From a virus: a stretch of DNA of 55,516 nucleotides. The stretch covers positions 1-55,516 of the IMG/VR virus record IMGVR_UViG_3300035703_000121; one strand, 5' to 3'. Under the pieces are notes generated by a model. That model made no database searches. It saw only the letters and a program-made list of their open reading frames with translations, and was not told the DNA's origin. Of the stretch, positions 1 to 55,516 are shown in pieces; position 1 is the stretch's first letter; each line of letters opens with the position of its first letter. The position numbers were made by a program, and so were the translations under genes.

Positions 1-327
1 GGCATTATCTGCTATAAATTTCCATTTTTGCTTACCTGTTTTAGTTAATCCGTTTTTTCTCCAAAAACCATATTGATAGAAGCTTTCTCTCACCCAAAGC
101 ACATCGCCAACTTCACCGTATGGGCATTTCCAACTCTCTTGTACTTCATGTCTTGGAGGTTCTTTCATGATTTGTATTTGTTGACCAAATCCCCAACCAT
201 CAATAGGAATTATTGGTAAGTCGTTACGGATAGGTTGTGGTTTAACAACTCTCCTGGTCTGTACTTTGGTTCCGTTTAGAATCGCCTGAACCATAGGCGT
301 GCTGAATAAAATTGGTTTGAAATTCAT
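1..327 (-). CDS. ASCH-like phage protein, 3' end cut off by the window edge
   Basis: The frame is open from an ATG at 327 to the window edge, about 109 codons, so the C-terminus is missing. The N-terminus reads MNFKPILFSTPMVQAILNGT followed by KVQTRRVVKPQP, then PYGEVGDVLWVRESF near residue 75. This matches the widespread phage proteins often annotated as ASCH-domain or morphogenesis proteins (a KPILFST...TQTRRVVKPQ start and a later GDxLWVRE motif). Family function is unsettled; ASCH domains are thought to bind RNA or modified nucleotides. It lies 3 nt downstream of the PP-loop gene in the same operon and would be translated with it. Confidence 0.72.
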   Translation of the reverse strand, partial: MNFKPILFSTPMVQAILNGTKVQTRRVVKPQPIRNDLPIIPIDGWGFGQQIQIMKEPPRHEVQESWKCPYGEVGDVLWVRESFYQYGFWRKNGLTKTGKQKWKFIADNA

Positions 328-330
328 AAT

Positions 331-1542
331 TTAATCTTTAATATTTTTAAACAAAGTTTCCATAACACTACCGTCTTGGTAGTAAATCTCTTCTGTCGGA
401 GTTGATGCGAGAGGCTCGTCTCCACTCCATCTATCCGGCCATGTTTTAGCTTCTATCAATTCGCCAATTCTCATTATTTCATCAGCGTTTAGAATATCGA
501 TTTTTGGCATTCCTACTTTTTCGGCCTTTGAATTAACCTCTTCTTGAAGCAAAATAATTTCGGTTAAGAAATGGGCTCTTGCTTGTAGGGTTAACGGACC
601 CATTCTATACTGATTCTTTGAACGTGTTCCGTCTTTTTTGAATTCTTGACCATCTTTTCTGAGTCTATATTTTGGATATCGCATTTCTCGATACAATACT
701 TTCAGTTTTTTAAGAGGTCTTAGGTACTCCCATTTTGGATTCAAAAGAACAGTATCAAGCGATTTGTCTTTGTCAACCAAAGGACAACCGATACATCCGG
801 TTCTTGCGTTTATTTCTTCGGCTTCATCACCACCATAAGCATCGGCCACAAGCTCTGTATTCCATCCGCCGTATTTTGGCATTGGTGCAAAAACCTTTAA
901 CCAATCCCATACATTGCAAACTCTCCAATGAAGTATCGGAGCTAATGTTGCGCACAAGTCATTTTGAAGTCCGGTTTGATACCATCCTTGACCACATTCT
1001 CCGCCATCTTTCGAGCAACTAACGTTAATTCTTTGGTCGCGAACAGCGGACTCACCAAGTCTAACACCGGTTAACATGAGTATTTTTTGGCCTTTTGACT
1101 GTATAAAATCCTTAACTGCCTCTTCCATTGGTTCAACTTTAATTTGACCGGTACACCATCTGAAAGTATTTGATGGTGGAGGAACACCTCTGCCAAGAAT
1201 ATAAACCAAGAATCTTTGGTCAATTGGAGCTGTTACAACCTCAACTCTTACACCTCTTTCTTCGAGTTGCTTTTTCAATACTTGTGCAGAAAGCCAAAGC
1301 GGAGTTAATTCCATTCTTGTATCAGCTGCGAATATGGTTAAAGATTTCGGAGCTGGTATTTGCCCGGTATTGATTAATTGAACAACCAAAGTAACAAGGG
1401 TTGTAGAGTCTTTTCCCCAACTCCAAGCCATTGCCCAGTGGTCATGCATTGGTCCATACGTTTTTAACGACTCGATGGTTAAATCAATGCTTTCTGCAAC
1501 GGTTATCGGTTCTGTTCCGAATATGTTAAGTTGTGATTTCAT
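331..1542 (-). CDS. Phosphoadenosine phosphosulfate reductase (DndC-like PP-loop) family protein
   Basis: 403 residues. A PP-loop, SWGKDST near residues 42-48 (SGGKDS-type), marks the PAPS reductase/N-type ATP pyrophosphatase fold, which adenylates a substrate using ATP. Cysteine groups follow: SCSKDGGECG near 175-185 and GCIGCP near 250. DndC-like sulfurtransferases use cysteines of this kind for an iron-sulfur cluster. Such genes are common in phages, but the substrate is unknown. No dndB, dndD or dndE is visible, so a full phosphorothioation system is not supported. It may act on nucleotides, tRNA or phage DNA. It sits near the promoter-distal end of early operon A, 3 nt from its upstream neighbour. 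Confidence 0.85.
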   Translation of the reverse strand: MKSQLNIFGTEPITVAESIDLTIESLKTYGPMHDHWAMAWSWGKDSTTLVTLVVQLINTGQIPAPKSLTIFAADTRMELTPLWLSAQVLKKQLEERGVRVEVVTAPIDQRFLVYILGRGVPPPSNTFRWCTGQIKVEPMEEAVKDFIQSKGQKILMLTGVRLGESAVRDQRINVSCSKDGGECGQGWYQTGLQNDLCATLAPILHWRVCNVWDWLKVFAPMPKYGGWNTELVADAYGGDEAEEINARTGCIGCPLVDKDKSLDTVLLNPKWEYLRPLKKLKVLYREMRYPKYRLRKDGQEFKKDGTRSKNQYRMGPLTLQARAHFLTEIILLQEEVNSKAEKVGMPKIDILNADEIMRIGELIEAKTWPDRWSGDEPLASTPTEEIYYQDGSVMETLFKNIKD

Positions 1543-1544
1543 AC

Positions 1545-1799
1545 TTATTCCTTTTTTTGGTAATTTTTATCATTATTACCATTATCGGTAATTTTGTAAA
1601 GTGGACAAGCCAAATCTTTACATTTTATTTTTAATAATCCGTTTGTTGTTCTGTTGCTTTTACGAACTCCACAGTATTGAAAAACTTTACTGTTACATTG
1701 CCATCTTTGTCGATGTTCACAAGTATTGCAAGTGGCTAATTTTGCACTATTATCGTTTTTATTTTCAGGAAAGTCGAAAAGCGTTTCTTGTGATTCCAT
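1545..1799 (-). CDS. Small cysteine-rich protein, unknown
   Basis: 84 residues with cysteines in pairs: CNTCEHRQRWQC near 23-34, then YCGVRKS, and CKDLACPLYK near 60-69. The spacing suggests one or two zinc sites, but I do not recognise a named family. It is packed between its neighbours with 2-3 nt gaps, so it is co-translated with the PP-loop gene. A role beside that enzyme is possible but not shown. A longer plus-strand frame over the same bases has no such composition and is treated as a shadow. Confidence 0.6.
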   Translation of the reverse strand: MESQETLFDFPENKNDNSAKLATCNTCEHRQRWQCNSKVFQYCGVRKSNRTTNGLLKIKCKDLACPLYKITDNGNNDKNYQKKE

Positions 1800-1801
1800 A
1801 A

Positions 1802-2140
1802 CTACTTCTCATTTACAATTTGAACCTTAAACCCACACTTTGAACAGCTCTGATATTTCCAATCGGCCGAAGTGATAAGCGTATGGTTACACTCCGATTT
1901 TTTAATTCTAACCTTTAGACCTTTCAAAATTAAAACCTCGTCGTTGATCCCCTCGTCGTTCGCTCCACGCTCAAGAAGATAGGATTGGATGGCTTCGGCT
2001 TTGATTAGTTCTAAATTTGAGGATTTATATTCCTCAGCAATTTCAACAATGTTTTCGATAGCTGCATCGGGTTCAAGACCCGAGTACAGCACGAAATTCA
2101 TTTGAAAACCTATTTTGTTTTTTAAATCCGATTTTGTCAT
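1802..2140 (-). CDS. Hypothetical protein with C-terminal zinc-ribbon-like end
   Basis: 112 residues. The N-terminal half looks helical and acidic. The C-terminus carries CNHTLITSADWKYQSCSKCG, a C-x-H ... W-x3-C-x2-CG pattern expected to bind one zinc. A similar tail ends the membrane protein at 48259-48501 in the phage B early region. The start ATG overlaps the stop of the upstream gene by one base (2140), which suggests translational coupling. No function can be assigned. Confidence 0.6.
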   Translation of the reverse strand: MTKSDLKNKIGFQMNFVLYSGLEPDAAIENIVEIAEEYKSSNLELIKAEAIQSYLLERGANDEGINDEVLILKGLKVRIKKSECNHTLITSADWKYQSCSKCGFKVQIVNEK

Positions 2141-2721
2141 TATAAGTATTTATTGATTAATTCTACCGGCGTGCAGTTGTACTTTTGGCTTAGGTTGTGG
2201 ATGGTCATTGCAATATTCATTTCAACTGTAAGACCTATTTTTTCTTCTATTTCAGACAATAAACCGTATTTTTTCGCCGACCTCATTGAAATAGTTGAAA
2301 CATCCATACTACCTGGAACACACTCATGTAAAGAGAAATCGGTTTTCTCTTTTAAAACCTCTTTGTAGAATTTCTCGCATTCCTCAAAGTTTAACCATGC
2401 CACGTAATAGTTGTCTTTATCCCAAGAATATCCGCTTTTAAATGGCTTAGAAACCTCGAAAGGTTTGAAGTGAGCAATAACGGGTTCCGAGCAAAAGAAG
2501 TAAGCGCAAGGCAATTCTGTAACCTCTGTATCTTCACTTTTAAGTGAATTATCGAATTTTTCAATTGCTTCTACTTTGGATTTTCCATAGACAGAAAGTT
2601 CCATTTTACGGCGTGGTTTTTCAGGATCAAACATCTGGGTAACCACATTGACGCCCATTTTTTCAGAGCCGTTTTTTGCAACGGCTCTGATTATTGGTTG
2701 ATAGAAATTTACTTTTCTCAT
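2140..2721 (-). CDS. Hypothetical early phage protein
   Basis: 193 residues, no recognised domain. The sequence is a mixed alpha/beta composition without signal peptide or membrane segment, so it is probably cytosolic. It lies 4 nt after the beta-clamp gene and overlaps the next gene by one base, so it belongs to the same operon. The C-terminal part (IAMTIHNLSQKYNCTPVELI) looks like a helical bundle. No alternative start is clearly better than the ATG at 2721. Confidence 0.6.
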   Translation of the reverse strand: MRKVNFYQPIIRAVAKNGSEKMGVNVVTQMFDPEKPRRKMELSVYGKSKVEAIEKFDNSLKSEDTEVTELPCAYFFCSEPVIAHFKPFEVSKPFKSGYSWDKDNYYVAWLNFEECEKFYKEVLKEKTDFSLHECVPGSMDVSTISMRSAKKYGLLSEIEEKIGLTVEMNIAMTIHNLSQKYNCTPVELINKYL

Positions 2722-2725
2722 GACT

Positions 2726-3841
2726 TTAAGAATTTAACATTACCGGCATTACAAGCATCAAATACTCTTCGTCATTACCACACATTTCGGGTTTAACGAT
2801 ACCGGCTCTGTTTGGTGCGGATGTCTCGATGATTGCTTTCTCGGTTGATACATTACCCAAAGCTTCGGAAAGGAAGCGAGCATTGAAACCAATTTGGATA
2901 TCGCCACCATTTGGCTCGCAAGTAATTGTTTCGGTTCCATTGGTGCTGTAGTTCTTATCCTCAGCCATAATGTTCAAAGTTTCGCCGGTTTGCTTGATGG
3001 CCACCTGATGAGTAGTTTTGTCCGAGAATATCGAAACGCGTTTTAAAGAAGCCAAAAACTCTTTGGTATTTACCATGAATGAGTTCGGGTTGTTCTTTGG
3101 GATAACGGCTTCATAGTTTGGATATTTAGCATCAATCAATCTGCTTTTCATTTCGTAATCTCCAAAAGAGAATGAGGTGTTGTTTTGATTGTATTTGATT
3201 TCAACCTCAACATCTAAAGTGGCCAAAATTCCTTTGATGATTCCCAGAGGTTTTTTTGGAACGATAAAGTCAACTTCCTGATTACAGCTCACATCGTTTC
3301 TAACATACTTGGCCAAGCGGTGAGCATCGGTAGCCACAAAGGTTATACTGTTAATTTTCACTTGGAAAAGCACGCCATTCATTACCGGTCTAAGTTCATC
3401 GTTACCACAAGCGAAAATTGTATTGCTGATGGCGGTTTCTAATGATTCCGATTTGATTGTGATAGCTGCGGGATTTTCCAAATCCAACGACTTTGGAAAC
3501 TGATCACCATCGTAACAAGCAACAGAATAGTTTCCGGAAGCAGAAACAATCTCGATAAGGTTGTCGGCTTGCTTGTTGATTTCGATTGGTTGTGATGGTA
3601 ATAGCTTTAGGATATCCAAAAGCATTTTCGACGGAATACATACTTTGGCGTCGGTTTGGCTTTCAACTTCTAATTTAGCAATCATGGTGTTATCCAAGTC
3701 CGAAGCGGTGATTTTCAACTCATTGCCGGTTACTTCAAATAAGAAGTTTTCCAATATTGGCATGGCGCTTACACTTACTCCGATTCCTGATAAGTATTGC
3801 AGTTTTTCTAATAGTACTTTGCTGTTTGATTTGATATTCAT
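2726..3841 (-). CDS. dnaN: DNA polymerase III beta subunit (sliding clamp)
   Basis: 371 residues, the normal length of a bacterial beta clamp (about 370), covering all three clamp domains. Recognisable pieces are KVLLEKLQYLSGIGVSVSAM near the N-terminus, FLFEVTGNELKITASDLDNT near 30-50, a TFVATDAHRLAKY segment near 170 (the conserved T/DxHRLA signature), SRLIDAKYPNYEAVIP near 235-250, and the C-terminal VMPVML where host clamps end in MPMRL. The clamp encircles DNA and tethers the polymerase. No polymerase or clamp loader is visible, so it must work with host proteins or replace the host clamp. It lies between a hypothetical gene and PcfJ in early operon A. Full length argues for a functional protein rather than a relic. 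Confidence 0.93.
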   Translation of the reverse strand: MNIKSNSKVLLEKLQYLSGIGVSVSAMPILENFLFEVTGNELKITASDLDNTMIAKLEVESQTDAKVCIPSKMLLDILKLLPSQPIEINKQADNLIEIVSASGNYSVACYDGDQFPKSLDLENPAAITIKSESLETAISNTIFACGNDELRPVMNGVLFQVKINSITFVATDAHRLAKYVRNDVSCNQEVDFIVPKKPLGIIKGILATLDVEVEIKYNQNNTSFSFGDYEMKSRLIDAKYPNYEAVIPKNNPNSFMVNTKEFLASLKRVSIFSDKTTHQVAIKQTGETLNIMAEDKNYSTNGTETITCEPNGGDIQIGFNARFLSEALGNVSTEKAIIETSAPNRAGIVKPEMCGNDEEYLMLVMPVMLNS

Positions 3842-3861
3842 TTTTCTATTTTTAAATGGTT

Positions 3862-5205
3862 TTACGCTGATTTTTGAATTTGTTGTTTTACTTTTTTAGG
3901 CTTTGAGCCTTTCAGAACCTTTCTGATTTCGGGAATGTTTTTATTGATTAATTTTCTGATTCTTTCGTTATGTTGCGTTGGAAGATTTTTAAAACCTCTT
4001 GACTGCTCTATAACCATTTCCGGAATAATCATTTCAATAGTTTCAACCCTTTTGCCATCAATCTTGGCAGAGAATATTAGAGAATGCTTTTTGAGATAGT
4101 ATTCATTAACAAAAACACAATGATTAAGTTCGTCTCCTTCTTCTTCAAACTCCTTCACGCTTTGGAGTAATCTAATTGAAAGGTCTCCATCGGTAAATTC
4201 TAAATCAAAGAATTTCTTGCATCTTTCAACGTACTCAACTATTGCCTCATTGAGATTTTCTTGTCTTTTTTGAGCGGCCAACAATTGTATTTCTCGTTCT
4301 TGTCGTCTTTGAATCTCTCGCTTTTTGTTCATCAAGCGATCATGCTCTTTTTTTAGTTCTTTCGGGCAGACAAACTTTGCGTTTCTCACGTCTTTTCGGA
4401 AGTACCGAAGTAAATCCAAGTAGTCAAAATACATTGAGGCATCATTGACTTTGTATTTATTCCGGAAGCATATTTTTAGCGTTGGCCAGTAATGATTTAC
4501 GTTAGAGTAATGATTTCCGCAAATTGCCTGAAGAAGTGAATACTGTTTGATTTTTAAAAGCGTTTCTGCTTTAGGGTTGTTTGGGATATATTTCAAAGCA
4601 TCCATAAAATTGATTCCTCTCAAATTCTTGTCGATTCCGTATTTTTTGTATTCCGGCTTGAAATAAGAGTCGGGATGATACATGTGCGGGTAAACATCGT
4701 ATTTATGGTTGTTGTAATAGCTGTTGCCATTAACTCTAATCTCCATATCACCACCCCAAGAGTCACAGTGCCAGTTTGAATGGTGATGCAATGCGTAAAT
4801 AGTATTTTTGCCATCGGGTCCAACCCAGTTCTGCACTATTTCGTGTAAAAAATACTTGGCCGGCATCCCCTTTTTGTAATGAGCAATCAGTTCAAAATTT
4901 CTGATTACTTGAAACTCTTCCACTACTTCGGCAAGAGCAAAATAATTGACTTGTCTATCGGTTCTGCAGCGGGATTCTTTTACATCAACCTTTGTGTTAC
5001 AGTTAGGGCAAACGGCTTTTTTTCTTTTCACTAAATCAAGAGAAAAAGACTCTCCACAGTCCAAACAAAAAGCAGATTTTTTAGTAGCGTATGCTCTATG
5101 CTCCAAGCATTCTCTATAAGCCCACTCTTTTTGAGCTTTGGAAAACCCAAGCAGCTCTTTTGCTAAAGAGACAACTCTGAAATGAAGTTTGGTTCTCGGT
5201 TTCAT
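3862..5205 (-). CDS. pcfJ: PcfJ-like protein with N-terminal zinc ribbon
   Basis: 447 residues. An N-terminal zinc ribbon, CLDCGESF ... CPNCNTKV near 47-70, is followed by a long middle region and a charged helix (QRRQEREIQLLAAQKRQ) near 310. The C-terminal PcfJ signature is ELNHCVFVNEYYLKKHSLIF, then RVETIEMIIPEMVIEQSRGF, near 355-415. PcfJ was first named on a conjugative plasmid and is common in mobile elements and phages. Its biochemical role is not established. It follows pcfK by 3 nt; the two usually occur together, as here. Confidence 0.85.
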   Translation of the reverse strand: MKPRTKLHFRVVSLAKELLGFSKAQKEWAYRECLEHRAYATKKSAFCLDCGESFSLDLVKRKKAVCPNCNTKVDVKESRCRTDRQVNYFALAEVVEEFQVIRNFELIAHYKKGMPAKYFLHEIVQNWVGPDGKNTIYALHHHSNWHCDSWGGDMEIRVNGNSYYNNHKYDVYPHMYHPDSYFKPEYKKYGIDKNLRGINFMDALKYIPNNPKAETLLKIKQYSLLQAICGNHYSNVNHYWPTLKICFRNKYKVNDASMYFDYLDLLRYFRKDVRNAKFVCPKELKKEHDRLMNKKREIQRRQEREIQLLAAQKRQENLNEAIVEYVERCKKFFDLEFTDGDLSIRLLQSVKEFEEEGDELNHCVFVNEYYLKKHSLIFSAKIDGKRVETIEMIIPEMVIEQSRGFKNLPTQHNERIRKLINKNIPEIRKVLKGSKPKKVKQQIQKSA

Positions 5206-5208
5206 GGT

Positions 5209-5616
5209 TTAGAATAATTCGCCTTGGGTAACTGCGGGTTGGTCCTCTTTTTTGGCTTTTGCCTTTTTGATTAACTTATCCTTAGCCTCTTGAATAGCTA
5301 ATTGCATTGCTTTTTCTTTAGCTTGGGCAATTTCTTCTTCTGATAAATCAACTGCGTGGTTGACTACTACTTTAGCTTGAATTGGTTTTCCAATCTCAAC
5401 CTTTTCTTCATCGTAGTAATGCATGGCCATTCCGAAGATTTCCTCGTCAGCAAAACCTACAGCTCCGCTATTCTTTACGGTGTTTAAAATGTAGGTGATG
5501 CAATCGTCGATGTTTTTTTCTGGGTTTTGCATTTTCTCAGCAAAAGCCGGATCATTAGCAGCTATGCTGTCTAAATGTTCTTTGATTGTTTTTTTGAAAG
5601 TGTCTGTTGATTTCAT
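5209..5616 (-). CDS. pcfK: PcfK-like protein
   Basis: 135 residues. It matches the PcfK pattern: TFKKTIKEHLDSIAANDPAF at the start, then IDDCITYILNTVKNSG and a VGFADEEIFGMAMHYYDEE segment near 50-70. The C-terminal third is a Lys/Glu/Ala-rich helix ending GELF. PcfK always travels with PcfJ in plasmids, integrative elements and phages, but the function is unknown. It is 2 nt downstream of the VRR-NUC gene and 3 nt upstream of pcfJ. Confidence 0.85.
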   Translation of the reverse strand: MKSTDTFKKTIKEHLDSIAANDPAFAEKMQNPEKNIDDCITYILNTVKNSGAVGFADEEIFGMAMHYYDEEKVEIGKPIQAKVVVNHAVDLSEEEIAQAKEKAMQLAIQEAKDKLIKKAKAKKEDQPAVTQGELF

Positions 5617-5618
5617 GA

Positions 5619-6011
5619 TTAAAGTTTATTTGATAAGTAATCGTTAATAATTCCGGCAGTCATTTCGAATGACCAACTAAAGCAGGCAAAATATCCTTTG
5701 GCTCTTAGCTGTTTGATGGTGGCTTGCTGACCTTCCAAGTGTTCATCTTTCAATAACTCTCCGTTTATTTTGAAAGGGCTTTTTACTTTCAATTCAATAA
5801 AAAGACCGTTATATTTTTCGTTTGGTTCAAAAATTAGCAAATCGGGCGTTTTAAAGCCTTCTTTTTGAATTTGCTTATTTCTTTTCTGTTGTGGGATAGT
5901 TAGCTTAACTGATGCTATCGTATCGCTGAGAAAAAGCATTTTAGGATATTGAATAGAAATCCATTTGCATATTTTCTTTTGTAATTCAAATTCTGGTTGG
6001 CTTTTACTCAT
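5619..6011 (-). CDS. VRR-NUC domain nuclease
   Basis: 130 residues. The small PD-(D/E)XK nuclease core is visible: E7 in the first helix (SQPEFELQKKI), GFKTPDLLIF near 52-61 with the metal-binding Asp, the FIELKVKSPF strand (E-x-K) near 71-80, and HLEGQQATIKQLRAKGYFA near 90-110. Stand-alone VRR-NUC proteins in phages are thought to be structure-specific nucleases acting on branched DNA during replication or recombination. This fits the neighbouring recombination genes. It overlaps the upstream gene by 4 nt. Confidence 0.87.
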   Translation of the reverse strand: MSKSQPEFELQKKICKWISIQYPKMLFLSDTIASVKLTIPQQKRNKQIQKEGFKTPDLLIFEPNEKYNGLFIELKVKSPFKINGELLKDEHLEGQQATIKQLRAKGYFACFSWSFEMTAGIINDYLSNKL

Positions 6012-6385
6012 GATGCTTTTAGTGTTACTTCAAATTTTTCTTTTAATTCCAAAAAGTTAAACCAATCCTTTTCGCTCCACTGTTTAACCGATTTTCCCCA
6101 GAGATAGTGTCGGTTATCTTTTCTAAGGACATCAAGTATTTCAAAATAGGTTAGGCCTGTATTGATGAACTTTGGCTTAGTATCTTTCAGAACAATGCCT
6201 CTACTTTTCAATAATTGCTCTTCTGTTTTTTTGCTTTCTCGCCAAGCTTTGTTTCTAGCTAAAGCCCTTTCTCGGTTATTTTGATACCAAGTTTTTTTCT
6301 TTTGTTTAGCTTTTTCCTTGTTTCTATTATACCAATCCCTTTGCTGCTTGGCTTTGATTTCTTTAATTGTGAGTTGCTGCTCCAT
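6008..6385 (-). CDS. Hypothetical basic protein with C-terminal HYLW motif
   Basis: 125 residues. The first half is very basic with a repeating pattern (RDWYNRNKEKAKQKKK, TWYQNNRERALARNKAWR), as seen in nucleic-acid-binding linkers of phage and HNH-associated proteins. The C-terminal part holds DNRHYLWGKSVKQWSEKDW. A related block, NRKHYLWLKPLSRWTEQDV, occurs in the 59-aa protein at 42384-42563 on the phage B side. Function unknown. Confidence 0.6.
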   Translation of the reverse strand: MEQQLTIKEIKAKQQRDWYNRNKEKAKQKKKTWYQNNRERALARNKAWRESKKTEEQLLKSRGIVLKDTKPKFINTGLTYFEILDVLRKDNRHYLWGKSVKQWSEKDWFNFLELKEKFEVTLKAS

Positions 6386-6396
6386 TTTTAGAATTT

Positions 6397-6621
6397 TTAA
6401 ATTGTTCTGTAATTGATTTTAGATTGCTTGGTCTCATATTGAACCGGGACTTCTTCAAGCATTTTCTCAAAACTCATTTCTCTGATTTTATCTATCCGAA
6501 GCGTTATTTTATACATTTCAGACAGAAGCTTTGGTAGAGAGTCGTTTGGGCAATAAGGCATAAAGTCTTTGTAATCTTTGAGCCTCATTTCTAACCGGTT
6601 CTTTTGGGTTATAGAATTCAT
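6397..6621 (-). CDS. Hypothetical small protein
   Basis: 74 residues, mostly helical, no recognised domain. It overlaps the 3' end of the upstream gene by 4 nt (ATGA-type junction at 6618-6621), typical of a co-translated phage gene. An 11-nt gap separates it from the next gene. Confidence 0.55.
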   Translation of the reverse strand: MNSITQKNRLEMRLKDYKDFMPYCPNDSLPKLLSEMYKITLRIDKIREMSFEKMLEEVPVQYETKQSKINYRTI

Positions 6622-7334
6622 TTTTGAATTGATTTTCTTTTTGATTTCAAATACCCCAGGTATGGTACCATTTCCGATTTACTGCTCCAATCCAAAATGG
6701 TGTCTTCAAGCATTTGTCGGTCCATAGATTTTACCATTTCATCAATCTCTTTTTCTGCTTTTTCCCTTCTTTCCTTTTCGGCCTTTTGAGCTCTTTGTTT
6801 AGCGTAGAACTGTTCGACGGCATTATTTTCATTTTGTTTAGAATATTGCTCAGACTGCTTTTTGTTTAATATTTCAACCTCAGCATATTTTTTATCCAAG
6901 TACTGATCCATCCATTTATCTTTTCCTAAGATGTTTTGGCCATCGACTTTGTAATCTTTGCCGTCTCCAATCATACCTTGCCGAACTTGTTTTAGCATCA
7001 AAAGAATATCTTCAATTGTTTCGTAAGGATACTTTTCCATAATGTCAATAGCTATCATGGAAGCTTGCGTACTTGTGATGTTTTTTCCAACATTAAATCC
7101 TTCTGAAAATCTGATTAAGAAATATGTTATTACTTTAGCGACATTGATTTCTCCAACGGCTTTTTGAAGGCTTGATAGCTTGGTTCCGTCTATGGCTTTT
7201 GTAATTGTCAAATTCTTTTCAATAATCAATAAAGCAACTTCATTCTGAGACGCCAAACATTGCATTAACTGCGTCGTTAGCGGATTTTTTAAGATTTGAA
7301 TCTGATTTTGCGTTACCTGAAGTCCTATTTCCAT
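6618..7334 (-). CDS. Hypothetical replication-region protein
   Basis: 238 residues. The N-terminal two thirds look globular (FLIRFSEGFNVGKNITSTQA, then a YETIEDILLMLKQVRQGMIG segment). The C-terminal part is a charged coiled-coil-like helix (QRAQKAEKERREKAEKEIDE). The gene starts 95 nt inside the upstream DUF1376 gene in another frame; an ATG at 7265 would shorten this overlap to 26 nt. The position after a replication initiator suggests a replication accessory role, but no domain supports it directly. Confidence 0.55.
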   Translation of the reverse strand: MEIGLQVTQNQIQILKNPLTTQLMQCLASQNEVALLIIEKNLTITKAIDGTKLSSLQKAVGEINVAKVITYFLIRFSEGFNVGKNITSTQASMIAIDIMEKYPYETIEDILLMLKQVRQGMIGDGKDYKVDGQNILGKDKWMDQYLDKKYAEVEILNKKQSEQYSKQNENNAVEQFYAKQRAQKAEKERREKAEKEIDEMVKSMDRQMLEDTILDWSSKSEMVPYLGYLKSKRKSIQK

Positions 7335-8058
7335 AATTTCCTTCTATTATTTTGTTAAAATTTGTCGGTTTAAAAATCCAATCAAAAGATGCCTTCCAGC
7401 CACTTGAATTATTCCCATTTAAAAAATCTGAATCTGCAACCATCTGAAGTGCTTTTCCAACAGTTTCTAGTCCGTGCTCTTTTATTCTTGAATTAATAGC
7501 TGCTTTTCTTTGTTCGTTTAATTTTTGAACTTGAGGAAGCCCTACACATACTTGATTAAAAATTGAAACGATTTCTTGAAAATTTGGTTTTGCACTTTTA
7601 TTTTTTTTGATTACAATTCCTTCTTCTTTTTCTTCTTCTACTTCATCTTCATACTTCATACTTCTATCTTCTAAAAAAGCATCGCTTTCGCTTATGCGTT
7701 TATCATGCGTTCGCATAAATGCTTTTTTTTCTTTATTTTTAGGGGTTTCAGAGGTTTTTTTCCATCTTCTGTCTGCTGATTCTTTCGCTTTTTCGCTTTT
7801 TTCTTGCTGTTTTTTTCGTTCGATTTCAAGTCTTTTGTTTGTCAAAAACTCTCCGTCAAATTCAAACTTACCTTTCAGATCATCGCTAAGATTTTCCCAA
7901 GGTTTCCCGATGAGAAATTCAAGCCTTTTGACTGGAATTTTTCCATCTGTCCATTGTTTGCAAATCATTTTAATGTACATTCCAATTTCTTCATTGGTAA
8001 GATAAGTGCAGCCGGTAAGAAAGTCTTGAGCATAAAATTGAAATGCGGGTGCTTTCAT
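7240..8058 (-). CDS. DUF1376-type phage replication protein
   Basis: 272 residues. The N-terminus, PAFQFYAQDFLTGCTYLTNE followed by EIGMYIKMICKQWTDGKIP, is the DUF1376 signature found at the start of many phage replication initiators. A charged linker with KKQQEKSEKAKESADRRW follows near 85-105. The C-terminal part (IVSIFNQVCVGLPQVQKLNE, then KAALQMVADSDFLNG-like and GWKASFDWIFKPTNFNKIIE) resembles the conserved helical domain near the C-terminus of phage O-like proteins. It likely opens the origin or recruits helicase. The helicase gene lies 6 nt upstream. Confidence 0.78.
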   Translation of the reverse strand: MKAPAFQFYAQDFLTGCTYLTNEEIGMYIKMICKQWTDGKIPVKRLEFLIGKPWENLSDDLKGKFEFDGEFLTNKRLEIERKKQQEKSEKAKESADRRWKKTSETPKNKEKKAFMRTHDKRISESDAFLEDRSMKYEDEVEEEKEEGIVIKKNKSAKPNFQEIVSIFNQVCVGLPQVQKLNEQRKAAINSRIKEHGLETVGKALQMVADSDFLNGNNSSGWKASFDWIFKPTNFNKIIEGNYGNRTSGNAKSDSNLKKSANDAVNAMFGVSE

Positions 8059-8064
8059 ATTTTT

Positions 8065-9216
8065 CTATTTTTGAAATGGTACGTTTGTTAACTGCTTTCC
8101 ATTGTTCCAAATGGCATATCTTCCTTTCTCGTCTTGTTTGATTTTCATGGTTTCTATCCTACCGAAGAAATTGAAGTTGCCACCCAAATCAACAATCCAA
8201 GCACTCTCTTTCTTTGGAGAAATTCTCATAGCTCTACCAACTATTTGATAGTATAGCGACAAAGACATTGTGCTTCTTGCAATTAAAACACACTCCAATT
8301 CTGGGTAATCAAAACCGGTAGTAAGAACCCCAACGTTTACCAGGCATTTTATCTTACCGTTTTTAAATTGAGAAAGGATTCTTTCGCGTTCTTCTTTCTT
8401 GGTCTCTCCGGTGAGTAAAGCAGATCCCGGTATATTTTTAACCACAATTTTTGCCTCATCAATCATTGAGCAAAAAACCAAAAGGTTTTTACGTTTCTGC
8501 AATAGTCTGTAGGCGTAATTGGTGATTTTTGCGGGCATATCTATTGATTTGTAGTATCTTCTAAGGGAAGCCTCTGAAAAGTCCGTTCCTGAGCTGTTTA
8601 ATTCAATTTTTGAACGGTCAACAACATTGAAAACGAAATACTCCAACTTTGAAAGATATCCGGCATTGAACAAAACATCGTTCTGAACATAGTAAAGAAC
8701 CTCATGAAACAATCTCGGGCGTGTTCGAGTAATAAACCTCAACTCAGAACCAAATGAAGTATTTGATAATCGATAAGGAGTAGCGGTAAGACCTAAAACT
8801 TTTGCTTTTGGAAATGTTTTGATCAGTTGCTCATACATTCCGCCTTGGGAGTTTACTAAGTGGCACTCGTCAATAAGAATGTTTTCCAATCCTTCAAATA
8901 AATGAAGCTTGTTAATAACACTTCCAATGGTGCAAAAAGTAACGCGGCTTACTTTTTTCTGTCCGGCAGAGGCGCTGTAAATGGAAGCATGAAACCCATA
9001 AGAAATGTACTTTGCAAAATTCTGTTCAAGAATTTCTTTTGATGGCTGAAGAATCATTGTTTTACCACTCAATGGCGCGACTAAGTTTGCAATGACAATA
9101 CTCTTACCGGCACCGGTCGGAAGTATTTCAATGGCATTTTTGTTAGTGGAACCGGTGAAGTATTTTACACCGGCATCCACAGCCTCTTGTTGATATGGTC
9201 GTAGCTGAAAAGCCAT
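8065..9216 (-). CDS. DEAD/DEAH-box (SF2) DNA helicase
   Basis: 383 residues with both RecA-like domains. Walker A is LPTGAGKSIVIAN near 34-46, Walker B IDECHL near 115, motif III LGLTATPYR near 140. In the second domain the segment LVNVGVLTTGFDYPEL near 290 and the motif VI IVGRAMRISP near 325 are clear. It resembles compact phage helicases of the UvsW/RecQ-like or restriction-subunit fold. It could unwind or remodel branched DNA for replication restart or recombination. No nuclease is fused. It is packed between a DUF1376 gene and a hypothetical gene. Confidence 0.88.
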   Translation of the reverse strand: MAFQLRPYQQEAVDAGVKYFTGSTNKNAIEILPTGAGKSIVIANLVAPLSGKTMILQPSKEILEQNFAKYISYGFHASIYSASAGQKKVSRVTFCTIGSVINKLHLFEGLENILIDECHLVNSQGGMYEQLIKTFPKAKVLGLTATPYRLSNTSFGSELRFITRTRPRLFHEVLYYVQNDVLFNAGYLSKLEYFVFNVVDRSKIELNSSGTDFSEASLRRYYKSIDMPAKITNYAYRLLQKRKNLLVFCSMIDEAKIVVKNIPGSALLTGETKKEERERILSQFKNGKIKCLVNVGVLTTGFDYPELECVLIARSTMSLSLYYQIVGRAMRISPKKESAWIVDLGGNFNFFGRIETMKIKQDEKGRYAIWNNGKQLTNVPFQK

Positions 9217-9217
9217 T

Positions 9218-9850
9218 TTATTCTTCCTCTTCTTCGTCAGTTCCTACTTTAGCTCCGGCCAAGTCCATGTTGTCTTCTTCTTCAAAAGTCATTACGGACT
9301 GTTCAAATTGAGGCGCTAATTTCCCATCCATATACTGCTCAACTTCTGAAATAGCAGCATAAATTCTTTGGGTCAATTCTTCGATGTAGAGATAAGTGGC
9401 TCCCTCAAGTTTTATTTTTGGAGTTTCAAATGAGATACTTCCATAAGTAACTTGTTTGTGGCCAACTAAAATCACCGATTTGTTTTCTTCAACACCGGTA
9501 ATTTTAAAACCGGAAACAGAATACAAATTCAATAAGTCCTCGGCTTCAAGTTCTGAAAGAGGTGTTTGGTTGTTGGCATCTTTAAAAGCTCCATCAATGT
9601 GAGCCAAAAAGACGTTTAAATCTTCGAATTTCTGTAGCATATCATCGTGTACAACATGCACGCCTTTTCGGCTTATGATATCGCCTTTGGTTTTACCATC
9701 AAGTAACTCATAAGAGTAGTTACACATTTGGTCGCGAAGAGCAGCACCTTTGATCTCAAGTTTTTTGTCTGAGATAAGGTCTTGTGCGTTTTCACGCACT
9801 TTCATTTTTTTTAGTAACTTGTCGGGGTTAATTTCAATTGCTTTTGTCAT
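9218..9850 (-). CDS. Hypothetical early phage protein
   Basis: 210 residues with an acidic C-terminus (GTDEEEEE). No enzymatic motif is apparent. The context between the SF2 helicase (2-nt gap) and a winged-helix-like gene (8-nt gap) suggests a DNA metabolism role. An acidic tail is common in single-stranded DNA-binding proteins, but the rest does not show an OB-fold pattern I can defend, so I leave it unassigned. Confidence 0.6.
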   Translation of the reverse strand: MTKAIEINPDKLLKKMKVRENAQDLISDKKLEIKGAALRDQMCNYSYELLDGKTKGDIISRKGVHVVHDDMLQKFEDLNVFLAHIDGAFKDANNQTPLSELEAEDLLNLYSVSGFKITGVEENKSVILVGHKQVTYGSISFETPKIKLEGATYLYIEELTQRIYAAISEVEQYMDGKLAPQFEQSVMTFEEEDNMDLAGAKVGTDEEEEE

Positions 9851-9858
9851 TGTTTAAA

Positions 9859-10176
9859 TTAATTTGGTTTAACGTTTATAAAATATTCTTTGTACTTCCC
9901 TTCTTTGGTTTCTTTTTGTACCGGCACACCGTAGATATCTATCAAATCTTTCACACGTCGTCGTAAATCGCCGATTCCGTATTCGACTAAGGCTTTTGTA
10001 GTGGTAAGCCTTTCGCCTCGTAAAAACGCCTCATAAACGATTTTACACTGTTTGGTAAAATGCTCGATGTTTCCATCAAATATTCTTTGGCTTTCAATGT
10101 TGTTTTCATTGTGAACCAATGGCGCTGAAAGGTCAATGGGCGCGTTAAAATCGATTTGTAGTTGTGGTGTGCTCAT
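9859..10176 (-). CDS. Small winged-helix-like protein
   Basis: 105 residues. The segment CKIVYEAFLRGERLTTTKAL, then YGIGDLRRRVKDLIDIYGVP and YKEYFI, fits a helix-turn-helix followed by a beta wing. Similar short proteins are frequent in early operons of Bacteroidota phages. It probably binds DNA; its targets are unknown. It overlaps the NinB-like gene by 4 nt. Confidence 0.6.
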   Translation of the reverse strand: MSTPQLQIDFNAPIDLSAPLVHNENNIESQRIFDGNIEHFTKQCKIVYEAFLRGERLTTTKALVEYGIGDLRRRVKDLIDIYGVPVQKETKEGKYKEYFINVKPN

Positions 10177-10613
10177 AAATACTGTTCGTTATTTTTCAAT
10201 TGCACTTCTATTTCTTGGAGCGCAGCCAAGTCTGTTGGTTCCGGAAGATAAATCCCGGCTTGTTTTGATGCGTAATCTCTAAACTTGTCAATTACATAAG
10301 TGGTTTGGTCTTTATCGATATTGGCGAAGCTTTTATAAGCATCCCTTACCTCTCCGGTTTTCTCATTTGCTCTTTCATATCTAAACACTTCCGGACAAAT
10401 GATTTTCTTAATCATTTCTTGCTTTACATACTCGAAGTCCTCTCCGTATTCCCAAGCAAACCACCCAACAATCAAGTGGAAATAGCTATTTTGATTGACA
10501 GACTTTTTTTGGGATATTCTTTTCAATTCAAACGGCTGACCTTTTGCGATGAAGTGTTTGATCTTTTCAATAGCTCGCTGGATGTCGATTGGCTTTTGTG
10601 GGTTGTAAACCAT
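10173..10613 (-). CDS. ninB: NinB-like recombination mediator
   Basis: 146 residues, the usual NinB/Orf size. The motif ISQKKSVNQNSYFHLIVGWF near 39-58 corresponds to the conserved R/K-S-xx-QN-x-Y(F)-HL region, followed by EYVKQEMIKKIICPEVF and a C-terminal TYVIDKFRDYASKQAGIYLP. Lambda NinB (Orf) binds ssDNA/SSB and helps load RecT/Red-type annealases. A RecT gene lies in the same operon, which supports the call. Confidence 0.75.
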   Translation of the reverse strand: MVYNPQKPIDIQRAIEKIKHFIAKGQPFELKRISQKKSVNQNSYFHLIVGWFAWEYGEDFEYVKQEMIKKIICPEVFRYERANEKTGEVRDAYKSFANIDKDQTTYVIDKFRDYASKQAGIYLPEPTDLAALQEIEVQLKNNEQYL

Positions 10614-10616
10614 TGG

Positions 10617-10805
10617 TTAAAAATTTGTTTCAGGAAACTTTTCTTGTAGCAACCACAAAGGCGCTTTTAATTCTTCTTTGGTGGCATCAAATTCAACTAA
10701 GCTTTTAGGAAAGTAAACTTTGTCGCCCTCGCAGTCTAAATACCAACTCTTTTCAGTCTGACTAATTAGTGTGGCTTCGATGGTGTAGATGTCGTTACGG
10801 TTCAT
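10617..10805 (-). CDS. Hypothetical small protein
   Basis: 62 residues, beta-rich by composition (YTIEATLISQTEKSWYLDCE), no recognised domain. Its start overlaps the 3' end of the upstream gene by 11 nt, and 3 nt separate it from ninB, so it is part of the same operon. Confidence 0.55.
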   Translation of the reverse strand: MNRNDIYTIEATLISQTEKSWYLDCEGDKVYFPKSLVEFDATKEELKAPLWLLQEKFPETNF

Positions 10806-11121
10806 AGTCCGGATAAACTTGTTTTATTGCATCAACAGCTATCTGTTTGGCGCATTCTAAATTTTCTTTAGCGTTTTTTACTCCTACTATTTCGCCTGTA
10901 GCTATACTTTGCAAGGCATTCAATAACTTTGGGGCTGCAGCTATGATATTTGCTGCTTTTTCATTTGCTACACTTTCACAAACTAAATAACCACCATAAT
11001 ATTCAATATCAGAATCTTGACTTTCCTTTGGATTTAAAGGGCTTGGGAAATTTGTGTTTATCTGTTTAGTGTCGGAAACAACTGTTGATTTATAATTTCC
11101 GACTTTCCAATTTTCTTTCAT
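10795..11121 (-). CDS. Hypothetical phage protein with AAAPKLLNAL motif
   Basis: 108 residues. It carries YYGGYLVCESVANEKAANII then AAAPKLLNALQSI, the AAP(x)LLxAL helix seen in many small phage early proteins of unknown role. No catalytic residues are evident. It follows the MBL-fold gene by 2 nt. Confidence 0.6.
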   Translation of the reverse strand: MKENWKVGNYKSTVVSDTKQINTNFPSPLNPKESQDSDIEYYGGYLVCESVANEKAANIIAAAPKLLNALQSIATGEIVGVKNAKENLECAKQIAVDAIKQVYPDYEP

Positions 11122-11123
11122 AC

Positions 11124-11861
11124 TTAAAAAGGTGTTTTATTAAAATCGATTTCCATTCCGTTAACCGCAGCGCAAACATTTTTACCGGTGAGTTCGTAAA
11201 CTTCATCAACAAATTGCTTTTCGTTTGAATTGGTGTCCGATAAGTGAATCAGTACGATGTTGTTAACTGCTGACAAGTCATTTGCTGACAACATTTCCTT
11301 GCAGTTTTCGAGTGAAAAGTGACTTCTTAAAATTCGGTTTCTCAAAAACTCTTTGTCGCTGTCCGGTCCGTATTTCTTATCAATGATTGCCTTTGAATAG
11401 TTGGCCTCGATAAGAATGTTGTTTAGTCCGGGAAAAGTGTACTTGCAGTAGTAAGTGTCGGTAAGAAACAAAACCTTACCACAGTCGCGGTGCTCAATCA
11501 AAAACCCCATACAAGGCACATCATGCTTAACGCTGAAAGGCATCACTTTGAACCCACCTAAATGGTGAACGGCTTTCTCTCGCAATTGGATAGCGTTATG
11601 ATTTACAAAAGTGCTTGTGGCGACTAATGTTTCGGCTGATGCGTAGGTTGTAATTCCTAATGCCATTACGTCTTTGATTGACTTTGCGTGGTCACCGTGG
11701 GAATGCGAAACAATACAACCAACTACTTTTGAGTAATCAAAGTTCAAGGCTTTCTTGATTTCTTTGATGTTTACTCCGGCTTCGATTAGGAGAGCTTCAT
11801 CCCCATTGCTGAGGATGTAAGCATTTCCAATACTGCCCGTACTAATTACTTTCAGTCTCAC
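11124..11861 (-). CDS. MBL-fold metallo-hydrolase (WalJ/YycJ-like)
   Basis: 245 residues. The metal-binding HxHxDH is present as VSHSHGDHAK near 52-61. Further ligands are the Asp in FLTDTYYCKY near 132, SHFSLENC near 180, and the His in IVLIHLSDTNSNE near 208, the arrangement of the YycJ/WalJ branch. These are predicted single-strand exonucleases or phosphodiesterases. In phages they sit near recombination genes, as here directly after recT (2-nt gap). Substrate unproven. Confidence 0.84.
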   Translation of the reverse strand: MRLKVISTGSIGNAYILSNGDEALLIEAGVNIKEIKKALNFDYSKVVGCIVSHSHGDHAKSIKDVMALGITTYASAETLVATSTFVNHNAIQLREKAVHHLGGFKVMPFSVKHDVPCMGFLIEHRDCGKVLFLTDTYYCKYTFPGLNNILIEANYSKAIIDKKYGPDSDKEFLRNRILRSHFSLENCKEMLSANDLSAVNNIVLIHLSDTNSNEKQFVDEVYELTGKNVCAAVNGMEIDFNKTPF

Positions 11862-11863
11862 GT

Positions 11864-12763
11864 TTAGAAATTAGGTTGTGCGGGCGTTTCTTCTGATTGT
11901 TTTTCGGCAGCAGCGGCCGTCGCTTCACTTGTGGTATTTGATGGTGAATTTTTTACTTCTTCAAAGTCGATTTCTTCTGATGCTTTTTCAAAGTATAAAG
12001 TTTCTTTGTTGGCTTCGGTTTTGATTTCGTGCGCTACGTTTTCGGCTGTAACGTCGATTACTTTATCCTCTTCCAATGGATCATACAATACAGAATCGTC
12101 GGAACTACTGATAAGTAATTTACAAGCTCTGTTGATTACGGTTTTGATTGCCATTTGGTCAGCAAAGTTTTTGTGTGCTGGAGAATTACCTTTGCTCCCG
12201 CCTTGTCCCCAAGCCATTCTGATTTGGTTAATGTTCATTACCTCAACATCAACATCGCCATTGTTTAACTCATAAACTGCGTAAGCACCAACTATCTCAT
12301 TGGTTCCGATACTTTCTAGGGTTTGAGTGTGTTTCAAAACCTTTCTTCTTCCGGTTGTAGAGTCAACCTCAAACTCAAATACATCGCCTTTGAAAATTGC
12401 ATTCCCTTTGATGGATTTTAAGTTTCCGTATCTCTTAGCGGTTACGATATTTCCGGCATAAGAAATTGAGCACTCCAATTTGTTTCCATAAGGAATGAAG
12501 TAACATTGTTTTTTTATTGGAGAAACTCCATAAACAACCATCTTTAAAAGCGCTTCGGCAACTGAGCCTTTATCACATTTTTCAAGGATGTTGTTTTTAG
12601 GATCAGACAAAATGATGTAAGCCGATTTCAATGCATTTTCTGCGTTGTAATCTTTTGGCAGAGTCAACTCTCCCGATTTTTGGAAAGCATCGATTTTAGC
12701 CAATACTTGTGTTGAAATGTCTTTTTTGATTTCCGCTACAGCGGTGGTGTTTTGTGCACTCAT
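11864..12763 (-). CDS. recT: RecT-family single-strand annealing protein
   Basis: 299 residues. RecT features are LKSAYIILSDPKNNILEKCD near 50-68, SVAEALLKMVVYGVSPIKKQ near 70-90 with CYFIPYGNKLECSISYAGNI right after, and GNSPAHKNFADQMAIKTVIN near 195-215. The C-terminal 50 residues are acidic and low complexity. It pairs complementary ssDNA during phage recombination. No RecE exonuclease is next to it; the SbcC-like ATPase and MBL hydrolase in the same operon could supply the nuclease side, which is inference. Confidence 0.9.
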   Translation of the reverse strand: MSAQNTTAVAEIKKDISTQVLAKIDAFQKSGELTLPKDYNAENALKSAYIILSDPKNNILEKCDKGSVAEALLKMVVYGVSPIKKQCYFIPYGNKLECSISYAGNIVTAKRYGNLKSIKGNAIFKGDVFEFEVDSTTGRRKVLKHTQTLESIGTNEIVGAYAVYELNNGDVDVEVMNINQIRMAWGQGGSKGNSPAHKNFADQMAIKTVINRACKLLISSSDDSVLYDPLEEDKVIDVTAENVAHEIKTEANKETLYFEKASEEIDFEEVKNSPSNTTSEATAAAAEKQSEETPAQPNF

Positions 12764-12767
12764 TTTT

Positions 12768-12986
12768 TCAAATATTAATTGTTAACTGATTTTCTTGTTT
12801 TGGTAATTCTGCGGCTTTACTGCATTTTATTTCAAGGATTTCAAAACCGTATTTTTCCATTTCTTTGGCTGTATTCTGATTGTGTTGGCAGTTGGCCGTA
12901 CAATCAAATGAGCCTATTTTAACTCCGATGTTTACCGGGCATTTCTGCGTGAGCATTCCATCGGAGTCTCTGATTACTTTGTACAT
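12768..12986 (-). CDS. Small cysteine-containing protein, unknown
   Basis: 72 residues with Cys at about 16, 29, 33 and 54 and one His (FDCTANCQHNQNT). This may be a zinc site. It overlaps the SbcC-like gene by one base and precedes recT by 4 nt. No family recognised. Confidence 0.55.
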   Translation of the reverse strand: MYKVIRDSDGMLTQKCPVNIGVKIGSFDCTANCQHNQNTAKEMEKYGFEILEIKCSKAAELPKQENQLTINI

Positions 12987-15016
12987 TACGCTGCTAATTC
13001 TTTGGTTTTAACCTCCAATTGCTTGTGCATTTCAGATACTACCAATCGAACCAACTGACTGTCGGTATCAATTAGCGTATGAACGCTCTCGGCATTGTCG
13101 ATGAATATCGGAGCTGATACTCCGTAGAATTCGCAAAGCGTGTTGATGATATCCAATCCGGCATTTATTCTCGAAGCGGTGTTTAAATCGGAGAAAGGCA
13201 CTCCGTTAACCATGGCCACGCAAGTTTCACGAAGTCCGCCGTTGATTTGTTCTTCAAACATTTTGAAGTTTACCATTTTGAACTTATCGTTGATAGCAGA
13301 CTCCAATCGGTCTATTTTGTCTTTGATGAAGTTCTCAATTGTGAATTGGATTTTCTCTACATCAACGATTTGTTGGCCAAGTGTTCTTTCCTCGTCTTTC
13401 AATTGTTCGATACGCTTGTCGGCAGCTTCAATTTGCGCTTTGGTTTGTAGTTTAGCTTTGATTGAATCAATCTCGATAACCAAGCCTTTTTTCTTCTCTA
13501 CAAGCTCCGTATTGTCAACGGTAGGTATTTCTACCAATTGACCTCTTAAAGTGGCTAATTCCTCTTTTTTGGCGGTGTAGGTAGCATGTAATGAAAGAAT
13601 GCTTTGGTAAACAGTTTCTTCTGATGGCAATTCTGTACCTGAAACACCGTTTAGGCTTTCTATTTCGGCTTTTATTTTCTCGATTTTACCTTCTGTAGTT
13701 TGAATGTAACCTTTGCCGTTTTCAATTCTTGTAGCTAATGTTGAAACCTCTGCTTCAATGTTGGTTTTTTGAGCCGATAAGTTTTGACCTTCCGATGTGA
13801 TTTCATTAAGCCTTTTGATTTTGTTGGCTTTGAAAGTGGCAAGCATTTCCGATTTTTTGCTCTCAACGTCTCCCGATTCAAACTCTCTTTTGCAGGTTGG
13901 GCAATGGAAATCGTTATCGTTAAATGTCAATTCTTTGGCATTTTCAGCATTCCATTCATTACGCTTTGCTACTATCTTTTCCTCGATACCTTTGATTTCA
14001 TATTCTAAACCTGATTTCTTTTGCTCCAGCGTTAGAACAGTGTTTTTATATGAATTCAATTCGCCTTGCTCTTCCGATAAAGTTCTTGTTAACTTATCCA
14101 AAGCCGAAGTGTCCGGAGTAAGTCTTTGTTTGGCTTCACTACGAGCTGATGATTCAATGTTTTGGATTTCAACTTCAAGATTGTTGATGTTGATTCTCAA
14201 TCCTTTTTGCTCGTCTAATTTAGCCTCGAAAGCTTTGTTGGCATCAGCCAATTGTCCTTCAACTGCTTCAAGTTGTTTTTGGTAGCCTTCAAGCTCGATT
14301 TCTAATACTCGGAAGTCTTGGGCTTCGGGTTTGCTTTTGCTTACCTCATCAATTCTCGTTGGGATTGCTTTTAAATCCTCTTTGGCTTTCTTAACGGATG
14401 CCAAGATTTGAGCTTTGTAATCTTCAAGAGTTTTGCCTTGGGTTAAATTGGTAAGAAGTGATTCATAGGCAGGATTTCCGGCAGCAATATCGGCATCGGA
14501 AACTTCGCCGGTGATTTGAGTAAGAAGTGATCTTCTTAGCTTCCAATCGATGTTGTTAAAGTAAGTTGGAGAAGTAATCATTTTGAAAACTTGCTCGTCA
14601 AGGATAGCGCTTACTTTTTTATTGAACTCGGTTACGTTTACCGGAACATCATTCCAGTATAAATCGGTTACGTTTCCGGAAAATTCAGCTTCCAAAGAAC
14701 CTCTTTTCTTAACCCAGTTCTCTTTTAGGATTCTGCGCATAGTAACGGTGTCACCATCGATTTGATATACAGCCGAAACTTCGTGCTCTATCATCGGGAT
14801 AGCTTTCCCGAAAACATCAAGGGTTTTGATTTCAAAATCTTTTCGGTCAGAACTATCTTTCCCGAATAACAGCCAGTTTACTGCATCGGCTATTGTGGTC
14901 TTTCCGGTACCATTTGCACCATAAATATCTGTTTGGTTGTCAAAGTCGATATGTAGCGATTTGATTCCTTTAAAACTCGAAAGAGTTAAACTCTTAATTG
15001 TGATTACTTTTTTCAT
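12986..15016 (-). CDS. SbcC/Rad50-like SMC-type ATPase
   Basis: 676 residues. Walker A, YGANGTGKTTIADAV near 32-46, is followed by LLFGKDSSDRKDFEIK, typical of SbcC/Rad50 and phage T4 gp46 relatives. Long heptad coiled coils occupy roughly 190-350 and 400-570. A zinc-hook CPTCKREF lies near 370 between them, and the C-terminal lobe shows SRINAGLDIINTLCEFYGVS and the Walker B-like PIFIDNAES near 635. It should dimerise through the hook and gate a nuclease in end processing. The Mre11/SbcD partner is not seen in this window. It is the largest gene of early operon A. Confidence 0.86.
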   Translation of the reverse strand: MKKVITIKSLTLSSFKGIKSLHIDFDNQTDIYGANGTGKTTIADAVNWLLFGKDSSDRKDFEIKTLDVFGKAIPMIEHEVSAVYQIDGDTVTMRRILKENWVKKRGSLEAEFSGNVTDLYWNDVPVNVTEFNKKVSAILDEQVFKMITSPTYFNNIDWKLRRSLLTQITGEVSDADIAAGNPAYESLLTNLTQGKTLEDYKAQILASVKKAKEDLKAIPTRIDEVSKSKPEAQDFRVLEIELEGYQKQLEAVEGQLADANKAFEAKLDEQKGLRININNLEVEIQNIESSARSEAKQRLTPDTSALDKLTRTLSEEQGELNSYKNTVLTLEQKKSGLEYEIKGIEEKIVAKRNEWNAENAKELTFNDNDFHCPTCKREFESGDVESKKSEMLATFKANKIKRLNEITSEGQNLSAQKTNIEAEVSTLATRIENGKGYIQTTEGKIEKIKAEIESLNGVSGTELPSEETVYQSILSLHATYTAKKEELATLRGQLVEIPTVDNTELVEKKKGLVIEIDSIKAKLQTKAQIEAADKRIEQLKDEERTLGQQIVDVEKIQFTIENFIKDKIDRLESAINDKFKMVNFKMFEEQINGGLRETCVAMVNGVPFSDLNTASRINAGLDIINTLCEFYGVSAPIFIDNAESVHTLIDTDSQLVRLVVSEMHKQLEVKTKELAA

Positions 15017-15057
15017 AATTTTGAAATGATTTTTATTTAAACTTATTTTTAGGTTTT

Positions 15058-15089
15058 CCCACTGTTAGCGCAGTGGGTTTTTTATTTTT
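15058..15089 (+). terminator. Hairpin plus T-tract, plus-strand terminator in the leader of the SbcC-like gene
   Basis: Seven-bp stem CCCACTG/CAGTGGG with loop TTAGCG, followed on the plus strand by a T-rich run. All surrounding genes are on the minus strand, so on their mRNA the hairpin is in the leader, about 42 nt before the ATG at 15016 and preceded by an A-tract. It could stop antisense transcription or act as a leader structure. Confidence 0.55.
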
Positions 15090-15261
15090 CTGCTTCGTTC
15101 CAGTGTTCCCATTTTGAACATTCTCGTTCTTCCTCAGCATCGGTTGGTGAACATTGTTTCTCAAGAAGGTGTATCCACCACCACATGAATATCACCGTAA
15201 ACATTCCTATCAAAACCGCTATGCCTATGCACACTACAATTATTTCGATTACTTCTCTCAT
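15082..15261 (-). CDS. Small single-pass membrane protein
   Basis: 59 codons, ATG at 15261 to TAA at 15082. A strong hydrophobic segment, VIEIIVVCIGIAVLIGMFTV, followed by IFMWWW, spans residues 4-29, then a charged tail with EKQCSPTDAEEERECSKWEH. It is a predicted inner-membrane protein, unknown role. Three nt separate it from the next membrane gene upstream, so the two are likely co-translated. Confidence 0.6.
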   Translation of the reverse strand: MREVIEIIVVCIGIAVLIGMFTVIFMWWWIHLLEKQCSPTDAEEERECSKWEHWNEAEK

Positions 15262-15264
15262 GGC

Positions 15265-15411
15265 TTAGCTGATGTAAAGTTGATATCCGTAATACATTGC
15301 TCCGATTAAAGCTGCAATGGCTACCACCATTAGGAACTGAAGAAATCTGTCTCTTAGGAAGATTTTGTAAAAGGTTTCGTCCTCAAAATGATTGTTGTTT
15401 AAATTTCCCAT
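15265..15411 (-). CDS. Small membrane protein
   Basis: 48 codons, ATG at 15411, TAA at 15265. A charged N-terminus (MGNLNNNHFEDETFYKIF) is followed by a hydrophobic helix FLMVVAIAALIGAMYYGY. It has tight spacing with both neighbours (2-3 nt). Function unknown. Confidence 0.58.
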   Translation of the reverse strand: MGNLNNNHFEDETFYKIFLRDRFLQFLMVVAIAALIGAMYYGYQLYIS

Positions 15412-15413
15412 AA

Positions 15414-15641
15414 TTAAAGCCATTTAAAATCTGTTAATGAATAATCGTTTAGCATTTCATCAAGCTGTGGAACTTGATATTTGTAAGCTAGCTGAAGTAG
15501 CTCAAACGCTCTTTCTTCACACTCTGTTGCGTCAAATTCTTTACGGATAATTGAGCCTAATAAGTGGAGGCTTTTTTGGTCAGCAATTCCAGTATTTTGA
15601 AGTTTTGCTATTAATTCTCCTTTTTTGTGTAATTTTGCCAT
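15414..15641 (-). CDS. Hypothetical small early protein
   Basis: 75 residues, helical and charged, no recognised domain. The start ATG at 15641 lies about 44 nt after a leader hairpin (15685-15706). It is the first gene of a tightly packed group with the two small membrane proteins. Confidence 0.55.
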   Translation of the reverse strand: MAKLHKKGELIAKLQNTGIADQKSLHLLGSIIRKEFDATECEERAFELLQLAYKYQVPQLDEMLNDYSLTDFKWL

Positions 15642-15684
15642 GTTCTGTTTGATTATGCCTTGCTGGGCTGATTAAATTTTACTA

Positions 15685-15714
15685 ACCGATTGTTGCTGCA
15701 GTCGGTTTTTTTAT
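15685..15714 (+). terminator. Hairpin plus T-tract, plus-strand terminator in the leader of 15414-15641
   Basis: Stem ACCGATTG/CAGTCGGT (eight pairs, one G-T) with a six-base loop, then a T-run on the plus strand. Like the hairpin at 15058, it sits about 44 nt before a minus-strand start, with the A-tract on the 5' side of the mRNA hairpin. Confidence 0.52.
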
Positions 15715-15723
15715 TTTGTTCTG

Positions 15724-15951
15724 TTAGGCGCTCTTAGTTAGCGTGCCGATTAATTTTAGTTTTGCTTCTTCCGGAAGAACGTTGTCGCCCTTTCGGGTGC
15801 GCCTTGGAGTAGTTCCCAACATCGCCAAGGCGCGTTTTGCTTCACTTTCGATTCGTGTAGCGTTTGCTATTATTTGGTTTCCGCAAGATTTTAAAACCTT
15901 CGCTTCTTCCAATTGTGATTTATGAAATGCTATTTGCTGTTTGCGGTTCAT
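15724..15951 (-). CDS. Hypothetical small early protein
   Basis: 75 residues: a helical N-terminus (QQIAFHKSQLEEAKVLKSC) and a basic turn TTPRRTRKGDN near 50-58. No domain recognised. It sits 2 nt after the Cro-like gene, second in the early operon, a position often used for anti-repressor or regulator genes. No direct evidence for that. Confidence 0.55.
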   Translation of the reverse strand: MNRKQQIAFHKSQLEEAKVLKSCGNQIIANATRIESEAKRALAMLGTTPRRTRKGDNVLPEEAKLKLIGTLTKSA

Positions 15952-15953
15952 AA

Positions 15954-16166
15954 TTATGCGGTTTGCGATTCTGCTTCAAAAATTTCTGCATCAGTCAGTC
16001 CAGTGCTTTTGTAGTAATTCACCGCAGCCATTTTTGTTAGGTTATCTGAATTTCTTTCTGCCAACTGTTGTACATTTCTTTCTGTAACTCCTAAAGCCAA
16101 AGCTGTACTTAATCGGAATTTCTTGTCAGTCAGCAGTTTTTCAATGATTAATGCACTTACTTTCAT
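15954..16166 (-). CDS. Cro-like DNA-binding regulator, first gene of early operon A
   Basis: 70 residues from the ATG at 16166. A longer frame to 16262 is open, but its first 32 residues run through the promoter/operator region, so I prefer the inner start. LSTALALGVTERNVQQLAER near 20-40 fits a helix-turn-helix. It is divergent from the LexA-type repressor with operator-like repeats between. It likely represses the lysogeny promoter or modulates early transcription, as Cro does. Confidence 0.62.
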   Translation of the reverse strand: MKVSALIIEKLLTDKKFRLSTALALGVTERNVQQLAERNSDNLTKMAAVNYYKSTGLTDAEIFEAESQTA

Positions 16167-16294
16167 TCTCTTTTTGTATTTTTGTTCGTATATATATGCA
16201 AATATACAAACAGTTTGCAAACAAAAAAATATTTTGAGAACTATTTTGGAAACTTTTTGCAAATAATTTTAAACTGCTTGAAAGTATTGAAGTT
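16167..16294. promoter_or_regulatory. Divergent promoter/operator region of phage A
   Basis: 128 bp between the Cro-like and repressor genes. It holds the 10-bp palindrome GTTTGCAAAC at 16213-16222 and a second TTTGCAAA core at 16256-16263, about 43 bp apart. These are likely operators. AT-rich boxes such as TATATATG flank them. Assignment to a specific protein is inference. Confidence 0.55.
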
Positions 16295-16969
16295 ATGTAT
16301 AATAAAAATTTAATAGAGCGCGTTTCTATTATGAAATTTGATAACCCAGTTACTCAAATATCAAATGATTTACAGTATTCAAAAGGTACCGTAAGTAGCT
16401 ATTTAAATGGGAAAATTAAGGCAAGTAAAAACTTTATTGAAGATTTTGCAAACTTTTACAAACTCATTAAAGAAGAATTGATTGATTCAAAACCACAAAC
16501 AATTCCTTTAAATACAGAAATCGTCAAATCAAAAAACAGTGATGCTTTAAATAAGAATGCTGGATTGCTCGTTCCTTTTTATGATATTGATTTTTCAGCT
16601 GGTGCTGACATAGCAACCATAGATAATAATCAAGTTCAACCGGACTACTACATGGATGTTCCGGAGTTTTCCGGTTGTACTGCTTTCAGAGCGTACTCGG
16701 ACAGCATGGAGAAATTAATAAAAAGCGGCAGTATATTGTTTGGAACTAAAGTTGATGAGTGGAACATACATCTTGAGTATGGTCAAATTTATGGCATCAT
16801 CTGTAGCGATGGAAGACGTTATTTAAAATACATACGACGACACCATGAAAATTCAAAAGAATATTTTCTTTTGAAAAGCGAAAATGAATCGTATGATGAT
16901 TTTGATATTCCTAAAATTGCCATTAGATCAGTATGGCTGATTCACGGATGGCTCAATAAGAGAACATAA
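16295..16969 (+). CDS. LexA/CI-like phage repressor (S24 peptidase)
   Basis: 224 residues. The N-terminal helix-turn-helix is VTQISNDLQYSKGTVSSYLN near 19-38. The C-terminal S24 domain carries the catalytic Ser in AYSDSMEKLIKSGSILFG near 130-145 and the Lys in GRRYLKYIRR near 175. It should keep the early operon off in the lysogen and be inactivated by RecA-stimulated self-cleavage after DNA damage. An Ala-Gly cleavage site is not obvious; FSAGAD near 102 is a candidate. I use the ATG at 16295 because the alternative at 16331 would remove the first helix. Confidence 0.84.
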   Translation: MYNKNLIERVSIMKFDNPVTQISNDLQYSKGTVSSYLNGKIKASKNFIEDFANFYKLIKEELIDSKPQTIPLNTEIVKSKNSDALNKNAGLLVPFYDIDFSAGADIATIDNNQVQPDYYMDVPEFSGCTAFRAYSDSMEKLIKSGSILFGTKVDEWNIHLEYGQIYGIICSDGRRYLKYIRRHHENSKEYFLLKSENESYDDFDIPKIAIRSVWLIHGWLNKRT

Positions 16970-16982
16970 AAACAAATATATC

Positions 16983-17537
16983 ATGAAACAACTATTTACA
17001 TTATTGGCTCTGATTTTTATATCAACGGCCATTGCCCAGGAAAATGAGTTCGTATTAGGACCGGAAAAAATGACGGACTATATTGTAATTCCATTTGAAG
17101 GAAAAACACAGCAAGAGCTTTATAAAAAGTCTTTGCAATGGATTGAGTTTGCATACAAAAATCCAAAAGAGGTTCTTAAAGGAAATATTGAAAACGAGTA
17201 TATCAGATTTCAAGGTTCTAAAAAAGGACTAATTGTAATGAATGCATTGGGAAAACATTACTATGATGGAAGATATACAATTGAAATCTCCTTTAAAGAT
17301 GGTAAATGCAAATTTGATATCATAGAAATTGAATACTATACGCCGTATTCTCAATACAACCCCGGTGGATGGAATTTGTTTGGAATGGATAACACTTCGG
17401 CTTATTTTAAAAAAGGTGAGCTAAGAAGCAATTGCAAGTACTTTACTGAAATCCCTCAATACTTTAATAGTTTAAAGGATGAATTTATTGCTTTTATGAA
17501 AAGTGAAAATTTACCAACTAAAAATTCAGAATGGTAA
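16983..17537 (+). CDS. Secreted DUF4468-like protein
   Basis: 184 residues. The signal peptide is MKQLFTLLALIFISTAIAQ with likely cleavage after AIA or IAQ. The mature part, YIVIPFEGKTQQELYKKSLQ then a WIEFAYKNPKEVLK segment, matches the DUF4468/TBP-like fold seen in Bacteroidota secreted proteins. It lies 13 nt downstream of the repressor, so it should be expressed in the lysogen. This suggests a lysogenic-conversion gene; its role at the host surface is unknown. Confidence 0.65.
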   Translation: MKQLFTLLALIFISTAIAQENEFVLGPEKMTDYIVIPFEGKTQQELYKKSLQWIEFAYKNPKEVLKGNIENEYIRFQGSKKGLIVMNALGKHYYDGRYTIEISFKDGKCKFDIIEIEYYTPYSQYNPGGWNLFGMDNTSAYFKKGELRSNCKYFTEIPQYFNSLKDEFIAFMKSENLPTKNSEW

Positions 17538-17538
17538 A

Positions 17539-17817
17539 ATGTACAATTCCGACAAAGCCATATTAAGACTTATCGAGCTATTAATTTTCGAGAAGAAAAT
17601 TAGATTTGAATTTGAGTTTGCTAATTCTATTGATATGCTTCCTCAAACCATTTCAAGAATTAAGTCTGGAAAAAATCACTTTACAGCGACACACATAGAA
17701 TTGATCTGCAGACGTTATAATGTGAATGCTAATTGGATATTCGGAATTCAAAAAAATGTTTTTAACGATAAAAACAGTATAGAAATTATTGATTTTTATA
17801 CTTCAAAAACCAAGTAA
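17539..17817 (+). CDS. XRE-type helix-turn-helix regulator
   Basis: 92 residues from the ATG at 17539, directly after the stop of the previous gene. The upstream in-frame ATG at 17503 lies inside that gene and is less likely. The segment FANSIDMLPQTISRIKSGKN then FTATHIELICRRYNVNANWI fits the Bacteroidota XRE repressor pattern, ending in the typical NxNWIFG. It could control integrase or early genes. Confidence 0.68.
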   Translation: MYNSDKAILRLIELLIFEKKIRFEFEFANSIDMLPQTISRIKSGKNHFTATHIELICRRYNVNANWIFGIQKNVFNDKNSIEIIDFYTSKTK

Positions 17818-17945
17818 ATAAAGGCTTTAATAGTGTTTCATTGCCGACAATGTTAAACGACAATAAAACCTCAAAAAATAGTCAAAATCAGAATAAAAAA
17901 CTGCCGTAAATACAGTAATTACATTGAAATATTTGTTGGGTAATG

Positions 17946-17990
17946 TTTTTCATAACCCTGAGGTCGAGAGTTCAAATCTCTCTCTCGCTA
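17946..17990 (+). other. attP core: 3' half of a tRNA with anticodon CAT (tRNA-Met-like)
   Basis: The bases run from the anticodon loop TTCATAA through CCCTG, variable loop AGGTC, T-arm GAGAG-TTCAAAT-CTCTC and acceptor strand TCTCGCT-A. The matching 5' half (acceptor AGCGAGA) is absent upstream, so this is a phage-borne tRNA fragment, as used for integration at a tRNA 3' end. The host target would be an elongator tRNA-Met or tRNA-Ile(CAT). Confidence 0.72.
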
Positions 17991-18004
17991 CAAATAAAAA
18001 AGAA

Positions 18005-18034
18005 CCTCAACCCTTATCCCAACAGGGGTTGAGG
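18005..18034 (+). terminator. Hairpin downstream of the tRNA fragment
   Basis: Nine-bp perfect stem CCTCAACCC/GGGTTGAGG directly after the tRNA-like sequence and an A-rich spacer. It can restore a 3' hairpin/terminator for the host tRNA after integration. Confidence 0.55.
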
Positions 18035-18103
18035 ACTTCTAAAAGTCACTTTCGATTCATGTAGTTACAACAAAACGGCAATGTAAACGTCAATGTAATT
18101 ACC

Positions 18104-19291
18104 ATGAAAAAACTATCCAACAACTGCTCCCGAACAGAGGTTTGGGCTTCTCCCGATAATTGGGAAACTACAACAGCAAAATCTGCTCTTAAAAAAAACT
18201 GGTACGTTCAATGTGATTTTTACGATCCATTGCATTCAAAAAAATATCCAAAAGGATTTCCTTACCGGAAAAAATTAAACAAATTCAAGACTCTTGAAGA
18301 GCGCAGAGCTGCTGTAAAATTACTTATGGTTGAAATACCCAAACTATTAGACCAAAAAGGATATAACCCGATAACCGGTAAGTTTATGATTGAAGAAGCG
18401 CCGGAACAGATCATTGCATTAAATCCACAAATGCATTTTATCAAAGCGCTAACCATAAACTATCCTTTACTTTCTGTTTCTGAAGGTGTAAAAAAAGAAA
18501 TTAAGAGAATTGTAAAAAAGATTGATCAGTCGGCAATTGATTTGAATTTGAATATTGCAATTTGTCAATTACATAGTGGGCATATCCGCGACCTATTGGA
18601 CCGGTTAAACCTTACGCCAAACGAATACAACAAATACCTTACGCATTTATCAATAGTTCTTTCCGATTTAGTAGAAAAGCGCATGTTGTTTCACAATCCT
18701 ATTCGCGACATCAAGAAGAAGAAAACCATAAAAAAAATGCGAGAAACTCTCGAAATCTCGCATCTTCAACAGATTTTCAAAGTTTTGAAAAGCGAACATT
18801 ACACCTTTTATCGATACGGAATGATATTCTTCCATTCCGGCGCGAGAACATCAGAGCTTTTTCGGGTTCAAAAAAAGCATGTCAATTTGGAGAAGCAGGA
18901 ATATAAGGTTACAATAATGAAAGGCGATAGTTATAAAGAAGTGAAGAAAGTAATATTGCCTAATGCTTTACCTTTTTGGGAAGAGATTATTTCGGAATGC
19001 TCCAATGAAAATGATTTTTTATTCACTCGAAATTTGCAACCCTCATTAACACCAATACAGCCTTACCAAATTACAAAGCGATGGAAAAGGTTGGTTAAGG
19101 ATAAACTATCGGTAACTGCAGATTTCTATTCTTTGAAACATTTGTTCCTGGATGAATTGGATAAGGTTTCGGTTCTTGCCGGACCAATGGCCAGCCACAC
19201 GACAAATGTTACCGAGAAAAACTATTTGTTTGGCCGAGAAGGACGCAAGAATGAAGCATTAAAAAAGGTGAGAATTAATGTAATTACTTAA
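18104..19291 (+). CDS. int: Tyrosine integrase A
   Basis: 395 residues. An arm-binding/SAM-like region comes first, then the catalytic domain: box I SGARTSELFRV near 246-256 with Arg, FYSLKHLFLDEL near 345 (box II, with Lys in the usual Arg place and His present), ASHTT near 365 and the Tyr of TEKNYLF near 372. It starts right after two arm-type repeats and reads away from the attP core. It should catalyse integration at the tRNA and excision. Confidence 0.86.
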   Translation: MKKLSNNCSRTEVWASPDNWETTTAKSALKKNWYVQCDFYDPLHSKKYPKGFPYRKKLNKFKTLEERRAAVKLLMVEIPKLLDQKGYNPITGKFMIEEAPEQIIALNPQMHFIKALTINYPLLSVSEGVKKEIKRIVKKIDQSAIDLNLNIAICQLHSGHIRDLLDRLNLTPNEYNKYLTHLSIVLSDLVEKRMLFHNPIRDIKKKKTIKKMRETLEISHLQQIFKVLKSEHYTFYRYGMIFFHSGARTSELFRVQKKHVNLEKQEYKVTIMKGDSYKEVKKVILPNALPFWEEIISECSNENDFLFTRNLQPSLTPIQPYQITKRWKRLVKDKLSVTADFYSLKHLFLDELDKVSVLAGPMASHTTNVTEKNYLFGREGRKNEALKKVRINVIT

Positions 19292-19317
19292 AATAAAAAA
19301 CCGCCCAAAGAGGGCGG
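19291..19317 (-). terminator. Terminator of lysis operon A
   Basis: Stem CCGCCC/GGGCGG. On the minus strand it is followed by TTTTTTATTTT. It ends the leftward late/lysis transcript just before it would run into integrase A, which converges on it. Confidence 0.72.
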
Positions 19318-19369
19318 CCAAAAGTCCTTTCTATTCGACTGTCGGAAAGGGCATGTTATTGTATGTAAA

Positions 19370-20119
19370 TTATTTACTGATTATTTCATTGGTTAGATAT
19401 CCCAGGGCAGCAGCTCCCAAAATCGGGATAAGCTTTGGCCGTTTTCTTTTGCGTTCTTCTTCAAGCGCATCTTTAGCGTCTTGAGTGTTGGCGTTGGCGT
19501 TATCCAATAATACTTTGTCGTTGGCTATTGTTGTTTCAAGGTTTTTGTTTTTCTCAACCTCTAAATTATAGTTTTTGGTAGCCAATGAAAGTGAATGGTT
19601 TAGTTTGGAAATCTCTTTTTTTTGCAGAGGTACTTCCGCTTGTGCCGCTTCGCCATTTATGATTTTGGTAGCAATGGCAGAAAGTGGTGGTTTTGTCATT
19701 GATAGCGCATTTCCTTGAATGAAAATATCTTTGTCTCCGGCTTTGGCCACATCTTGATAGTACTTCTTCCAATCGTTTAAAGTATTGTCTTTTAACTTAT
19801 CGATTTGCTTTTTAGCATTGGATTTTACCTTGTCGATTTGTTTGTGGAGAGAGGCTATTTCTTTCTTGTTTTTGGCTAATGAATCCTTGTTTTTAGAGAT
19901 AAGATTGTCTTTTTCCTTATTCGCTTGTTTGAGAGCTTTATTATCTTTTATGATTGTTTCCGACTGCTTGTCGCGTATTGCGATTTTTTCATTTAAAACG
20001 TTGATGGTGTCGCTTTTTCCGGAACAATCGAATAGTATCACAATAAGTAATACTACTGAAATCATATAGCCTTTGTAGCGTTTAAAAAAGTTCTGTATTT
20101 TAACAATGTCTAGTTTCAT
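19370..20119 (-). CDS. Membrane-anchored coiled-coil protein (spanin/Rz-like), cassette A
   Basis: 249 residues. A membrane helix, MISVVLLIVILFDCSG near 18-33, is followed by a long coiled coil (NEKIAIRDKQSETIIKDNKA and onward to about 105), a middle segment, a second coiled region, and a C-terminal hydrophobic stretch LIPILGAAALGYLTNEIIS. It is last in lysis operon A. The topology fits an Rz-like spanin that disrupts the outer membrane after endolysin action. The counterpart in cassette B is 52305-52976. No sequence-level family proof. Confidence 0.6.
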   Translation of the reverse strand: MKLDIVKIQNFFKRYKGYMISVVLLIVILFDCSGKSDTINVLNEKIAIRDKQSETIIKDNKALKQANKEKDNLISKNKDSLAKNKKEIASLHKQIDKVKSNAKKQIDKLKDNTLNDWKKYYQDVAKAGDKDIFIQGNALSMTKPPLSAIATKIINGEAAQAEVPLQKKEISKLNHSLSLATKNYNLEVEKNKNLETTIANDKVLLDNANANTQDAKDALEEERKRKRPKLIPILGAAALGYLTNEIISK

Positions 20120-20355
20120 GATCTGTATTTTTTTGATTCAATTATTAGTTCGTTCAAACGCTTTTCGTCGTCGGAGTAATCCATTCCGGTCTTTTTCTTG
20201 GTGTGGATTACTATTTTAAAAATCCTAATCTTATCCCGAATATTGGCATACTTTACATTTTTGTTGATGTAGTTTTTGTTGCTTTCGTCAATTCGAATGA
20301 TGGTCAGGTAGTACTTCCTGATTTTTTCATCAACAAAAGCATCCAGGAAGTTCAT
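20116..20355 (-). CDS. Conserved small lysis-region protein, cassette A
   Basis: 79 residues, starting MNFLDAFVDEKIRKYYLTII. It is clearly homologous to 52963-53211 in cassette B (same MNFLDAFVDEKIRK start, then YINK, IRIFKVVI-like and DYSDDEKR). Helical, no membrane segment, function unknown. Conservation in both otherwise different lysis cassettes suggests a useful role. It overlaps the spanin-like gene by 4 nt. Confidence 0.65.
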   Translation of the reverse strand: MNFLDAFVDEKIRKYYLTIIRIDESNKNYINKNVKYANIRDKIRIFKIVIHTKKKTGMDYSDDEKRLNELIIESKKYRS

Positions 20356-20356
20356 T

Positions 20357-20872
20357 TTACAACTTTGGATAAACTATACCGTTTGTATCTTCAATGAAGT
20401 TACCGGCATCGACTAACGCTTTTAATTCTTGCCAACGGTAACTTGTTCCGTTCGGTTTTCTCAATTGAAAATGAGGAGCGTCTTTAAAGGACTTCCAATC
20501 TCCGCCCCATTCCCAGCCTTTGGATTTGAAGTAGTTCACAATCTCCATCCAATCAGCTTTTGAGTCTTTGTCGTAATCTCTAATTTGAGACCAACTTGCT
20601 TCCTCAAAACTTCCATTTCCGTCATTATCGTAAAGCAAAACAATATCGAAAGCCAAGCCGTAATTGTGAATTGATTGCCAAGCGCGAGCATTTGTCACCT
20701 TTGGCCGTTTATTGAATAAAGCATCTTGTTCGCTTGGCGTTCTATGAACGTAAGCAAATCGAAGCCTTGCGCCTTTTCCGAGCAAGTTGTTTGCTTCTTT
20801 GTATTGCTGTAATAGAGTTTCTCTAATACTTGGGTGCGCTTGAGCTATTCTTTGTAAAGTAATTGCGTCCAT
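20357..20872 (-). CDS. M15-family peptidase endolysin
   Basis: 171 residues from the ATG at 20872; an ATG at 20917 would overlap the holin gene, so the inner one is chosen. Motifs are LRFAYVHRTPSEQDALF near 38-55, SIHNYGLAFDIVLL near 72-85 (SxHxxGxAxD with zinc His and Asp), and APHFQL near 144-149 (third zinc ligand His). This is the L-Ala-D-Glu/D-Ala-D-Ala peptidase fold used as endolysin by many phages. Cassette B uses a different enzyme at this place. Confidence 0.88.
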   Translation of the reverse strand: MDAITLQRIAQAHPSIRETLLQQYKEANNLLGKGARLRFAYVHRTPSEQDALFNKRPKVTNARAWQSIHNYGLAFDIVLLYDNDGNGSFEEASWSQIRDYDKDSKADWMEIVNYFKSKGWEWGGDWKSFKDAPHFQLRKPNGTSYRWQELKALVDAGNFIEDTNGIVYPKL

Positions 20873-20873
20873 T

Positions 20874-21431
20874 TTAATTTTCGTTTGCTGTTTCGCCTTT
20901 AATTGAGCGCCAAGCACTCCAAAGCTTGTTAGACATAAGTTTTATTCTTTCAAATAAGTTAAACCCGCATTTCGGCAAATTCTCGTGTACAATCGAGAAG
21001 CCTTCATTCAAACAGAATAGTAAAAGAATGAATGTGGGGAGTGTTATTTCGGCATCGGAAATGCTTTCATATCGTAGGTTTTTGATAAAAAACACCTTTT
21101 GAAATTTGTATAGTATCAGCGGAAATCCCATGTACACCATTCCTTTGACAAACATTTTTTTGAACTTGTCGGAACTGAAGCCTTCGCCTTTACCAAAGAA
21201 CCATTTGTCTTTGCGGTCGGTTTTGTTTTTCCACTCGAAATAGGAACCTAAAACGCCGGTTACCAAGTCAGCCAAGAATAGCCAAAAAAGAATCCAGGCA
21301 ACTCCTTTGAAATCAACTACCGGTGAAACAACTACTGCCGGAGCAATTGTAAAAAATACAGCTGTCGGCTTTTTAATGATGAATGAAAAAAGAGTGAATT
21401 TTGGTAGGGCTACCGCTAAAAAGTTTCTCAT
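20874..21431 (-). CDS. Holin-like membrane protein, cassette A
   Basis: 185 residues with several hydrophobic helices. The segment ILFWLFLADLVTGVLGSYFE near 46-65 resembles the phage_holin_4/toxin-secretion holin signature (D-x-x-TG), followed by charged KNKTDRKDKWFFGKGE and further hydrophobic helices (GMVYMGFPLILYKF, TFILLLFCLNEGFSIV). It should form the membrane lesion that releases the endolysin. It overlaps the upstream gene by 4 nt; the endolysin start follows by 1 nt. Confidence 0.8.
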   Translation of the reverse strand: MRNFLAVALPKFTLFSFIIKKPTAVFFTIAPAVVVSPVVDFKGVAWILFWLFLADLVTGVLGSYFEWKNKTDRKDKWFFGKGEGFSSDKFKKMFVKGMVYMGFPLILYKFQKVFFIKNLRYESISDAEITLPTFILLLFCLNEGFSIVHENLPKCGFNLFERIKLMSNKLWSAWRSIKGETANEN

Positions 21432-22348
21432 GGTTTGATTTGTATTGTGGAAATATTTCCGGTTCTAATTTCGATTACTTCTAAAATTCGCTTTTGATTG
21501 TTTTGGTATGGTCGCCATCGACCGGCAAGTGTGCAGTTGTATTGACCAACGCAAGCCGTGGCAATGAATTCGTAAATAGGGCTTTCGAACATTGGGCGGT
21601 GGTCATTGGATAGGTAGTAGGCAGCCAATGTGCTTTCGGGAGTTTCATAACCATGCGCAACCGATTCGCCAAAAAATAATGCACCGGAAGCCTCATAACG
21701 CTCGAAAAAACCTGAATGCGATAAACTATCGCTGTCTTGCAATTGGAGTGCTTTATCCTTAGCTAAGTGATACAAATCCAAGCTGGTTTTGTAAGGAGAA
21801 AGTCCGAGTTCTTTTCGGTGCTCATTGTTTAGCTGAATGATTTTCGATTCCTTAGAACTCATATAGTCTGCCGGGATTTCTCTTTGTGGAAATGGCACGA
21901 ATACTATTTCCTTTTCGCATGATGTTAGGACAAACAACACCAACAACGATAAGCCAATCAAAAGCAATTTTATAGCTGTGGGAACTTCCTTTTTTTGCAT
22001 TCGAAGTTTAATGGCTAATACCATCCAATAGACAGCATAAATCACTATTGAGCCATCGAAAAGAAACTCCGATTTGTACTGTGGAAAAAAAACAGCGGTT
22101 CCGGATCCGGATAAAAATCCTATAAGCGTCCAAAGGATATCCCATTTGTCGAAATTGGAATTTTCAATTTGCGCTTGCATCCATTCGTGGCCACCACCGG
22201 CTAAACCCCCAAATACAAATGAAGCAAAAGCAATTCCAATAAATACACCGGCATTATGTGGATAAGAAGAAAATCCGGTAATGTGGCTGATATAATTCCA
22301 AACAAATAAGCCAAGAATGCCATGGGCAATGTTAAAGATAGTTTTCAT
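21428..22348 (-). CDS. Membrane protein fused to a CAP/SCP-like domain, cassette A
   Basis: 306 residues. Four or five hydrophobic segments fill roughly 1-165, ending in LLIGLSLLVLFVLTSCEKE. The C-terminal half resembles a CAP domain: IIQLNNEHRKELGLSPYKTS near 177-196, then SLSHSGFFERYEASGALFFG and ESVAHGYETPESTLAAYYLS, with NDHRPMFESPIYEFIATACV. In cassette B the two halves are separate genes (54775-55131 and 54296-54778), so this is a fusion or the other is a split. Likely anchored in the inner membrane with the CAP part outside; role unknown. Confidence 0.68.
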   Translation of the reverse strand: MKTIFNIAHGILGLFVWNYISHITGFSSYPHNAGVFIGIAFASFVFGGLAGGGHEWMQAQIENSNFDKWDILWTLIGFLSGSGTAVFFPQYKSEFLFDGSIVIYAVYWMVLAIKLRMQKKEVPTAIKLLLIGLSLLVLFVLTSCEKEIVFVPFPQREIPADYMSSKESKIIQLNNEHRKELGLSPYKTSLDLYHLAKDKALQLQDSDSLSHSGFFERYEASGALFFGESVAHGYETPESTLAAYYLSNDHRPMFESPIYEFIATACVGQYNCTLAGRWRPYQNNQKRILEVIEIRTGNISTIQIKP

Positions 22349-22764
22349 AGTTTGTAAAGTCTAATGTGAACAATGTTGTTGTAAGTGCCTTTGAGCATGT
22401 GGCGCCATACGTTTATAAATGTAAATCGGGTGAAGAACCAACGCTGAATGATTAATTCAATCGGGTAGTTAAGCGCAATCATTACTGAGAAAAACTCTCT
22501 GTCGATTTCACTTCCTACATTACCATTAGCATTTCTCCAATCATGAATGAAGCTCGCGAGCTCCCAACGGCTTTTAAATCGGGAACGAACGAAAGTTGGA
22601 CCGTCGTAGCTAAATTTTCCGGCTTTGAAATCTTCCCAAGCAAAAGTGAAAAGCTCACGAATCGGATGATTAAAATCCAATCCGTTCATTTCGGTGTGCA
22701 TCGACTCATAGGCTTGCTTGAGTTCTTCTGCTGTAAAATCGCTATAGAATTTATTCTTTCTCAT
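22345..22764 (-). CDS. DUF1353-like phage protein
   Basis: 139 residues. YDGPTFVRSRFKSRWELASF followed by IHDWRNANG near 53-80 resembles the DUF1353 pattern (DGA(S)...A..HDW). It sits between lysis and tail genes. The 5' part (22607-22733) is an exact 127-bp match to the right end of the window, where the paralogue 55128-55516 is cut. Divergence rises steadily toward the 3' end, so a crossover or module border lies in this gene. Confidence 0.6.
   Translation of the reverse strand: MRKNKFYSDFTAEELKQAYESMHTEMNGLDFNHPIRELFTFAWEDFKAGKFSYDGPTFVRSRFKSRWELASFIHDWRNANGNVGSEIDREFFSVMIALNYPIELIIQRWFFTRFTFINVWRHMLKGTYNNIVHIRLYKL
22607..22733. repeat. 127-bp exact repeat, internal copy
   Basis: Identical base by base to 55390-55516. 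The base before it differs (22606 g, 55389 a), and the other copy ends exactly at the window end. It marks the point where cassette B joins sequence shared with the late module. Confidence 0.95.
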
Positions 22765-22765
22765 A

Positions 22766-23509
22766 CTACACCAATTCGGCTAAAATTCCTTGTAAAACTG
22801 TTGTAAAACCACCTGATAAGGTTGGTACTTGCATCGACAAAGCATCACGAACTAATTGTAGAGGATAATTATCGGCGGCATTGGTTAAAGTATCGGCTAA
22901 TTCTGTACCGCCACGCATTACATAACGATCTATTTCTTCTTTAAAATATCCGTATAAAAAAGCGAACTGTTCCGGCTGTTGGCTTTTGAAATACTCAAAA
23001 ATCAATTCGCGCTGCTGCTTTTTGAAAAACTCTTTGTCGTCGTCCGAAAGCTCGTAGAAGATTTCCCAACTGTCAGCTACTTGACCGTTCATTTTGTAAA
23101 GCTTGGTTATACGTCGGAATCCATCGGCATAACCGTCCGGTTGAAACCAGTATTTTTTTTCAGAACTCCAAATGATTTTACCATCTTTTTTGTACTTCTT
23201 TTCTCCCTTCAATCCTTTATCGGCTAAAGTTGAATCGCGCTTGATGCCTTCCAGGTTATCTAATTGGATTAGCTTGTATGGCAATGCTGCCAATTCAGGA
23301 TAAAGCACGTGAAGCGCAAGGCGATTGCCAATTTCTTCTTCGGTAGTGCCATCGTAATACGTGCCGGTTTCCGAGTTGAAATACAAATTTTCGGAGCTGA
23401 TTGTCGGTAGTATATCAGTTGATAGTTCCGGTTGCTCACCTTCGGCAAAATAATTTGAACCGGTTACTTTACCGGATTGGTCGAATAGGATGTATAGTTT
23501 GTCTGCCAT
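22766..23509 (-). CDS. Tail-region hypothetical protein
   Basis: 247 residues. The start MADKLYILFDQSGKVTGSNY and the following short beta repeats look like a tail-fibre-associated or fibre-assembly protein; the C-terminal half is helical (DKEFFKKQQRELIFEYFKSQ). It follows the tail fibre gene by 2 nt. No named family. A chaperone or fibre-tip role is possible from position only. Confidence 0.55.
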   Translation of the reverse strand: MADKLYILFDQSGKVTGSNYFAEGEQPELSTDILPTISSENLYFNSETGTYYDGTTEEEIGNRLALHVLYPELAALPYKLIQLDNLEGIKRDSTLADKGLKGEKKYKKDGKIIWSSEKKYWFQPDGYADGFRRITKLYKMNGQVADSWEIFYELSDDDKEFFKKQQRELIFEYFKSQQPEQFAFLYGYFKEEIDRYVMRGGTELADTLTNAADNYPLQLVRDALSMQVPTLSGGFTTVLQGILAELV

Positions 23510-23511
23510 GG

Positions 23512-24954
23512 TTAAATAATATCTGATGATGATGTATCGGTTGAAGCACCGATTTCGATTAACTCAAAACTTCCGCTATCTACTTGCATTCCTGTAGTAG
23601 CTACTGAAAAAGCAATTGATGGTATAATAGTCCCTGAACTATTGCAATTGAACTCAAATTCAAAACAAATTTTAGCTACCGTAAGCGCACTATTAGAAGC
23701 AATTTGAGTAGCGCTAAATGTTGTAATAGATTGTAATGATGGTGTGCTTAGTGCGGAAGCAATTAAACCGGCTCCCAATCCGCTGACATAAGAAGCCGTA
23801 GCGGTTCCTAAAACACCAAAACTGATATTTTTTGAACTTCCTGACAACGCCGAAAGTACCACCCAACCTTTACATTTATACTTTTTACCTGATACTACTG
23901 CTTTTGAACCATTGCCGGAAGAACCTACATTAAAAATCTTTTGCAATGCAGTAGTATTATCGAGCGTTCTAGGTGTAGATTGCGACATCCAAGTTAAAGT
24001 TGTACCGCCAACTGTAATATCTTGCAGATTAATATTAGCAGTACCAACTACACCAATATTACCGGTTGTATAAGTTTTACCTTTATAAGTTCCGCCAAGG
24101 ACATGGAACAAACAATACTTAGCTGCTGAACCGGTTTTAAAATCATTTGGTCGTGTCCATGCGCCGGAACTGTTTACAACCCAAGGCCCATTTTCTTTTT
24201 GGTCGGTTTGCGCCAAAAGCAAAATAGTGTCGGTAGTAACTAAATTAGAATCAATTGTTATTGAACCCGAAAGTGATGCCACGTTAGTTCCAACTGCAAA
24301 TCTTGCCGGTTGTTTAATTCTTAAAGCATCGGTATAATCTTTAGCTTCTGTCAAAGCCGATGCAATAGCGGCAGCTTGCGCCGTCGATACCGGTTTTGAT
24401 AAATCGGAAGTATTATCAACACTTCCTAATCCTAAAGCATCTTTTGAAAAATCGAGCACTTCAAAAGTCAAAAGCCAACTTTCAGAGAATGCATCGCCGT
24501 TTATTTTTTTTAATACCGCAGTTCCGGCACGCAATGTAATTCCTGAAAATTCGTCAACTGTAATACCATTTACTTGAATGCTTGGATTATTATCTACATC
24601 AGGGATGCAAAATAAATCTACATCGGAAACGTTGTGGATTTTCAAAACGGTATTAACCGGATAAAGTTCGGCCGGTAATAAAACATCATCACCATCCTGG
24701 TTGTACACAAGTTTACCTCGGTCGTTAAGTTCCAAAATGGTTTCGCCATCGCCATCAGATAAACGGATCGTGCGGTCGCCAACTTCCAATACTTCCGGCA
24801 AACTTTGTGAACCAACACTAATACCTGCCAATAAAGCGGCTTTTGTTGTGTAATATGGTGTTGTATCGCCCGGCTTTACTACGTATAATTTAGCGTTATC
24901 AGGAACATCTTCCAAAAACGTCATTACACTTACTTTTACTTCTCCTGATGCCAT
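23512..24954 (-). CDS. Tail fibre / receptor-binding protein
   Basis: 480 residues. The motif LGLGSVDNTSDLSKPVSTAQ near 175-195 is the recurrent phage tail-fibre element (VDNTSDxxKPxS). A repeat-rich beta region with KENGPWVVNSSGAWTRPNDF follows near 250-270, also typical of fibre proteins. The C-terminal third is Ser/Thr/Ala-rich. It is the best candidate for host recognition. It overlaps the upstream gene start by one base. Confidence 0.78.
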   Translation of the reverse strand: MASGEVKVSVMTFLEDVPDNAKLYVVKPGDTTPYYTTKAALLAGISVGSQSLPEVLEVGDRTIRLSDGDGETILELNDRGKLVYNQDGDDVLLPAELYPVNTVLKIHNVSDVDLFCIPDVDNNPSIQVNGITVDEFSGITLRAGTAVLKKINGDAFSESWLLTFEVLDFSKDALGLGSVDNTSDLSKPVSTAQAAAIASALTEAKDYTDALRIKQPARFAVGTNVASLSGSITIDSNLVTTDTILLLAQTDQKENGPWVVNSSGAWTRPNDFKTGSAAKYCLFHVLGGTYKGKTYTTGNIGVVGTANINLQDITVGGTTLTWMSQSTPRTLDNTTALQKIFNVGSSGNGSKAVVSGKKYKCKGWVVLSALSGSSKNISFGVLGTATASYVSGLGAGLIASALSTPSLQSITTFSATQIASNSALTVAKICFEFEFNCNSSGTIIPSIAFSVATTGMQVDSGSFELIEIGASTDTSSSDII

Positions 24955-25430
24955 TACAATCGTATTTTTTTGTTATCTTCTGTTACTATTAAAAAACCAT
25001 CCTCGGTAGCTAAATAATTACGCGCTAATCCCGATGGTGCTGCAAATTGGCGCGGTGTAAAAATTATTTCATGTATCATGTTATCCGAAGTAGTATCTAC
25101 TTCATCAAATGTGGCAAATGTGGCCCCAACGTTTAGCGCGGAATCAAATATATCCGAGCCGTTAATACAGGTTATTGTTACCACATTTACATCTCGTGTT
25201 ATGGTAAAATCATCCGATAAATAATCGAGCGTAAAGGCTTCAACATAGTTCACCGCTTGATCTACTGCATTCGCGCCTATGGTACATTGCCCTGGAAACG
25301 CTCTGGATGTTTTAAAAGTAAATCCGCGAGTGAACTCGGTTGTTACAGGAAACAAAGCGTAATACTTAAATTGCAAAGTATCATCTACCTGCGCCGGTTC
25401 TAAAAATGTTATTTTTAAAATCACTCCCAT
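24954..25430 (-). CDS. Tail tip protein, small beta-rich
   Basis: 158 residues. The fold pattern ILKITFLEPA...FPGQCTIGANAVDQAVNYVE resembles the N-terminal 100 residues of the large tail protein at 26004-28688 (VKITFPSNP...QVRIGATLAETMTNLLTNLN). The C-terminus LATEDGFLIVTEDNKKI has a doubled TEDGxxI-type motif. Probably a distal tail component; one-base overlap with neighbours on both sides. Confidence 0.58.
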   Translation of the reverse strand: MGVILKITFLEPAQVDDTLQFKYYALFPVTTEFTRGFTFKTSRAFPGQCTIGANAVDQAVNYVEAFTLDYLSDDFTITRDVNVVTITCINGSDIFDSALNVGATFATFDEVDTTSDNMIHEIIFTPRQFAAPSGLARNYLATEDGFLIVTEDNKKIRL

Positions 25431-26011
25431 TACACCGCAATCACATTGTTACTTTCTACATCATCAATTATATAGACTTCAGTAGCCGTTGTAGGCGCAC
25501 TGAAACTTACTTTGCATTCTATAGTGTTGGTTATTTCAAAATAACCACCATCGCCGGTTATTTCTATTCCAATAGATTCTAAAGCAGTTAAATCGGCAGG
25601 ATTGAAAGCTTCAGCAATCCACAAATCAATTTCAACTACTGTATTGGTTTCAAATCCCGGAACTTCAAAACGTGCTTTTAACGGCGTTCCATCAGGAATT
25701 TTAGTTAAGGTTCCGGCAGTACTTACTGCATCGCGTACATAAGACGTATTTAAGTTGAAAGCCTTGGCATTTCGCTTTATTTTCCAAATAAATGCATCGG
25801 CTTCAAATAAATGATTAGCATTATCCAGGGTTTTGTAAAATGCTTCTTTGTTATCCGAATCCAAATCGTTTATATCCAAAACATAGTTGGTCCCGGGAGT
25901 AACATAGTTATCCAATACATCTACCTCATAACTACTGTCAGCCGTTAAGGCTGCAATAATATCGGCACGGTTTACTTGGCCATTTAATACTATTTGAATT
26001 TTATTACTCAT
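25430..26011 (-). CDS. Tail tip protein
   Basis: 193 residues, beta-rich, no membrane segment. The start MSNKIQIVLNGQVNRADIIA is followed by short strands and an acidic middle. It overlaps the large tail protein by 8 nt. Role inferred from its position between the large tail protein and fibre genes. Confidence 0.55.
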   Translation of the reverse strand: MSNKIQIVLNGQVNRADIIAALTADSSYEVDVLDNYVTPGTNYVLDINDLDSDNKEAFYKTLDNANHLFEADAFIWKIKRNAKAFNLNTSYVRDAVSTAGTLTKIPDGTPLKARFEVPGFETNTVVEIDLWIAEAFNPADLTALESIGIEITGDGGYFEITNTIECKVSFSAPTTATEVYIIDDVESNNVIAV

Positions 26012-28688
26012 ACTGTATATCTGTTAATTCGGTAAACTTGGCTTCGGTAGCAATAAACTTTGTTTTTCCGGCAAACAAATCCAAGTTTAATGTGGTTGGA
26101 ATAAAAACCTTATCTTCATTGTTAAAGTAGAAATCGATTAAATTACACGGCCACAACAAAGCCAAAGCAGAAGCCTCGAGCCTAAACATAGTTTCGGCCT
26201 GAATGCCGTGTAAGGCTTTAGCAACTGTTTTTGGGAAGGTATCTACTGTAGTGCTGCCAACTAATTTCCAACGCAATCGGTTAGCAAAGTTTTCAGGAGC
26301 GTACTCTACGTGCATATATTTTAAAACATCGGTTGAATCTACAGCAGGATAGGCTTTGTAGTTTTTTGGTATTACCGGAAAGCCGGTGTATGATTCTAAA
26401 TAAGCCAGTTTAGAATTACTGTCATTTAAAAAATACCATAGAGAATCAAAAGAAGTTTGCTCACCGGTAACTTTTTCCATAAAAGCCGCTTTTTTAAATC
26501 CTTTTTCAAAAAGCAGTTCTATTAACGATGATGAAACATTAAATGTATTGTAATTCAAATCGAGCTCTACATTAGGCGCAAAATAATGATGCGCTAAATA
26601 GTCAGCATTGGATGAAGTACGATCAATAGTTTTAAAGAAATCATCATTAATTGGATAACCAATAGCAAATGAATTTTTTACCGAAGCATCAACAGTACAT
26701 GAAATTGGTAAATCATAAGATAATTTTTGAGTAAAGTTAATTTCACGGAAAGCCGTTAACGATTCGTTTTCATTGTAACCTTCAATTACTTCAAGCTTAA
26801 CTGTATCAGCAATAATTCTTTCAAATGCAATGTTATCCAGCGCAACACTACTTTCTTGAATTATAGGCATTAAAATTCTAAGTTTTAAATAACCTTCAAC
26901 ATCAGAACTAAATGTGAATTTTAGTTTAAAAACCAATTTATAAATACCAGTACCATTATCTGAACTTTGAACCTCATATCGCAAATTTGCATCCGAAGAA
27001 AACGACGGCCTATTACTATACTTTTCTACACCATTTATAAAAATTTGAAAAGGCACTAAACGATCATAATAACCTTCATCAAGTTTGTTTTTAAAAGTAG
27101 TTTCAGATAAGTTTACATTAATACCATCTACAGTAAATTGAAATTCAAATTCATATTTTAAACCAGGCTTCACATATGGCGTTTCAACCGATTCCAAATA
27201 CCTGTTTACCGCAGTGGCTTCGTTTAAATTATAATCGCCCACAGAAGATGTTTTACGCCAATAAAAAATAGAATAGTTTTCTGTAAATGGCGCAGAAGCA
27301 AAAGGGTTGAAAAAAATTGGTGTTATAAATAAGCCCGATAAATTAGAAATCCATTTTTTAAGCTTTACCATTCCATACAATTGAAAAATTGCTGAAACCG
27401 GTAAATTATAGCCAATTGACTTATAGTATGAATAAAACTGTTTTTCTTTATCTATTCTAACTATTTCGTCCGAGAATAAATTTTTACTTCCGTTAGCCTT
27501 AAAATTTAAATTAACTTCACGGAAAGGTGTAAGAGCTGTAAAGTTTGGTGTTGGCTGTAATTTAGCACCACAATCCACCAATTCTTTTTCGGTGATTAAA
27601 TCGGCAATTCTTACACCATTGGTATCAAACTGTAAATTGGTAGTTTCCAATTCGGCACGGCGGTGAACACCTTCTAACCACCAATAGCCTCGAAAACTGT
27701 ACAAAGTCATTAAGTTAGAAGAAACGATATCTTCTAAAATTTCGTAGCAGTCTTTATATTTTTCGCCATCCACAAAGTCGAGCATATTAATGCCGAGCGC
27801 TTCCCAGGTGTATAATTCAGATTCCGGCACAACCGAAGGTTTTACCACTAAGTTTTGCGCCAATCCGGTTTGCTCTAAACAATAGGCAATTACCTTAGCA
27901 ATAGGCAAAGTGTTTTGGTAGTACCAAGCCGGAAAGTATTTTCCTTTTAAACTACCAATCATATCGGTAGCGGTGAAATCTACAAAAAACAATACCTGTT
28001 TGTATGGTTCGTTGTATTGGTCCGGCAGTAAAAAACCGCGCCAAAGCAATTGTTCATCATCCGTTACATTTATTCCCACTACTTCAACACGGTATCGTTT
28101 TTCATCACCGCTAAACAAGTGCAAAAACTTAGCATCCTGCGCATCGAGCACCGCCATATTAAAAACGAGTTTTGATATAGCCAAAGCCTTGGTTAAATCG
28201 TCGCCACCGTTAAAATCGATTTTACAAGCGTTGGCCGAAGCCAATTCCTGAATTAAGATGCGTTCGTTTTCGTAAGTATCATAAATCCTGATACTGATAT
28301 CTTTGTAATCCAAAGCCGGTAAAATTTCCGGTTCCGGCACTGTAATCGTTTCAGTTGCTAAAGTTGTAATGGTACTTCCAGGATCAGTAAGATTTGTAAA
28401 ACTCCAGGTGGCCGCCACTCTTAAATTAACGTAAAAGCCATTGGTGCCCGAAGCTTCAAAGGTGGCAATACCATCTAAATCGTTGGCATTTAAGTTGGTC
28501 AATAAGTTAGTCATGGTTTCGGCCAGGGTTGCACCAATGCGCACCTGGTTAGTAGCTGCCGGAACTCCGGTAACAAATGTTTTACTAAGCCATTTACTGT
28601 AACCCAAAGCCACATTAAACACCGAAAACGACATTAAGTAAAACGCCGTAGGATTAGAAGGAAATGTTATTTTTACTCTATTCGCCAC
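26004..28688 (-). CDS. Large distal tail/baseplate protein
   Basis: 894 residues from a GTG at 28688, which overlaps the stop of the tape measure gene by 11 nt and gives a natural VANRVKITF start. An ATG at 28724 adds 12 residues encoded inside the tape measure 3' end. An N-terminal beta domain (about 1-110) is followed by a long body with motifs such as CKIDFNGGDD and RYRVEVVGINVTDDEQLLWR. It takes the place of the tail-associated (tal-like) protein after the tape measure. No enzymatic domain was seen. Likely forms the tail hub. Confidence 0.68.
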   Translation of the reverse strand: MANRVKITFPSNPTAFYLMSFSVFNVALGYSKWLSKTFVTGVPAATNQVRIGATLAETMTNLLTNLNANDLDGIATFEASGTNGFYVNLRVAATWSFTNLTDPGSTITTLATETITVPEPEILPALDYKDISIRIYDTYENERILIQELASANACKIDFNGGDDLTKALAISKLVFNMAVLDAQDAKFLHLFSGDEKRYRVEVVGINVTDDEQLLWRGFLLPDQYNEPYKQVLFFVDFTATDMIGSLKGKYFPAWYYQNTLPIAKVIAYCLEQTGLAQNLVVKPSVVPESELYTWEALGINMLDFVDGEKYKDCYEILEDIVSSNLMTLYSFRGYWWLEGVHRRAELETTNLQFDTNGVRIADLITEKELVDCGAKLQPTPNFTALTPFREVNLNFKANGSKNLFSDEIVRIDKEKQFYSYYKSIGYNLPVSAIFQLYGMVKLKKWISNLSGLFITPIFFNPFASAPFTENYSIFYWRKTSSVGDYNLNEATAVNRYLESVETPYVKPGLKYEFEFQFTVDGINVNLSETTFKNKLDEGYYDRLVPFQIFINGVEKYSNRPSFSSDANLRYEVQSSDNGTGIYKLVFKLKFTFSSDVEGYLKLRILMPIIQESSVALDNIAFERIIADTVKLEVIEGYNENESLTAFREINFTQKLSYDLPISCTVDASVKNSFAIGYPINDDFFKTIDRTSSNADYLAHHYFAPNVELDLNYNTFNVSSSLIELLFEKGFKKAAFMEKVTGEQTSFDSLWYFLNDSNSKLAYLESYTGFPVIPKNYKAYPAVDSTDVLKYMHVEYAPENFANRLRWKLVGSTTVDTFPKTVAKALHGIQAETMFRLEASALALLWPCNLIDFYFNNEDKVFIPTTLNLDLFAGKTKFIATEAKFTELTDIQYE

Positions 28689-31314
28689 GTCTTTCGCTTT
28701 GGTTTTTTGCTCTGTTAAAAGCAATTAGTAAATCACTACCTTTCAAGGTAACATCAGCAACCATAGGAATCACAGTACCACCGCCACGCTCTAATTGGTT
28801 ATACAATCTTCTTTGTTGGCGATCATTCAAAATAAGCTCACCACTATTCACACGCGCTAAAATACGGTCACCGTAAAAAGAACTACCACCTACAATACCA
28901 CCATCGGCAAAAGCACCTATGTTAGCAACTTGAGATTTAACAATACTTCCTAAAGCAATTAATGCAACCCCGGCAGCTATTGCACCAAATCCTTTTAATC
29001 CAGTTAAAGCTTTTTTTATCGCCTCAATAGCGGTACCTGTTGATATAGCTATTTTACCTAATTGAATTAACATATTTCCTAAACTTGAAAAAATCAATTC
29101 ATTAAAGCCTTTTAACAAACTACCACCATTAAAAGCACCTGCAATAGCTTCACCAATACCCGAAGCAAAACCCTCTAATGTAGATTCAATAGCAGCATTA
29201 AAATCTTCTTGTAAAGAAACAGCGGTACTTTTTAAATCTTCAACTGTTGTTTTTACTTTTTCAGTACCTTTAATATCATTAATAACCAATTGAGTACCGG
29301 TTATTAAATCTTCAAACTCCTGGTATTTTCTTTTACCTTCTTCTGTGGCATTAGAAAAGCGAGATTGTAATTCTCTGTAATAGGATATTTGATTTTCAAG
29401 ATCTTCTAAAGAAAAAGTTGGAATAAAAACACCTTCAGAATCAGCATTAGGAATTTCCGGTTTAGGAATTTTGATTCCTTTTTTAGAAATGGCATCAATT
29501 TGCTTTTGGTAGCCATCTATTTTGGTTTTTAAGATATCAAACTCAGTAGAATTGGTAGCCACTTCCCTTTGCGCTTTTCGAGCCAATTCAATAAGGCTTT
29601 CATAGTAAGCAATGGTTCCAACTTTTAAACCACCAACCGCTTCAACCTGCACACCGGTTTGAGCAATAATAGCTTTTTGGCGTGCGATTTCATTTTCGGT
29701 TAGCTTTGCAGATTTTTGGTCCAATTCTGATTTAACACCTAAAAGATATCTATCTTCTTTTTGCGCTAAAGCATCAGCATCAATTTGTTCCTGCTTAATT
29801 TGTTTTAAAAAACGGTATTGGGTAGCTAATAATTCATTTTTAGTTTTATAAACATCAGCAGTTCCTTTTGAAATACTACCTTCAGCTAAAAGTTGTTTCT
29901 CACCACCTTTATTAATTTCAATGATCCTTTCACGGATTTTTTGTATTTTTTGTTGGCGCTCGATTTCACCTTCTAATCTTTCTTGCGCTCTTTTATCGAG
30001 TTCATTACCAATAGCTGCCGCTTTTGATTTATCAAAAATAGCTTGGCGCAATTCTTTGTAAATACCAACAGACTGTGCGTTCTTTAAATTTTCAAAATCG
30101 ATATTTTTAAAGTACGCAGGATATAATTCCTGTAAACGTTGGTAGGCCGCTTTACGTTCGTCAATACCCAACTTAACATCAGTTGAAGATTTATACAATC
30201 TATCCAAAGTAGATACTTCAGACAAAGCTGCTTTATTTCCGTTGGCAATAGCTGTATTTAATGATTGTTGAGCCGTTACAACTTTAGTTTGGTTTGAATA
30301 CCATAAAGCAAATCCGGCAGCAATTGCCGCAATAGCAACTGCCAAAGCTGTATAAGGATTAGCCGCTATTAAAGCAGACATTGCTGAAAAAGCATCTTTT
30401 AAAGCATTGAACTTAGTAATTAAATTAGGGATAAACGTAAGCAATGCACCGGTAGCAGAAAGCAATGGTCCAATTGCTGCAGCAATACCGGCAATAACCA
30501 CTATGGTTGTTTTGGTTTCCGATGATAAATCGGAAAAGCTTTTAATTAAACCATTCACAAAAGTGATAGCTTTAGTAAAAGCCGGTAAGATAACACTACC
30601 TAACTGCTGTCCTACTTGTTTTAAACTTTCAGTAAAAATTCGGGTTTGGTTAGCAGCACCGCCACCGGTACGCGCAAAATCGCCCTGGGCGTTTTTAGTA
30701 TTAGCCAATATGTATGCGTAGCGCAATTGCACTTTTTCGGCTTGCGAAAAGTCTTTAAACTGTTTGGTGATTCCTTGCGATAAAGCAAATGCCTGAAGAT
30801 TGGTTTCAGTCATTACAATACCGAGTTTTTTAAGCGATTCCGTTTCGCCCGAAAATACTCCGGTTAATGCGGTATTGGCAATATCAATAGAAATGTTTTT
30901 GAATGATGCCAAGTCACCGGCTAAACCCACCAACGATTTAGACATATCGGCAGCGCGATCTACAGGCAAGCCCAAAGAAGTAGCCATATCACCAAAAGTA
31001 GCCGCCATATCCAAGGCAGTTCCTTCGGATATACCAAAGGCAGTTAAGGATTCTTTTGCAAACTCACGAACCGCTGCCGATGAATCGCCAAAGGCCACAT
31101 CAACTTTATTCAAACTTTCCTGGTAATCACTGGCAAACTTTACCGAAGCGGCTCCGGCTGCCAATAAAGGTGTTGTTAAGTAAAGCGATAAGCCATTGCC
31201 CACACTTTGTAGTTCACGTCCGTATTGGTTAATCTTACGGATGCTATTTTGCATTTCGCTTGAGAAGCCTCGCAAATCAGCACTAAACTTAACATTGATA
31301 GAAGCTAAACTCAT
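28678..31314 (-). CDS. Tail tape measure protein
   Basis: 878 residues. The start SLASINVKFSADLRGFSSEM and QYGRELQSVGNGLSLYLTTP, with GAASVKFASDYQESLNKVD, is the classic N-terminus of phage tail tape measure proteins. Hydrophobic segments (TTIVVIAGIAAAIGPLLSAT; GAIAAGVALIALGSIVKSQV) and long coiled coils follow. It sets tail length and passes through the membrane at DNA entry. It is the first gene of a transcription unit with its own predicted promoter 10-70 nt upstream. Confidence 0.92.
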   Translation of the reverse strand: MSLASINVKFSADLRGFSSEMQNSIRKINQYGRELQSVGNGLSLYLTTPLLAAGAASVKFASDYQESLNKVDVAFGDSSAAVREFAKESLTAFGISEGTALDMAATFGDMATSLGLPVDRAADMSKSLVGLAGDLASFKNISIDIANTALTGVFSGETESLKKLGIVMTETNLQAFALSQGITKQFKDFSQAEKVQLRYAYILANTKNAQGDFARTGGGAANQTRIFTESLKQVGQQLGSVILPAFTKAITFVNGLIKSFSDLSSETKTTIVVIAGIAAAIGPLLSATGALLTFIPNLITKFNALKDAFSAMSALIAANPYTALAVAIAAIAAGFALWYSNQTKVVTAQQSLNTAIANGNKAALSEVSTLDRLYKSSTDVKLGIDERKAAYQRLQELYPAYFKNIDFENLKNAQSVGIYKELRQAIFDKSKAAAIGNELDKRAQERLEGEIERQQKIQKIRERIIEINKGGEKQLLAEGSISKGTADVYKTKNELLATQYRFLKQIKQEQIDADALAQKEDRYLLGVKSELDQKSAKLTENEIARQKAIIAQTGVQVEAVGGLKVGTIAYYESLIELARKAQREVATNSTEFDILKTKIDGYQKQIDAISKKGIKIPKPEIPNADSEGVFIPTFSLEDLENQISYYRELQSRFSNATEEGKRKYQEFEDLITGTQLVINDIKGTEKVKTTVEDLKSTAVSLQEDFNAAIESTLEGFASGIGEAIAGAFNGGSLLKGFNELIFSSLGNMLIQLGKIAISTGTAIEAIKKALTGLKGFGAIAAGVALIALGSIVKSQVANIGAFADGGIVGGSSFYGDRILARVNSGELILNDRQQRRLYNQLERGGGTVIPMVADVTLKGSDLLIAFNRAKNQSERRGE

Positions 31315-31323
31315 ATAATACCG

Positions 31324-31382
31324 CTTTTTAACGGTATAAAAGTACCTTTCAATGGTAGTTTTATTGCGGACGTTTTGTCCGT
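31324..31382 (-). promoter_or_regulatory. Phage promoter-like element, copy 1 (upstream of tape measure)
   Basis: On the minus strand ACGGACAAAACGTCCGCAA (31364-31382, dyad CGGAC/GTCCG), one variable base, then exactly 18 bp, then TACTTTTA (31337-31344, TAnnTTT-like -7 box), then CGTTAAAAAG. The tape measure ATG follows at 31314. The same blocks and spacing recur at 38956-39014, and the first two at 39474-39519. Confidence 0.78.
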
Positions 31383-31390
31383 TTTTACCA

Positions 31391-31418
31391 TAAAAAAAAA
31401 CCAGTCTTTAAGACTGGT
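31391..31418 (-). terminator. Terminator at the 3' end of the HNH gene
   Basis: Stem ACCAGTC/GACTGGT followed on the minus strand by a nine-T run. It contains the HNH stop codon and lies just before promoter copy 1. Confidence 0.78.
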
Positions 31419-31986
31419 TTCCTTCGGCATACTTATTTTCAATACCATATTTATTTAAGGCATTTAAATAAGCAATATGTGCTTCTTCTGGCGTTAAAAA
31501 TCGGCCTAAATTTTTAGTTTTATTATTAATAGAAATACGTGCCGCCCATCTTTTTAATCTTTGATTACTTTTATCATAAGTAACCCCTGTATAATTAGAC
31601 ATGGTTTTTTTACTTTTATAATAATGTGTAGTATTCTCTCTAATTGTTAACCACTCTAAATTCAAATAATAATTATTTAATTTATTTAAATCTTTATGGT
31701 TTCCTTTATGTTTTTTAGTTGGCTTTTTACCAATAAAACATTCTAAAACTAATAAATGAACAGAAAATCGCTTTTGTAAACCATCTTTACATAACACAAC
31801 AACATAATATGCATTTTTAGCATAAACAGAAAGCTTTAAATCCCTACCTTTCATTACTCTTTTTACACCAGAATAATGATTTACTAAAAAATCAAAACTT
31901 CTAACATTACCCCAAGAAGATATTTGATACAAACCTTCATAACCCGGAATATCTTTCCATTGTTCCGGTTCTCTAACTTCTTCCAT
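31408..31986 (-). CDS. Free-standing HNH endonuclease with NUMOD4 and AP2-like domains
   Basis: 192 residues. NUMOD4 motif WKDIPGYEGLYQISSWGNVR near 11-30, HNH_3 core with HKGNHKDLNKLNNYYLNLEW near 98-117, and a C-terminal AP2-like segment NYTGVTYDKSNQRLKRWAAR then NLGRFLTPEEAHIAYLNAL. This is the layout of homing endonucleases that invade phage genes. It is bracketed by terminators (32035-32060 upstream, 31391-31418 downstream) and is more AT-rich than the tail genes, which suggests later insertion. Confidence 0.85.
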   Translation of the reverse strand: MEEVREPEQWKDIPGYEGLYQISSWGNVRSFDFLVNHYSGVKRVMKGRDLKLSVYAKNAYYVVVLCKDGLQKRFSVHLLVLECFIGKKPTKKHKGNHKDLNKLNNYYLNLEWLTIRENTTHYYKSKKTMSNYTGVTYDKSNQRLKRWAARISINNKTKNLGRFLTPEEAHIAYLNALNKYGIENKYAEGNQS

Positions 31987-32034
31987 GATTTTTAAAAAAT
32001 TTTTATTAAAACTTTAACATAAAACATCCATTTT

Positions 32035-32060
32035 AAAAAAAGCACGGCTTTCACCGTGCT
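32035..32060 (-). terminator. Terminator after the tail chaperone pair
   Basis: Stem AGCACGG/CCGTGCT with six-base loop, then T6 on the minus strand. It ends the portal-to-chaperone transcript upstream of the inserted HNH gene. Confidence 0.75.
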
Positions 32061-32097
32061 TCCCCACCAAACTAAATTTTGGTTAACCAACCCAAAA

Positions 32098-32444
32098 TCA
32101 TTTTTTTTCGCCATCTTGTTTTGCATAGAAGGCTTTTACATCTTCAATTTCCTGAAGGAATTTTTCGTAATCGGCTTCAGTCATTTTTTTGATAACTGCT
32201 TCTTCAAATCCAAAGGAAATAATATCTGTTGGTTTAAAGTTTCTTTTTTGATGCGGCATCATACACGCCCACATAACGTTTCGCATTATGATAAGTCGCT
32301 CCTGACTTTCCGCATCTTTTTCTTTTTGGTAACCGGTAAGCTTATTGTTAAACTCCCGATAGGTTAACTTGTAAAACTGTTTTGGTGATAGCCTTAGTTG
32401 TCCAAAAGCAATAGCTTCGAGATCATCCCAGGTTAATTCTACTT
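32098..32444 (-). CDS. Tail assembly chaperone extension (gpT-like), made by -1 frameshift
   Basis: The -1 frame stays open from the slippery site to a TGA at 32098. It reads VELTWDDLEAIAFGQLRLSP then KQFYKLTYREFNNKLTGYQ and ends ...EDVKAFYAKQDGEKK, about 114 residues. This is the usual T part of a G-GT chaperone: helical, hydrophilic, between tail tube and tape measure. An internal ATG at 32286 gives only 62 residues and cuts off the conserved start, so a fused product is preferred. Confidence 0.78.
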
Positions 32445-32822
32445 TTTGTTTGCTCCCGTTTTGATCGGAGCTTTCTGCTTTCCCTCGGCTTTAGGCATAG
32501 AATCCATAAAAGCTTTGAAAACTAACTCAATTGCATTAGTCATTGTTTTCATATCCGACAAATACAATTCATCCAATTCATCGGCGGTTAACGTTTCTGT
32601 ATTCTCTGTATTGGCTTCAATAGCACAAAGAATAATATCGTTAATCACATCGATTTGCTCAAAGGTTAAATTGTCGGTCATATTTTCAAAAATGGTTAGT
32701 TTTTGAATAACCTCATTTAAACCAGGAACGTTCCACTTAACCGAAAGCAAACGCAAAACCTTCATGCCGAATTTCAGCACGAAGGTTTTTTTGTTTAGCT
32801 CTAATTTTAAAGAATCATTCAT
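32439..32822 (-). CDS. Tail assembly chaperone (gpG-like)
   Basis: 127 residues, acidic and helical (LKLELNKKTFVLKFGMKVLR, then TEQ-type helices, TADELDELYLSDMKTMTNAI). It lies two genes before the tape measure, ending at TAG 32439. It chaperones the tape measure during tail assembly. A slippery heptamer lies right before the stop and leads into the downstream frame. Its start overlaps the previous stop by one base. Confidence 0.8.
   Translation of the reverse strand: MNDSLKLELNKKTFVLKFGMKVLRLLSVKWNVPGLNEVIQKLTIFENMTDNLTFEQIDVINDIILCAIEANTENTETLTADELDELYLSDMKTMTNAIELVFKAFMDSMPKAEGKQKAPIKTGANKK
32442..32448 (-). promoter_or_regulatory. Programmed -1 frameshift slippery site
   Basis: On the minus strand C AAA AAG directly before TAG. 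Slipping back one base re-pairs AAG as AAA and continues into the open downstream frame. Location at the end of a gpG-like gene is as in lambda-type phages. Confidence 0.68.
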
Positions 32823-33295
32823 TAAACAGTATATTTTATAATTCTAATAAATAAGTTATCTGTGAAATTTATGTTTTGAAAATCATTGTAATAAGTATAT
32901 ATCTTAATTGAATTTAAAGATTGAATATCAAACTTAGTAACAACAGTATTCAAGTAACTTGAATCCCAAATCTCAACAGTTGAAGTAGCATTTAAAAAAT
33001 CAGCAACACTTTCTTCAGTTATAACACAATTAACAGTATCGTTAACTGCTGTTAAAGTTTGCCCTAATGTATTTTTGAACTCAGTAAGAGTAAAAGTAGC
33101 AGAAGAACCTGAACCAGTTTTAGTTAATTTTGCAACGTACTCTAAATAGGTTGGAGCTAACGCTCCAACCTCTTGATCTACATAATCAACAACATCTTTC
33201 ATCTTTCCACCTACATCAGAAGGCGAAACTGAACCTGGAGTCGTTTCACTAGTAATCGCCGCATCAATAGCAGCTTTTAATTCTACGTTTGTCAT
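32822..33295 (-). CDS. Hypothetical tail protein
   Basis: 157 residues. The first part (VELKAAIDAAITSETTPGSV, then SPSDVGGKMKDVVDYVDQEV) looks like the N-terminal linker found in Bacteroidota phage structural proteins. The second half is beta-rich. It is placed between tail tube and chaperone. Possibly a tail decoration protein; no direct proof. Confidence 0.55.
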   Translation of the reverse strand: MTNVELKAAIDAAITSETTPGSVSPSDVGGKMKDVVDYVDQEVGALAPTYLEYVAKLTKTGSGSSATFTLTEFKNTLGQTLTAVNDTVNCVITEESVADFLNATSTVEIWDSSYLNTVVTKFDIQSLNSIKIYTYYNDFQNINFTDNLFIRIIKYTV

Positions 33296-33355
33296 ATTGT
33301 ATTTTTAAAAAATTTACGAAAACTCACTACTGAACTCACTAGTGAAAACGCTAGC

Positions 33356-33769
33356 TCACGCAGAAACGGTTGCTTTAGTTAAGTCGCCATTCCCTTTAAA
33401 AGAGAAGCTACCTTGCACCGATTGCCCTACGGTTGCATCGATAGAAGCACTTTCTACATACACTTTACCAGTGTATTTCCACTCACCGGTTTCATTTGTA
33501 GAAAACTCGAAATCCAATTCGGTTTTCGCTAACAAATAATCCAGGATTTCATCGGCACTTTTATGCGTAGTATCACCCGAAGGCAAAGTAGCAAAAAGCG
33601 CATCGGTAGAAGCATTCCAAGTATAGTTACCCGGAGTATTTACCGATCCTTCAGTATCTTTAGTCGCAATTTCTTCGAGCGACATCGAGATATCTAATTT
33701 ACAAGAAGTTGCATGGTAAATAGTTTTACCTTCAGCACTTATACGAACATTTTTCCCTTGAAAAATCAT
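33356..33769 (-). CDS. Major tail tube protein (TP901-1 type)
   Basis: 137 residues. MIFQGKNVRISAEGKTIYHA near the start, CKLDISMSLEEIATKDTEG, then YTWNASTDALFA and the C-terminal GSFSFKGNGDLTKATV follow the pattern of the TP901-1/phi13 tail tube family. It polymerises around the tape measure. It lies between tail completion and chaperone genes, in canonical order. Confident from pattern and position. Confidence 0.82.
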   Translation of the reverse strand: MIFQGKNVRISAEGKTIYHATSCKLDISMSLEEIATKDTEGSVNTPGNYTWNASTDALFATLPSGDTTHKSADEILDYLLAKTELDFEFSTNETGEWKYTGKVYVESASIDATVGQSVQGSFSFKGNGDLTKATVSA

Positions 33770-33774
33770 AATTT

Positions 33775-34119
33775 CTAAGTTGTTTGAATATTTATAATTC
33801 CGTTAAACAGTTTCAATTCGGCATCATATTCCACATCCGAAAGTTTCCAGTGATAAACTCGCGATCCTTTAAACATTTCGGTTAAAGTATCGGTTAACTC
33901 CACGCAATCATCGTAGTTTAAAAACCACAAAAACAAAGCGATATCGTACAAATCACCATCGGTAGATAATTCGTTACGCTGCACGCGGTAGGTTGCCAAA
34001 GGAAAGTTTTTCCCTTCGGGAGCCATAAACGGATATACTTCCTGATTTAAGACATCGGTAAAAGCCGATTGCCCTAATAAGTAAGAACGGAATTCCGTTG
34101 ATTTGCTTTTTAAACCCAT
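33775..34119 (-). CDS. Tail completion/terminator protein (DUF3168/gpU-like)
   Basis: 114 residues. FTDVLNQEVYPFMAPEGKNF, with FPLATYRVQRNELSTDGDLY near 37-58 and DDCVELTDTLTEMFKGSRVY near 70-90, matches the small alpha/beta tail terminators. It caps the tail tube and joins it to the head. Gene order (HK97-gp10, this, tail tube) is standard. Confidence 0.72.
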   Translation of the reverse strand: MGLKSKSTEFRSYLLGQSAFTDVLNQEVYPFMAPEGKNFPLATYRVQRNELSTDGDLYDIALFLWFLNYDDCVELTDTLTEMFKGSRVYHWKLSDVEYDAELKLFNGIINIQTT

Positions 34120-34121
34120 GG

Positions 34122-34646
34122 TTAACTTAGTTTATCAATTTTCTTTTGAATGAATGCTGCCATTCTTTTTTCGGCATCAGCCGTTACTACCCCATCGGTA
34201 GCTTTGTATGCGTTTGTCATGAAAGGCGTTGCCCTGGTGCGCGATTTTATTCCGGCACTGTTATTCGCACCGGCAGTACGTTTGCGCTTAAATCCCTTTT
34301 GGTAAACCGCATGGCCATCGTGTACAAAATGACCGTACCAACCATCAAAACTACCTTTAGCCCGCGGACCGGCATAAATTGTTGGATTCTTAGCTTTGCG
34401 ACCGGTAATTAAACCAATCGATTTTTGCAAAGAACGCGGCTGCACTAATTTTTTAGTTCGTTTACCGGAAACCCAATGTGCTTTAGGTGATACCGGAACC
34501 AACTGCTTTGCCGATTGTACTGTTGGCCTTGCGACCATTCGGAGTATTGCTAATGTTTCGCGCTTTTTATCTTTGTCATCTGCCAATTTTTTTAACTGAT
34601 CAGTTAACTTATCAAAGCCTATAACATCAACCCGAATATTACTCAT
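34122..34646 (-). CDS. HK97-gp10-like tail-head component
   Basis: 174 residues. GFDKLTDQLKKLADDKDKKR near the start and VRP-like AILRMVARPTVQSAKQLVPV near 28-48, then a very basic middle, match the HK97 gp10 family. These proteins act at the head-tail joint. It overlaps the closure gene by 8 nt. Confidence 0.78.
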   Translation of the reverse strand: MSNIRVDVIGFDKLTDQLKKLADDKDKKRETLAILRMVARPTVQSAKQLVPVSPKAHWVSGKRTKKLVQPRSLQKSIGLITGRKAKNPTIYAGPRAKGSFDGWYGHFVHDGHAVYQKGFKRKRTAGANNSAGIKSRTRATPFMTNAYKATDGVVTADAEKRMAAFIQKKIDKLS

Positions 34647-34971
34647 ACAACTTGCAAATCAATTTTAAGTGCGATTTTCTGCCAATTTCCATAACATGAT
34701 TCACCTGGAAGCGCGTACCGTTATCAATAAGAAGTAAGGTGTTTTGCTTTTGCAGAACTTCACTTCGGTACCGGATAACGTAGGTACGATTTACCAAATG
34801 AATTACACGACCTTCTTCATCTTCGCCACCGGAAACTTCTTCCATAAAAGCAAACGGTTCACAAACTGTAACTTCGGCATCCGTTTCAAAACCGGTATCG
34901 GTTTTGGTTTTGGTTACTTCTACAATTTGCACCTTACGGTCCATTTGCCCAACGAAAGGTTTTTTTTCCAT
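34639..34971 (-). CDS. Head-tail adaptor/closure protein
   Basis: 110 residues, beta-rich: GQMDRKVQIVEVTKTKTDTG near 8-27, FAFMEEVSGGEDEEGRVIHL near 41-60, then TYVIRYRSEVL. This is the SPP1 gp16/Phage_H_T_join pattern. It closes the connector after DNA packaging. Confidence 0.78.
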   Translation of the reverse strand: MEKKPFVGQMDRKVQIVEVTKTKTDTGFETDAEVTVCEPFAFMEEVSGGEDEEGRVIHLVNRTYVIRYRSEVLQKQNTLLLIDNGTRFQVNHVMEIGRKSHLKLICKLYE

Positions 34972-34974
34972 AGC

Positions 34975-35547
34975 TTAGTAATTTCGGTATGGTCGCATTA
35001 AAGAACGTGATGCGGAATTGTTTCCGATTTCGCCAATATCTTCACGGCGCTCATACATAGATGTTACCATCAATAGTATGGCTTGGTAAATTGGTTTTGG
35101 CAATGTTTTCGGTTCGTAACCTTGCTTAATTTCGATAATTACAGCATCATCACGCTCGGCAGTTTCAGGATAGCTTTCAAACTTGATTTCTTTACAACCA
35201 ATAGTGCTGCTTTTACGAAGTTTGTAGTTAGTATCTTCCATTGCTGTAGTTTCGGTTGCACCAGGCGCGTAATAAACAATACTTTTTACAGTATCGTTAT
35301 CAGCACTTTGTGTAAACTCGAAAGTAGCAGAAAGACTGTCTAACTCAAAGGTTTTAACACCCGGATTTAATACACGGCCGGTATAATCTTCGGCAGCTGC
35401 AACCGCCGCATTAATATAGCCCTGGATTAAATCATCTTCTTCTTCAAAATCAGCTTCTAAACGAAGCTGTTTTTTTACTTGCACCAATGTTACCAAAGCG
35501 GTATCATCGGTACTATCAGGCGTAAAGAAATGGTTTGTTACTTTCAT
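34975..35547 (-). CDS. Head-tail connector (gp6-like)
   Basis: 190 residues from the ATG at 35547; the open frame to 35580 overlaps the next gene, so I use the inner ATG. DTALVTLVQVKKQLRLEADF, then EEEDDLIQGYINAAVAAAED and YTGRVLNPG near 13-55, is the gp6 connector signature (VKxxLRxdxxxdDxxI..yI.aA). It forms the ring under the portal. Confidence 0.82.
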   Translation of the reverse strand: MKVTNHFFTPDSTDDTALVTLVQVKKQLRLEADFEEEDDLIQGYINAAVAAAEDYTGRVLNPGVKTFELDSLSATFEFTQSADNDTVKSIVYYAPGATETTAMEDTNYKLRKSSTIGCKEIKFESYPETAERDDAVIIEIKQGYEPKTLPKPIYQAILLMVTSMYERREDIGEIGNNSASRSLMRPYRNY

Positions 35548-35557
35548 GACCTTTTTT

Positions 35558-35740
35558 TTACTTATCTGAAGTATCAGCATCAGTAGTTACAGGAGCATCT
35601 TTCGAATTGCAAAAAGTTGCATATCCTAAATCAACAATTTCAGTTGCTAATTTTTTTTCAACTTCAGCAACTTGACCTTCACTTTGCGGTAAACCAAATC
35701 TTAGTAATGGTAAAACCGCTTTAATTTTTACATTTGCCAT
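35558..35740 (-). CDS. Hypothetical small structural-region protein
   Basis: 60 residues from the ATG at 35740 (MANVKIKAVLPLLRFGLPQS), which is preferred over the ATG at 35785 that lies in the hairpin/T-rich leader. Ends in an acidic Thr/Asp tail. It lies between capsid and connector, where head decoration or completion proteins are often found. Confidence 0.58.
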   Translation of the reverse strand: MANVKIKAVLPLLRFGLPQSEGQVAEVEKKLATEIVDLGYATFCNSKDAPVTTDADTSDK

Positions 35741-35759
35741 GTTTTTTCTTTTTTTTTTT

Positions 35760-35793
35760 AAAAATGGATGCTTATGAAAAAGCATCCATTTTT
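35760..35793 (-). terminator. Strong hairpin between capsid and next gene
   Basis: Thirteen-bp stem AAAATGGATGCTT/AAGCATCCATTTT with a six-base loop, just after the capsid stop. The U-run is within the stem end. Likely a partial terminator or mRNA stabiliser that raises capsid expression over downstream genes. Confidence 0.62.
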
Positions 35794-35801
35794 ATGTTAT
35801 G

Positions 35802-37100
35802 TTATGCAGTCATAAAGTTGTTTTTAGCAAACGCTTTAGGGTTTGCAATTTGAACATCAGCTTCCATGTTAATAATTAAATTAACTGAAGCAGCTGAAGC
35901 AGCGGCAGTAGAACCTGAATCCACAACAATTTCAATTCCACCCCAAACACCTACATACAACTGAGAGAAATCACCAAAAATAATTGGGAAAGTATCAGGA
36001 GTACCAGCGATCTTTTTAACTAAAGAAGTCGATACTGTAGGATAACCATCAATAAGATTGTTTTGCATAATAGCACCACCCATATCAGTTCCTTTGGAAA
36101 CCGTTTTAAGTTTTGCTTTCAATTTAGGATTACACAAATATCCCATTGAGATTTCTGTAGAATCAGCATCTTCAACCAAACCTTGTAGCTCAACAATATT
36201 TGCATAAGTCGGAGCACCGGCAGAAGTTTGATTAGCAGAAGCAGAAACACCGGAAATATTTAAAATACCAACAGGCTCATTATTTACAGACAAACCTTGA
36301 ATTGCCGCACTTTCTAAAGCTCTACGAATACCATTCTGCAATCTCATTCTAATAGCATTTTCTACATCAATAGAAGATTGCATGATAAGCTTACGTGTAA
36401 TAGAAACTAAAGCACCAACTCTTTTTGGAGAAAGCTTAGGACCAACAAATTTTTGTTTTTGACCGCTTAAAGACTCCCCTTCTTCCAACCATTCAAATGT
36501 ATAATTTGAAGATACAGGCAAAGGAATATCGCCACCGGTTAAACCAGTCCAAACGTTAGCACCTAATTCTTCCAAAAATAATTTTGGCATGAATCCTTCA
36601 ACCAATACCGGTGAACCATCAACAACTAATTGACCACCATATTCACCATCATCCTGGGTAACAGTTTGCTGAGCCGCACGCGACATAAAACTTTCAGGAA
36701 CGTAAACAGCATTTGGATTTACTTCCAAACCGCGTGATTCACGCTCAGCAATAGCTAATTCCTGAGCTTCTTTTTCAGCACCGGTTAATTTACCACCAAG
36801 AACACCTCTTAAGTGAGCAGCTAAAGAGTAAGTTCTTTTTTGCTTACCACTTCTTTTTTTGTTTTGATCTTGGTTTTCTAAAAGCGGATCACCACCTTCT
36901 AACGAACGAAGATTTTCTTCATAAGCTACAGCATCGGCGATTTGACCGTTTAAACCTTCGATTTCACTTTGCAGCGTTCTGAACTGCGAAGTTTCTTCTT
37001 CGGTTAAATTTCTTTTTTCGGCTTCAGCGGTTGCGTGAAGCGCTCTTTGAGCTTCAATCTTAGAAGCTCTCAACTGCTTTAATTGTGCGGATTTTTTCAT
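35802..37100 (-). CDS. HK97-fold major capsid protein
   Basis: 432 residues. The first 70 or so residues are a charged coiled coil (delta/scaffold domain, ESE-type heptads such as EAEKRNLTEEETSQFRTLQS), followed by a basic stretch KKRSGKQKRTYS. The mature domain has VEGFMPKLFLEELGANVWTG, KLIMQSSIDVENAIRMRLQN and FGDFSQLYVGVWGGIEIVVD near the C-terminus, typical of HK97-type capsids. It follows the protease by 6 nt, which removes the N-terminal scaffold. Confidence 0.92.
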   Translation of the reverse strand: MKKSAQLKQLRASKIEAQRALHATAEAEKRNLTEEETSQFRTLQSEIEGLNGQIADAVAYEENLRSLEGGDPLLENQDQNKKRSGKQKRTYSLAAHLRGVLGGKLTGAEKEAQELAIAERESRGLEVNPNAVYVPESFMSRAAQQTVTQDDGEYGGQLVVDGSPVLVEGFMPKLFLEELGANVWTGLTGGDIPLPVSSNYTFEWLEEGESLSGQKQKFVGPKLSPKRVGALVSITRKLIMQSSIDVENAIRMRLQNGIRRALESAAIQGLSVNNEPVGILNISGVSASANQTSAGAPTYANIVELQGLVEDADSTEISMGYLCNPKLKAKLKTVSKGTDMGGAIMQNNLIDGYPTVSTSLVKKIAGTPDTFPIIFGDFSQLYVGVWGGIEIVVDSGSTAAASAASVNLIINMEADVQIANPKAFAKNNFMTA

Positions 37101-37106
37101 TTCCTT

Positions 37107-37730
37107 TTACAAATTTTGATTAATAAATAATTGAGCCTCAAAAGCACTGAGCTCTTTTTCGTTGCGAGTTTGCTCGGTTGTATTTTCTGTGGAAGATTTT
37201 TTTAAATCTTCGCGGATTTCTGCAATAGTTTCGGCGCTGCGTTTAAGCGCATCCGGGTTGGAACCAATAGGCACAATGGACCATTCGTATAACTCGGTTC
37301 GGGTGAAATAGATCACACCAGGGTTTTCCCCTGCCTGAGCATCGCCATAACGCCACTCTTTTACGTTGGCGCCTACCGATGCCATGCGCAATGTTCCGGC
37401 TTGTACTTTTTTCCAAATGGTATCGGCCGTAGGGTTAACATCGGCTTCTTCAAAGCGAACTTTACCAATAAGCTGATTGCCTTCGACACGAACCTCACTG
37501 GTTCCGATAATCATATCAGGGTTATCGCTCCAGGTACGGTGGCCGTATGCTACAATAGGGTTATTGTTGTATCGGGTTAAATCCCAACCATCAATTTTAA
37601 AAACGGTGTCGTAAGTATCGACCGCTTCGGTAGAAATCACAAATTCAGCTTCGCGATTCTTAATATTTTCATCGGTAAGCGCACGTATAACCGCTTCACG
37701 AATAACACTTTTAGGCGCTGTTCTTTCCAT
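37107..37730 (-). CDS. HK97-family prohead protease
   Basis: 207 residues. AEFVISTEAVDTYDTVFKID near 24-43, NNPIVAYGHR near 55-64 with the catalytic His, then TLRMASVGANVKEWRYG near 113-130 with the catalytic Ser. This is the S78/U35 fold. It cleaves the capsid scaffold during maturation. It overlaps the portal gene by 20 nt. Confidence 0.88.
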   Translation of the reverse strand: MERTAPKSVIREAVIRALTDENIKNREAEFVISTEAVDTYDTVFKIDGWDLTRYNNNPIVAYGHRTWSDNPDMIIGTSEVRVEGNQLIGKVRFEEADVNPTADTIWKKVQAGTLRMASVGANVKEWRYGDAQAGENPGVIYFTRTELYEWSIVPIGSNPDALKRSAETIAEIREDLKKSSTENTTEQTRNEKELSAFEAQLFINQNL

Positions 37731-38949
37731 TTCCTTGCTTTTTAATATTAGCTTCTAATTGTTTTTCGGTGTAAGTATTGGTTGGTGTTAGGTATTCATC
37801 TAACAATTTTGGCCCGGCATTCATTTCTTCTAAAGCGCGGCCTTCATTTCGATTCATCAATCCGTAGTACACTGCTTTTCCGATGTACTCGATTCGGGTG
37901 CGCATATCGGCACGAACCAAAACGTTTAGATTACCTCGGATGAAGTATTCTTTAACTTTGTCGGCATCGGTAAATAGTTTGAATTGTAACTCCTGTTCGA
38001 AGTTGGTGCAATGCGGCTGAATAGTATCGGAAACGTGATCTAAAGATTGTTGCTCGATATTATTATTGGTGGATTGCTTTAATGATTTGATTTTGTGCAG
38101 CGCAATGTTAAACCAACGCGCGATATCTTCGATAGTTACTTGGTTTAATTCTACGATTTGCGCTTCTTCTGGTGTTATCGATATAGAATTAAAAGTCATT
38201 CCTTCATCGAGAACTGTAACCCTATCCGGTGACTTTTCGGCCATTGCATTTTTAAAGGCGGTAACAATTGCTTTTTTAGCTGCCGGATTTGTTGTTTTAT
38301 CGGTAGTAATAATACCCTGGCGAACTCCTTTGTTTTCCAAAACGGTTTGGGTGTAATCTTGCAACTCTAAAGCAATATTCATTTGCTGTGCTGCATAGCT
38401 TATTACCGAAACACCTACTAAGCCGTTAAGCGAAAAAAGCTTGATGTGAATTACCTCGGAAGCCAATAACGGTTTTCTGTAGCCTTTGATGTAGTAAAGC
38501 ACTTCGGCACCGTTTTTCTTTACATCGGTAACATCATCCCATTTTACAAAAACAAGCTCTACCGGAATGCCACGCGAATCGGTTTTGATTACCGATAAAC
38601 CGTTACCGCGCAATAAGGCAGAAGTCCACATGGTTTTTTTCCAGGTGAACGGTGTCATGTGCGCATTTGGGCGATCATTAAGGAGTTTGTGAACGTAGTG
38701 GGATTTATCTTTTACGCTGTTGCCATCTTGTTTGTAGTAAACGAAAAAAGGGATTTTAGCCAAATCGTTGCTGATTTGCTCTACAGCGTTATAAACCGCG
38801 GAAAGTTTTAAAGAGTTTTTATAGTTTGAAGGTGAAGTTTTTGCACCAACACCGCCGGAACCAAAAGAGAAAACACCATCGAACAGACTGCCGCCCTGGT
38901 AATTACGATTTGTGCCGGAAAACGTTGATTTAAAGACCTTATCAAACAT
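37711..38949 (-). CDS. HK97-family portal protein
   Basis: 412 residues. Portal landmarks are LKLSAVYNAVEQISNDLAKI near 49-68, PFFVYYKQDGNSVKDKSHYV, HKLLNDRPNAHMTPFTWKKT and the C-terminal GRALEEMNAGPKLLDEYLTP. It forms the 12-mer vertex for packaging and tail attachment. It is the first gene after promoter copy 2 and is separated from the terminase group by the non-coding island. Confidence 0.92.
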   Translation of the reverse strand: MFDKVFKSTFSGTNRNYQGGSLFDGVFSFGSGGVGAKTSPSNYKNSLKLSAVYNAVEQISNDLAKIPFFVYYKQDGNSVKDKSHYVHKLLNDRPNAHMTPFTWKKTMWTSALLRGNGLSVIKTDSRGIPVELVFVKWDDVTDVKKNGAEVLYYIKGYRKPLLASEVIHIKLFSLNGLVGVSVISYAAQQMNIALELQDYTQTVLENKGVRQGIITTDKTTNPAAKKAIVTAFKNAMAEKSPDRVTVLDEGMTFNSISITPEEAQIVELNQVTIEDIARWFNIALHKIKSLKQSTNNNIEQQSLDHVSDTIQPHCTNFEQELQFKLFTDADKVKEYFIRGNLNVLVRADMRTRIEYIGKAVYYGLMNRNEGRALEEMNAGPKLLDEYLTPTNTYTEKQLEANIKKQGNGKNSA

Positions 38950-38955
38950 GATATA

Positions 38956-39014
38956 CTTTTTAACAATGTAAAAGTATAATGGCTGAAAGGTATAATTGCG
39001 GACGTTTTGTCCGT
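38956..39014 (-). promoter_or_regulatory. Phage promoter-like element, copy 2 (upstream of portal)
   Basis: ACGGACAAAACGTCCGCAA on the minus strand (38996-39014), one base plus 18 bp, then TACTTTTA (38969-38976) and GTTAAAAAG (38956-38964). The portal ATG is at 38949. Spacing between the blocks is the same as in copy 1. Confidence 0.78.
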
Positions 39015-39122
39015 TTTTAATTTAATGTAGAAAACCACGAAAACGAAAATACAGCCGCTTTTGTTTATAAGTAAAGTTGTTTTCCTGGAAATTAAAAGTT
39101 ATGTTTGTAACAGACGTAAAAT

Positions 39123-39147
39123 AAAAAACCGAAGGTGCGAACTTCGG
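39123..39147 (-). terminator. Minus-strand terminator at the left edge of the island
   Basis: Stem CCGAAG/CTTCGG with seven-base loop, followed on the minus strand by TTTTTTATTTT. It would stop leftward transcripts before promoter copy 2. Confidence 0.65.
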
Positions 39148-39168
39148 TCTTTCTAAATTTTCTGTCTT

Positions 39169-39246
39169 ATGTCCTACATCAAATCACTGATGAAGAAGTT
39201 TAAATCTTTTGAGTTTACTCTATTGAGTATTCGAATTAAGAAGTAA
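39169..39246 (+). CDS. Possible 25-residue basic peptide
   Basis: ATG at 39169, TAA at 39244-39246. MSYIKSLMKKFKSFEFTLLS followed by IRIKK: basic and amphipathic. It is the only ORF of the plus-strand island transcript. Its length alone is weak support, and the same bases take part in predicted RNA pairing. Confidence 0.3.
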   Translation: MSYIKSLMKKFKSFEFTLLSIRIKK

Positions 39247-39295
39247 ACTTTGGGAGAAAGTCTAACGGGATGTAGACGCTCCACCGGTTTTAAAA

Positions 39296-39325
39296 GCCCT
39301 TTGTTACAGCAAAGGGTTTTTTATT
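39296..39325 (+). terminator. Plus-strand terminator at the right edge of the island
   Basis: Stem CCCTTTG/CAAAGGG with six-base loop and TTTTTTATTTTT on the plus strand. No annotated plus-strand gene lies upstream, so it points to an unannotated rightward transcript. Confidence 0.72.
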
Positions 39326-39385
39326 TTTACAAATATAGTAATAAAAATAATACCACGTGCACCGAGTTAATTTTTTTTTGGCAAT

Positions 39386-39417
39386 AAAAAAAGCCTACCA
39401 AGCGGCAGGCTTTTTTT
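39386..39417. terminator. Bidirectional terminator
   Basis: Stem GCCTACC/GGCAGGC (one mismatch) flanked by A7 and T7, so it works on both strands. It would end a short leftward RNA from promoter copy 3. Confidence 0.7.
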
Positions 39418-39473
39418 CGAAGTTTTAAACATTACCTAAATCATTTACATGAAAAAAATACAGAACGTGAGTA

Positions 39474-39519
39474 CAATAATAGGCAATGATGTTTATTTAT
39501 TTGCGGACGTTTTGTCCGT
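39474..39519 (-). promoter_or_regulatory. Phage promoter-like element, copy 3
   Basis: ACGGACAAAACGTCCGCAA (39501-39519) lies in the last codons of 39493-39939, then one base plus 18 bp and TATTATTG (39474-39481), closer to TAnnTTTG than copies 1 and 2. A start near 39467 would give about 80 nt to the terminator at 39386-39417. The third block (GTTAAAAAG) is not present. Confidence 0.65.
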
Positions 39520-39939
39520 TTGTTCTAAATGATTAAAAAGACCAATAGGAGTTGATGATGGCTGCGCAGTCAAAGATTTTATATACTGCTCATTCATTTT
39601 TTGAAAATCAGAATCTATTTTTTTAGCAATTAACTTTCTTGATTGATTTTCAATTGATTCTAATGAATTAGGATTAAAATCCACTTTGTAATTTTGCCCA
39701 TCATATACATGATTAATTACACCAATTTCAAGACCATTGACAGTTAAAATAAATGAATTAAAAGAACCTGGGATTACTTTTTTATCATAAGCCTTGCAAT
39801 ATTTCCCAAAATATTCATTTAAAACTTTATTAATTAATTTTTCTTCTAATTCAATAATTGATTCTAACACTTTAGAATCCATTTCTTTAAAAGAAAAATC
39901 AATATTAAGTTTGTTTTTTACAAATTTAGGATCACTCAT
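39493..39939 (-). CDS. Hypothetical protein downstream of terminase
   Basis: 148 residues, AT-rich coding sequence. Helical N-terminus (KVLESIIELEEKLINKVLNE), a beta middle and a Gln/Ser/Thr-rich end. No known domain. Its C-terminal codons (DKTSANK) contain promoter-element copy 3. It overlaps the membrane gene upstream by 8 nt. Confidence 0.55.
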   Translation of the reverse strand: MSDPKFVKNKLNIDFSFKEMDSKVLESIIELEEKLINKVLNEYFGKYCKAYDKKVIPGSFNSFILTVNGLEIGVINHVYDGQNYKVDFNPNSLESIENQSRKLIAKKIDSDFQKMNEQYIKSLTAQPSSTPIGLFNHLEQTDKTSANK

Positions 39940-40120
39940 TTTCTTTCAAATTTTTAACTTCAAACTTTACCCAAAAAAAGCCTGAAAGCAGTTCGACAAT
40001 TATTAAAATTACAACCAAGGCATAGCGCACAGGGTTGAAGGCTATAAAACTCCAGGAAAGCAATAAGGATGTAAGCATAGCCAAGACAAAGGTAAACAAG
40101 ATTATAAAAGGTATTTTCAT
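39932..40120 (-). CDS. Small two-helix membrane protein
   Basis: 62 residues. Two hydrophobic helices, IPFIILFTFVLAMLTSLLLS near 3-22 and YALVVILIIVELLSGFFWV near 33-51, with a charged tail KFEVKNLKENE. Function unknown; location after terminase is unusual for a holin. It overlaps the upstream gene by 4 nt. Confidence 0.58.
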   Translation of the reverse strand: MKIPFIILFTFVLAMLTSLLLSWSFIAFNPVRYALVVILIIVELLSGFFWVKFEVKNLKENE

Positions 40121-40398
40121 TTTTTTTGATTTTGATAGTAACGTTTCAGTGATTTTCGGAAAGCTTCGTTATTGGTAAACATAAATTTACCAAATAAATC
40201 GAAGTATGTGTTGTTAACCTGGTGAAAGGCATCTTCGTTGGTTTTTGCTATTGGCAGCAGTTTAAAATAGTGATCAAAGAAACCTTTTCGGGTTCCGAGT
40301 TGCTTCATTAGTTCATTTTCGCGGCGTAGTTTTTCGATTTCAAGGCGTAAGGCGTTTTCTTCGTTGGGCGTCATAAATTGGGCGGTTTTGGTTAGCAA
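40117..40398 (-). CDS. Hypothetical terminase-region protein
   Basis: 93 residues. An N-terminal coiled coil (NALRLEIEKLRRENELMKQL) then an aromatic-rich globular part (YFKLLPIAKTNEDAFHQVNN, TYFDLFGKFMF). It overlaps the terminase stop by 7 nt. No family recognised. Confidence 0.55.
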   Translation of the reverse strand: MLTKTAQFMTPNEENALRLEIEKLRRENELMKQLGTRKGFFDHYFKLLPIAKTNEDAFHQVNNTYFDLFGKFMFTNNEAFRKSLKRYYQNQKK

Positions 40399-42140
40399 TA
40401 AAATTCTTCATCGGGATTGTTGTATATACTTTCGTTAGTTTCTTCATCGGGAGATAAAACACCGGCCAAGGCATTAATTAAAGCTGCAATTCCATCGATT
40501 CTTTTGCCGTGCTTATGACTTGCGCCTTTACTGATCATAATGTTACCCTTACTATCTTCGATAACGACACACCCGGAAAGCATCCAGGCCATTACCGGAT
40601 TGTTATCGTGTTTTATTTTGCCTTCGTAAATTAATTTTTCCAACATTTTTGTTGGGAAGTTGAGCACCGGCATTGTTTGCTGAAGCTCGGAAACCTTAAC
40701 ACCGGCTTCTTCCATACGAGGTGTAAGGCCACGCGCATTCCACGGATCTACTTCGACACGCTGAATGTTTAAAAAACTGTAACGCGATGCAATAAAATCC
40801 AAAATATAATCGTGATCCACACGGTTGCCGGGCGTTGCTATCATATAGCCATTATCTACCCAGTAACGGTATGGCACACCATCGTTTCGGCTGCGTTTAT
40901 CGATATTATCTTCCGGGCAAAACAGAAATGGTTTTACATAGTAAAAGCCTTCTTTATCGGCTTCAGATAGCAGCACAAAAGCTGTAATATCTGTAGTACT
41001 GGATAAATCTAAACCGCCATAACAACCTAATTCTGTGAATATTGATAACGGAATTTCTTTCAAATTATTGCATAATTTAGTAGGATTTTTATTGATATCG
41101 TTTTGCATCCAAATTTCGTTTGGAATCCAAACTTCGAGCGCATCTACCCACATATTTAAGTGCTTGGTTTTGAAGTTTGGTATTTTAGATGGCTGATTGA
41201 TTGCCTTGGTATATTCCACCCGAATACCATCGATTGAAAGACCGTTACCCAAAAGCGGATTGGCCTTGTACCAAACGGATTCATCCTGCCAATCATCGCC
41301 TTCATCAAGATCATGAATCATTATCCAAAGGGCATTATCTACCTTGCGACCTTCGAGCACTTCGATAACGCTATCTTCATAGTTTTTGCAAACGCTCATG
41401 GTAGCGGCACCGGCCGTAGTAATGTGATAGGTTAACGGCTGCAAACGGCTTACGGATGATGATTCGAGGTTTTCCTTTACGGTATCATCGCGGTGGGCGT
41501 GATATTCATCGATGATAGAAAATTGGGCGTTGATTCCATCCTGGGTTTTACTATCGCCACCCAAAGGCATCATTTTACCGCCGGAGCGATGGAAGTGAAT
41601 TACTTTTTGGTGTTTTTCGAACCTTAATCGGCGCAGCAACGGATTTGCGACCGGCGATTCGATAAAAGATGCTGCCTGACTAAAGCAAAGCTTTGCCTGT
41701 TCTTCTTTGGTTGCTCCTACATAGACTTCGGCTTCCATTTCGCCATCGAGCGACATCATGTAGAGTGCCAATCCGGCCATTTCTGCCGTTTTACCGTTTT
41801 TCTTGGCACGTTTGTCGTACACGGTGCGAATGCGGCGCGTGCCATCGGGATTTTTCCATCCAAATATGTTGTAAATGGTGAATTGTTGGAACGGCGCCAG
41901 GTTAAATGGTTTGCCGGCCATTTTTCCTTTGGTGTGGTTTAAAAAATCAGGGAAGAAATCTACTGCAAACATTCCTTCGCGATGGTTTAAGGTGTAACCG
42001 GAAGCTTCGGCAGTTTCTATCCAGGTGTAAAAACGTTCTACAGCTTGGCGAATGCGTTTTCCCACCAATATTTTACCGCTACGCACGTTGGCAGCGTATT
42101 GGAAGGGAACGGATTGAAGCATTTCTTTGGTTGGGCGCAT
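40392..42140 (-). CDS. terL: Terminase large subunit
   Basis: 582 residues. The ATPase lies in the N-terminal half: Walker A-like KRAKKNGKTAEMAGLALYM near 110-128, Walker B FSIIDEYHAHRDDT near 207-220. The nuclease half has YGGLDLSSTTDITAFVLLSE near 365, VEVDPWNARGLTPRMEEAGV near 467 and a C-terminal GKRIDGIAALINALAGV with the last Asp. This is the HK97-type TerL that drives DNA into the portal. It begins a gene group that ends at 39493. Confidence 0.93.
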   Translation of the reverse strand: MRPTKEMLQSVPFQYAANVRSGKILVGKRIRQAVERFYTWIETAEASGYTLNHREGMFAVDFFPDFLNHTKGKMAGKPFNLAPFQQFTIYNIFGWKNPDGTRRIRTVYDKRAKKNGKTAEMAGLALYMMSLDGEMEAEVYVGATKEEQAKLCFSQAASFIESPVANPLLRRLRFEKHQKVIHFHRSGGKMMPLGGDSKTQDGINAQFSIIDEYHAHRDDTVKENLESSSVSRLQPLTYHITTAGAATMSVCKNYEDSVIEVLEGRKVDNALWIMIHDLDEGDDWQDESVWYKANPLLGNGLSIDGIRVEYTKAINQPSKIPNFKTKHLNMWVDALEVWIPNEIWMQNDINKNPTKLCNNLKEIPLSIFTELGCYGGLDLSSTTDITAFVLLSEADKEGFYYVKPFLFCPEDNIDKRSRNDGVPYRYWVDNGYMIATPGNRVDHDYILDFIASRYSFLNIQRVEVDPWNARGLTPRMEEAGVKVSELQQTMPVLNFPTKMLEKLIYEGKIKHDNNPVMAWMLSGCVVIEDSKGNIMISKGASHKHGKRIDGIAALINALAGVLSPDEETNESIYNNPDEEFYC

Positions 42141-42148
42141 AGGGTTAA

Positions 42149-42394
42149 TTATAATTTTGATTCATCATTCAATTCTTTGGAATTATTTAGCATATATTCA
42201 CTTAATTTTGAATACGCCTCTTGGGTATTTTTAATATCAAAACCCCTAAACTTTACACGTGCCGGATAAACATTCTTAATTTCTTCATTTTCAATTTCAA
42301 ATACTAAAGCCCATCCGAAAATATGAAGTATTTGATTAATGATAAGAACTAAACCTGTACTTCTAAATTCTGACCATTCTTTTTTAGTTACCAT
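42149..42394 (-). CDS. Hypothetical protein upstream of terL
   Basis: 81 residues. The first part (VLIINQILHIFGWALVFEIE near 15-34) is hydrophobic and aromatic, then FRGFDIKNTQEAYSKLSEYM. Similar short proteins occur next to head genes in Bacteroidota phages. Overlaps the next gene upstream by 11 nt. Confidence 0.58.
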   Translation of the reverse strand: MVTKKEWSEFRSTGLVLIINQILHIFGWALVFEIENEEIKNVYPARVKFRGFDIKNTQEAYSKLSEYMLNNSKELNDESKL

Positions 42395-42563
42395 AATTTT
42401 TATTTTTTACTGTTGTTAATTGGCCCATATTTTTGTTTACTCCGGCGCGAAGATTTGCTACATCCTGTTCAGTCCATCGGCTTAAAGGTTTTAACCATAG
42501 GTAGTGTTTACGGTTGGTGTTTAGTAGCTGCTGCGCTTCTTGTTTTGAAATTAGTACTTCCAT
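42384..42563 (-). CDS. Small HYLW-motif protein
   Basis: 59 codons, ATG at 42563 to TAA at 42384. NRKHYLWLKPLSRWTEQDVA near 17-36 resembles the C-terminal part of 6008-6385 (NRHYLWGKSVKQWSEKDW). This supports a genuine small domain shared by the two phages. No function known. Its stop overlaps the start of the next gene. Confidence 0.58.
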   Translation of the reverse strand: MEVLISKQEAQQLLNTNRKHYLWLKPLSRWTEQDVANLRAGVNKNMGQLTTVKNKNYGN

Positions 42564-42565
42564 AG

Positions 42566-43396
42566 CTAAAGCGATATTGAGTTTAACGGTGATTTTACTT
42601 TGCTAATGATAGCATCGGAAATGTGCGTGTACACCATAGTGGTTTTTACATTGCTGTGGCCGGCTAATTTTTGGATGATGTTGATATCGATTCCATTTTC
42701 GACCATGTGGGTAAAACAGTTGTGGCGCATTAGGTGCGTGTACACTCGTTTTTTGATTCCGGCTTTGTCTGCCAATTGTTTCATTACTTGACCGATGCTT
42801 CGGGATGAATACTGATCTGTAAATTGGCCGCCTAAAATGTATGTTTTGGTTTTGTAGGCGTACCAATATCTTTCGAGCAATTTAAGCAGCGGTTCCGGTA
42901 ACATTACTTGGCGGTCCTTTTTGCCTTTTCCGGCAATGATGTTGATTATCATTCGGCTTCTGTCGATATCGGACCAACGTAAGTTTATTACTTCGGAAAC
43001 TCGCAATCCGCAAGCGTAAAGTAACGCCAGGATAACTTTGTGCTTTAGGTTTTCGCATACATCAAACATAGCTTGTACTTCATCCTGGGAAAGTACTATT
43101 GGCAGTTTCTTTTCGGATTTTGGATAAGGTATTTTTGCCACTTTGTTAGGCATTTTTACGGTATGCTTGTAAAATGCATTCAATGCGCACAAACGATGTT
43201 TGCGGGTGTTGATTGTTTCAGCCTGAAGCAACCAAAGCTTTATTTTTTCGTTATCGATGGCTTTGGGTTCTTTCTCGGCTTTGAAGTGATTCAAAAAACA
43301 CCATACTTGCGAAGCATAGTTTTTTCGGGTTGCTTCGGAGTTGTAAATCAATTGAATATCAATCGAAAATTTTTGATGCCAGTTTAGAATATCCAT
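42566..43396 (-). CDS. XerC/D-like tyrosine recombinase between terL and terS
   Basis: 276 residues from the ATG at 43396; an ATG at 43459 adds 21 Pro/Lys-rich residues and is less likely. N-terminal core-binding domain, then box I ACGLRVSEVINLRWSDID near 143-160, HLMRHNCFTHMVENGIDINI near 220-240 (H..R-H), and AGHSNVKTTMVYTHIS near 245-260 with His and Tyr. All catalytic residues are present. It has the compact Xer form and no att-like tRNA sequence next to it. It may resolve genome multimers or invert DNA rather than integrate. Confidence 0.88.
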   Translation of the reverse strand: MDILNWHQKFSIDIQLIYNSEATRKNYASQVWCFLNHFKAEKEPKAIDNEKIKLWLLQAETINTRKHRLCALNAFYKHTVKMPNKVAKIPYPKSEKKLPIVLSQDEVQAMFDVCENLKHKVILALLYACGLRVSEVINLRWSDIDRSRMIINIIAGKGKKDRQVMLPEPLLKLLERYWYAYKTKTYILGGQFTDQYSSRSIGQVMKQLADKAGIKKRVYTHLMRHNCFTHMVENGIDINIIQKLAGHSNVKTTMVYTHISDAIISKVKSPLNSISL

Positions 43397-43462
43397 AGTG
43401 TAATGTTTTGATTTTGTTGGTGGTTTTGATGGTGGGATACATATAGTAGTTATCTTCAATTG

Positions 43463-43666
43463 CTACGATTCATTTTCTAAATGACGTTTTTCTAATTGGT
43501 AATAAATATCAGCTATCATTTTAGGAGTTGTTTCTTTATCATACGCCATTGCTTCTCCACCGTGCAAAATGAATAGTTTTGATATTTTAAATAAGTGAAA
43601 AATAATTCCAATAATATTAAGCATTAAGAAAAATGGCAATCCGAGTATTCGTTTTAAGTATTTCAT
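43463..43666 (-). CDS. Small membrane protein
   Basis: 67 residues. N-terminal hydrophobic segment ILGLPFFLMLNIIGIIFHLF near 7-26, then a charged C-terminal half (YDKETTPKMIADIYYQLEKR). Unknown; AT-rich like its upstream neighbour and overlapping it by 4 nt. Confidence 0.55.
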   Translation of the reverse strand: MKYLKRILGLPFFLMLNIIGIIFHLFKISKLFILHGGEAMAYDKETTPKMIADIYYQLEKRHLENES

Positions 43667-43956
43667 TTGTTTATTTCTTTTAAAATTTCTTCACTAAACT
43701 TATAAATAAGCTTTTTGTTTGTAAGGTATAAACTTCCAAAATCGCCACGTTTACGAAGTTCAACCATTCCTTTAGCACTTCTGATTTTATCTGCGAAATC
43801 AACCATATATTTAAAAGAAGTATCTTTTTCGTTTGGTAATCTTCCATCGTGCATAATTCTAAAAATCTCAACGCTAATCCAGTTATCAATTTGATTATTC
43901 CACTCTTTATGTGTTTCATCAATATTGTATTTTTTAAATAATTTTTCTTTTGTCAT
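43663..43956 (-). CDS. Hypothetical AT-rich gene
   Basis: 97 residues from the ATG at 43956 (MTKEKLFKKYNIDETHKEWN); the ATG at 44034 adds a Cys-rich stretch unlike the rest. DNWISVEIFRIMHDGRLPNE and MVDFADKIRSAKGMVELRKR are helical. No domain recognised. Probably an accessory gene inserted with 43463-43666. Confidence 0.55.
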   Translation of the reverse strand: MTKEKLFKKYNIDETHKEWNNQIDNWISVEIFRIMHDGRLPNEKDTSFKYMVDFADKIRSAKGMVELRKRGDFGSLYLTNKKLIYKFSEEILKEINK

Positions 43957-44114
43957 AAAATCTGTTTTAAAACCCGCAACTGAAAGATAACAGCGTCTAT
44001 AAAAAATGTCTATTTTGAGCACATTTGTAATCATCAGTATTTATTAGGTTTGTTAGTGTTTTATTTGTTATTATTGTCTTGTTTGGGCACGCCACTTCTT
44101 ATACACGCAAAACG
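43957..44114. other. Intergenic region upstream of the accessory genes
   Basis: 158 bp between the accessory genes and terS. No convincing gene. It includes AACGTTTTGCGTGTAT followed by AAGAAGTGGCGTGCC on the minus strand, a G/C-richer patch inside AT-rich sequence. This could be a remnant of an intergenic repeat, but no second copy is present in the window. Confidence 0.35.
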
Positions 44115-44555
44115 TTATCCGTTCATTTTCCTTTTCAATAATTCATCAAACAAATCGTATTGCCCTGGGTTAACATCTTTGAGGTCTTTATCAGATTTTG
44201 GATCAAGTCCAAAAATTTTACAGCATTTCAAAATGCTATCTTCGGCTTTATCCTTCAAGGTTACTTCTGCGCTGATGTTTTTAGCACCGGAAGAAAACTT
44301 TTGTATGTAACCAGTACCCATGTTTTCATTATTCAAACGTTGGATTTCGCGAAGCGCCCATTCAAACTGCGCAGCTGATTCGGCATAAACTTCCAAAGCT
44401 GTTAGATAGATATCTTTCAATCTTTGGCGTTTTGCCAAATAGGTTCCCATTATTTTATAATGCTTTTTAGCAGCATCGGTTAAATAAATTGGCGGCTTTG
44501 GACACTTTAACAAAGTATCTTTTCCTTCATTGATACTAACAACACCTCTTTCCAT
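44115..44555 (-). CDS. terS: Terminase small subunit, P27 family
   Basis: 146 residues. KCPKPPIYLTDAAKKHYKIM near 18-37, GTYLAKRQRLKDIYLTALEV and YAESAAQFEWALREIQ are the P27 signature helices; the C-terminus (NPGQYDLFDELLKRK) matches the P27 tail. It recognises pac/cos DNA and recruits TerL. It lies upstream of terL, but five genes, including a recombinase, separate them, which is unusual. Confidence 0.87.
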   Translation of the reverse strand: MERGVVSINEGKDTLLKCPKPPIYLTDAAKKHYKIMGTYLAKRQRLKDIYLTALEVYAESAAQFEWALREIQRLNNENMGTGYIQKFSSGAKNISAEVTLKDKAEDSILKCCKIFGLDPKSDKDLKDVNPGQYDLFDELLKRKMNG

Positions 44556-44638
44556 AAAACTTTAATTTACTTTACTTTACCCCCCCTTACTTTTTATACT
44601 TCGAGTAAAATTTCGATTCAACAGCGATGTAGGTGGTA
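44556..44638. other. Short gap between HNH and terS
   Basis: 83 bp, with a C7 homopolymer and AT-rich flanks. It would be a plausible place for a packaging (cos) site next to HNH and terS, but no symmetry proves it. Confidence 0.25.
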
Positions 44639-44980
44639 TTACACTTTACGAGATTTTATCCCATTACCCCCTTTTTCACCACCGGATTTTTTATTATGAC
44701 ATTCTTTTGACATTGATTGCAACTCATTATCATCAAACGGATCCAAGTTGTTATCCAAAAGAAACTTTAAACCTCTCACGTGATCCACTACTTCAGCAGG
44801 CTTTATAACTTGAATTAACTTGCATTCATTGCATTCACAAATAGGATGCGATTCACGATATGCTTTAGACTTCTTACGCCACTTCCAGGAGTTATAGAAC
44901 CAACTCATATCAATAGGCCTTTCGAACTCTTTTCGTTCAGGCTGCCAACTTCTTTTTATTTTCTTCGGAGCGTTTGCCAT
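44639..44980 (-). CDS. Packaging-associated HNH endonuclease
   Basis: 113 residues. SWFYNSWKWRKKSKAYRESH near 25-44, ICECNECKL near 47-55 with Cys pairs, VVDHVRGLKFLLDNN near 64-78 (first H of HNH), then ELQSMSKECHNKKSGGEKG. This is the phage HNH found beside terminase genes, required with TerL for cutting at cos in related phages. It precedes terS in transcription order. Confidence 0.87.
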   Translation of the reverse strand: MANAPKKIKRSWQPERKEFERPIDMSWFYNSWKWRKKSKAYRESHPICECNECKLIQVIKPAEVVDHVRGLKFLLDNNLDPFDDNELQSMSKECHNKKSGGEKGGNGIKSRKV

Positions 44981-44982
44981 AA

Positions 44983-46458
44983 CTAAAACGGACTATCATC
45001 TTCACCAAACGCTTCACCAGGTGATGGCTTCGGTAACTCTTTATTGTCGATATATTCTACCCTTTCAAAGCTATCGGTAACATCAACAAACTTTGTCTTA
45101 TCGCCCACCCAACGCAGTAAAGTAGTTCCAACAGAACCGGCACGATACTTAGCAAATATCACTTCACTATTTGCTCCGGCATTAATTAAACTATGTAAGC
45201 TATCATCGTATTGAGTTTCATCAATATCGATGTGGTAATACTCTGGGCGATAAAGGAACTGTACAATATCTGCATCCTGTTCAATCGCACCACTATCACG
45301 CAAATCAGATAACAACGGTCTTTTACTTGCACCGCGCGTTTCACATTGGCGGCTTAACTGCGACAATGCTATAATCGGTATATTCAATTCCTTCGCCAAC
45401 TTCTTTAACCTTCTACTAATGGAAGATATTTCAGCTTCACGATTACCCTTAACACTTCTATCAGTCATTAGCTGAATGTAGTCGATAATCAAAACTTTAA
45501 TGCCATACTTGCGCTGCCAAAGCTTTGCCTGTATTACGATATCAGTAATATCAGTTTTACCCGAATCATCAATGTAAAGCGGATATTTACTCATTCGCTC
45601 CTGGTGTTGTGTATAGCTTTGAAAGTAATCGTTCTTTTCAAATCCCTTTTTCAACAACTGCCCAAGATGAAAGCTTGTGTCAATTGCAACTGCACGCGCC
45701 GTTAATTGCTCAACAGACATTTCCAAAGAGATAATTCCAACCGCTTCATCCTTCTTACAATTCTCAATGGCGCACTTCAAAACATAACTCGTTTTACCCA
45801 TACCAGGACGAGCAGCAACAATCACCAAATCTTGTTTGCGATAACCACCGGTAGATTTATTGATAATAGAAAAGCCAGTATCAATACCAACCAACTTCAC
45901 TTCATCTTTGTTATTGCTTAACAACTGTACACTTTCTTTCAAGTTTTGCAATGCAGCCGGAAAACTCATTGTAGTTCTTCCGGTAGATACCGAATCTTCT
46001 ATGCTATCAAAAGCCTTTTGCCAACCACGCAACAAATCAAAAACATCCACACCATCATCATAAGCAAAAGAAATGTTCTGACTGCTAAACATGATAATCT
46101 TACGGCGCATCCAGTGCTGTAAAACAATTCGGCAGTGGTAATCAATGTGAGCGCTACTCGATATCTTTTGTGTAAGCTGAATCAAATAAAAATCACCGCC
46201 GGCATTCTCTAACTGCTTTTGCTTTTTTAACTCATTCGATACCGTAAGCATATCAATCGGTTCGCCTTGGTTGTATAGCGATACAATAGCCTGGAATATC
46301 AATTGATGTTCATACTTGTAAAAAACTTCAGCAGTAGGCAATATCAACATTGCATCTTCCAATCCCGATTTATCAATCAGCATAGCACCCAAAATTGCTT
46401 GTTCTAAGTCAATTGCTTGTGGTGGAAGTTTGCCGTTTATTGTTTCTAAATTTTCCAT
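44983..46458 (-). CDS. dnaB: Replicative DNA helicase, DnaB family
   Basis: 491 residues. The N-terminal DnaB domain (PPQAIDLEQAILGAMLIDKS near 11-30) is followed by the RecA-like domain: Walker A VAARPGMGKTSYVL near 213-226, GIISLEMSVEQL, Walker B KVLIIDYIQLMTD near 320, and SQLSRQCETRGASKRPLLSD near 365-385. It unwinds the fork as a hexamer. It is coupled to the upstream replication gene by a one-base overlap. Phage A uses other replication genes. Confidence 0.93.
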   Translation of the reverse strand: MENLETINGKLPPQAIDLEQAILGAMLIDKSGLEDAMLILPTAEVFYKYEHQLIFQAIVSLYNQGEPIDMLTVSNELKKQKQLENAGGDFYLIQLTQKISSSAHIDYHCRIVLQHWMRRKIIMFSSQNISFAYDDGVDVFDLLRGWQKAFDSIEDSVSTGRTTMSFPAALQNLKESVQLLSNNKDEVKLVGIDTGFSIINKSTGGYRKQDLVIVAARPGMGKTSYVLKCAIENCKKDEAVGIISLEMSVEQLTARAVAIDTSFHLGQLLKKGFEKNDYFQSYTQHQERMSKYPLYIDDSGKTDITDIVIQAKLWQRKYGIKVLIIDYIQLMTDRSVKGNREAEISSISRRLKKLAKELNIPIIALSQLSRQCETRGASKRPLLSDLRDSGAIEQDADIVQFLYRPEYYHIDIDETQYDDSLHSLINAGANSEVIFAKYRAGSVGTTLLRWVGDKTKFVDVTDSFERVEYIDNKELPKPSPGEAFGEDDSPF

Positions 46459-47192
46459 TACTGTAACGCTCCTATTTTTTTTGGTGTTGTTTCTGCATTC
46501 ATTTCAATCACTCTGCCTTTGTCCTGGTTCCTAAGCCAATTCCAGGCATATTTTTTAAACCTTCCTTCCAACACATCAGGATCATACTCCAAACGTTCCT
46601 GCTGAACTGTAGCTTCAAACATTTGGGCAAACATGACGAAGTCAGAAATCTGATTCTTAAACTGCATCATCAAACGCTCAAATCTTTCAGGAAAATTATT
46701 TTCAAAAAAAGCAAGCGAACCCTCTATCTGTGTTTTATTATATGGTTTATTATCTGTTCCTATTATAGAATGGCTAATTTTAGCCACTCCATTGGTTAAA
46801 TTTAGCCGTTCCATTGGTGAATTTTCACCACTCGATTGGCTATTTTTAGCCAATGCATTTTTACTGACTTTAGACGATGTTTTGTAAAAATTTACTACTT
46901 CATCACTAAGCGAATACCAATTAGTTTTATCCCAACTTTTTTCATTGAAATTATCAATGATCAATACTTCAAAATCGACCAATTTTTTAATGATATTTTT
47001 CACCTGAGAATAACTCCAAAACGGAAACAATTCAGCAAATGCAGCTTTGGTGTTGTAGGTCCAATAGCGACCTTTGTAAAAGTGCTTCTCATTGGCTTCA
47101 TTTTGTCTAATCCAAAAAAAGATATTGTGAATAAAAATCGCTTCATTCACGCCATACTCAGTAGCCAATTCACTATCAAAATTATAGGTCAT
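46458..47192 (-). CDS. Replication initiation-type protein, winged helix
   Basis: 244 residues. The N-terminal part NEAIFIHNIFFWIRQNEANE, then AAFAELFPFWSYSQVKNIIK and KLVDFEVLIIDNF, is a winged-helix pattern of phage replication proteins. The C-terminal part (RFKKYAWNWLRNQDKGRVIE) is basic and may bind DnaB or DNA. Being just upstream of dnaB supports a helicase loader/initiator role. Confidence 0.72.
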   Translation of the reverse strand: MTYNFDSELATEYGVNEAIFIHNIFFWIRQNEANEKHFYKGRYWTYNTKAAFAELFPFWSYSQVKNIIKKLVDFEVLIIDNFNEKSWDKTNWYSLSDEVVNFYKTSSKVSKNALAKNSQSSGENSPMERLNLTNGVAKISHSIIGTDNKPYNKTQIEGSLAFFENNFPERFERLMMQFKNQISDFVMFAQMFEATVQQERLEYDPDVLEGRFKKYAWNWLRNQDKGRVIEMNAETTPKKIGALQ

Positions 47193-47406
47193 TTTCTGTA
47201 TTTATTTTACTGTGAAAAATCATATCAGTACCGCCGTACCATTCAATTTTATTATCAAAAAACTCCTGAACAACATCGCTAATAGTATTCGGACTACTAC
47301 CAACTACATCACCAATAACCTGCAAACGTTTTTCTGGGCTATTGAAATACAATTCAAGGATTTGAAACTTCTTATTTAAAGTCAAAATATTAGCCATAAA
47401 AATCAA
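47182..47406 (-). CDS. Small helix-turn-helix protein
   Basis: 74 residues. KRLQVIGDVVGSSPNTISDV near 26-45 is helix-turn-helix-like. Start uncertain: ATG at 47406 or the next ATG 3 codons in. Overlaps the replication gene by 11 nt. Probably binds DNA. Confidence 0.6.
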   Translation of the reverse strand: MIFMANILTLNKKFQILELYFNSPEKRLQVIGDVVGSSPNTISDVVQEFFDNKIEWYGGTDMIFHSKINTENDL

Positions 47407-47936
47407 AAATTAGTGTATCGAGAATATTTCTGTAAAACCATTTCAGGTGTTTGCCCAGGCTTCAATTCAATTCGAAGCTTTGAATTTACCTGTACATATT
47501 TCGATTCAATTTTAACTAAGGTTTTATTTTCTTGTGGCTTTCCCCAAATACCATTTAACCGGTTCCGTTCTCTTATTTCAAAAGTTTCTTTAGGAGTTCT
47601 ATACAAACCAAGCAACTCCATTTTTTTAGAAATAGTACTTCGCTTAAAAACCTTTTTTGAAGGCAAATTAGCATTGATATAATCAGCCATTTCTTTGTTT
47701 CCGGTTGTACGCCAATTTTCAAAGAAATAATCCAACTGATCCTTGGTCCAATTCACAATAAGTTCTCGTTGCAATCCTTCGCTATAAGCCCACATTCTTA
47801 CATAGGTTTTACTCAAACCTGTTTTAGCAGCAATTTCTTCATTGGTCATTGTTTTAAAGTTATTCCTAACAAAATCCTTTTGCCATTGCTGCATTTCAAT
47901 TTTATTTGGTGGAACCCTTCCTATTCTCTTATCCAT
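47403..47936 (-). CDS. Helix-turn-helix regulator-like protein
   Basis: 177 residues. FKTMTNEEIAAKTGLSKTYV then RMWAYSEGLQRELIVNW near 27-63 is a clear helix-turn-helix; a second helical unit near 70-110 (DQLDYFFENWRTTGNKEMAD) may be another DNA-binding repeat. The C-terminal 60 residues have a basic tail. Possibly an origin-binding or transcription factor of phage B. Confidence 0.66.
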   Translation of the reverse strand: MDKRIGRVPPNKIEMQQWQKDFVRNNFKTMTNEEIAAKTGLSKTYVRMWAYSEGLQRELIVNWTKDQLDYFFENWRTTGNKEMADYINANLPSKKVFKRSTISKKMELLGLYRTPKETFEIRERNRLNGIWGKPQENKTLVKIESKYVQVNSKLRIELKPGQTPEMVLQKYSRYTNF

Positions 47937-47938
47937 AA

Positions 47939-48247
47939 CTAAACTGCAATTTTAATTTCACATTTAACCTGGCATAAAACTTCATCAATCCGGCGCTTAA
48001 AATCGGCTTCACATTTGTATCTGTAAGCCAACATTTCGGCCACCGTTGGAACGTATAAATAAGTCATTTGATAAGCCTTACCTATCATGTGCCAATCGTA
48101 CTGGAAGAAGTGATACAAAATAAAAACCACCACTTTCTTTTCATCGGTATCGCGAAACTGAAGTATATCCGACCGCTTACAGCCAAAGTACAGTGTAACG
48201 GCATTTTCTACCTCAGTAGCTACTTTATGATCAAATAGAGATTCCAT
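47939..48247 (-). CDS. DnaA domain IV-like protein
   Basis: 102 residues from the ATG at 48247 (a start at 48277 overlaps the previous gene). GCKRSDILQFRDTDEKKVVV then FILYHFFQYDWHMIGKAYQM followed by YVPTVAEML resembles DnaA domain IV (R-D-I...R...Y...L..IG..F...T.V..). There is no AAA+ domain, so it could bind DnaA-box-like DNA without ATPase function. Weak but position-consistent with a replication module. Confidence 0.5.
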   Translation of the reverse strand: MESLFDHKVATEVENAVTLYFGCKRSDILQFRDTDEKKVVVFILYHFFQYDWHMIGKAYQMTYLYVPTVAEMLAYRYKCEADFKRRIDEVLCQVKCEIKIAV

Positions 48248-48258
48248 ATTGCTTTGCT

Positions 48259-48501
48259 TTAAAAATTCTCTCCACAATCGTTACAAGTCCAAACTTTATC
48301 AGGATGACTTTCAGTGTAACGGTATCTTTTATGCTCGCAATTTTCTACTTTAACTTCATCCTCAAAATCATCCTCAAACTCAGTAGCCCAACGAATGATG
48401 TTTTTACCCACAATAACCAACCAATAAAGCGCAGCCGTAAACAATCCGGCACATATTGCAACAGCAAATACTTGCGCTAAGTCTAACACAGCTTTCCACA
48501 T
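48259..48501 (-). CDS. Membrane protein with C-terminal zinc-ribbon tail
   Basis: 80 residues from the ATG at 48501 (an ATG at 48510 is only 3 codons earlier). Hydrophobic helix VFAVAICAGLFTAALYWLVI near 11-30, an acidic segment, and a C-x-H...W-x-C-x2-CG tail (CEHKRYRY ... VWTCNDCGENF). The tail resembles that of 1802-2140. Unknown. Confidence 0.58.
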   Translation of the reverse strand: MWKAVLDLAQVFAVAICAGLFTAALYWLVIVGKNIIRWATEFEDDFEDEVKVENCEHKRYRYTESHPDKVWTCNDCGENF

Positions 48502-48650
48502 ATAGCACACTCGGTTATCATTTCAAAATAATCTTTCGCTTCACAAACCTTTCCGGGTTCGCAATTTTGCGGCACAACCACAATCGGTTCTTTCACTTCA
48601 ACATTCATAGCCAATTGGTCCATGTGTTGTTCTAAGGTTTCAATTCCCAT
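48483..48650 (-). CDS. Small cysteine-containing protein
   Basis: 55 codons, ATG at 48650, TAG at 48483. Two pairs of Cys (NCEPGKVCEAK and ECAICGKLC) suggest a zinc site. It overlaps both neighbours by 11-19 nt, as common in this operon. Confidence 0.52.
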   Translation of the reverse strand: MGIETLEQHMDQLAMNVEVKEPIVVVPQNCEPGKVCEAKDYFEMITECAICGKLC

Positions 48651-48939
48651 ACAGAAGGTGTTTAATTCGTGAGGTTAAAATTTTGTATCTACCGGTTTCT
48701 GTTTTAATAAATCCATCAGGACCAAATTTTCCATCCAAACACCACCGGCGAAGTGTTTCGCTATCTTTTATCGGGAAGAAATCACCTTTAACCACTTCGG
48801 TAAGGGTTAGGTATTTCTTTTTTAACAATCGTTGTTGCTCTAAAGATTTATTCAACTGAAAATCGGTCGCCGATACAATTACCAATCCGCGATCCTGCAA
48901 CAACTGCATAAAATCGTCAACGTTAATTAGCTTGCCCAT
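48640..48939 (-). CDS. Helix-turn-helix (MerR/excisionase-like) protein
   Basis: 99 residues. LKKKYLTLTEVVKGDFFPIK then DSETLRRWCLDGKFGPDGFI near 38-78 fits the winged-helix of excisionases (TVxE...S..TLRRW...G). Could act as Xis or as a regulator. It overlaps the upstream gene by 17 nt. Confidence 0.62.
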   Translation of the reverse strand: MGKLINVDDFMQLLQDRGLVIVSATDFQLNKSLEQQRLLKKKYLTLTEVVKGDFFPIKDSETLRRWCLDGKFGPDGFIKTETGRYKILTSRIKHLLYGN

Positions 48940-49231
48940 TTTTTTCGAAGTATTCTTTTAAACGAGTTTCAAATTTGCGCACGGCATTTTCACCATTTAA
49001 GGCAAAATCATAAAGGCAGTTAGGCTTCATTATAACCTCGCGAGTAATACACTGGTTACCTCTTTTATCTACACCAGGAACCGCTTTTACATCAGCTTCT
49101 ACAATATCGCCGGTGGTAAGGTTGCACTCCCAAACTTTTTGGCCACTTTTTACCACATAGCGTTTGGCCGGAGCGGCGTACTGCAATGGCGCAAAGAATT
49201 TGTTTTTTAAGTATTGATAAATACGAAGCAT
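48923..49231 (-). CDS. Hypothetical early protein, phage B
   Basis: 102 residues, basic N-terminus then beta-rich (YVVKSGQKVWECNLTTGDIV). No family recognised. 2 nt after the previous gene. Confidence 0.55.
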   Translation of the reverse strand: MLRIYQYLKNKFFAPLQYAAPAKRYVVKSGQKVWECNLTTGDIVEADVKAVPGVDKRGNQCITREVIMKPNCLYDFALNGENAVRKFETRLKEYFEKNGQAN

Positions 49232-49233
49232 AA

Positions 49234-49497
49234 TTATTCGGCTTTTAATTTTTCATATACAATCTGAAGCTTCTTTGTCATTTCCTGGTCAACTTGTTGC
49301 ATTTGCCACATACGTTTTAAAACACGCATATCAGCATCCGGGAAATATTGTTTGACTATAACTTTTAAAGCCGGAAATGAAGTAAATCCAAAGGCAAAAA
49401 AATCACCAAACAATTCACTTGACTTACGATATTTTAAAAATCTTTCGTAAGCTTCTTTTTCTCTTACCTCTAAAACATTATCAGCAGTATTACTCAT
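49234..49497 (-). CDS. First early gene of phage B, hypothetical
   Basis: 87 residues from the ATG at 49497 (MSNTADNVLEVREKEAYERF); the ATG at 49527 lies in the promoter side. ELFGDFFAFGFTSFPALKVI and FPDADMRVLKRMWQMQQVDQ are helical. It occupies the Cro position opposite repressor B but no helix-turn-helix is clear. Confidence 0.55.
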   Translation of the reverse strand: MSNTADNVLEVREKEAYERFLKYRKSSELFGDFFAFGFTSFPALKVIVKQYFPDADMRVLKRMWQMQQVDQEMTKKLQIVYEKLKAE

Positions 49498-49643
49498 TAT
49501 GGTACCATTTTTGTACATTTGTTTCACATATAAAAACGCACATACGTTTAACAGAACAAATATAACGTAATATTACGTATTTAAACAAAATTTTTACGTA
49601 ATATTTTATATTTATTTTTAAATGTTGTTTTAAATAACTGATT
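49498..49643. promoter_or_regulatory. Divergent promoter/operator region of phage B
   Basis: A perfect 14-bp palindrome ACGTAATATTACGT at 49565-49578, an imperfect copy ACGTAATATTTT at 49596-49607, and a third core ATTACGTAAT at 49784-49793 inside the repressor gene. Likely repressor operators between the early operon and repressor B, with autoregulation through the intragenic site. Different in sequence from phage A operators. Confidence 0.64.
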
Positions 49644-49949
49644 ATGAATAGTTTAGAGTTGAAAGAATTAAGGAAAAAACAAGGTTTAACCCAACAACAA
49701 TTGGCAAATTTGATAGGAGTTTCCTTAAAAACAGTTCAGAATTACGAAAAAGGAGAAGTCATACCGGAAACAAAACACGAAATATTACGTAATGTTTTAA
49801 ACCCGATGGTGATTAATGAACCCAATACTGAATACAAAATAATTCAGACAAATTGTGAAGAAAAGCTACAAAACGCTATAAAAGAGATTGAATTGAAAAA
49901 TGAAATAATCGAGTTATTGAAAGAAAAAATACACTTACTTAAAAAATAA
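49644..49949 (+). CDS. XRE-type phage repressor, phage B
   Basis: 101 residues. KELRKKQGLTQQQLANLIGV then SLKTVQNYEKGEVIPETKHE near 7-46 is a textbook XRE helix-turn-helix. The C-terminal half is a coiled coil (KLQNAIKEIELKNEIIELLK) for dimerisation. There is no S24 peptidase, so induction differs from phage A. Autoregulation is suggested by the palindrome inside the gene. Confidence 0.82.
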   Translation: MNSLELKELRKKQGLTQQQLANLIGVSLKTVQNYEKGEVIPETKHEILRNVLNPMVINEPNTEYKIIQTNCEEKLQNAIKEIELKNEIIELLKEKIHLLKK

Positions 49950-49980
49950 TTTTCTTACATTTGGGTTAAAATCCAAAATC

Positions 49981-50526
49981 ATGAAAAAATTATTATTATT
50001 ATCATTTAGCTATATCTTAATTATTTCTTGCAATAATTTATCAAAAAATAAAGATAATTTATCTACAGAAGTTGATACTTCAGTTGCAGGATTTGATAAT
50101 ATGAGTGTTGAATCTCAATATGAAAAACTAAAAGATTCAATTTTAAAAAATCAATTTAGAAAAAGAGCTTTTGACACGACAGGAATATCAAAAAGCCCAG
50201 TTATTGTACTAAATTCAAAATTTGTAGAAAAAGAATACTCCAACTACAAAGACATTCAATTAACTTATAAAAATGTTTCAAATAAAAAAATTCAAGCTAT
50301 TAGATTTGAATGGTTTGGAGAAAACTCATTCGGAGAAGCAGCCGACATGGGAAGCTCTCTTTTGTTAGGCGAAGGTGGTGGATTTACAGATGAAATTTTA
50401 TCTCCTGGAAGAAAATCAACTGGAACATGGGAAATTTTTTCTAAAGACGGAAAAAAAATTATAACAGCAAGAGCTTACGAAGTAGCTTTTACTGACGGAA
50501 CTATTTGGAAATTAAGAAAAAATTAA
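49981..50526 (+). CDS. Predicted lipoprotein, lysogeny region
   Basis: 181 residues. Signal peptide MKKLLLLSFSYILIISC with lipobox IISC. The mature part is beta-rich, with VIVLNSKFVEKEYSNYKDIQ and WFGENSFGEAADMGSSLLLG. It is exposed in the envelope and co-directional with the repressor, so probably expressed in lysogens. Possible role in superinfection exclusion or host surface change; not proven. Confidence 0.62.
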   Translation: MKKLLLLSFSYILIISCNNLSKNKDNLSTEVDTSVAGFDNMSVESQYEKLKDSILKNQFRKRAFDTTGISKSPVIVLNSKFVEKEYSNYKDIQLTYKNVSNKKIQAIRFEWFGENSFGEAADMGSSLLLGEGGGFTDEILSPGRKSTGTWEIFSKDGKKIITARAYEVAFTDGTIWKLRKN

Positions 50527-50537
50527 ATTTAGTTATA

Positions 50538-50876
50538 ATGAAAAATTTATTATTCATCGCTTTACAATTTGAACAATCATCTTCAACTGATTTTACAGAA
50601 ACTTTAATTACTTATTTCTTTATATCTGTAATTGTATTTCTGATTGGAGCATTTTTAACAAGATTAGTTTTTAGCATTTCAACTTTTTTAAAACATCAAA
50701 AAGCAAAAACACTTTTGCTTATTAAAATTGCTCGTAAAAATGGAGTTTCAGAAAAAGAATTAGATGCAATTTTAGCTATTACCGATCCTAACATTGGTGA
50801 ATTTACACATTTAGTAAACGATAAATCAATCACCGAAATCGATAAGTTAAAGTTTGAAGAAACTAAAAATCAATAA
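50538..50876 (+). CDS. Membrane protein, lysogeny region
   Basis: 112 residues from the ATG at 50538, 11 nt after the lipoprotein stop (the ATG at 50505 lies inside that gene). Strong hydrophobic segment TYFFISVIVFLIGAFLTRLV near 24-43, then a soluble tail with GVSEKELDAILAITDPNIGE. Overlaps the 3' end of integrase B by 14 nt, convergent. Unknown function. Confidence 0.58.
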   Translation: MKNLLFIALQFEQSSSTDFTETLITYFFISVIVFLIGAFLTRLVFSISTFLKHQKAKTLLLIKIARKNGVSEKELDAILAITDPNIGEFTHLVNDKSITEIDKLKFEETKNQ

Positions 50877-52065
50877 TTTTCCATAACGCTTCATCCCTAA
50901 CCTTCATCGGGTAGCGGTCTTTATAATAATTATCTACATCATTGCGTTCATGGCCCATTAGTTCGCGCAGTATATCTTCTTCAATACCCAATCGTTTACC
51001 AATGGTAGCAAAGCTATGCCGGGCAACTTTTACGCTCAAATTGCCGCCGGCAGGCATTACCTCAATACCACAATCCTGCTGCACCATTTTAAGCACCTTG
51101 GCGTAACGGCTTCTAAAGCTTTCGTAAATATCTTTTTGCTTATCCCAAGGAAACAACCATTCACCAGGGCATTCGTATTTTTTCAATATAGCGGCAGCTT
51201 TCGGATGTATTTTTAAGTCAATTGGTTGCCCGGTATTGGTTTTACTTCTTTCAAAAAACACACGGTCCTTAATCACGTTGTTTTTCTTCATGTAATACAA
51301 GTCAATCAAATCACAGCCGCCAAAGTAAAAGCCAAGCAACCACATATCTACATACTTTTGCCAGGAAGCGGCCACAGTAGCCGTTTCCAATAACCGTATA
51401 GCATCGGCATCAATATGCTTTTTTCGGCTGGCATAACTCTTAACACTTAAACCCGCAAAAACGCCCGCAAACGGCTTTTCATCAAACAACTTATACCTAA
51501 GCACCGCTTTGTTATAAATACTGCGTAAAGTGCGCAAATACAAATGCACAGTAGCCGGTGCATTACCTATGCCAAGCAAATACCTTTTAAATCGGTTGAG
51601 CAATTCATAATCCAATTGCACCAAAAGCACATCTTCACCAAATGGCCGGAACCGGTTCAGCACGTTTTCGTAAACTTTAATATTCCCTAACATTTTATTT
51701 TGAAGCTTTGGGCTATGCTTACTATAGTCATCAGAAAGCTTTTTCATTTCAGCCACCAAGCCATTGGCAAAATCATAAAATAAGATATCAGAAACCTCTT
51801 TTTCAAAAATGGCCGCCAAAAACAAATCGGGATTGGTAGGATTATTAGCTTTTAACCTTCGGGCACGCATTTTCAAATCCATGATCATTGGCGCCAAAAA
51901 ATCAAACTCGGGATGTTTTTCAGTAATCATTTCGGCAGCAGCATTAAAATACCTAATTTCGCATTCATAAATATCACGTTGCCGAGCAATACCCTTGTGC
52001 GATACTTTTAAGTATAAAAACGATTTTCCTTTAGCATCCACCCGAACCTTAAAACGATAAGTCAT
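50863..52065 (-). CDS. int: Tyrosine integrase B
   Basis: 400 residues. N-terminal arm-binding and SAM-like core-binding domains, catalytic domain from about 215. At box I the segment FYFGGCDLIDLYYMKK lacks the usual Arg. Box II is present as VARHSFATIGKRLGIEED near 355-372, then ELMGHERNDVDNYYKDRYP with His and Tyr. A variant arrangement for Bacteroidota phage integrases, or loss of one catalytic residue. It starts about 110 nt from the attP core and reads away from it. Confidence 0.84.
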   Translation of the reverse strand: MTYRFKVRVDAKGKSFLYLKVSHKGIARQRDIYECEIRYFNAAAEMITEKHPEFDFLAPMIMDLKMRARRLKANNPTNPDLFLAAIFEKEVSDILFYDFANGLVAEMKKLSDDYSKHSPKLQNKMLGNIKVYENVLNRFRPFGEDVLLVQLDYELLNRFKRYLLGIGNAPATVHLYLRTLRSIYNKAVLRYKLFDEKPFAGVFAGLSVKSYASRKKHIDADAIRLLETATVAASWQKYVDMWLLGFYFGGCDLIDLYYMKKNNVIKDRVFFERSKTNTGQPIDLKIHPKAAAILKKYECPGEWLFPWDKQKDIYESFRSRYAKVLKMVQQDCGIEVMPAGGNLSVKVARHSFATIGKRLGIEEDILRELMGHERNDVDNYYKDRYPMKVRDEALWKIIDF

Positions 52066-52149
52066 TTTCGATTTATTTTCAATTTTAAGCTAAAATAAGG
52101 AAAAAAAAGGAAAAAACGTGACCAAGTCAAAAAGTATAAAAACAAGAAA

Positions 52150-52169
52150 AGCACCGTAAATACGGTGCT
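52150..52169 (-). terminator. Terminator-like hairpin at attP B
   Basis: Stem GCACCGTA/TACGGTGC with two-base loop A-A, A/T-rich flanks. It follows the tRNA fragment by 8 nt in its reading direction, as a host tRNA terminator would. Confidence 0.6.
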
Positions 52170-52176
52170 TTAGACG

Positions 52177-52219
52177 TGATCTCAGAAGGATTCGAACCTT
52201 CGACCTACTGCTTAGAAGG
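52177..52219 (-). other. attP core: 3' half of a tRNA-Arg(TCT)-like gene
   Basis: On the minus strand: anticodon loop CTTCTAA, stem GCAG, variable loop TAGGTC, T-arm GAAGG-TTCGAAT-CCTTC, acceptor TGAGATC-A. The 5' half (acceptor GATCTCA) is absent. The arrangement mirrors attP A. Host target would be tRNA-Arg(TCT). Confidence 0.72.
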
Positions 52220-52304
52220 TATAAAAAACAGATATTTATATACTACAATATCAAATACTTAGCAATTTTAAACCTCTTTTTTACCTCTCGTTTATTTTCA
52301 ATTT

Positions 52305-52976
52305 TCAGCGTTTTATTGTAAATATCGGCACAGAGTAACCTACATAAAACCGCTGCTGAGTGTCGGCACTAAAATTTAAAATAGCACCGGAACCAAGTTG
52401 AAAGCCTACATTAGCTTTAACCGAAAAATTGTTAAACTCTTTGGTGTTTCCTACTTCAACACCGCCAAGCATTCGGAACTTTACTTCCTTTGGGTTTGGT
52501 ATTTCAATCTTTCGGGATTTGATTTTATAATCGAGTGCTATGCTTTGAATTTCACCACGAACCAAACCTTTAACGGCGGCCGAGATAGTATCGTTATCAA
52601 ATTGATGATTAAAAGATTTGATGGTGATGGCATTTTTGTAAAGCAATTGCTGAAGGCTATCATTCGCATTCATAAAAGCCTGGTCCATTTCCTGATTCTC
52701 TTTAAACAATCTTTCGGCTTCAGCTTTCCAATACTCCAATTCCTTTTTAGACAAATTTTGTCCAAAAAATTGTTTGTCATTTTTTGACAAGTCATTTTTT
52801 ACCAATGGCTTTTGCAACGGTTTTACAGCTTCAAATTTTCCTTTTACTTCAGGCAACACAACTGTAACTTTTTCAGGCTTATTATCGCAGCTTTTAAACC
52901 AAAGCAGCAAAAAAAACACAGCTATACCAATAGCACCTATCAGGACTTTATTGGCAGTTTTATTATCGTTTTCCAT
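52305..52976 (-). CDS. Membrane-anchored spanin-like protein, cassette B
   Basis: 223 residues. Hydrophobic helix VLIGAIGIAVFFLLLWFKSC near 11-30, then a charged/coiled region (KKELEYWKAEAERLFKENQE near 76-95), and a beta-rich C-terminus VEVGNTKEFNNFSVKANVGF. Comparable place and topology to 19370-20119, but little sequence similarity. Last gene of lysis operon B. Confidence 0.6.
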   Translation of the reverse strand: MENDNKTANKVLIGAIGIAVFFLLLWFKSCDNKPEKVTVVLPEVKGKFEAVKPLQKPLVKNDLSKNDKQFFGQNLSKKELEYWKAEAERLFKENQEMDQAFMNANDSLQQLLYKNAITIKSFNHQFDNDTISAAVKGLVRGEIQSIALDYKIKSRKIEIPNPKEVKFRMLGGVEVGNTKEFNNFSVKANVGFQLGSGAILNFSADTQQRFYVGYSVPIFTIKR

Positions 52977-53211
52977 TTTTTAATAGTTTAGCTTTTTCAA
53001 TTAATTCTTCCATCCTTTTTTGATCATCAGAAAAATCCATTTCATATTTTGATTTTAGATTGATGACTACTTTAAAAATTCTTATTTTTTCCCGGATGTT
53101 AATGTGCTCAATAGTTTTATTGATGTATTTTTTATTACCATGATCAATAGCCATAATTTTTAAATACAGCTTGCGTATTTTTTCATCAACAAAAGCATCC
53201 AGGAAATTCAT
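52963..53211 (-). CDS. Conserved small lysis-region protein, cassette B
   Basis: 82 residues, homologous to 20116-20355 (MNFLDAFVDEKIRKLYLKIM; later REKIRIFKVVINLK). Overlaps the endolysin gene by one base. Unknown function, but kept in both cassettes. Confidence 0.65.
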   Translation of the reverse strand: MNFLDAFVDEKIRKLYLKIMAIDHGNKKYINKTIEHINIREKIRIFKVVINLKSKYEMDFSDDQKRMEELIEKAKLLKNGKR

Positions 53212-53729
53212 CAGGCTTCGTTTGTAGAGATTACCCCGGTGGCGCTTAATTTAATCACCCGAACGTTATCCGGTTGCATTTTACTCCAGGCAGTACGGCG
53301 AATGCCAATACAGCGCACTTTTTGGATTCGGATGATGGAAACCTTATCGCCCTGGTTACCACCAAGAACGTGATAACATTTATCATCTTCACCAACGTAA
53401 ATACCAACATGGCCGCCACCGTTTCGGGAAAACACCAATACATCGCCAAGCATGGCAGTTTTTTGCGGTGTTCCGTAGTTGTTCCAATTGCGCGCCCAAA
53501 GCGGATTAACCGGGAAAGCTTTTCCTGCTTTGTGGCAAACATAGGCCATAAACAAACCACACCACGGAATTTCATCGGCAGTGTATTGTTTTTTTAAGCC
53601 AACAGCATCCGCCCATCCTAAAATTACCGGGTTGTTATCTTTACCCAGCAACTCGGTTACACCGATTAGCTTGTAAGCTTCAACCAAAATTTTAGGAGCC
53701 GGTTCGCGTTTCAAAAAGTTGTAACTCAT
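53211..53729 (-). CDS. CHAP/NlpC-like endolysin (TIGR02594 type)
   Basis: 172 residues. IPWCGLFMAYVCHKAGKAFP near 53-72 carries the catalytic Cys, NPLWARNWNNYGTPQKTAML follows, and GDVLVFSRNGGGHVGIYVGE near 94-113 carries the His; a later YHVLGGNQGDKVSIIRI completes the pattern. This cysteine-amidase/endopeptidase replaces the M15 endolysin of cassette A at the same place. Confidence 0.87.
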   Translation of the reverse strand: MSYNFLKREPAPKILVEAYKLIGVTELLGKDNNPVILGWADAVGLKKQYTADEIPWCGLFMAYVCHKAGKAFPVNPLWARNWNNYGTPQKTAMLGDVLVFSRNGGGHVGIYVGEDDKCYHVLGGNQGDKVSIIRIQKVRCIGIRRTAWSKMQPDNVRVIKLSATGVISTNEA

Positions 53730-54046
53730 TAGTTTGTAGGTATTAAAATTTTAATAATTGCAGCCAATACACCACCCGAAATAACAATAGTGAGCAAAAC
53801 ACGCCAATACAATTCGTGCAAAGTCACTTTTCTATGTATTTCCCTTAAAATGGTGATATAGCCTTGATTTCCGTTAAATTCATTATCGGTTAACGAACTA
53901 TAAATCATATCAATTTTTTTATTCGTTTCGCTGCGAGTTATATCATCATTATCCTGGCGTTTTTTAATGTTATCCAAGTGAGTTCTTATACTCTTTATTT
54001 CATCTTTAATTTCAATGATATCTTTTTGCTCTTGTGTATTTTCCAT
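53729..54046 (-). CDS. Holin-like or antiholin-like membrane protein, cassette B
   Basis: 105 residues from the ATG at 54046 (the ATG at 54073 lies inside the upstream gene). A coiled coil (DIIEIKDEIKSIRTHLDNIK) in the first half and a C-terminal helix WRVLLTIVISGGVLAAIIKI near 80-99. The layout is XhlA/hemolysin-like. One base overlaps the endolysin start. Confidence 0.68.
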   Translation of the reverse strand: MENTQEQKDIIEIKDEIKSIRTHLDNIKKRQDNDDITRSETNKKIDMIYSSLTDNEFNGNQGYITILREIHRKVTLHELYWRVLLTIVISGGVLAAIIKILIPTN

Positions 54047-54047
54047 T

Positions 54048-54284
54048 TTATTCTTGACCTTGATTGTTACCAAAAAACTTACCTATAATTGATTCAATTT
54101 TATTGATCAATGTATCAGGGGAAAAAAGCAGAAGGATTCCGCAAAGCAATCCACTTATAAAAACATAGAAGTTTATTGGCTGCTGAAATACCAATGTGAC
54201 AAACATATAAGCTAAAGATGCCAATAAAATAATCACTCCGGTTAAGGTTGACTTCCAACCTTTTTTGATGTTTTTTCGTTTCAT
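54048..54284 (-). CDS. Small two-helix membrane protein, holin candidate
   Basis: 78 residues with two hydrophobic helices: LTGVIILLASLAYMFVTLVF near 14-33 and INFYVFISGLLCGILLLFSP near 37-56. Short size and two helices fit a class II holin. Directly upstream of the XhlA-like gene (1-nt gap). Confidence 0.65.
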   Translation of the reverse strand: MKRKNIKKGWKSTLTGVIILLASLAYMFVTLVFQQPINFYVFISGLLCGILLLFSPDTLINKIESIIGKFFGNNQGQE

Positions 54285-54295
54285 GGATTTATAGT

Positions 54296-54778
54296 TTAGT
54301 ACCGCGTTAAAATGCAGTAGTTAATATTTTCGTAGTAGGCTAATCCTATATGCGTGCTCTCAGAATTTTCGATAACCGCTCGATGGTCATGGCTGCGCAA
54401 ATAACCCGCAAATGCGCTACGTGGTTCTACCATATTAGGGGAAATTATTTCTTTGGCATCGGCCGCCATACAGGCGAATTTGCGTTGTTCCCATTGGTGG
54501 TGGCTTGGTCGTTCGTTTAATTCCAAATCGTCGGCAATGGCTTCCTGGCAAACTTTGCTTGCCAACACTTCGGGGATAAGCCCCGGTAAGCCTAAAAATT
54601 CACGGTGGCCGTTAATCAAATTCAGTAACTCGGTTTCCTTTTCGTTTAGCTTATTTTTGGTAATTGGCTGATAGCCGAATTTAGGCTCGACATACTCGGG
54701 CTTTTTTTGCTTGATGCCACCGTAAACAAACAGCACAAATCCGAGAATTATAAACGCTATGACGAAATACCAAATCAT
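54296..54778 (-). CDS. Membrane-anchored CAP/SCP-like protein, cassette B
   Basis: 160 residues. One N-terminal helix, FVIAFIILGFVLFVYGGI near 5-22, then a CAP-like part: TELLNLINGHREFLGLPGLI near 49-68, NERPSHHQWEQRKFACMAAD near 87-106, and SHDHRAVIENSESTHIGLAY near 129-148. It corresponds to the C-terminal half of the fused 21428-22348 protein. Overlaps the next gene by 4 nt. Confidence 0.66.
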   Translation of the reverse strand: MIWYFVIAFIILGFVLFVYGGIKQKKPEYVEPKFGYQPITKNKLNEKETELLNLINGHREFLGLPGLIPEVLASKVCQEAIADDLELNERPSHHQWEQRKFACMAADAKEIISPNMVEPRSAFAGYLRSHDHRAVIENSESTHIGLAYYENINYCILTRY

Positions 54779-55131
54779 TGCTTTTTTGTTCTTAAAATAT
54801 CACCAACAGCGACAATTACAGCAATTCCAAAAAGCCAATTAGATAGTAAGGCGTTCGGATGCAATACCGCCAACAATCCGCCGACTATTGCAAAACAACC
54901 ACCAAAAATGTATTCGATAGCCGGAGAATCAATATTAAATAGTTTTCCCTGGAACCAATTAAAAAGCCCATTTATAGACAAACCGGCAATTGCAGAAAAA
55001 AAAGGAATACCGATGTATTTACCATCCCAAGTAAAGTTTACTGTGTAAACGTGCGAGAAAATAAAAAATGCAATTGAAAGCCCAAGGTAACCATGGAACA
55101 AGTTTCGGATGAATTCGATAAATTTTTTCAT
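54775..55131 (-). CDS. Membrane protein, separate N-terminal half of the cassette A fusion
   Basis: 118 residues with three hydrophobic helices (HGYLGLSIAFFIFSHVYTVN, GIPFFSAIAGLSINGLFNWF, YIFGGCFAIVGGLLAVLHPN). The layout follows the first 130 residues of 21428-22348. Function unknown; likely part of the lysis or envelope module. Confidence 0.62.
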   Translation of the reverse strand: MKKFIEFIRNLFHGYLGLSIAFFIFSHVYTVNFTWDGKYIGIPFFSAIAGLSINGLFNWFQGKLFNIDSPAIEYIFGGCFAIVGGLLAVLHPNALLSNWLFGIAVIVAVGDILRTKKQ

Positions 55132-55516
55132 AGTCTGTAAAGTTTGATGTAAATGATTTTTTTATACGTTCCTTTTATCTTGTGGCGCCATACGTTTACA
55201 AAAGTGAATCGCGTGAAGAACCAACGCTGAATGATTAATTTAATCGGATAATTAAGCGCAATCATTACTGAAAACATTTCATTGTCTACTTCTCGGCCTA
55301 CGTTACCCATTGAGTTTCTCCAATCATGAATGATACTTGCCAATTCCCATCGGGATTTAAAGCGAGATTTTACGAAAGTCGGACCGTCATAGCTAAATTT
55401 TCCGGCTTTGAAATCTTCCCAAGCAAAAGTGAAAAGCTCACGAATCGGATGATTAAAATCCAATCCGTTCATTTCGGTGTGCATCGACTCATAGGCTTGC
55501 TTGAGTTCTTCTGCTG
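55128..55516 (-). CDS. DUF1353-like protein, 5' end cut off by the window edge
   Basis: At least 129 codons; the N-terminus lies beyond the edge. Counterpart of 22345-22764: FNHPIRELFTFAWEDFKAGK, then YDGPTFVKSRFKSRWELASI, IHDWRNSMGN. An ATG at 55484 is internal (corresponds to Met22 of the paralogue). The two genes are identical over the last 127 bases and diverge leftward. Confidence 0.62.
   Translation of the reverse strand, partial: AEELKQAYESMHTEMNGLDFNHPIRELFTFAWEDFKAGKFSYDGPTFVKSRFKSRWELASIIHDWRNSMGNVGREVDNEMFSVMIALNYPIKLIIQRWFFTRFTFVNVWRHKIKGTYKKIIYIKLYRL
55390..55516. repeat. 127-bp exact repeat, terminal copy
   Basis: Same 127 bases as 22607-22733, ending at the last base of the window. 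127 is a common largest k-mer size in short-read assembly, which suggests the window ends at an assembly-graph branch. Confidence 0.95.

Follow-up and report, generated by a model that had tools for sequence, protein, structure and literature searches.

Putative two-lock late promoters, pairing an activator dyad with an RNA hairpin, in a clade of temperate phages

We describe a promoter-like element that stands before the genes for the portal protein and the tape measure protein (TMP) in a clade of temperate phages. We read it as a late promoter held by two locks, an activator site in the DNA and a hairpin in the RNA, and put the probability of this reading at roughly 0.78. The element, its fixed spacing, its place before portal and TMP, the concerted switching of its dyad and a hairpin signal beyond that of controls were all computed from the genomes; from these we infer the activator, the transcription starts, the late timing and the effect on translation. 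The element is larger than it had seemed when described from a single phage, in that each phage has its own version of the dyad and the promoter is predicted to sit inside a hairpin.

Results

Layout of the element in the window

The window analysed here is the whole of the virus contig IMGVR_UViG_3300035703_000121 (55,516 bases), which apparently contains portions of two or more prophages. Positions 1 to about 19.3 kb look like the early region of one (S24 repressor, integrase); a second apparent prophage of about 32 kb runs to 52 kb, with its late genes on the minus strand, and carries tail genes, TMP, capsid, portal, TerL, helicase, repressor and integrase; beyond 52 kb lies an apparent fragment of another tail module. 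The 21-mer AAACGGACAAAACGTCCGCAA occurs in three copies with 0 mismatches, all on the minus strand, and no further copy with up to one mismatch is present in the whole 55,516-base record. All window dyads are confined to the 32-kb prophage. The dyad, CGGAC-AAAAC-GTCCG, has 5-bp arms and a 5-nt loop, and in each of the three copies the 15 bp are followed by 22 nt and then by an 8-base box (TACTTTTA in copies 1 and 2, TATTATTG in copy 3). The triple occurrence with fixed spacing that a preliminary description had claimed is thus confirmed.

Copies 1 and 2 had been placed about 50 nt before the TMP and portal start codons (31314 and 38949), and this holds, with PHROGs matches confirming the identity of both genes (TMP, 28678–31314, phrog_1535, E = 1e-40; portal, 37711–38949, phrog_12, E = 2e-98; these and the following features are on the minus strand). 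For copy 1 (CGGACAAAACGTCCG, 31367–31381), the −7 box TACTTTTA is at 31337–31344 and its first T comes 30 nt after the dyad centre, which puts that centre at −42; the distance from box to start known from F. johnsoniae predicts a transcription start near 31332 (PMC6847099). For copy 2 (38999–39013), the same distance rule applied to the box TACTTTTA at 38969–38976 predicts a start near 38964 (PMC6847099). Intrinsic terminators precede both promoters, at 31391–31420 and 39121–39150, as had been proposed for every copy. The proposal fails for copy 3 (39504–39518), since this copy overlaps the 3′ end of the open reading frame 39493–39939, lying within its last codons, and its terminator (39386–39410) is downstream. 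That terminator would stop a transcript from the −7-like box TATTATTG (39474–39481) after about 80 nt, so that the box would drive a short RNA only; copy 3, which drives no gene, is no ordinary promoter.

In F. johnsoniae the −7 element spans −12 to −5, with T-12, A-11, T-8, T-7, T-6 and G-5 nearly invariant (PMC6847099). On this ruler the window dyad spans −49 to −35. The late box departs from the sigma-A consensus TAnnTTTG at −5, with A where F. johnsoniae has a nearly invariant G (PMC6847099), which suggests a weak promoter. Such an element is most naturally read as a weak box that a dimeric activator would help.

A family-wide element with phage-specific dyads

A 19-mer scan of IMG/VR found the window motif in two further contigs, G001 and G002. 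Both are unrelated contigs that carry the motif exactly and lack the promoter part: despite the exact window dyad, neither has a −7 box at the window spacing. In G001 the dyad precedes a conserved RNA and a terS/terL operon. A comparison with Rfam gave no family for the intergenic RNA. The loop-free form of the dyad turned up in IMG/VR, besides these two contigs, only in coding repeats and at unrelated sites. Judged from exact-sequence matches alone, the element would be rare and ambiguous.

A search with the portal protein returned no close relatives. The major capsid protein, by contrast, retrieved phages with 71–85% identical capsids and the same gene order as the window. The CGGAC dyad is absent from all of them; instead, some 20 relatives in IMG/VR carry, at the corresponding position upstream of portal and TMP, a 15-bp dyad particular to each phage, followed by exactly 22 nt and TAnnTTTA. 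The exact window motif is therefore the local version of a family-wide element. The main dyad types in the relatives are GTTACAT-A-ATGTAAC, GTTGAAT-A-ATTCAAC and GTTAAAT-A-ATTTAAC (GTTACATAATGTAAC, GTTGAATTATTCAAC and GTTAAATAATTTAAC), together with variants. Complete relatives usually hold just two perfect sites, one at portal and one at TMP; G403 has a third between them. In addition, the portal dyad of G408 is degenerate, the portal site of G401 is asymmetric with no clear palindrome, and G416 carries two dyad types in tandem.

We compiled a table of 37 distinct sites from 21 phage records, built from the dyads only, so that the box formed no part of the search. The box after the dyad nevertheless starts with TA at all 37 sites and reads TAnnTTTA at 34; at −5, 35 sites have A and two have G. 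In a blind scan of 2.9 million viral contigs, we allowed any gap from 11 to 31 between AGTTNNATNATNNAACC and TACTTTTA. This gave 29 distinct matches, 24 of them with a gap of 21 (equal to 22 nt after the dyad), and in every one of these 24 a portal or TMP homologue follows directly. The remaining five (gap 18 in four, gap 24 in one) are non-palindromic and located elsewhere. The binomial figure for 24 of 29 matches at one gap, with equal chance for 21 gaps, is 4e-26; it is overstated because the phages are related, although the conclusion itself is beyond doubt. The expectation that a dyad, a fixed spacing and TAnnTTT would precede portal and TMP in related phages was thus borne out, and the positions of these sites support the earlier reading of the element as a probable late promoter specific to the phage, in which a −7-like box is preceded by a dyad of the activator type.

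The closest cultured relative by capsid is Cellulophaga phage phi39:1; neither it nor the more distant TerL relatives showed a convincing site or a spacing peak. Its kinship, together with the box and the flavobacterial literature, indicates that the hosts of this phage family are probably Bacteroidota.

Terminators distinguish the two promoters. An intrinsic terminator lies within 140 nt upstream of 15 of 17 TMP promoters and of 4 of 16 portal promoters (background, 9 of 400). These counts point to portal/head and TMP/tail as two late units under the same dyad switch.

Concerted switching of the dyad

In 11 of the 12 phages with both sites, portal and TMP share one dyad type (permutation P = 5e-5). 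Portal proteins that are 92% identical can nonetheless stand behind different dyad types, as in G404 and G410. The two sites of one genome therefore evolve rapidly and in step. Such behaviour would not be expected of a structural or accidental feature, but it would be of a DNA-binding partner with changing specificity. Identity within a phage combined with differences between near-identical relatives argues for a trans-acting, dimeric factor that switches specificity. Centred at −42, the dyad implies a dimeric factor placed as a class II activator would be, a position familiar from CRP-type promoters.

Among the relatives, no gene family was found that sorts with dyad type, and none of the window proteins scanned matched the Mor/C family in Pfam or PHROGs. 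One activator candidate, which we do not favour, is p93 (40117–40398, minus strand), a universal 93-aa protein encoded downstream of terL. Its model is all-helical, with four helices (pLDDT 91.5) and no match in the PDB, and it is disfavoured because homologues occur in phages without the promoter. Clean sorting with dyad type was likewise not seen for the excisionase-like protein (48640–48939), the DnaA-C-like protein (47939–48277), the small HTH protein (47182–47406) or the D5-like regulator (47403–47936; phrog_323, 8e-7), the last of which is not universal in the clade. A 50-aa protein present in the GTT-type phages checked is absent from the window and G401, and it too does not sort cleanly. 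The activator should be findable, since it must change together with its dyad.

A predicted hairpin over the start region

Folding predicts an RNA hairpin with the −7 box in its 5′ half and the start region of the gene in the other. If so, RNA reading through from upstream should be closed, and RNA started at the late promoter open. We folded read-through RNA from the spacer to codon 10 at 34 promoters and compared it with dinucleotide shuffles; late RNA was taken to start 5 nt after the box. Mean z was −3.5 for read-through RNA over the 34 promoters, compared with about +0.4 for control starts and +0.6 for late RNA. At 30 of the 34, the start region is predicted to be more accessible in late RNA than in read-through RNA. 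Shuffling the 5′ UTR only weakened the fold significantly at 29 of the 34 promoters (P < 0.05); among 150 other starts of the same phages, the same shuffle was significant in 1%. A further 29 starts that have a −7-like box without a dyad gave a median z of +0.5. There was no hairpin signal at G403 14599, G412 TMP or G420 TMP.

In the window, the predicted read-through hairpins cover the TMP start region (31285–31361, −18.3 kcal/mol, z −2.9; inner arms 31330–31337 and 31318–31325) and the portal start (38936–38991, −13.7 kcal/mol, z −3.1), both on the minus strand. In the portal fold, the AUG is predicted to pair with a CAU of the spacer. The block GTTAAAAAG, which had been noticed as shared by copies 1 and 2, is indeed present in both; it is no separate box, as we now see it, and forms part of these folds, in which the start region folds back to the −7 region. 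Many portal promoters have an extra outer stem, in which spacer bases pair with codons 2–7. Across the sites, the −7 box is in or beside the 5′ arm at most of them, according to predicted folds and late starts placed from the box. Within one phage, the portal and TMP promoters have different arms (TTTTACCC..GGGTAAAA and ACTACTTTTA..TAAAAGTAGT), and the stems shift register between phages. This argues that structure is kept rather than sequence. Translation in F. johnsoniae proceeds without Shine-Dalgarno sequences and is tuned partly by structure near the start (PMC6847099).

Other readings of the dyad

The dyad might be the operator of a CI/Cro-like immunity repressor that silences the late genes in the lysogen. 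A repressor could equally well use a dyad of 15 bp placed directly before a promoter, and specificity differs among relatives as it does in immunity regions. The sites are, however, distributed otherwise: the perfect dyads of complete relatives are found at portal and TMP only, with the one extra site of G403 between them and none in the immunity region, and no copy lies near the window repressor at 49644. Moreover, the recognition helices of the window and G403 repressors are near-identical (SLKTVQNYEKG and SLKTISNYEKG) although their dyads are unrelated, and a box that is off consensus at −5 is what an activator-dependent promoter would be expected to have. The immunity repressor is probably not the factor that binds the dyad, and we regard this explanation as improbable. 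A host transcription factor, with dyad types that track host species, would account for the exact 21-mer shared by the window and G001, two phages that probably also share a host since their tail-tip proteins are 93–98% identical. Against this, a GTT-type dyad with gap and box was found in none of 395 sampled Bacteroidota genomes, the window dyad (two loop positions loosened) gave only four matches in GTDB contigs, none in a comparable setting, and phages from one metagenome carry different dyad types. That the host reads the dyad is accordingly quite unlikely.

A third reading would have the dyad act in RNA, as a nut/boxB-like antitermination hairpin. CGGAC-AAAAC-GUCCG would indeed make a 15-nt hairpin (5-bp stem, 5-nt loop), terminators are nearby and the asymmetric flanks are conserved. 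The relatives argue against it: their perfect 7-bp arms around a single base would make poor RNA hairpins, and a fixed 22-nt spacing to the −7 box is a feature of DNA. Copies 1 and 2, besides, come after terminators and not before them. We give this reading very little credence. A dyad bound by a phage-encoded activator is the reading that we carry forward.

Discussion

We propose the following mechanism. In the first lock, a phage-encoded homodimeric factor, made after induction, would bind the 15-bp dyad centred at −42 and recruit or activate host RNA polymerase with Bacteroidota sigma-A at the weakened −7 box (TAnnTTTA, not TAnnTTTG), so that the portal/head and TMP/tail transcripts start together. 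In the second, RNA reading in from upstream genes would fold the −7 region and spacer onto the translation start, which would prevent expression of portal and TMP; transcripts started at the late promoter would begin in the loop, without the 5′ arm, and would be translated.

Each lock has a counterpart among known systems. At the Mu late promoters Plys, PI, PP and Pmom, activated by C of the Mor/C family, host RNA polymerase depends on an activator site that adjoins the −35 region and recurs in several late transcription units (PMC4461284). The phages studied here likewise have one putative activator site at several late operons, a dyad from −49 to −35 before portal and TMP, beside or overlapping the −35 region. 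The present element differs from Mu, which uses sigma-70 and a −10 box, in the concerted switching of its dyad between close relatives and in the promoter lying within a predicted RNA hairpin, and the scan of window proteins revealed no Mor/C homologue. In T4, the hairpins that conceal the ribosome start of genes e, soc, 49 and I-TevI carry a late promoter in their 5′ arm; the long early RNA, as for gene e, folds over the start site, and transcripts begun at the late promoter are missing the 5′ strand and can be translated (PMC3014915). The hairpins predicted here over the start region of read-through RNA resemble those of e and soc, a likeness based on predicted folding. Unlike T4, which has TATAAATA late promoters for gp55, the phages studied here have a Bacteroidota-type −7 box and probably starts without Shine-Dalgarno sequences, and the genes behind the hairpin serve virion assembly (portal and TMP), compared with lysozyme or a homing enzyme in T4. 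The P2/P4 late operons also share a dyad activator site, at which Ogr/Delta activates them; Ogr sites are TGT-N12-ACA near −55. That pattern is not found in the site table, where 15-bp dyads are centred at −42. With the Bacteroidota sigma-A promoter (−33/−7, TAnnTTTG), the element has the TAnnTTT core in common (PMC6847099), but 35 of 37 sites have A at −5 in place of a G that hardly varies in that promoter. By analogy, then, the element would work like Mu C promoters at the level of DNA and like T4 gene e at the level of RNA; we claim membership in neither group.

We found no description of late-gene control in temperate Bacteroidota phages in the literature searched, mostly non-subscription journals. 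The present analysis provides an exact and testable promoter architecture in about 20 phages, and a handle for the activator search, in that the specificity sought must change with the dyad. It also places what appears to be the promoter-in-hairpin logic of T4 on portal and tape measure genes in an unrelated phage group. Should the activator be identified, its sites would offer orthogonal, inducible promoters for Flavobacterium/Bacteroides genetics. More tentatively, and with rather less than even confidence, we suggest that a new family of late activators changes its DNA specificity in step with the sites it binds, in the manner of immunity repressors, so that prophages residing in one cell, as the window itself seems to show, would not fire each other's late genes, and that the promoter-in-hairpin lock would block stray synthesis of portal and TMP, which presumably initiate head and tail assembly.

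A conserved non-coding RNA follows the CGGAC dyad

In both sequences in which we found it, the window and L004 (also G001), another IMG/VR contig with the exact dyad, a conserved non-coding RNA of ~200-230 nt is preceded by the CGGAC dyad. The RNA lies on the minus strand (39121-39337 in the window, 10362-10580 in L004), has its own promoter, TATATTTG, and includes a terminator. The two copies share an invariant block, CUUUUAAAACCGGUGGAGCGU, and a hairpin whose arms differ in sequence (GUCUA/UAGAC versus GUUUAU/AUAAAC) with pairing kept. The RNA matched no Rfam family.

Additional promoters

An extra copy of the promoter lies ahead of portal in the window and likewise in a related phage, G401; its predicted product in each is a short terminator-ended RNA (39386-39469 in the window, ~8515-8600 in G401), and the two leaders look similar by eye. 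Another phage, L170 (G416), has two tandem late promoters ahead of the tape measure gene (5584-5708), with each common dyad type present once, perhaps the trace of a specificity switch.

Promoters in which a palindrome of the GTAATATTTTATATTAC type directly abuts a consensus -7 box recur in L004 (54700, 68601 and ~69440) and the window (49564), and apparently represent another phage operator-promoter class.

Tail-tip modules

A weak tRNA-like sequence (52177-52252, minus strand), adjoining the integrase gene at 50863-52065 in the window, is possibly an attachment site. Tail-tip modules with 89-98% identity (window 20874-22764 and 55128-55484; G001 2-646 and 45092-46979) are common to neighbouring prophages of different kinds, which suggests that tandem prophages exchange host-range genes.
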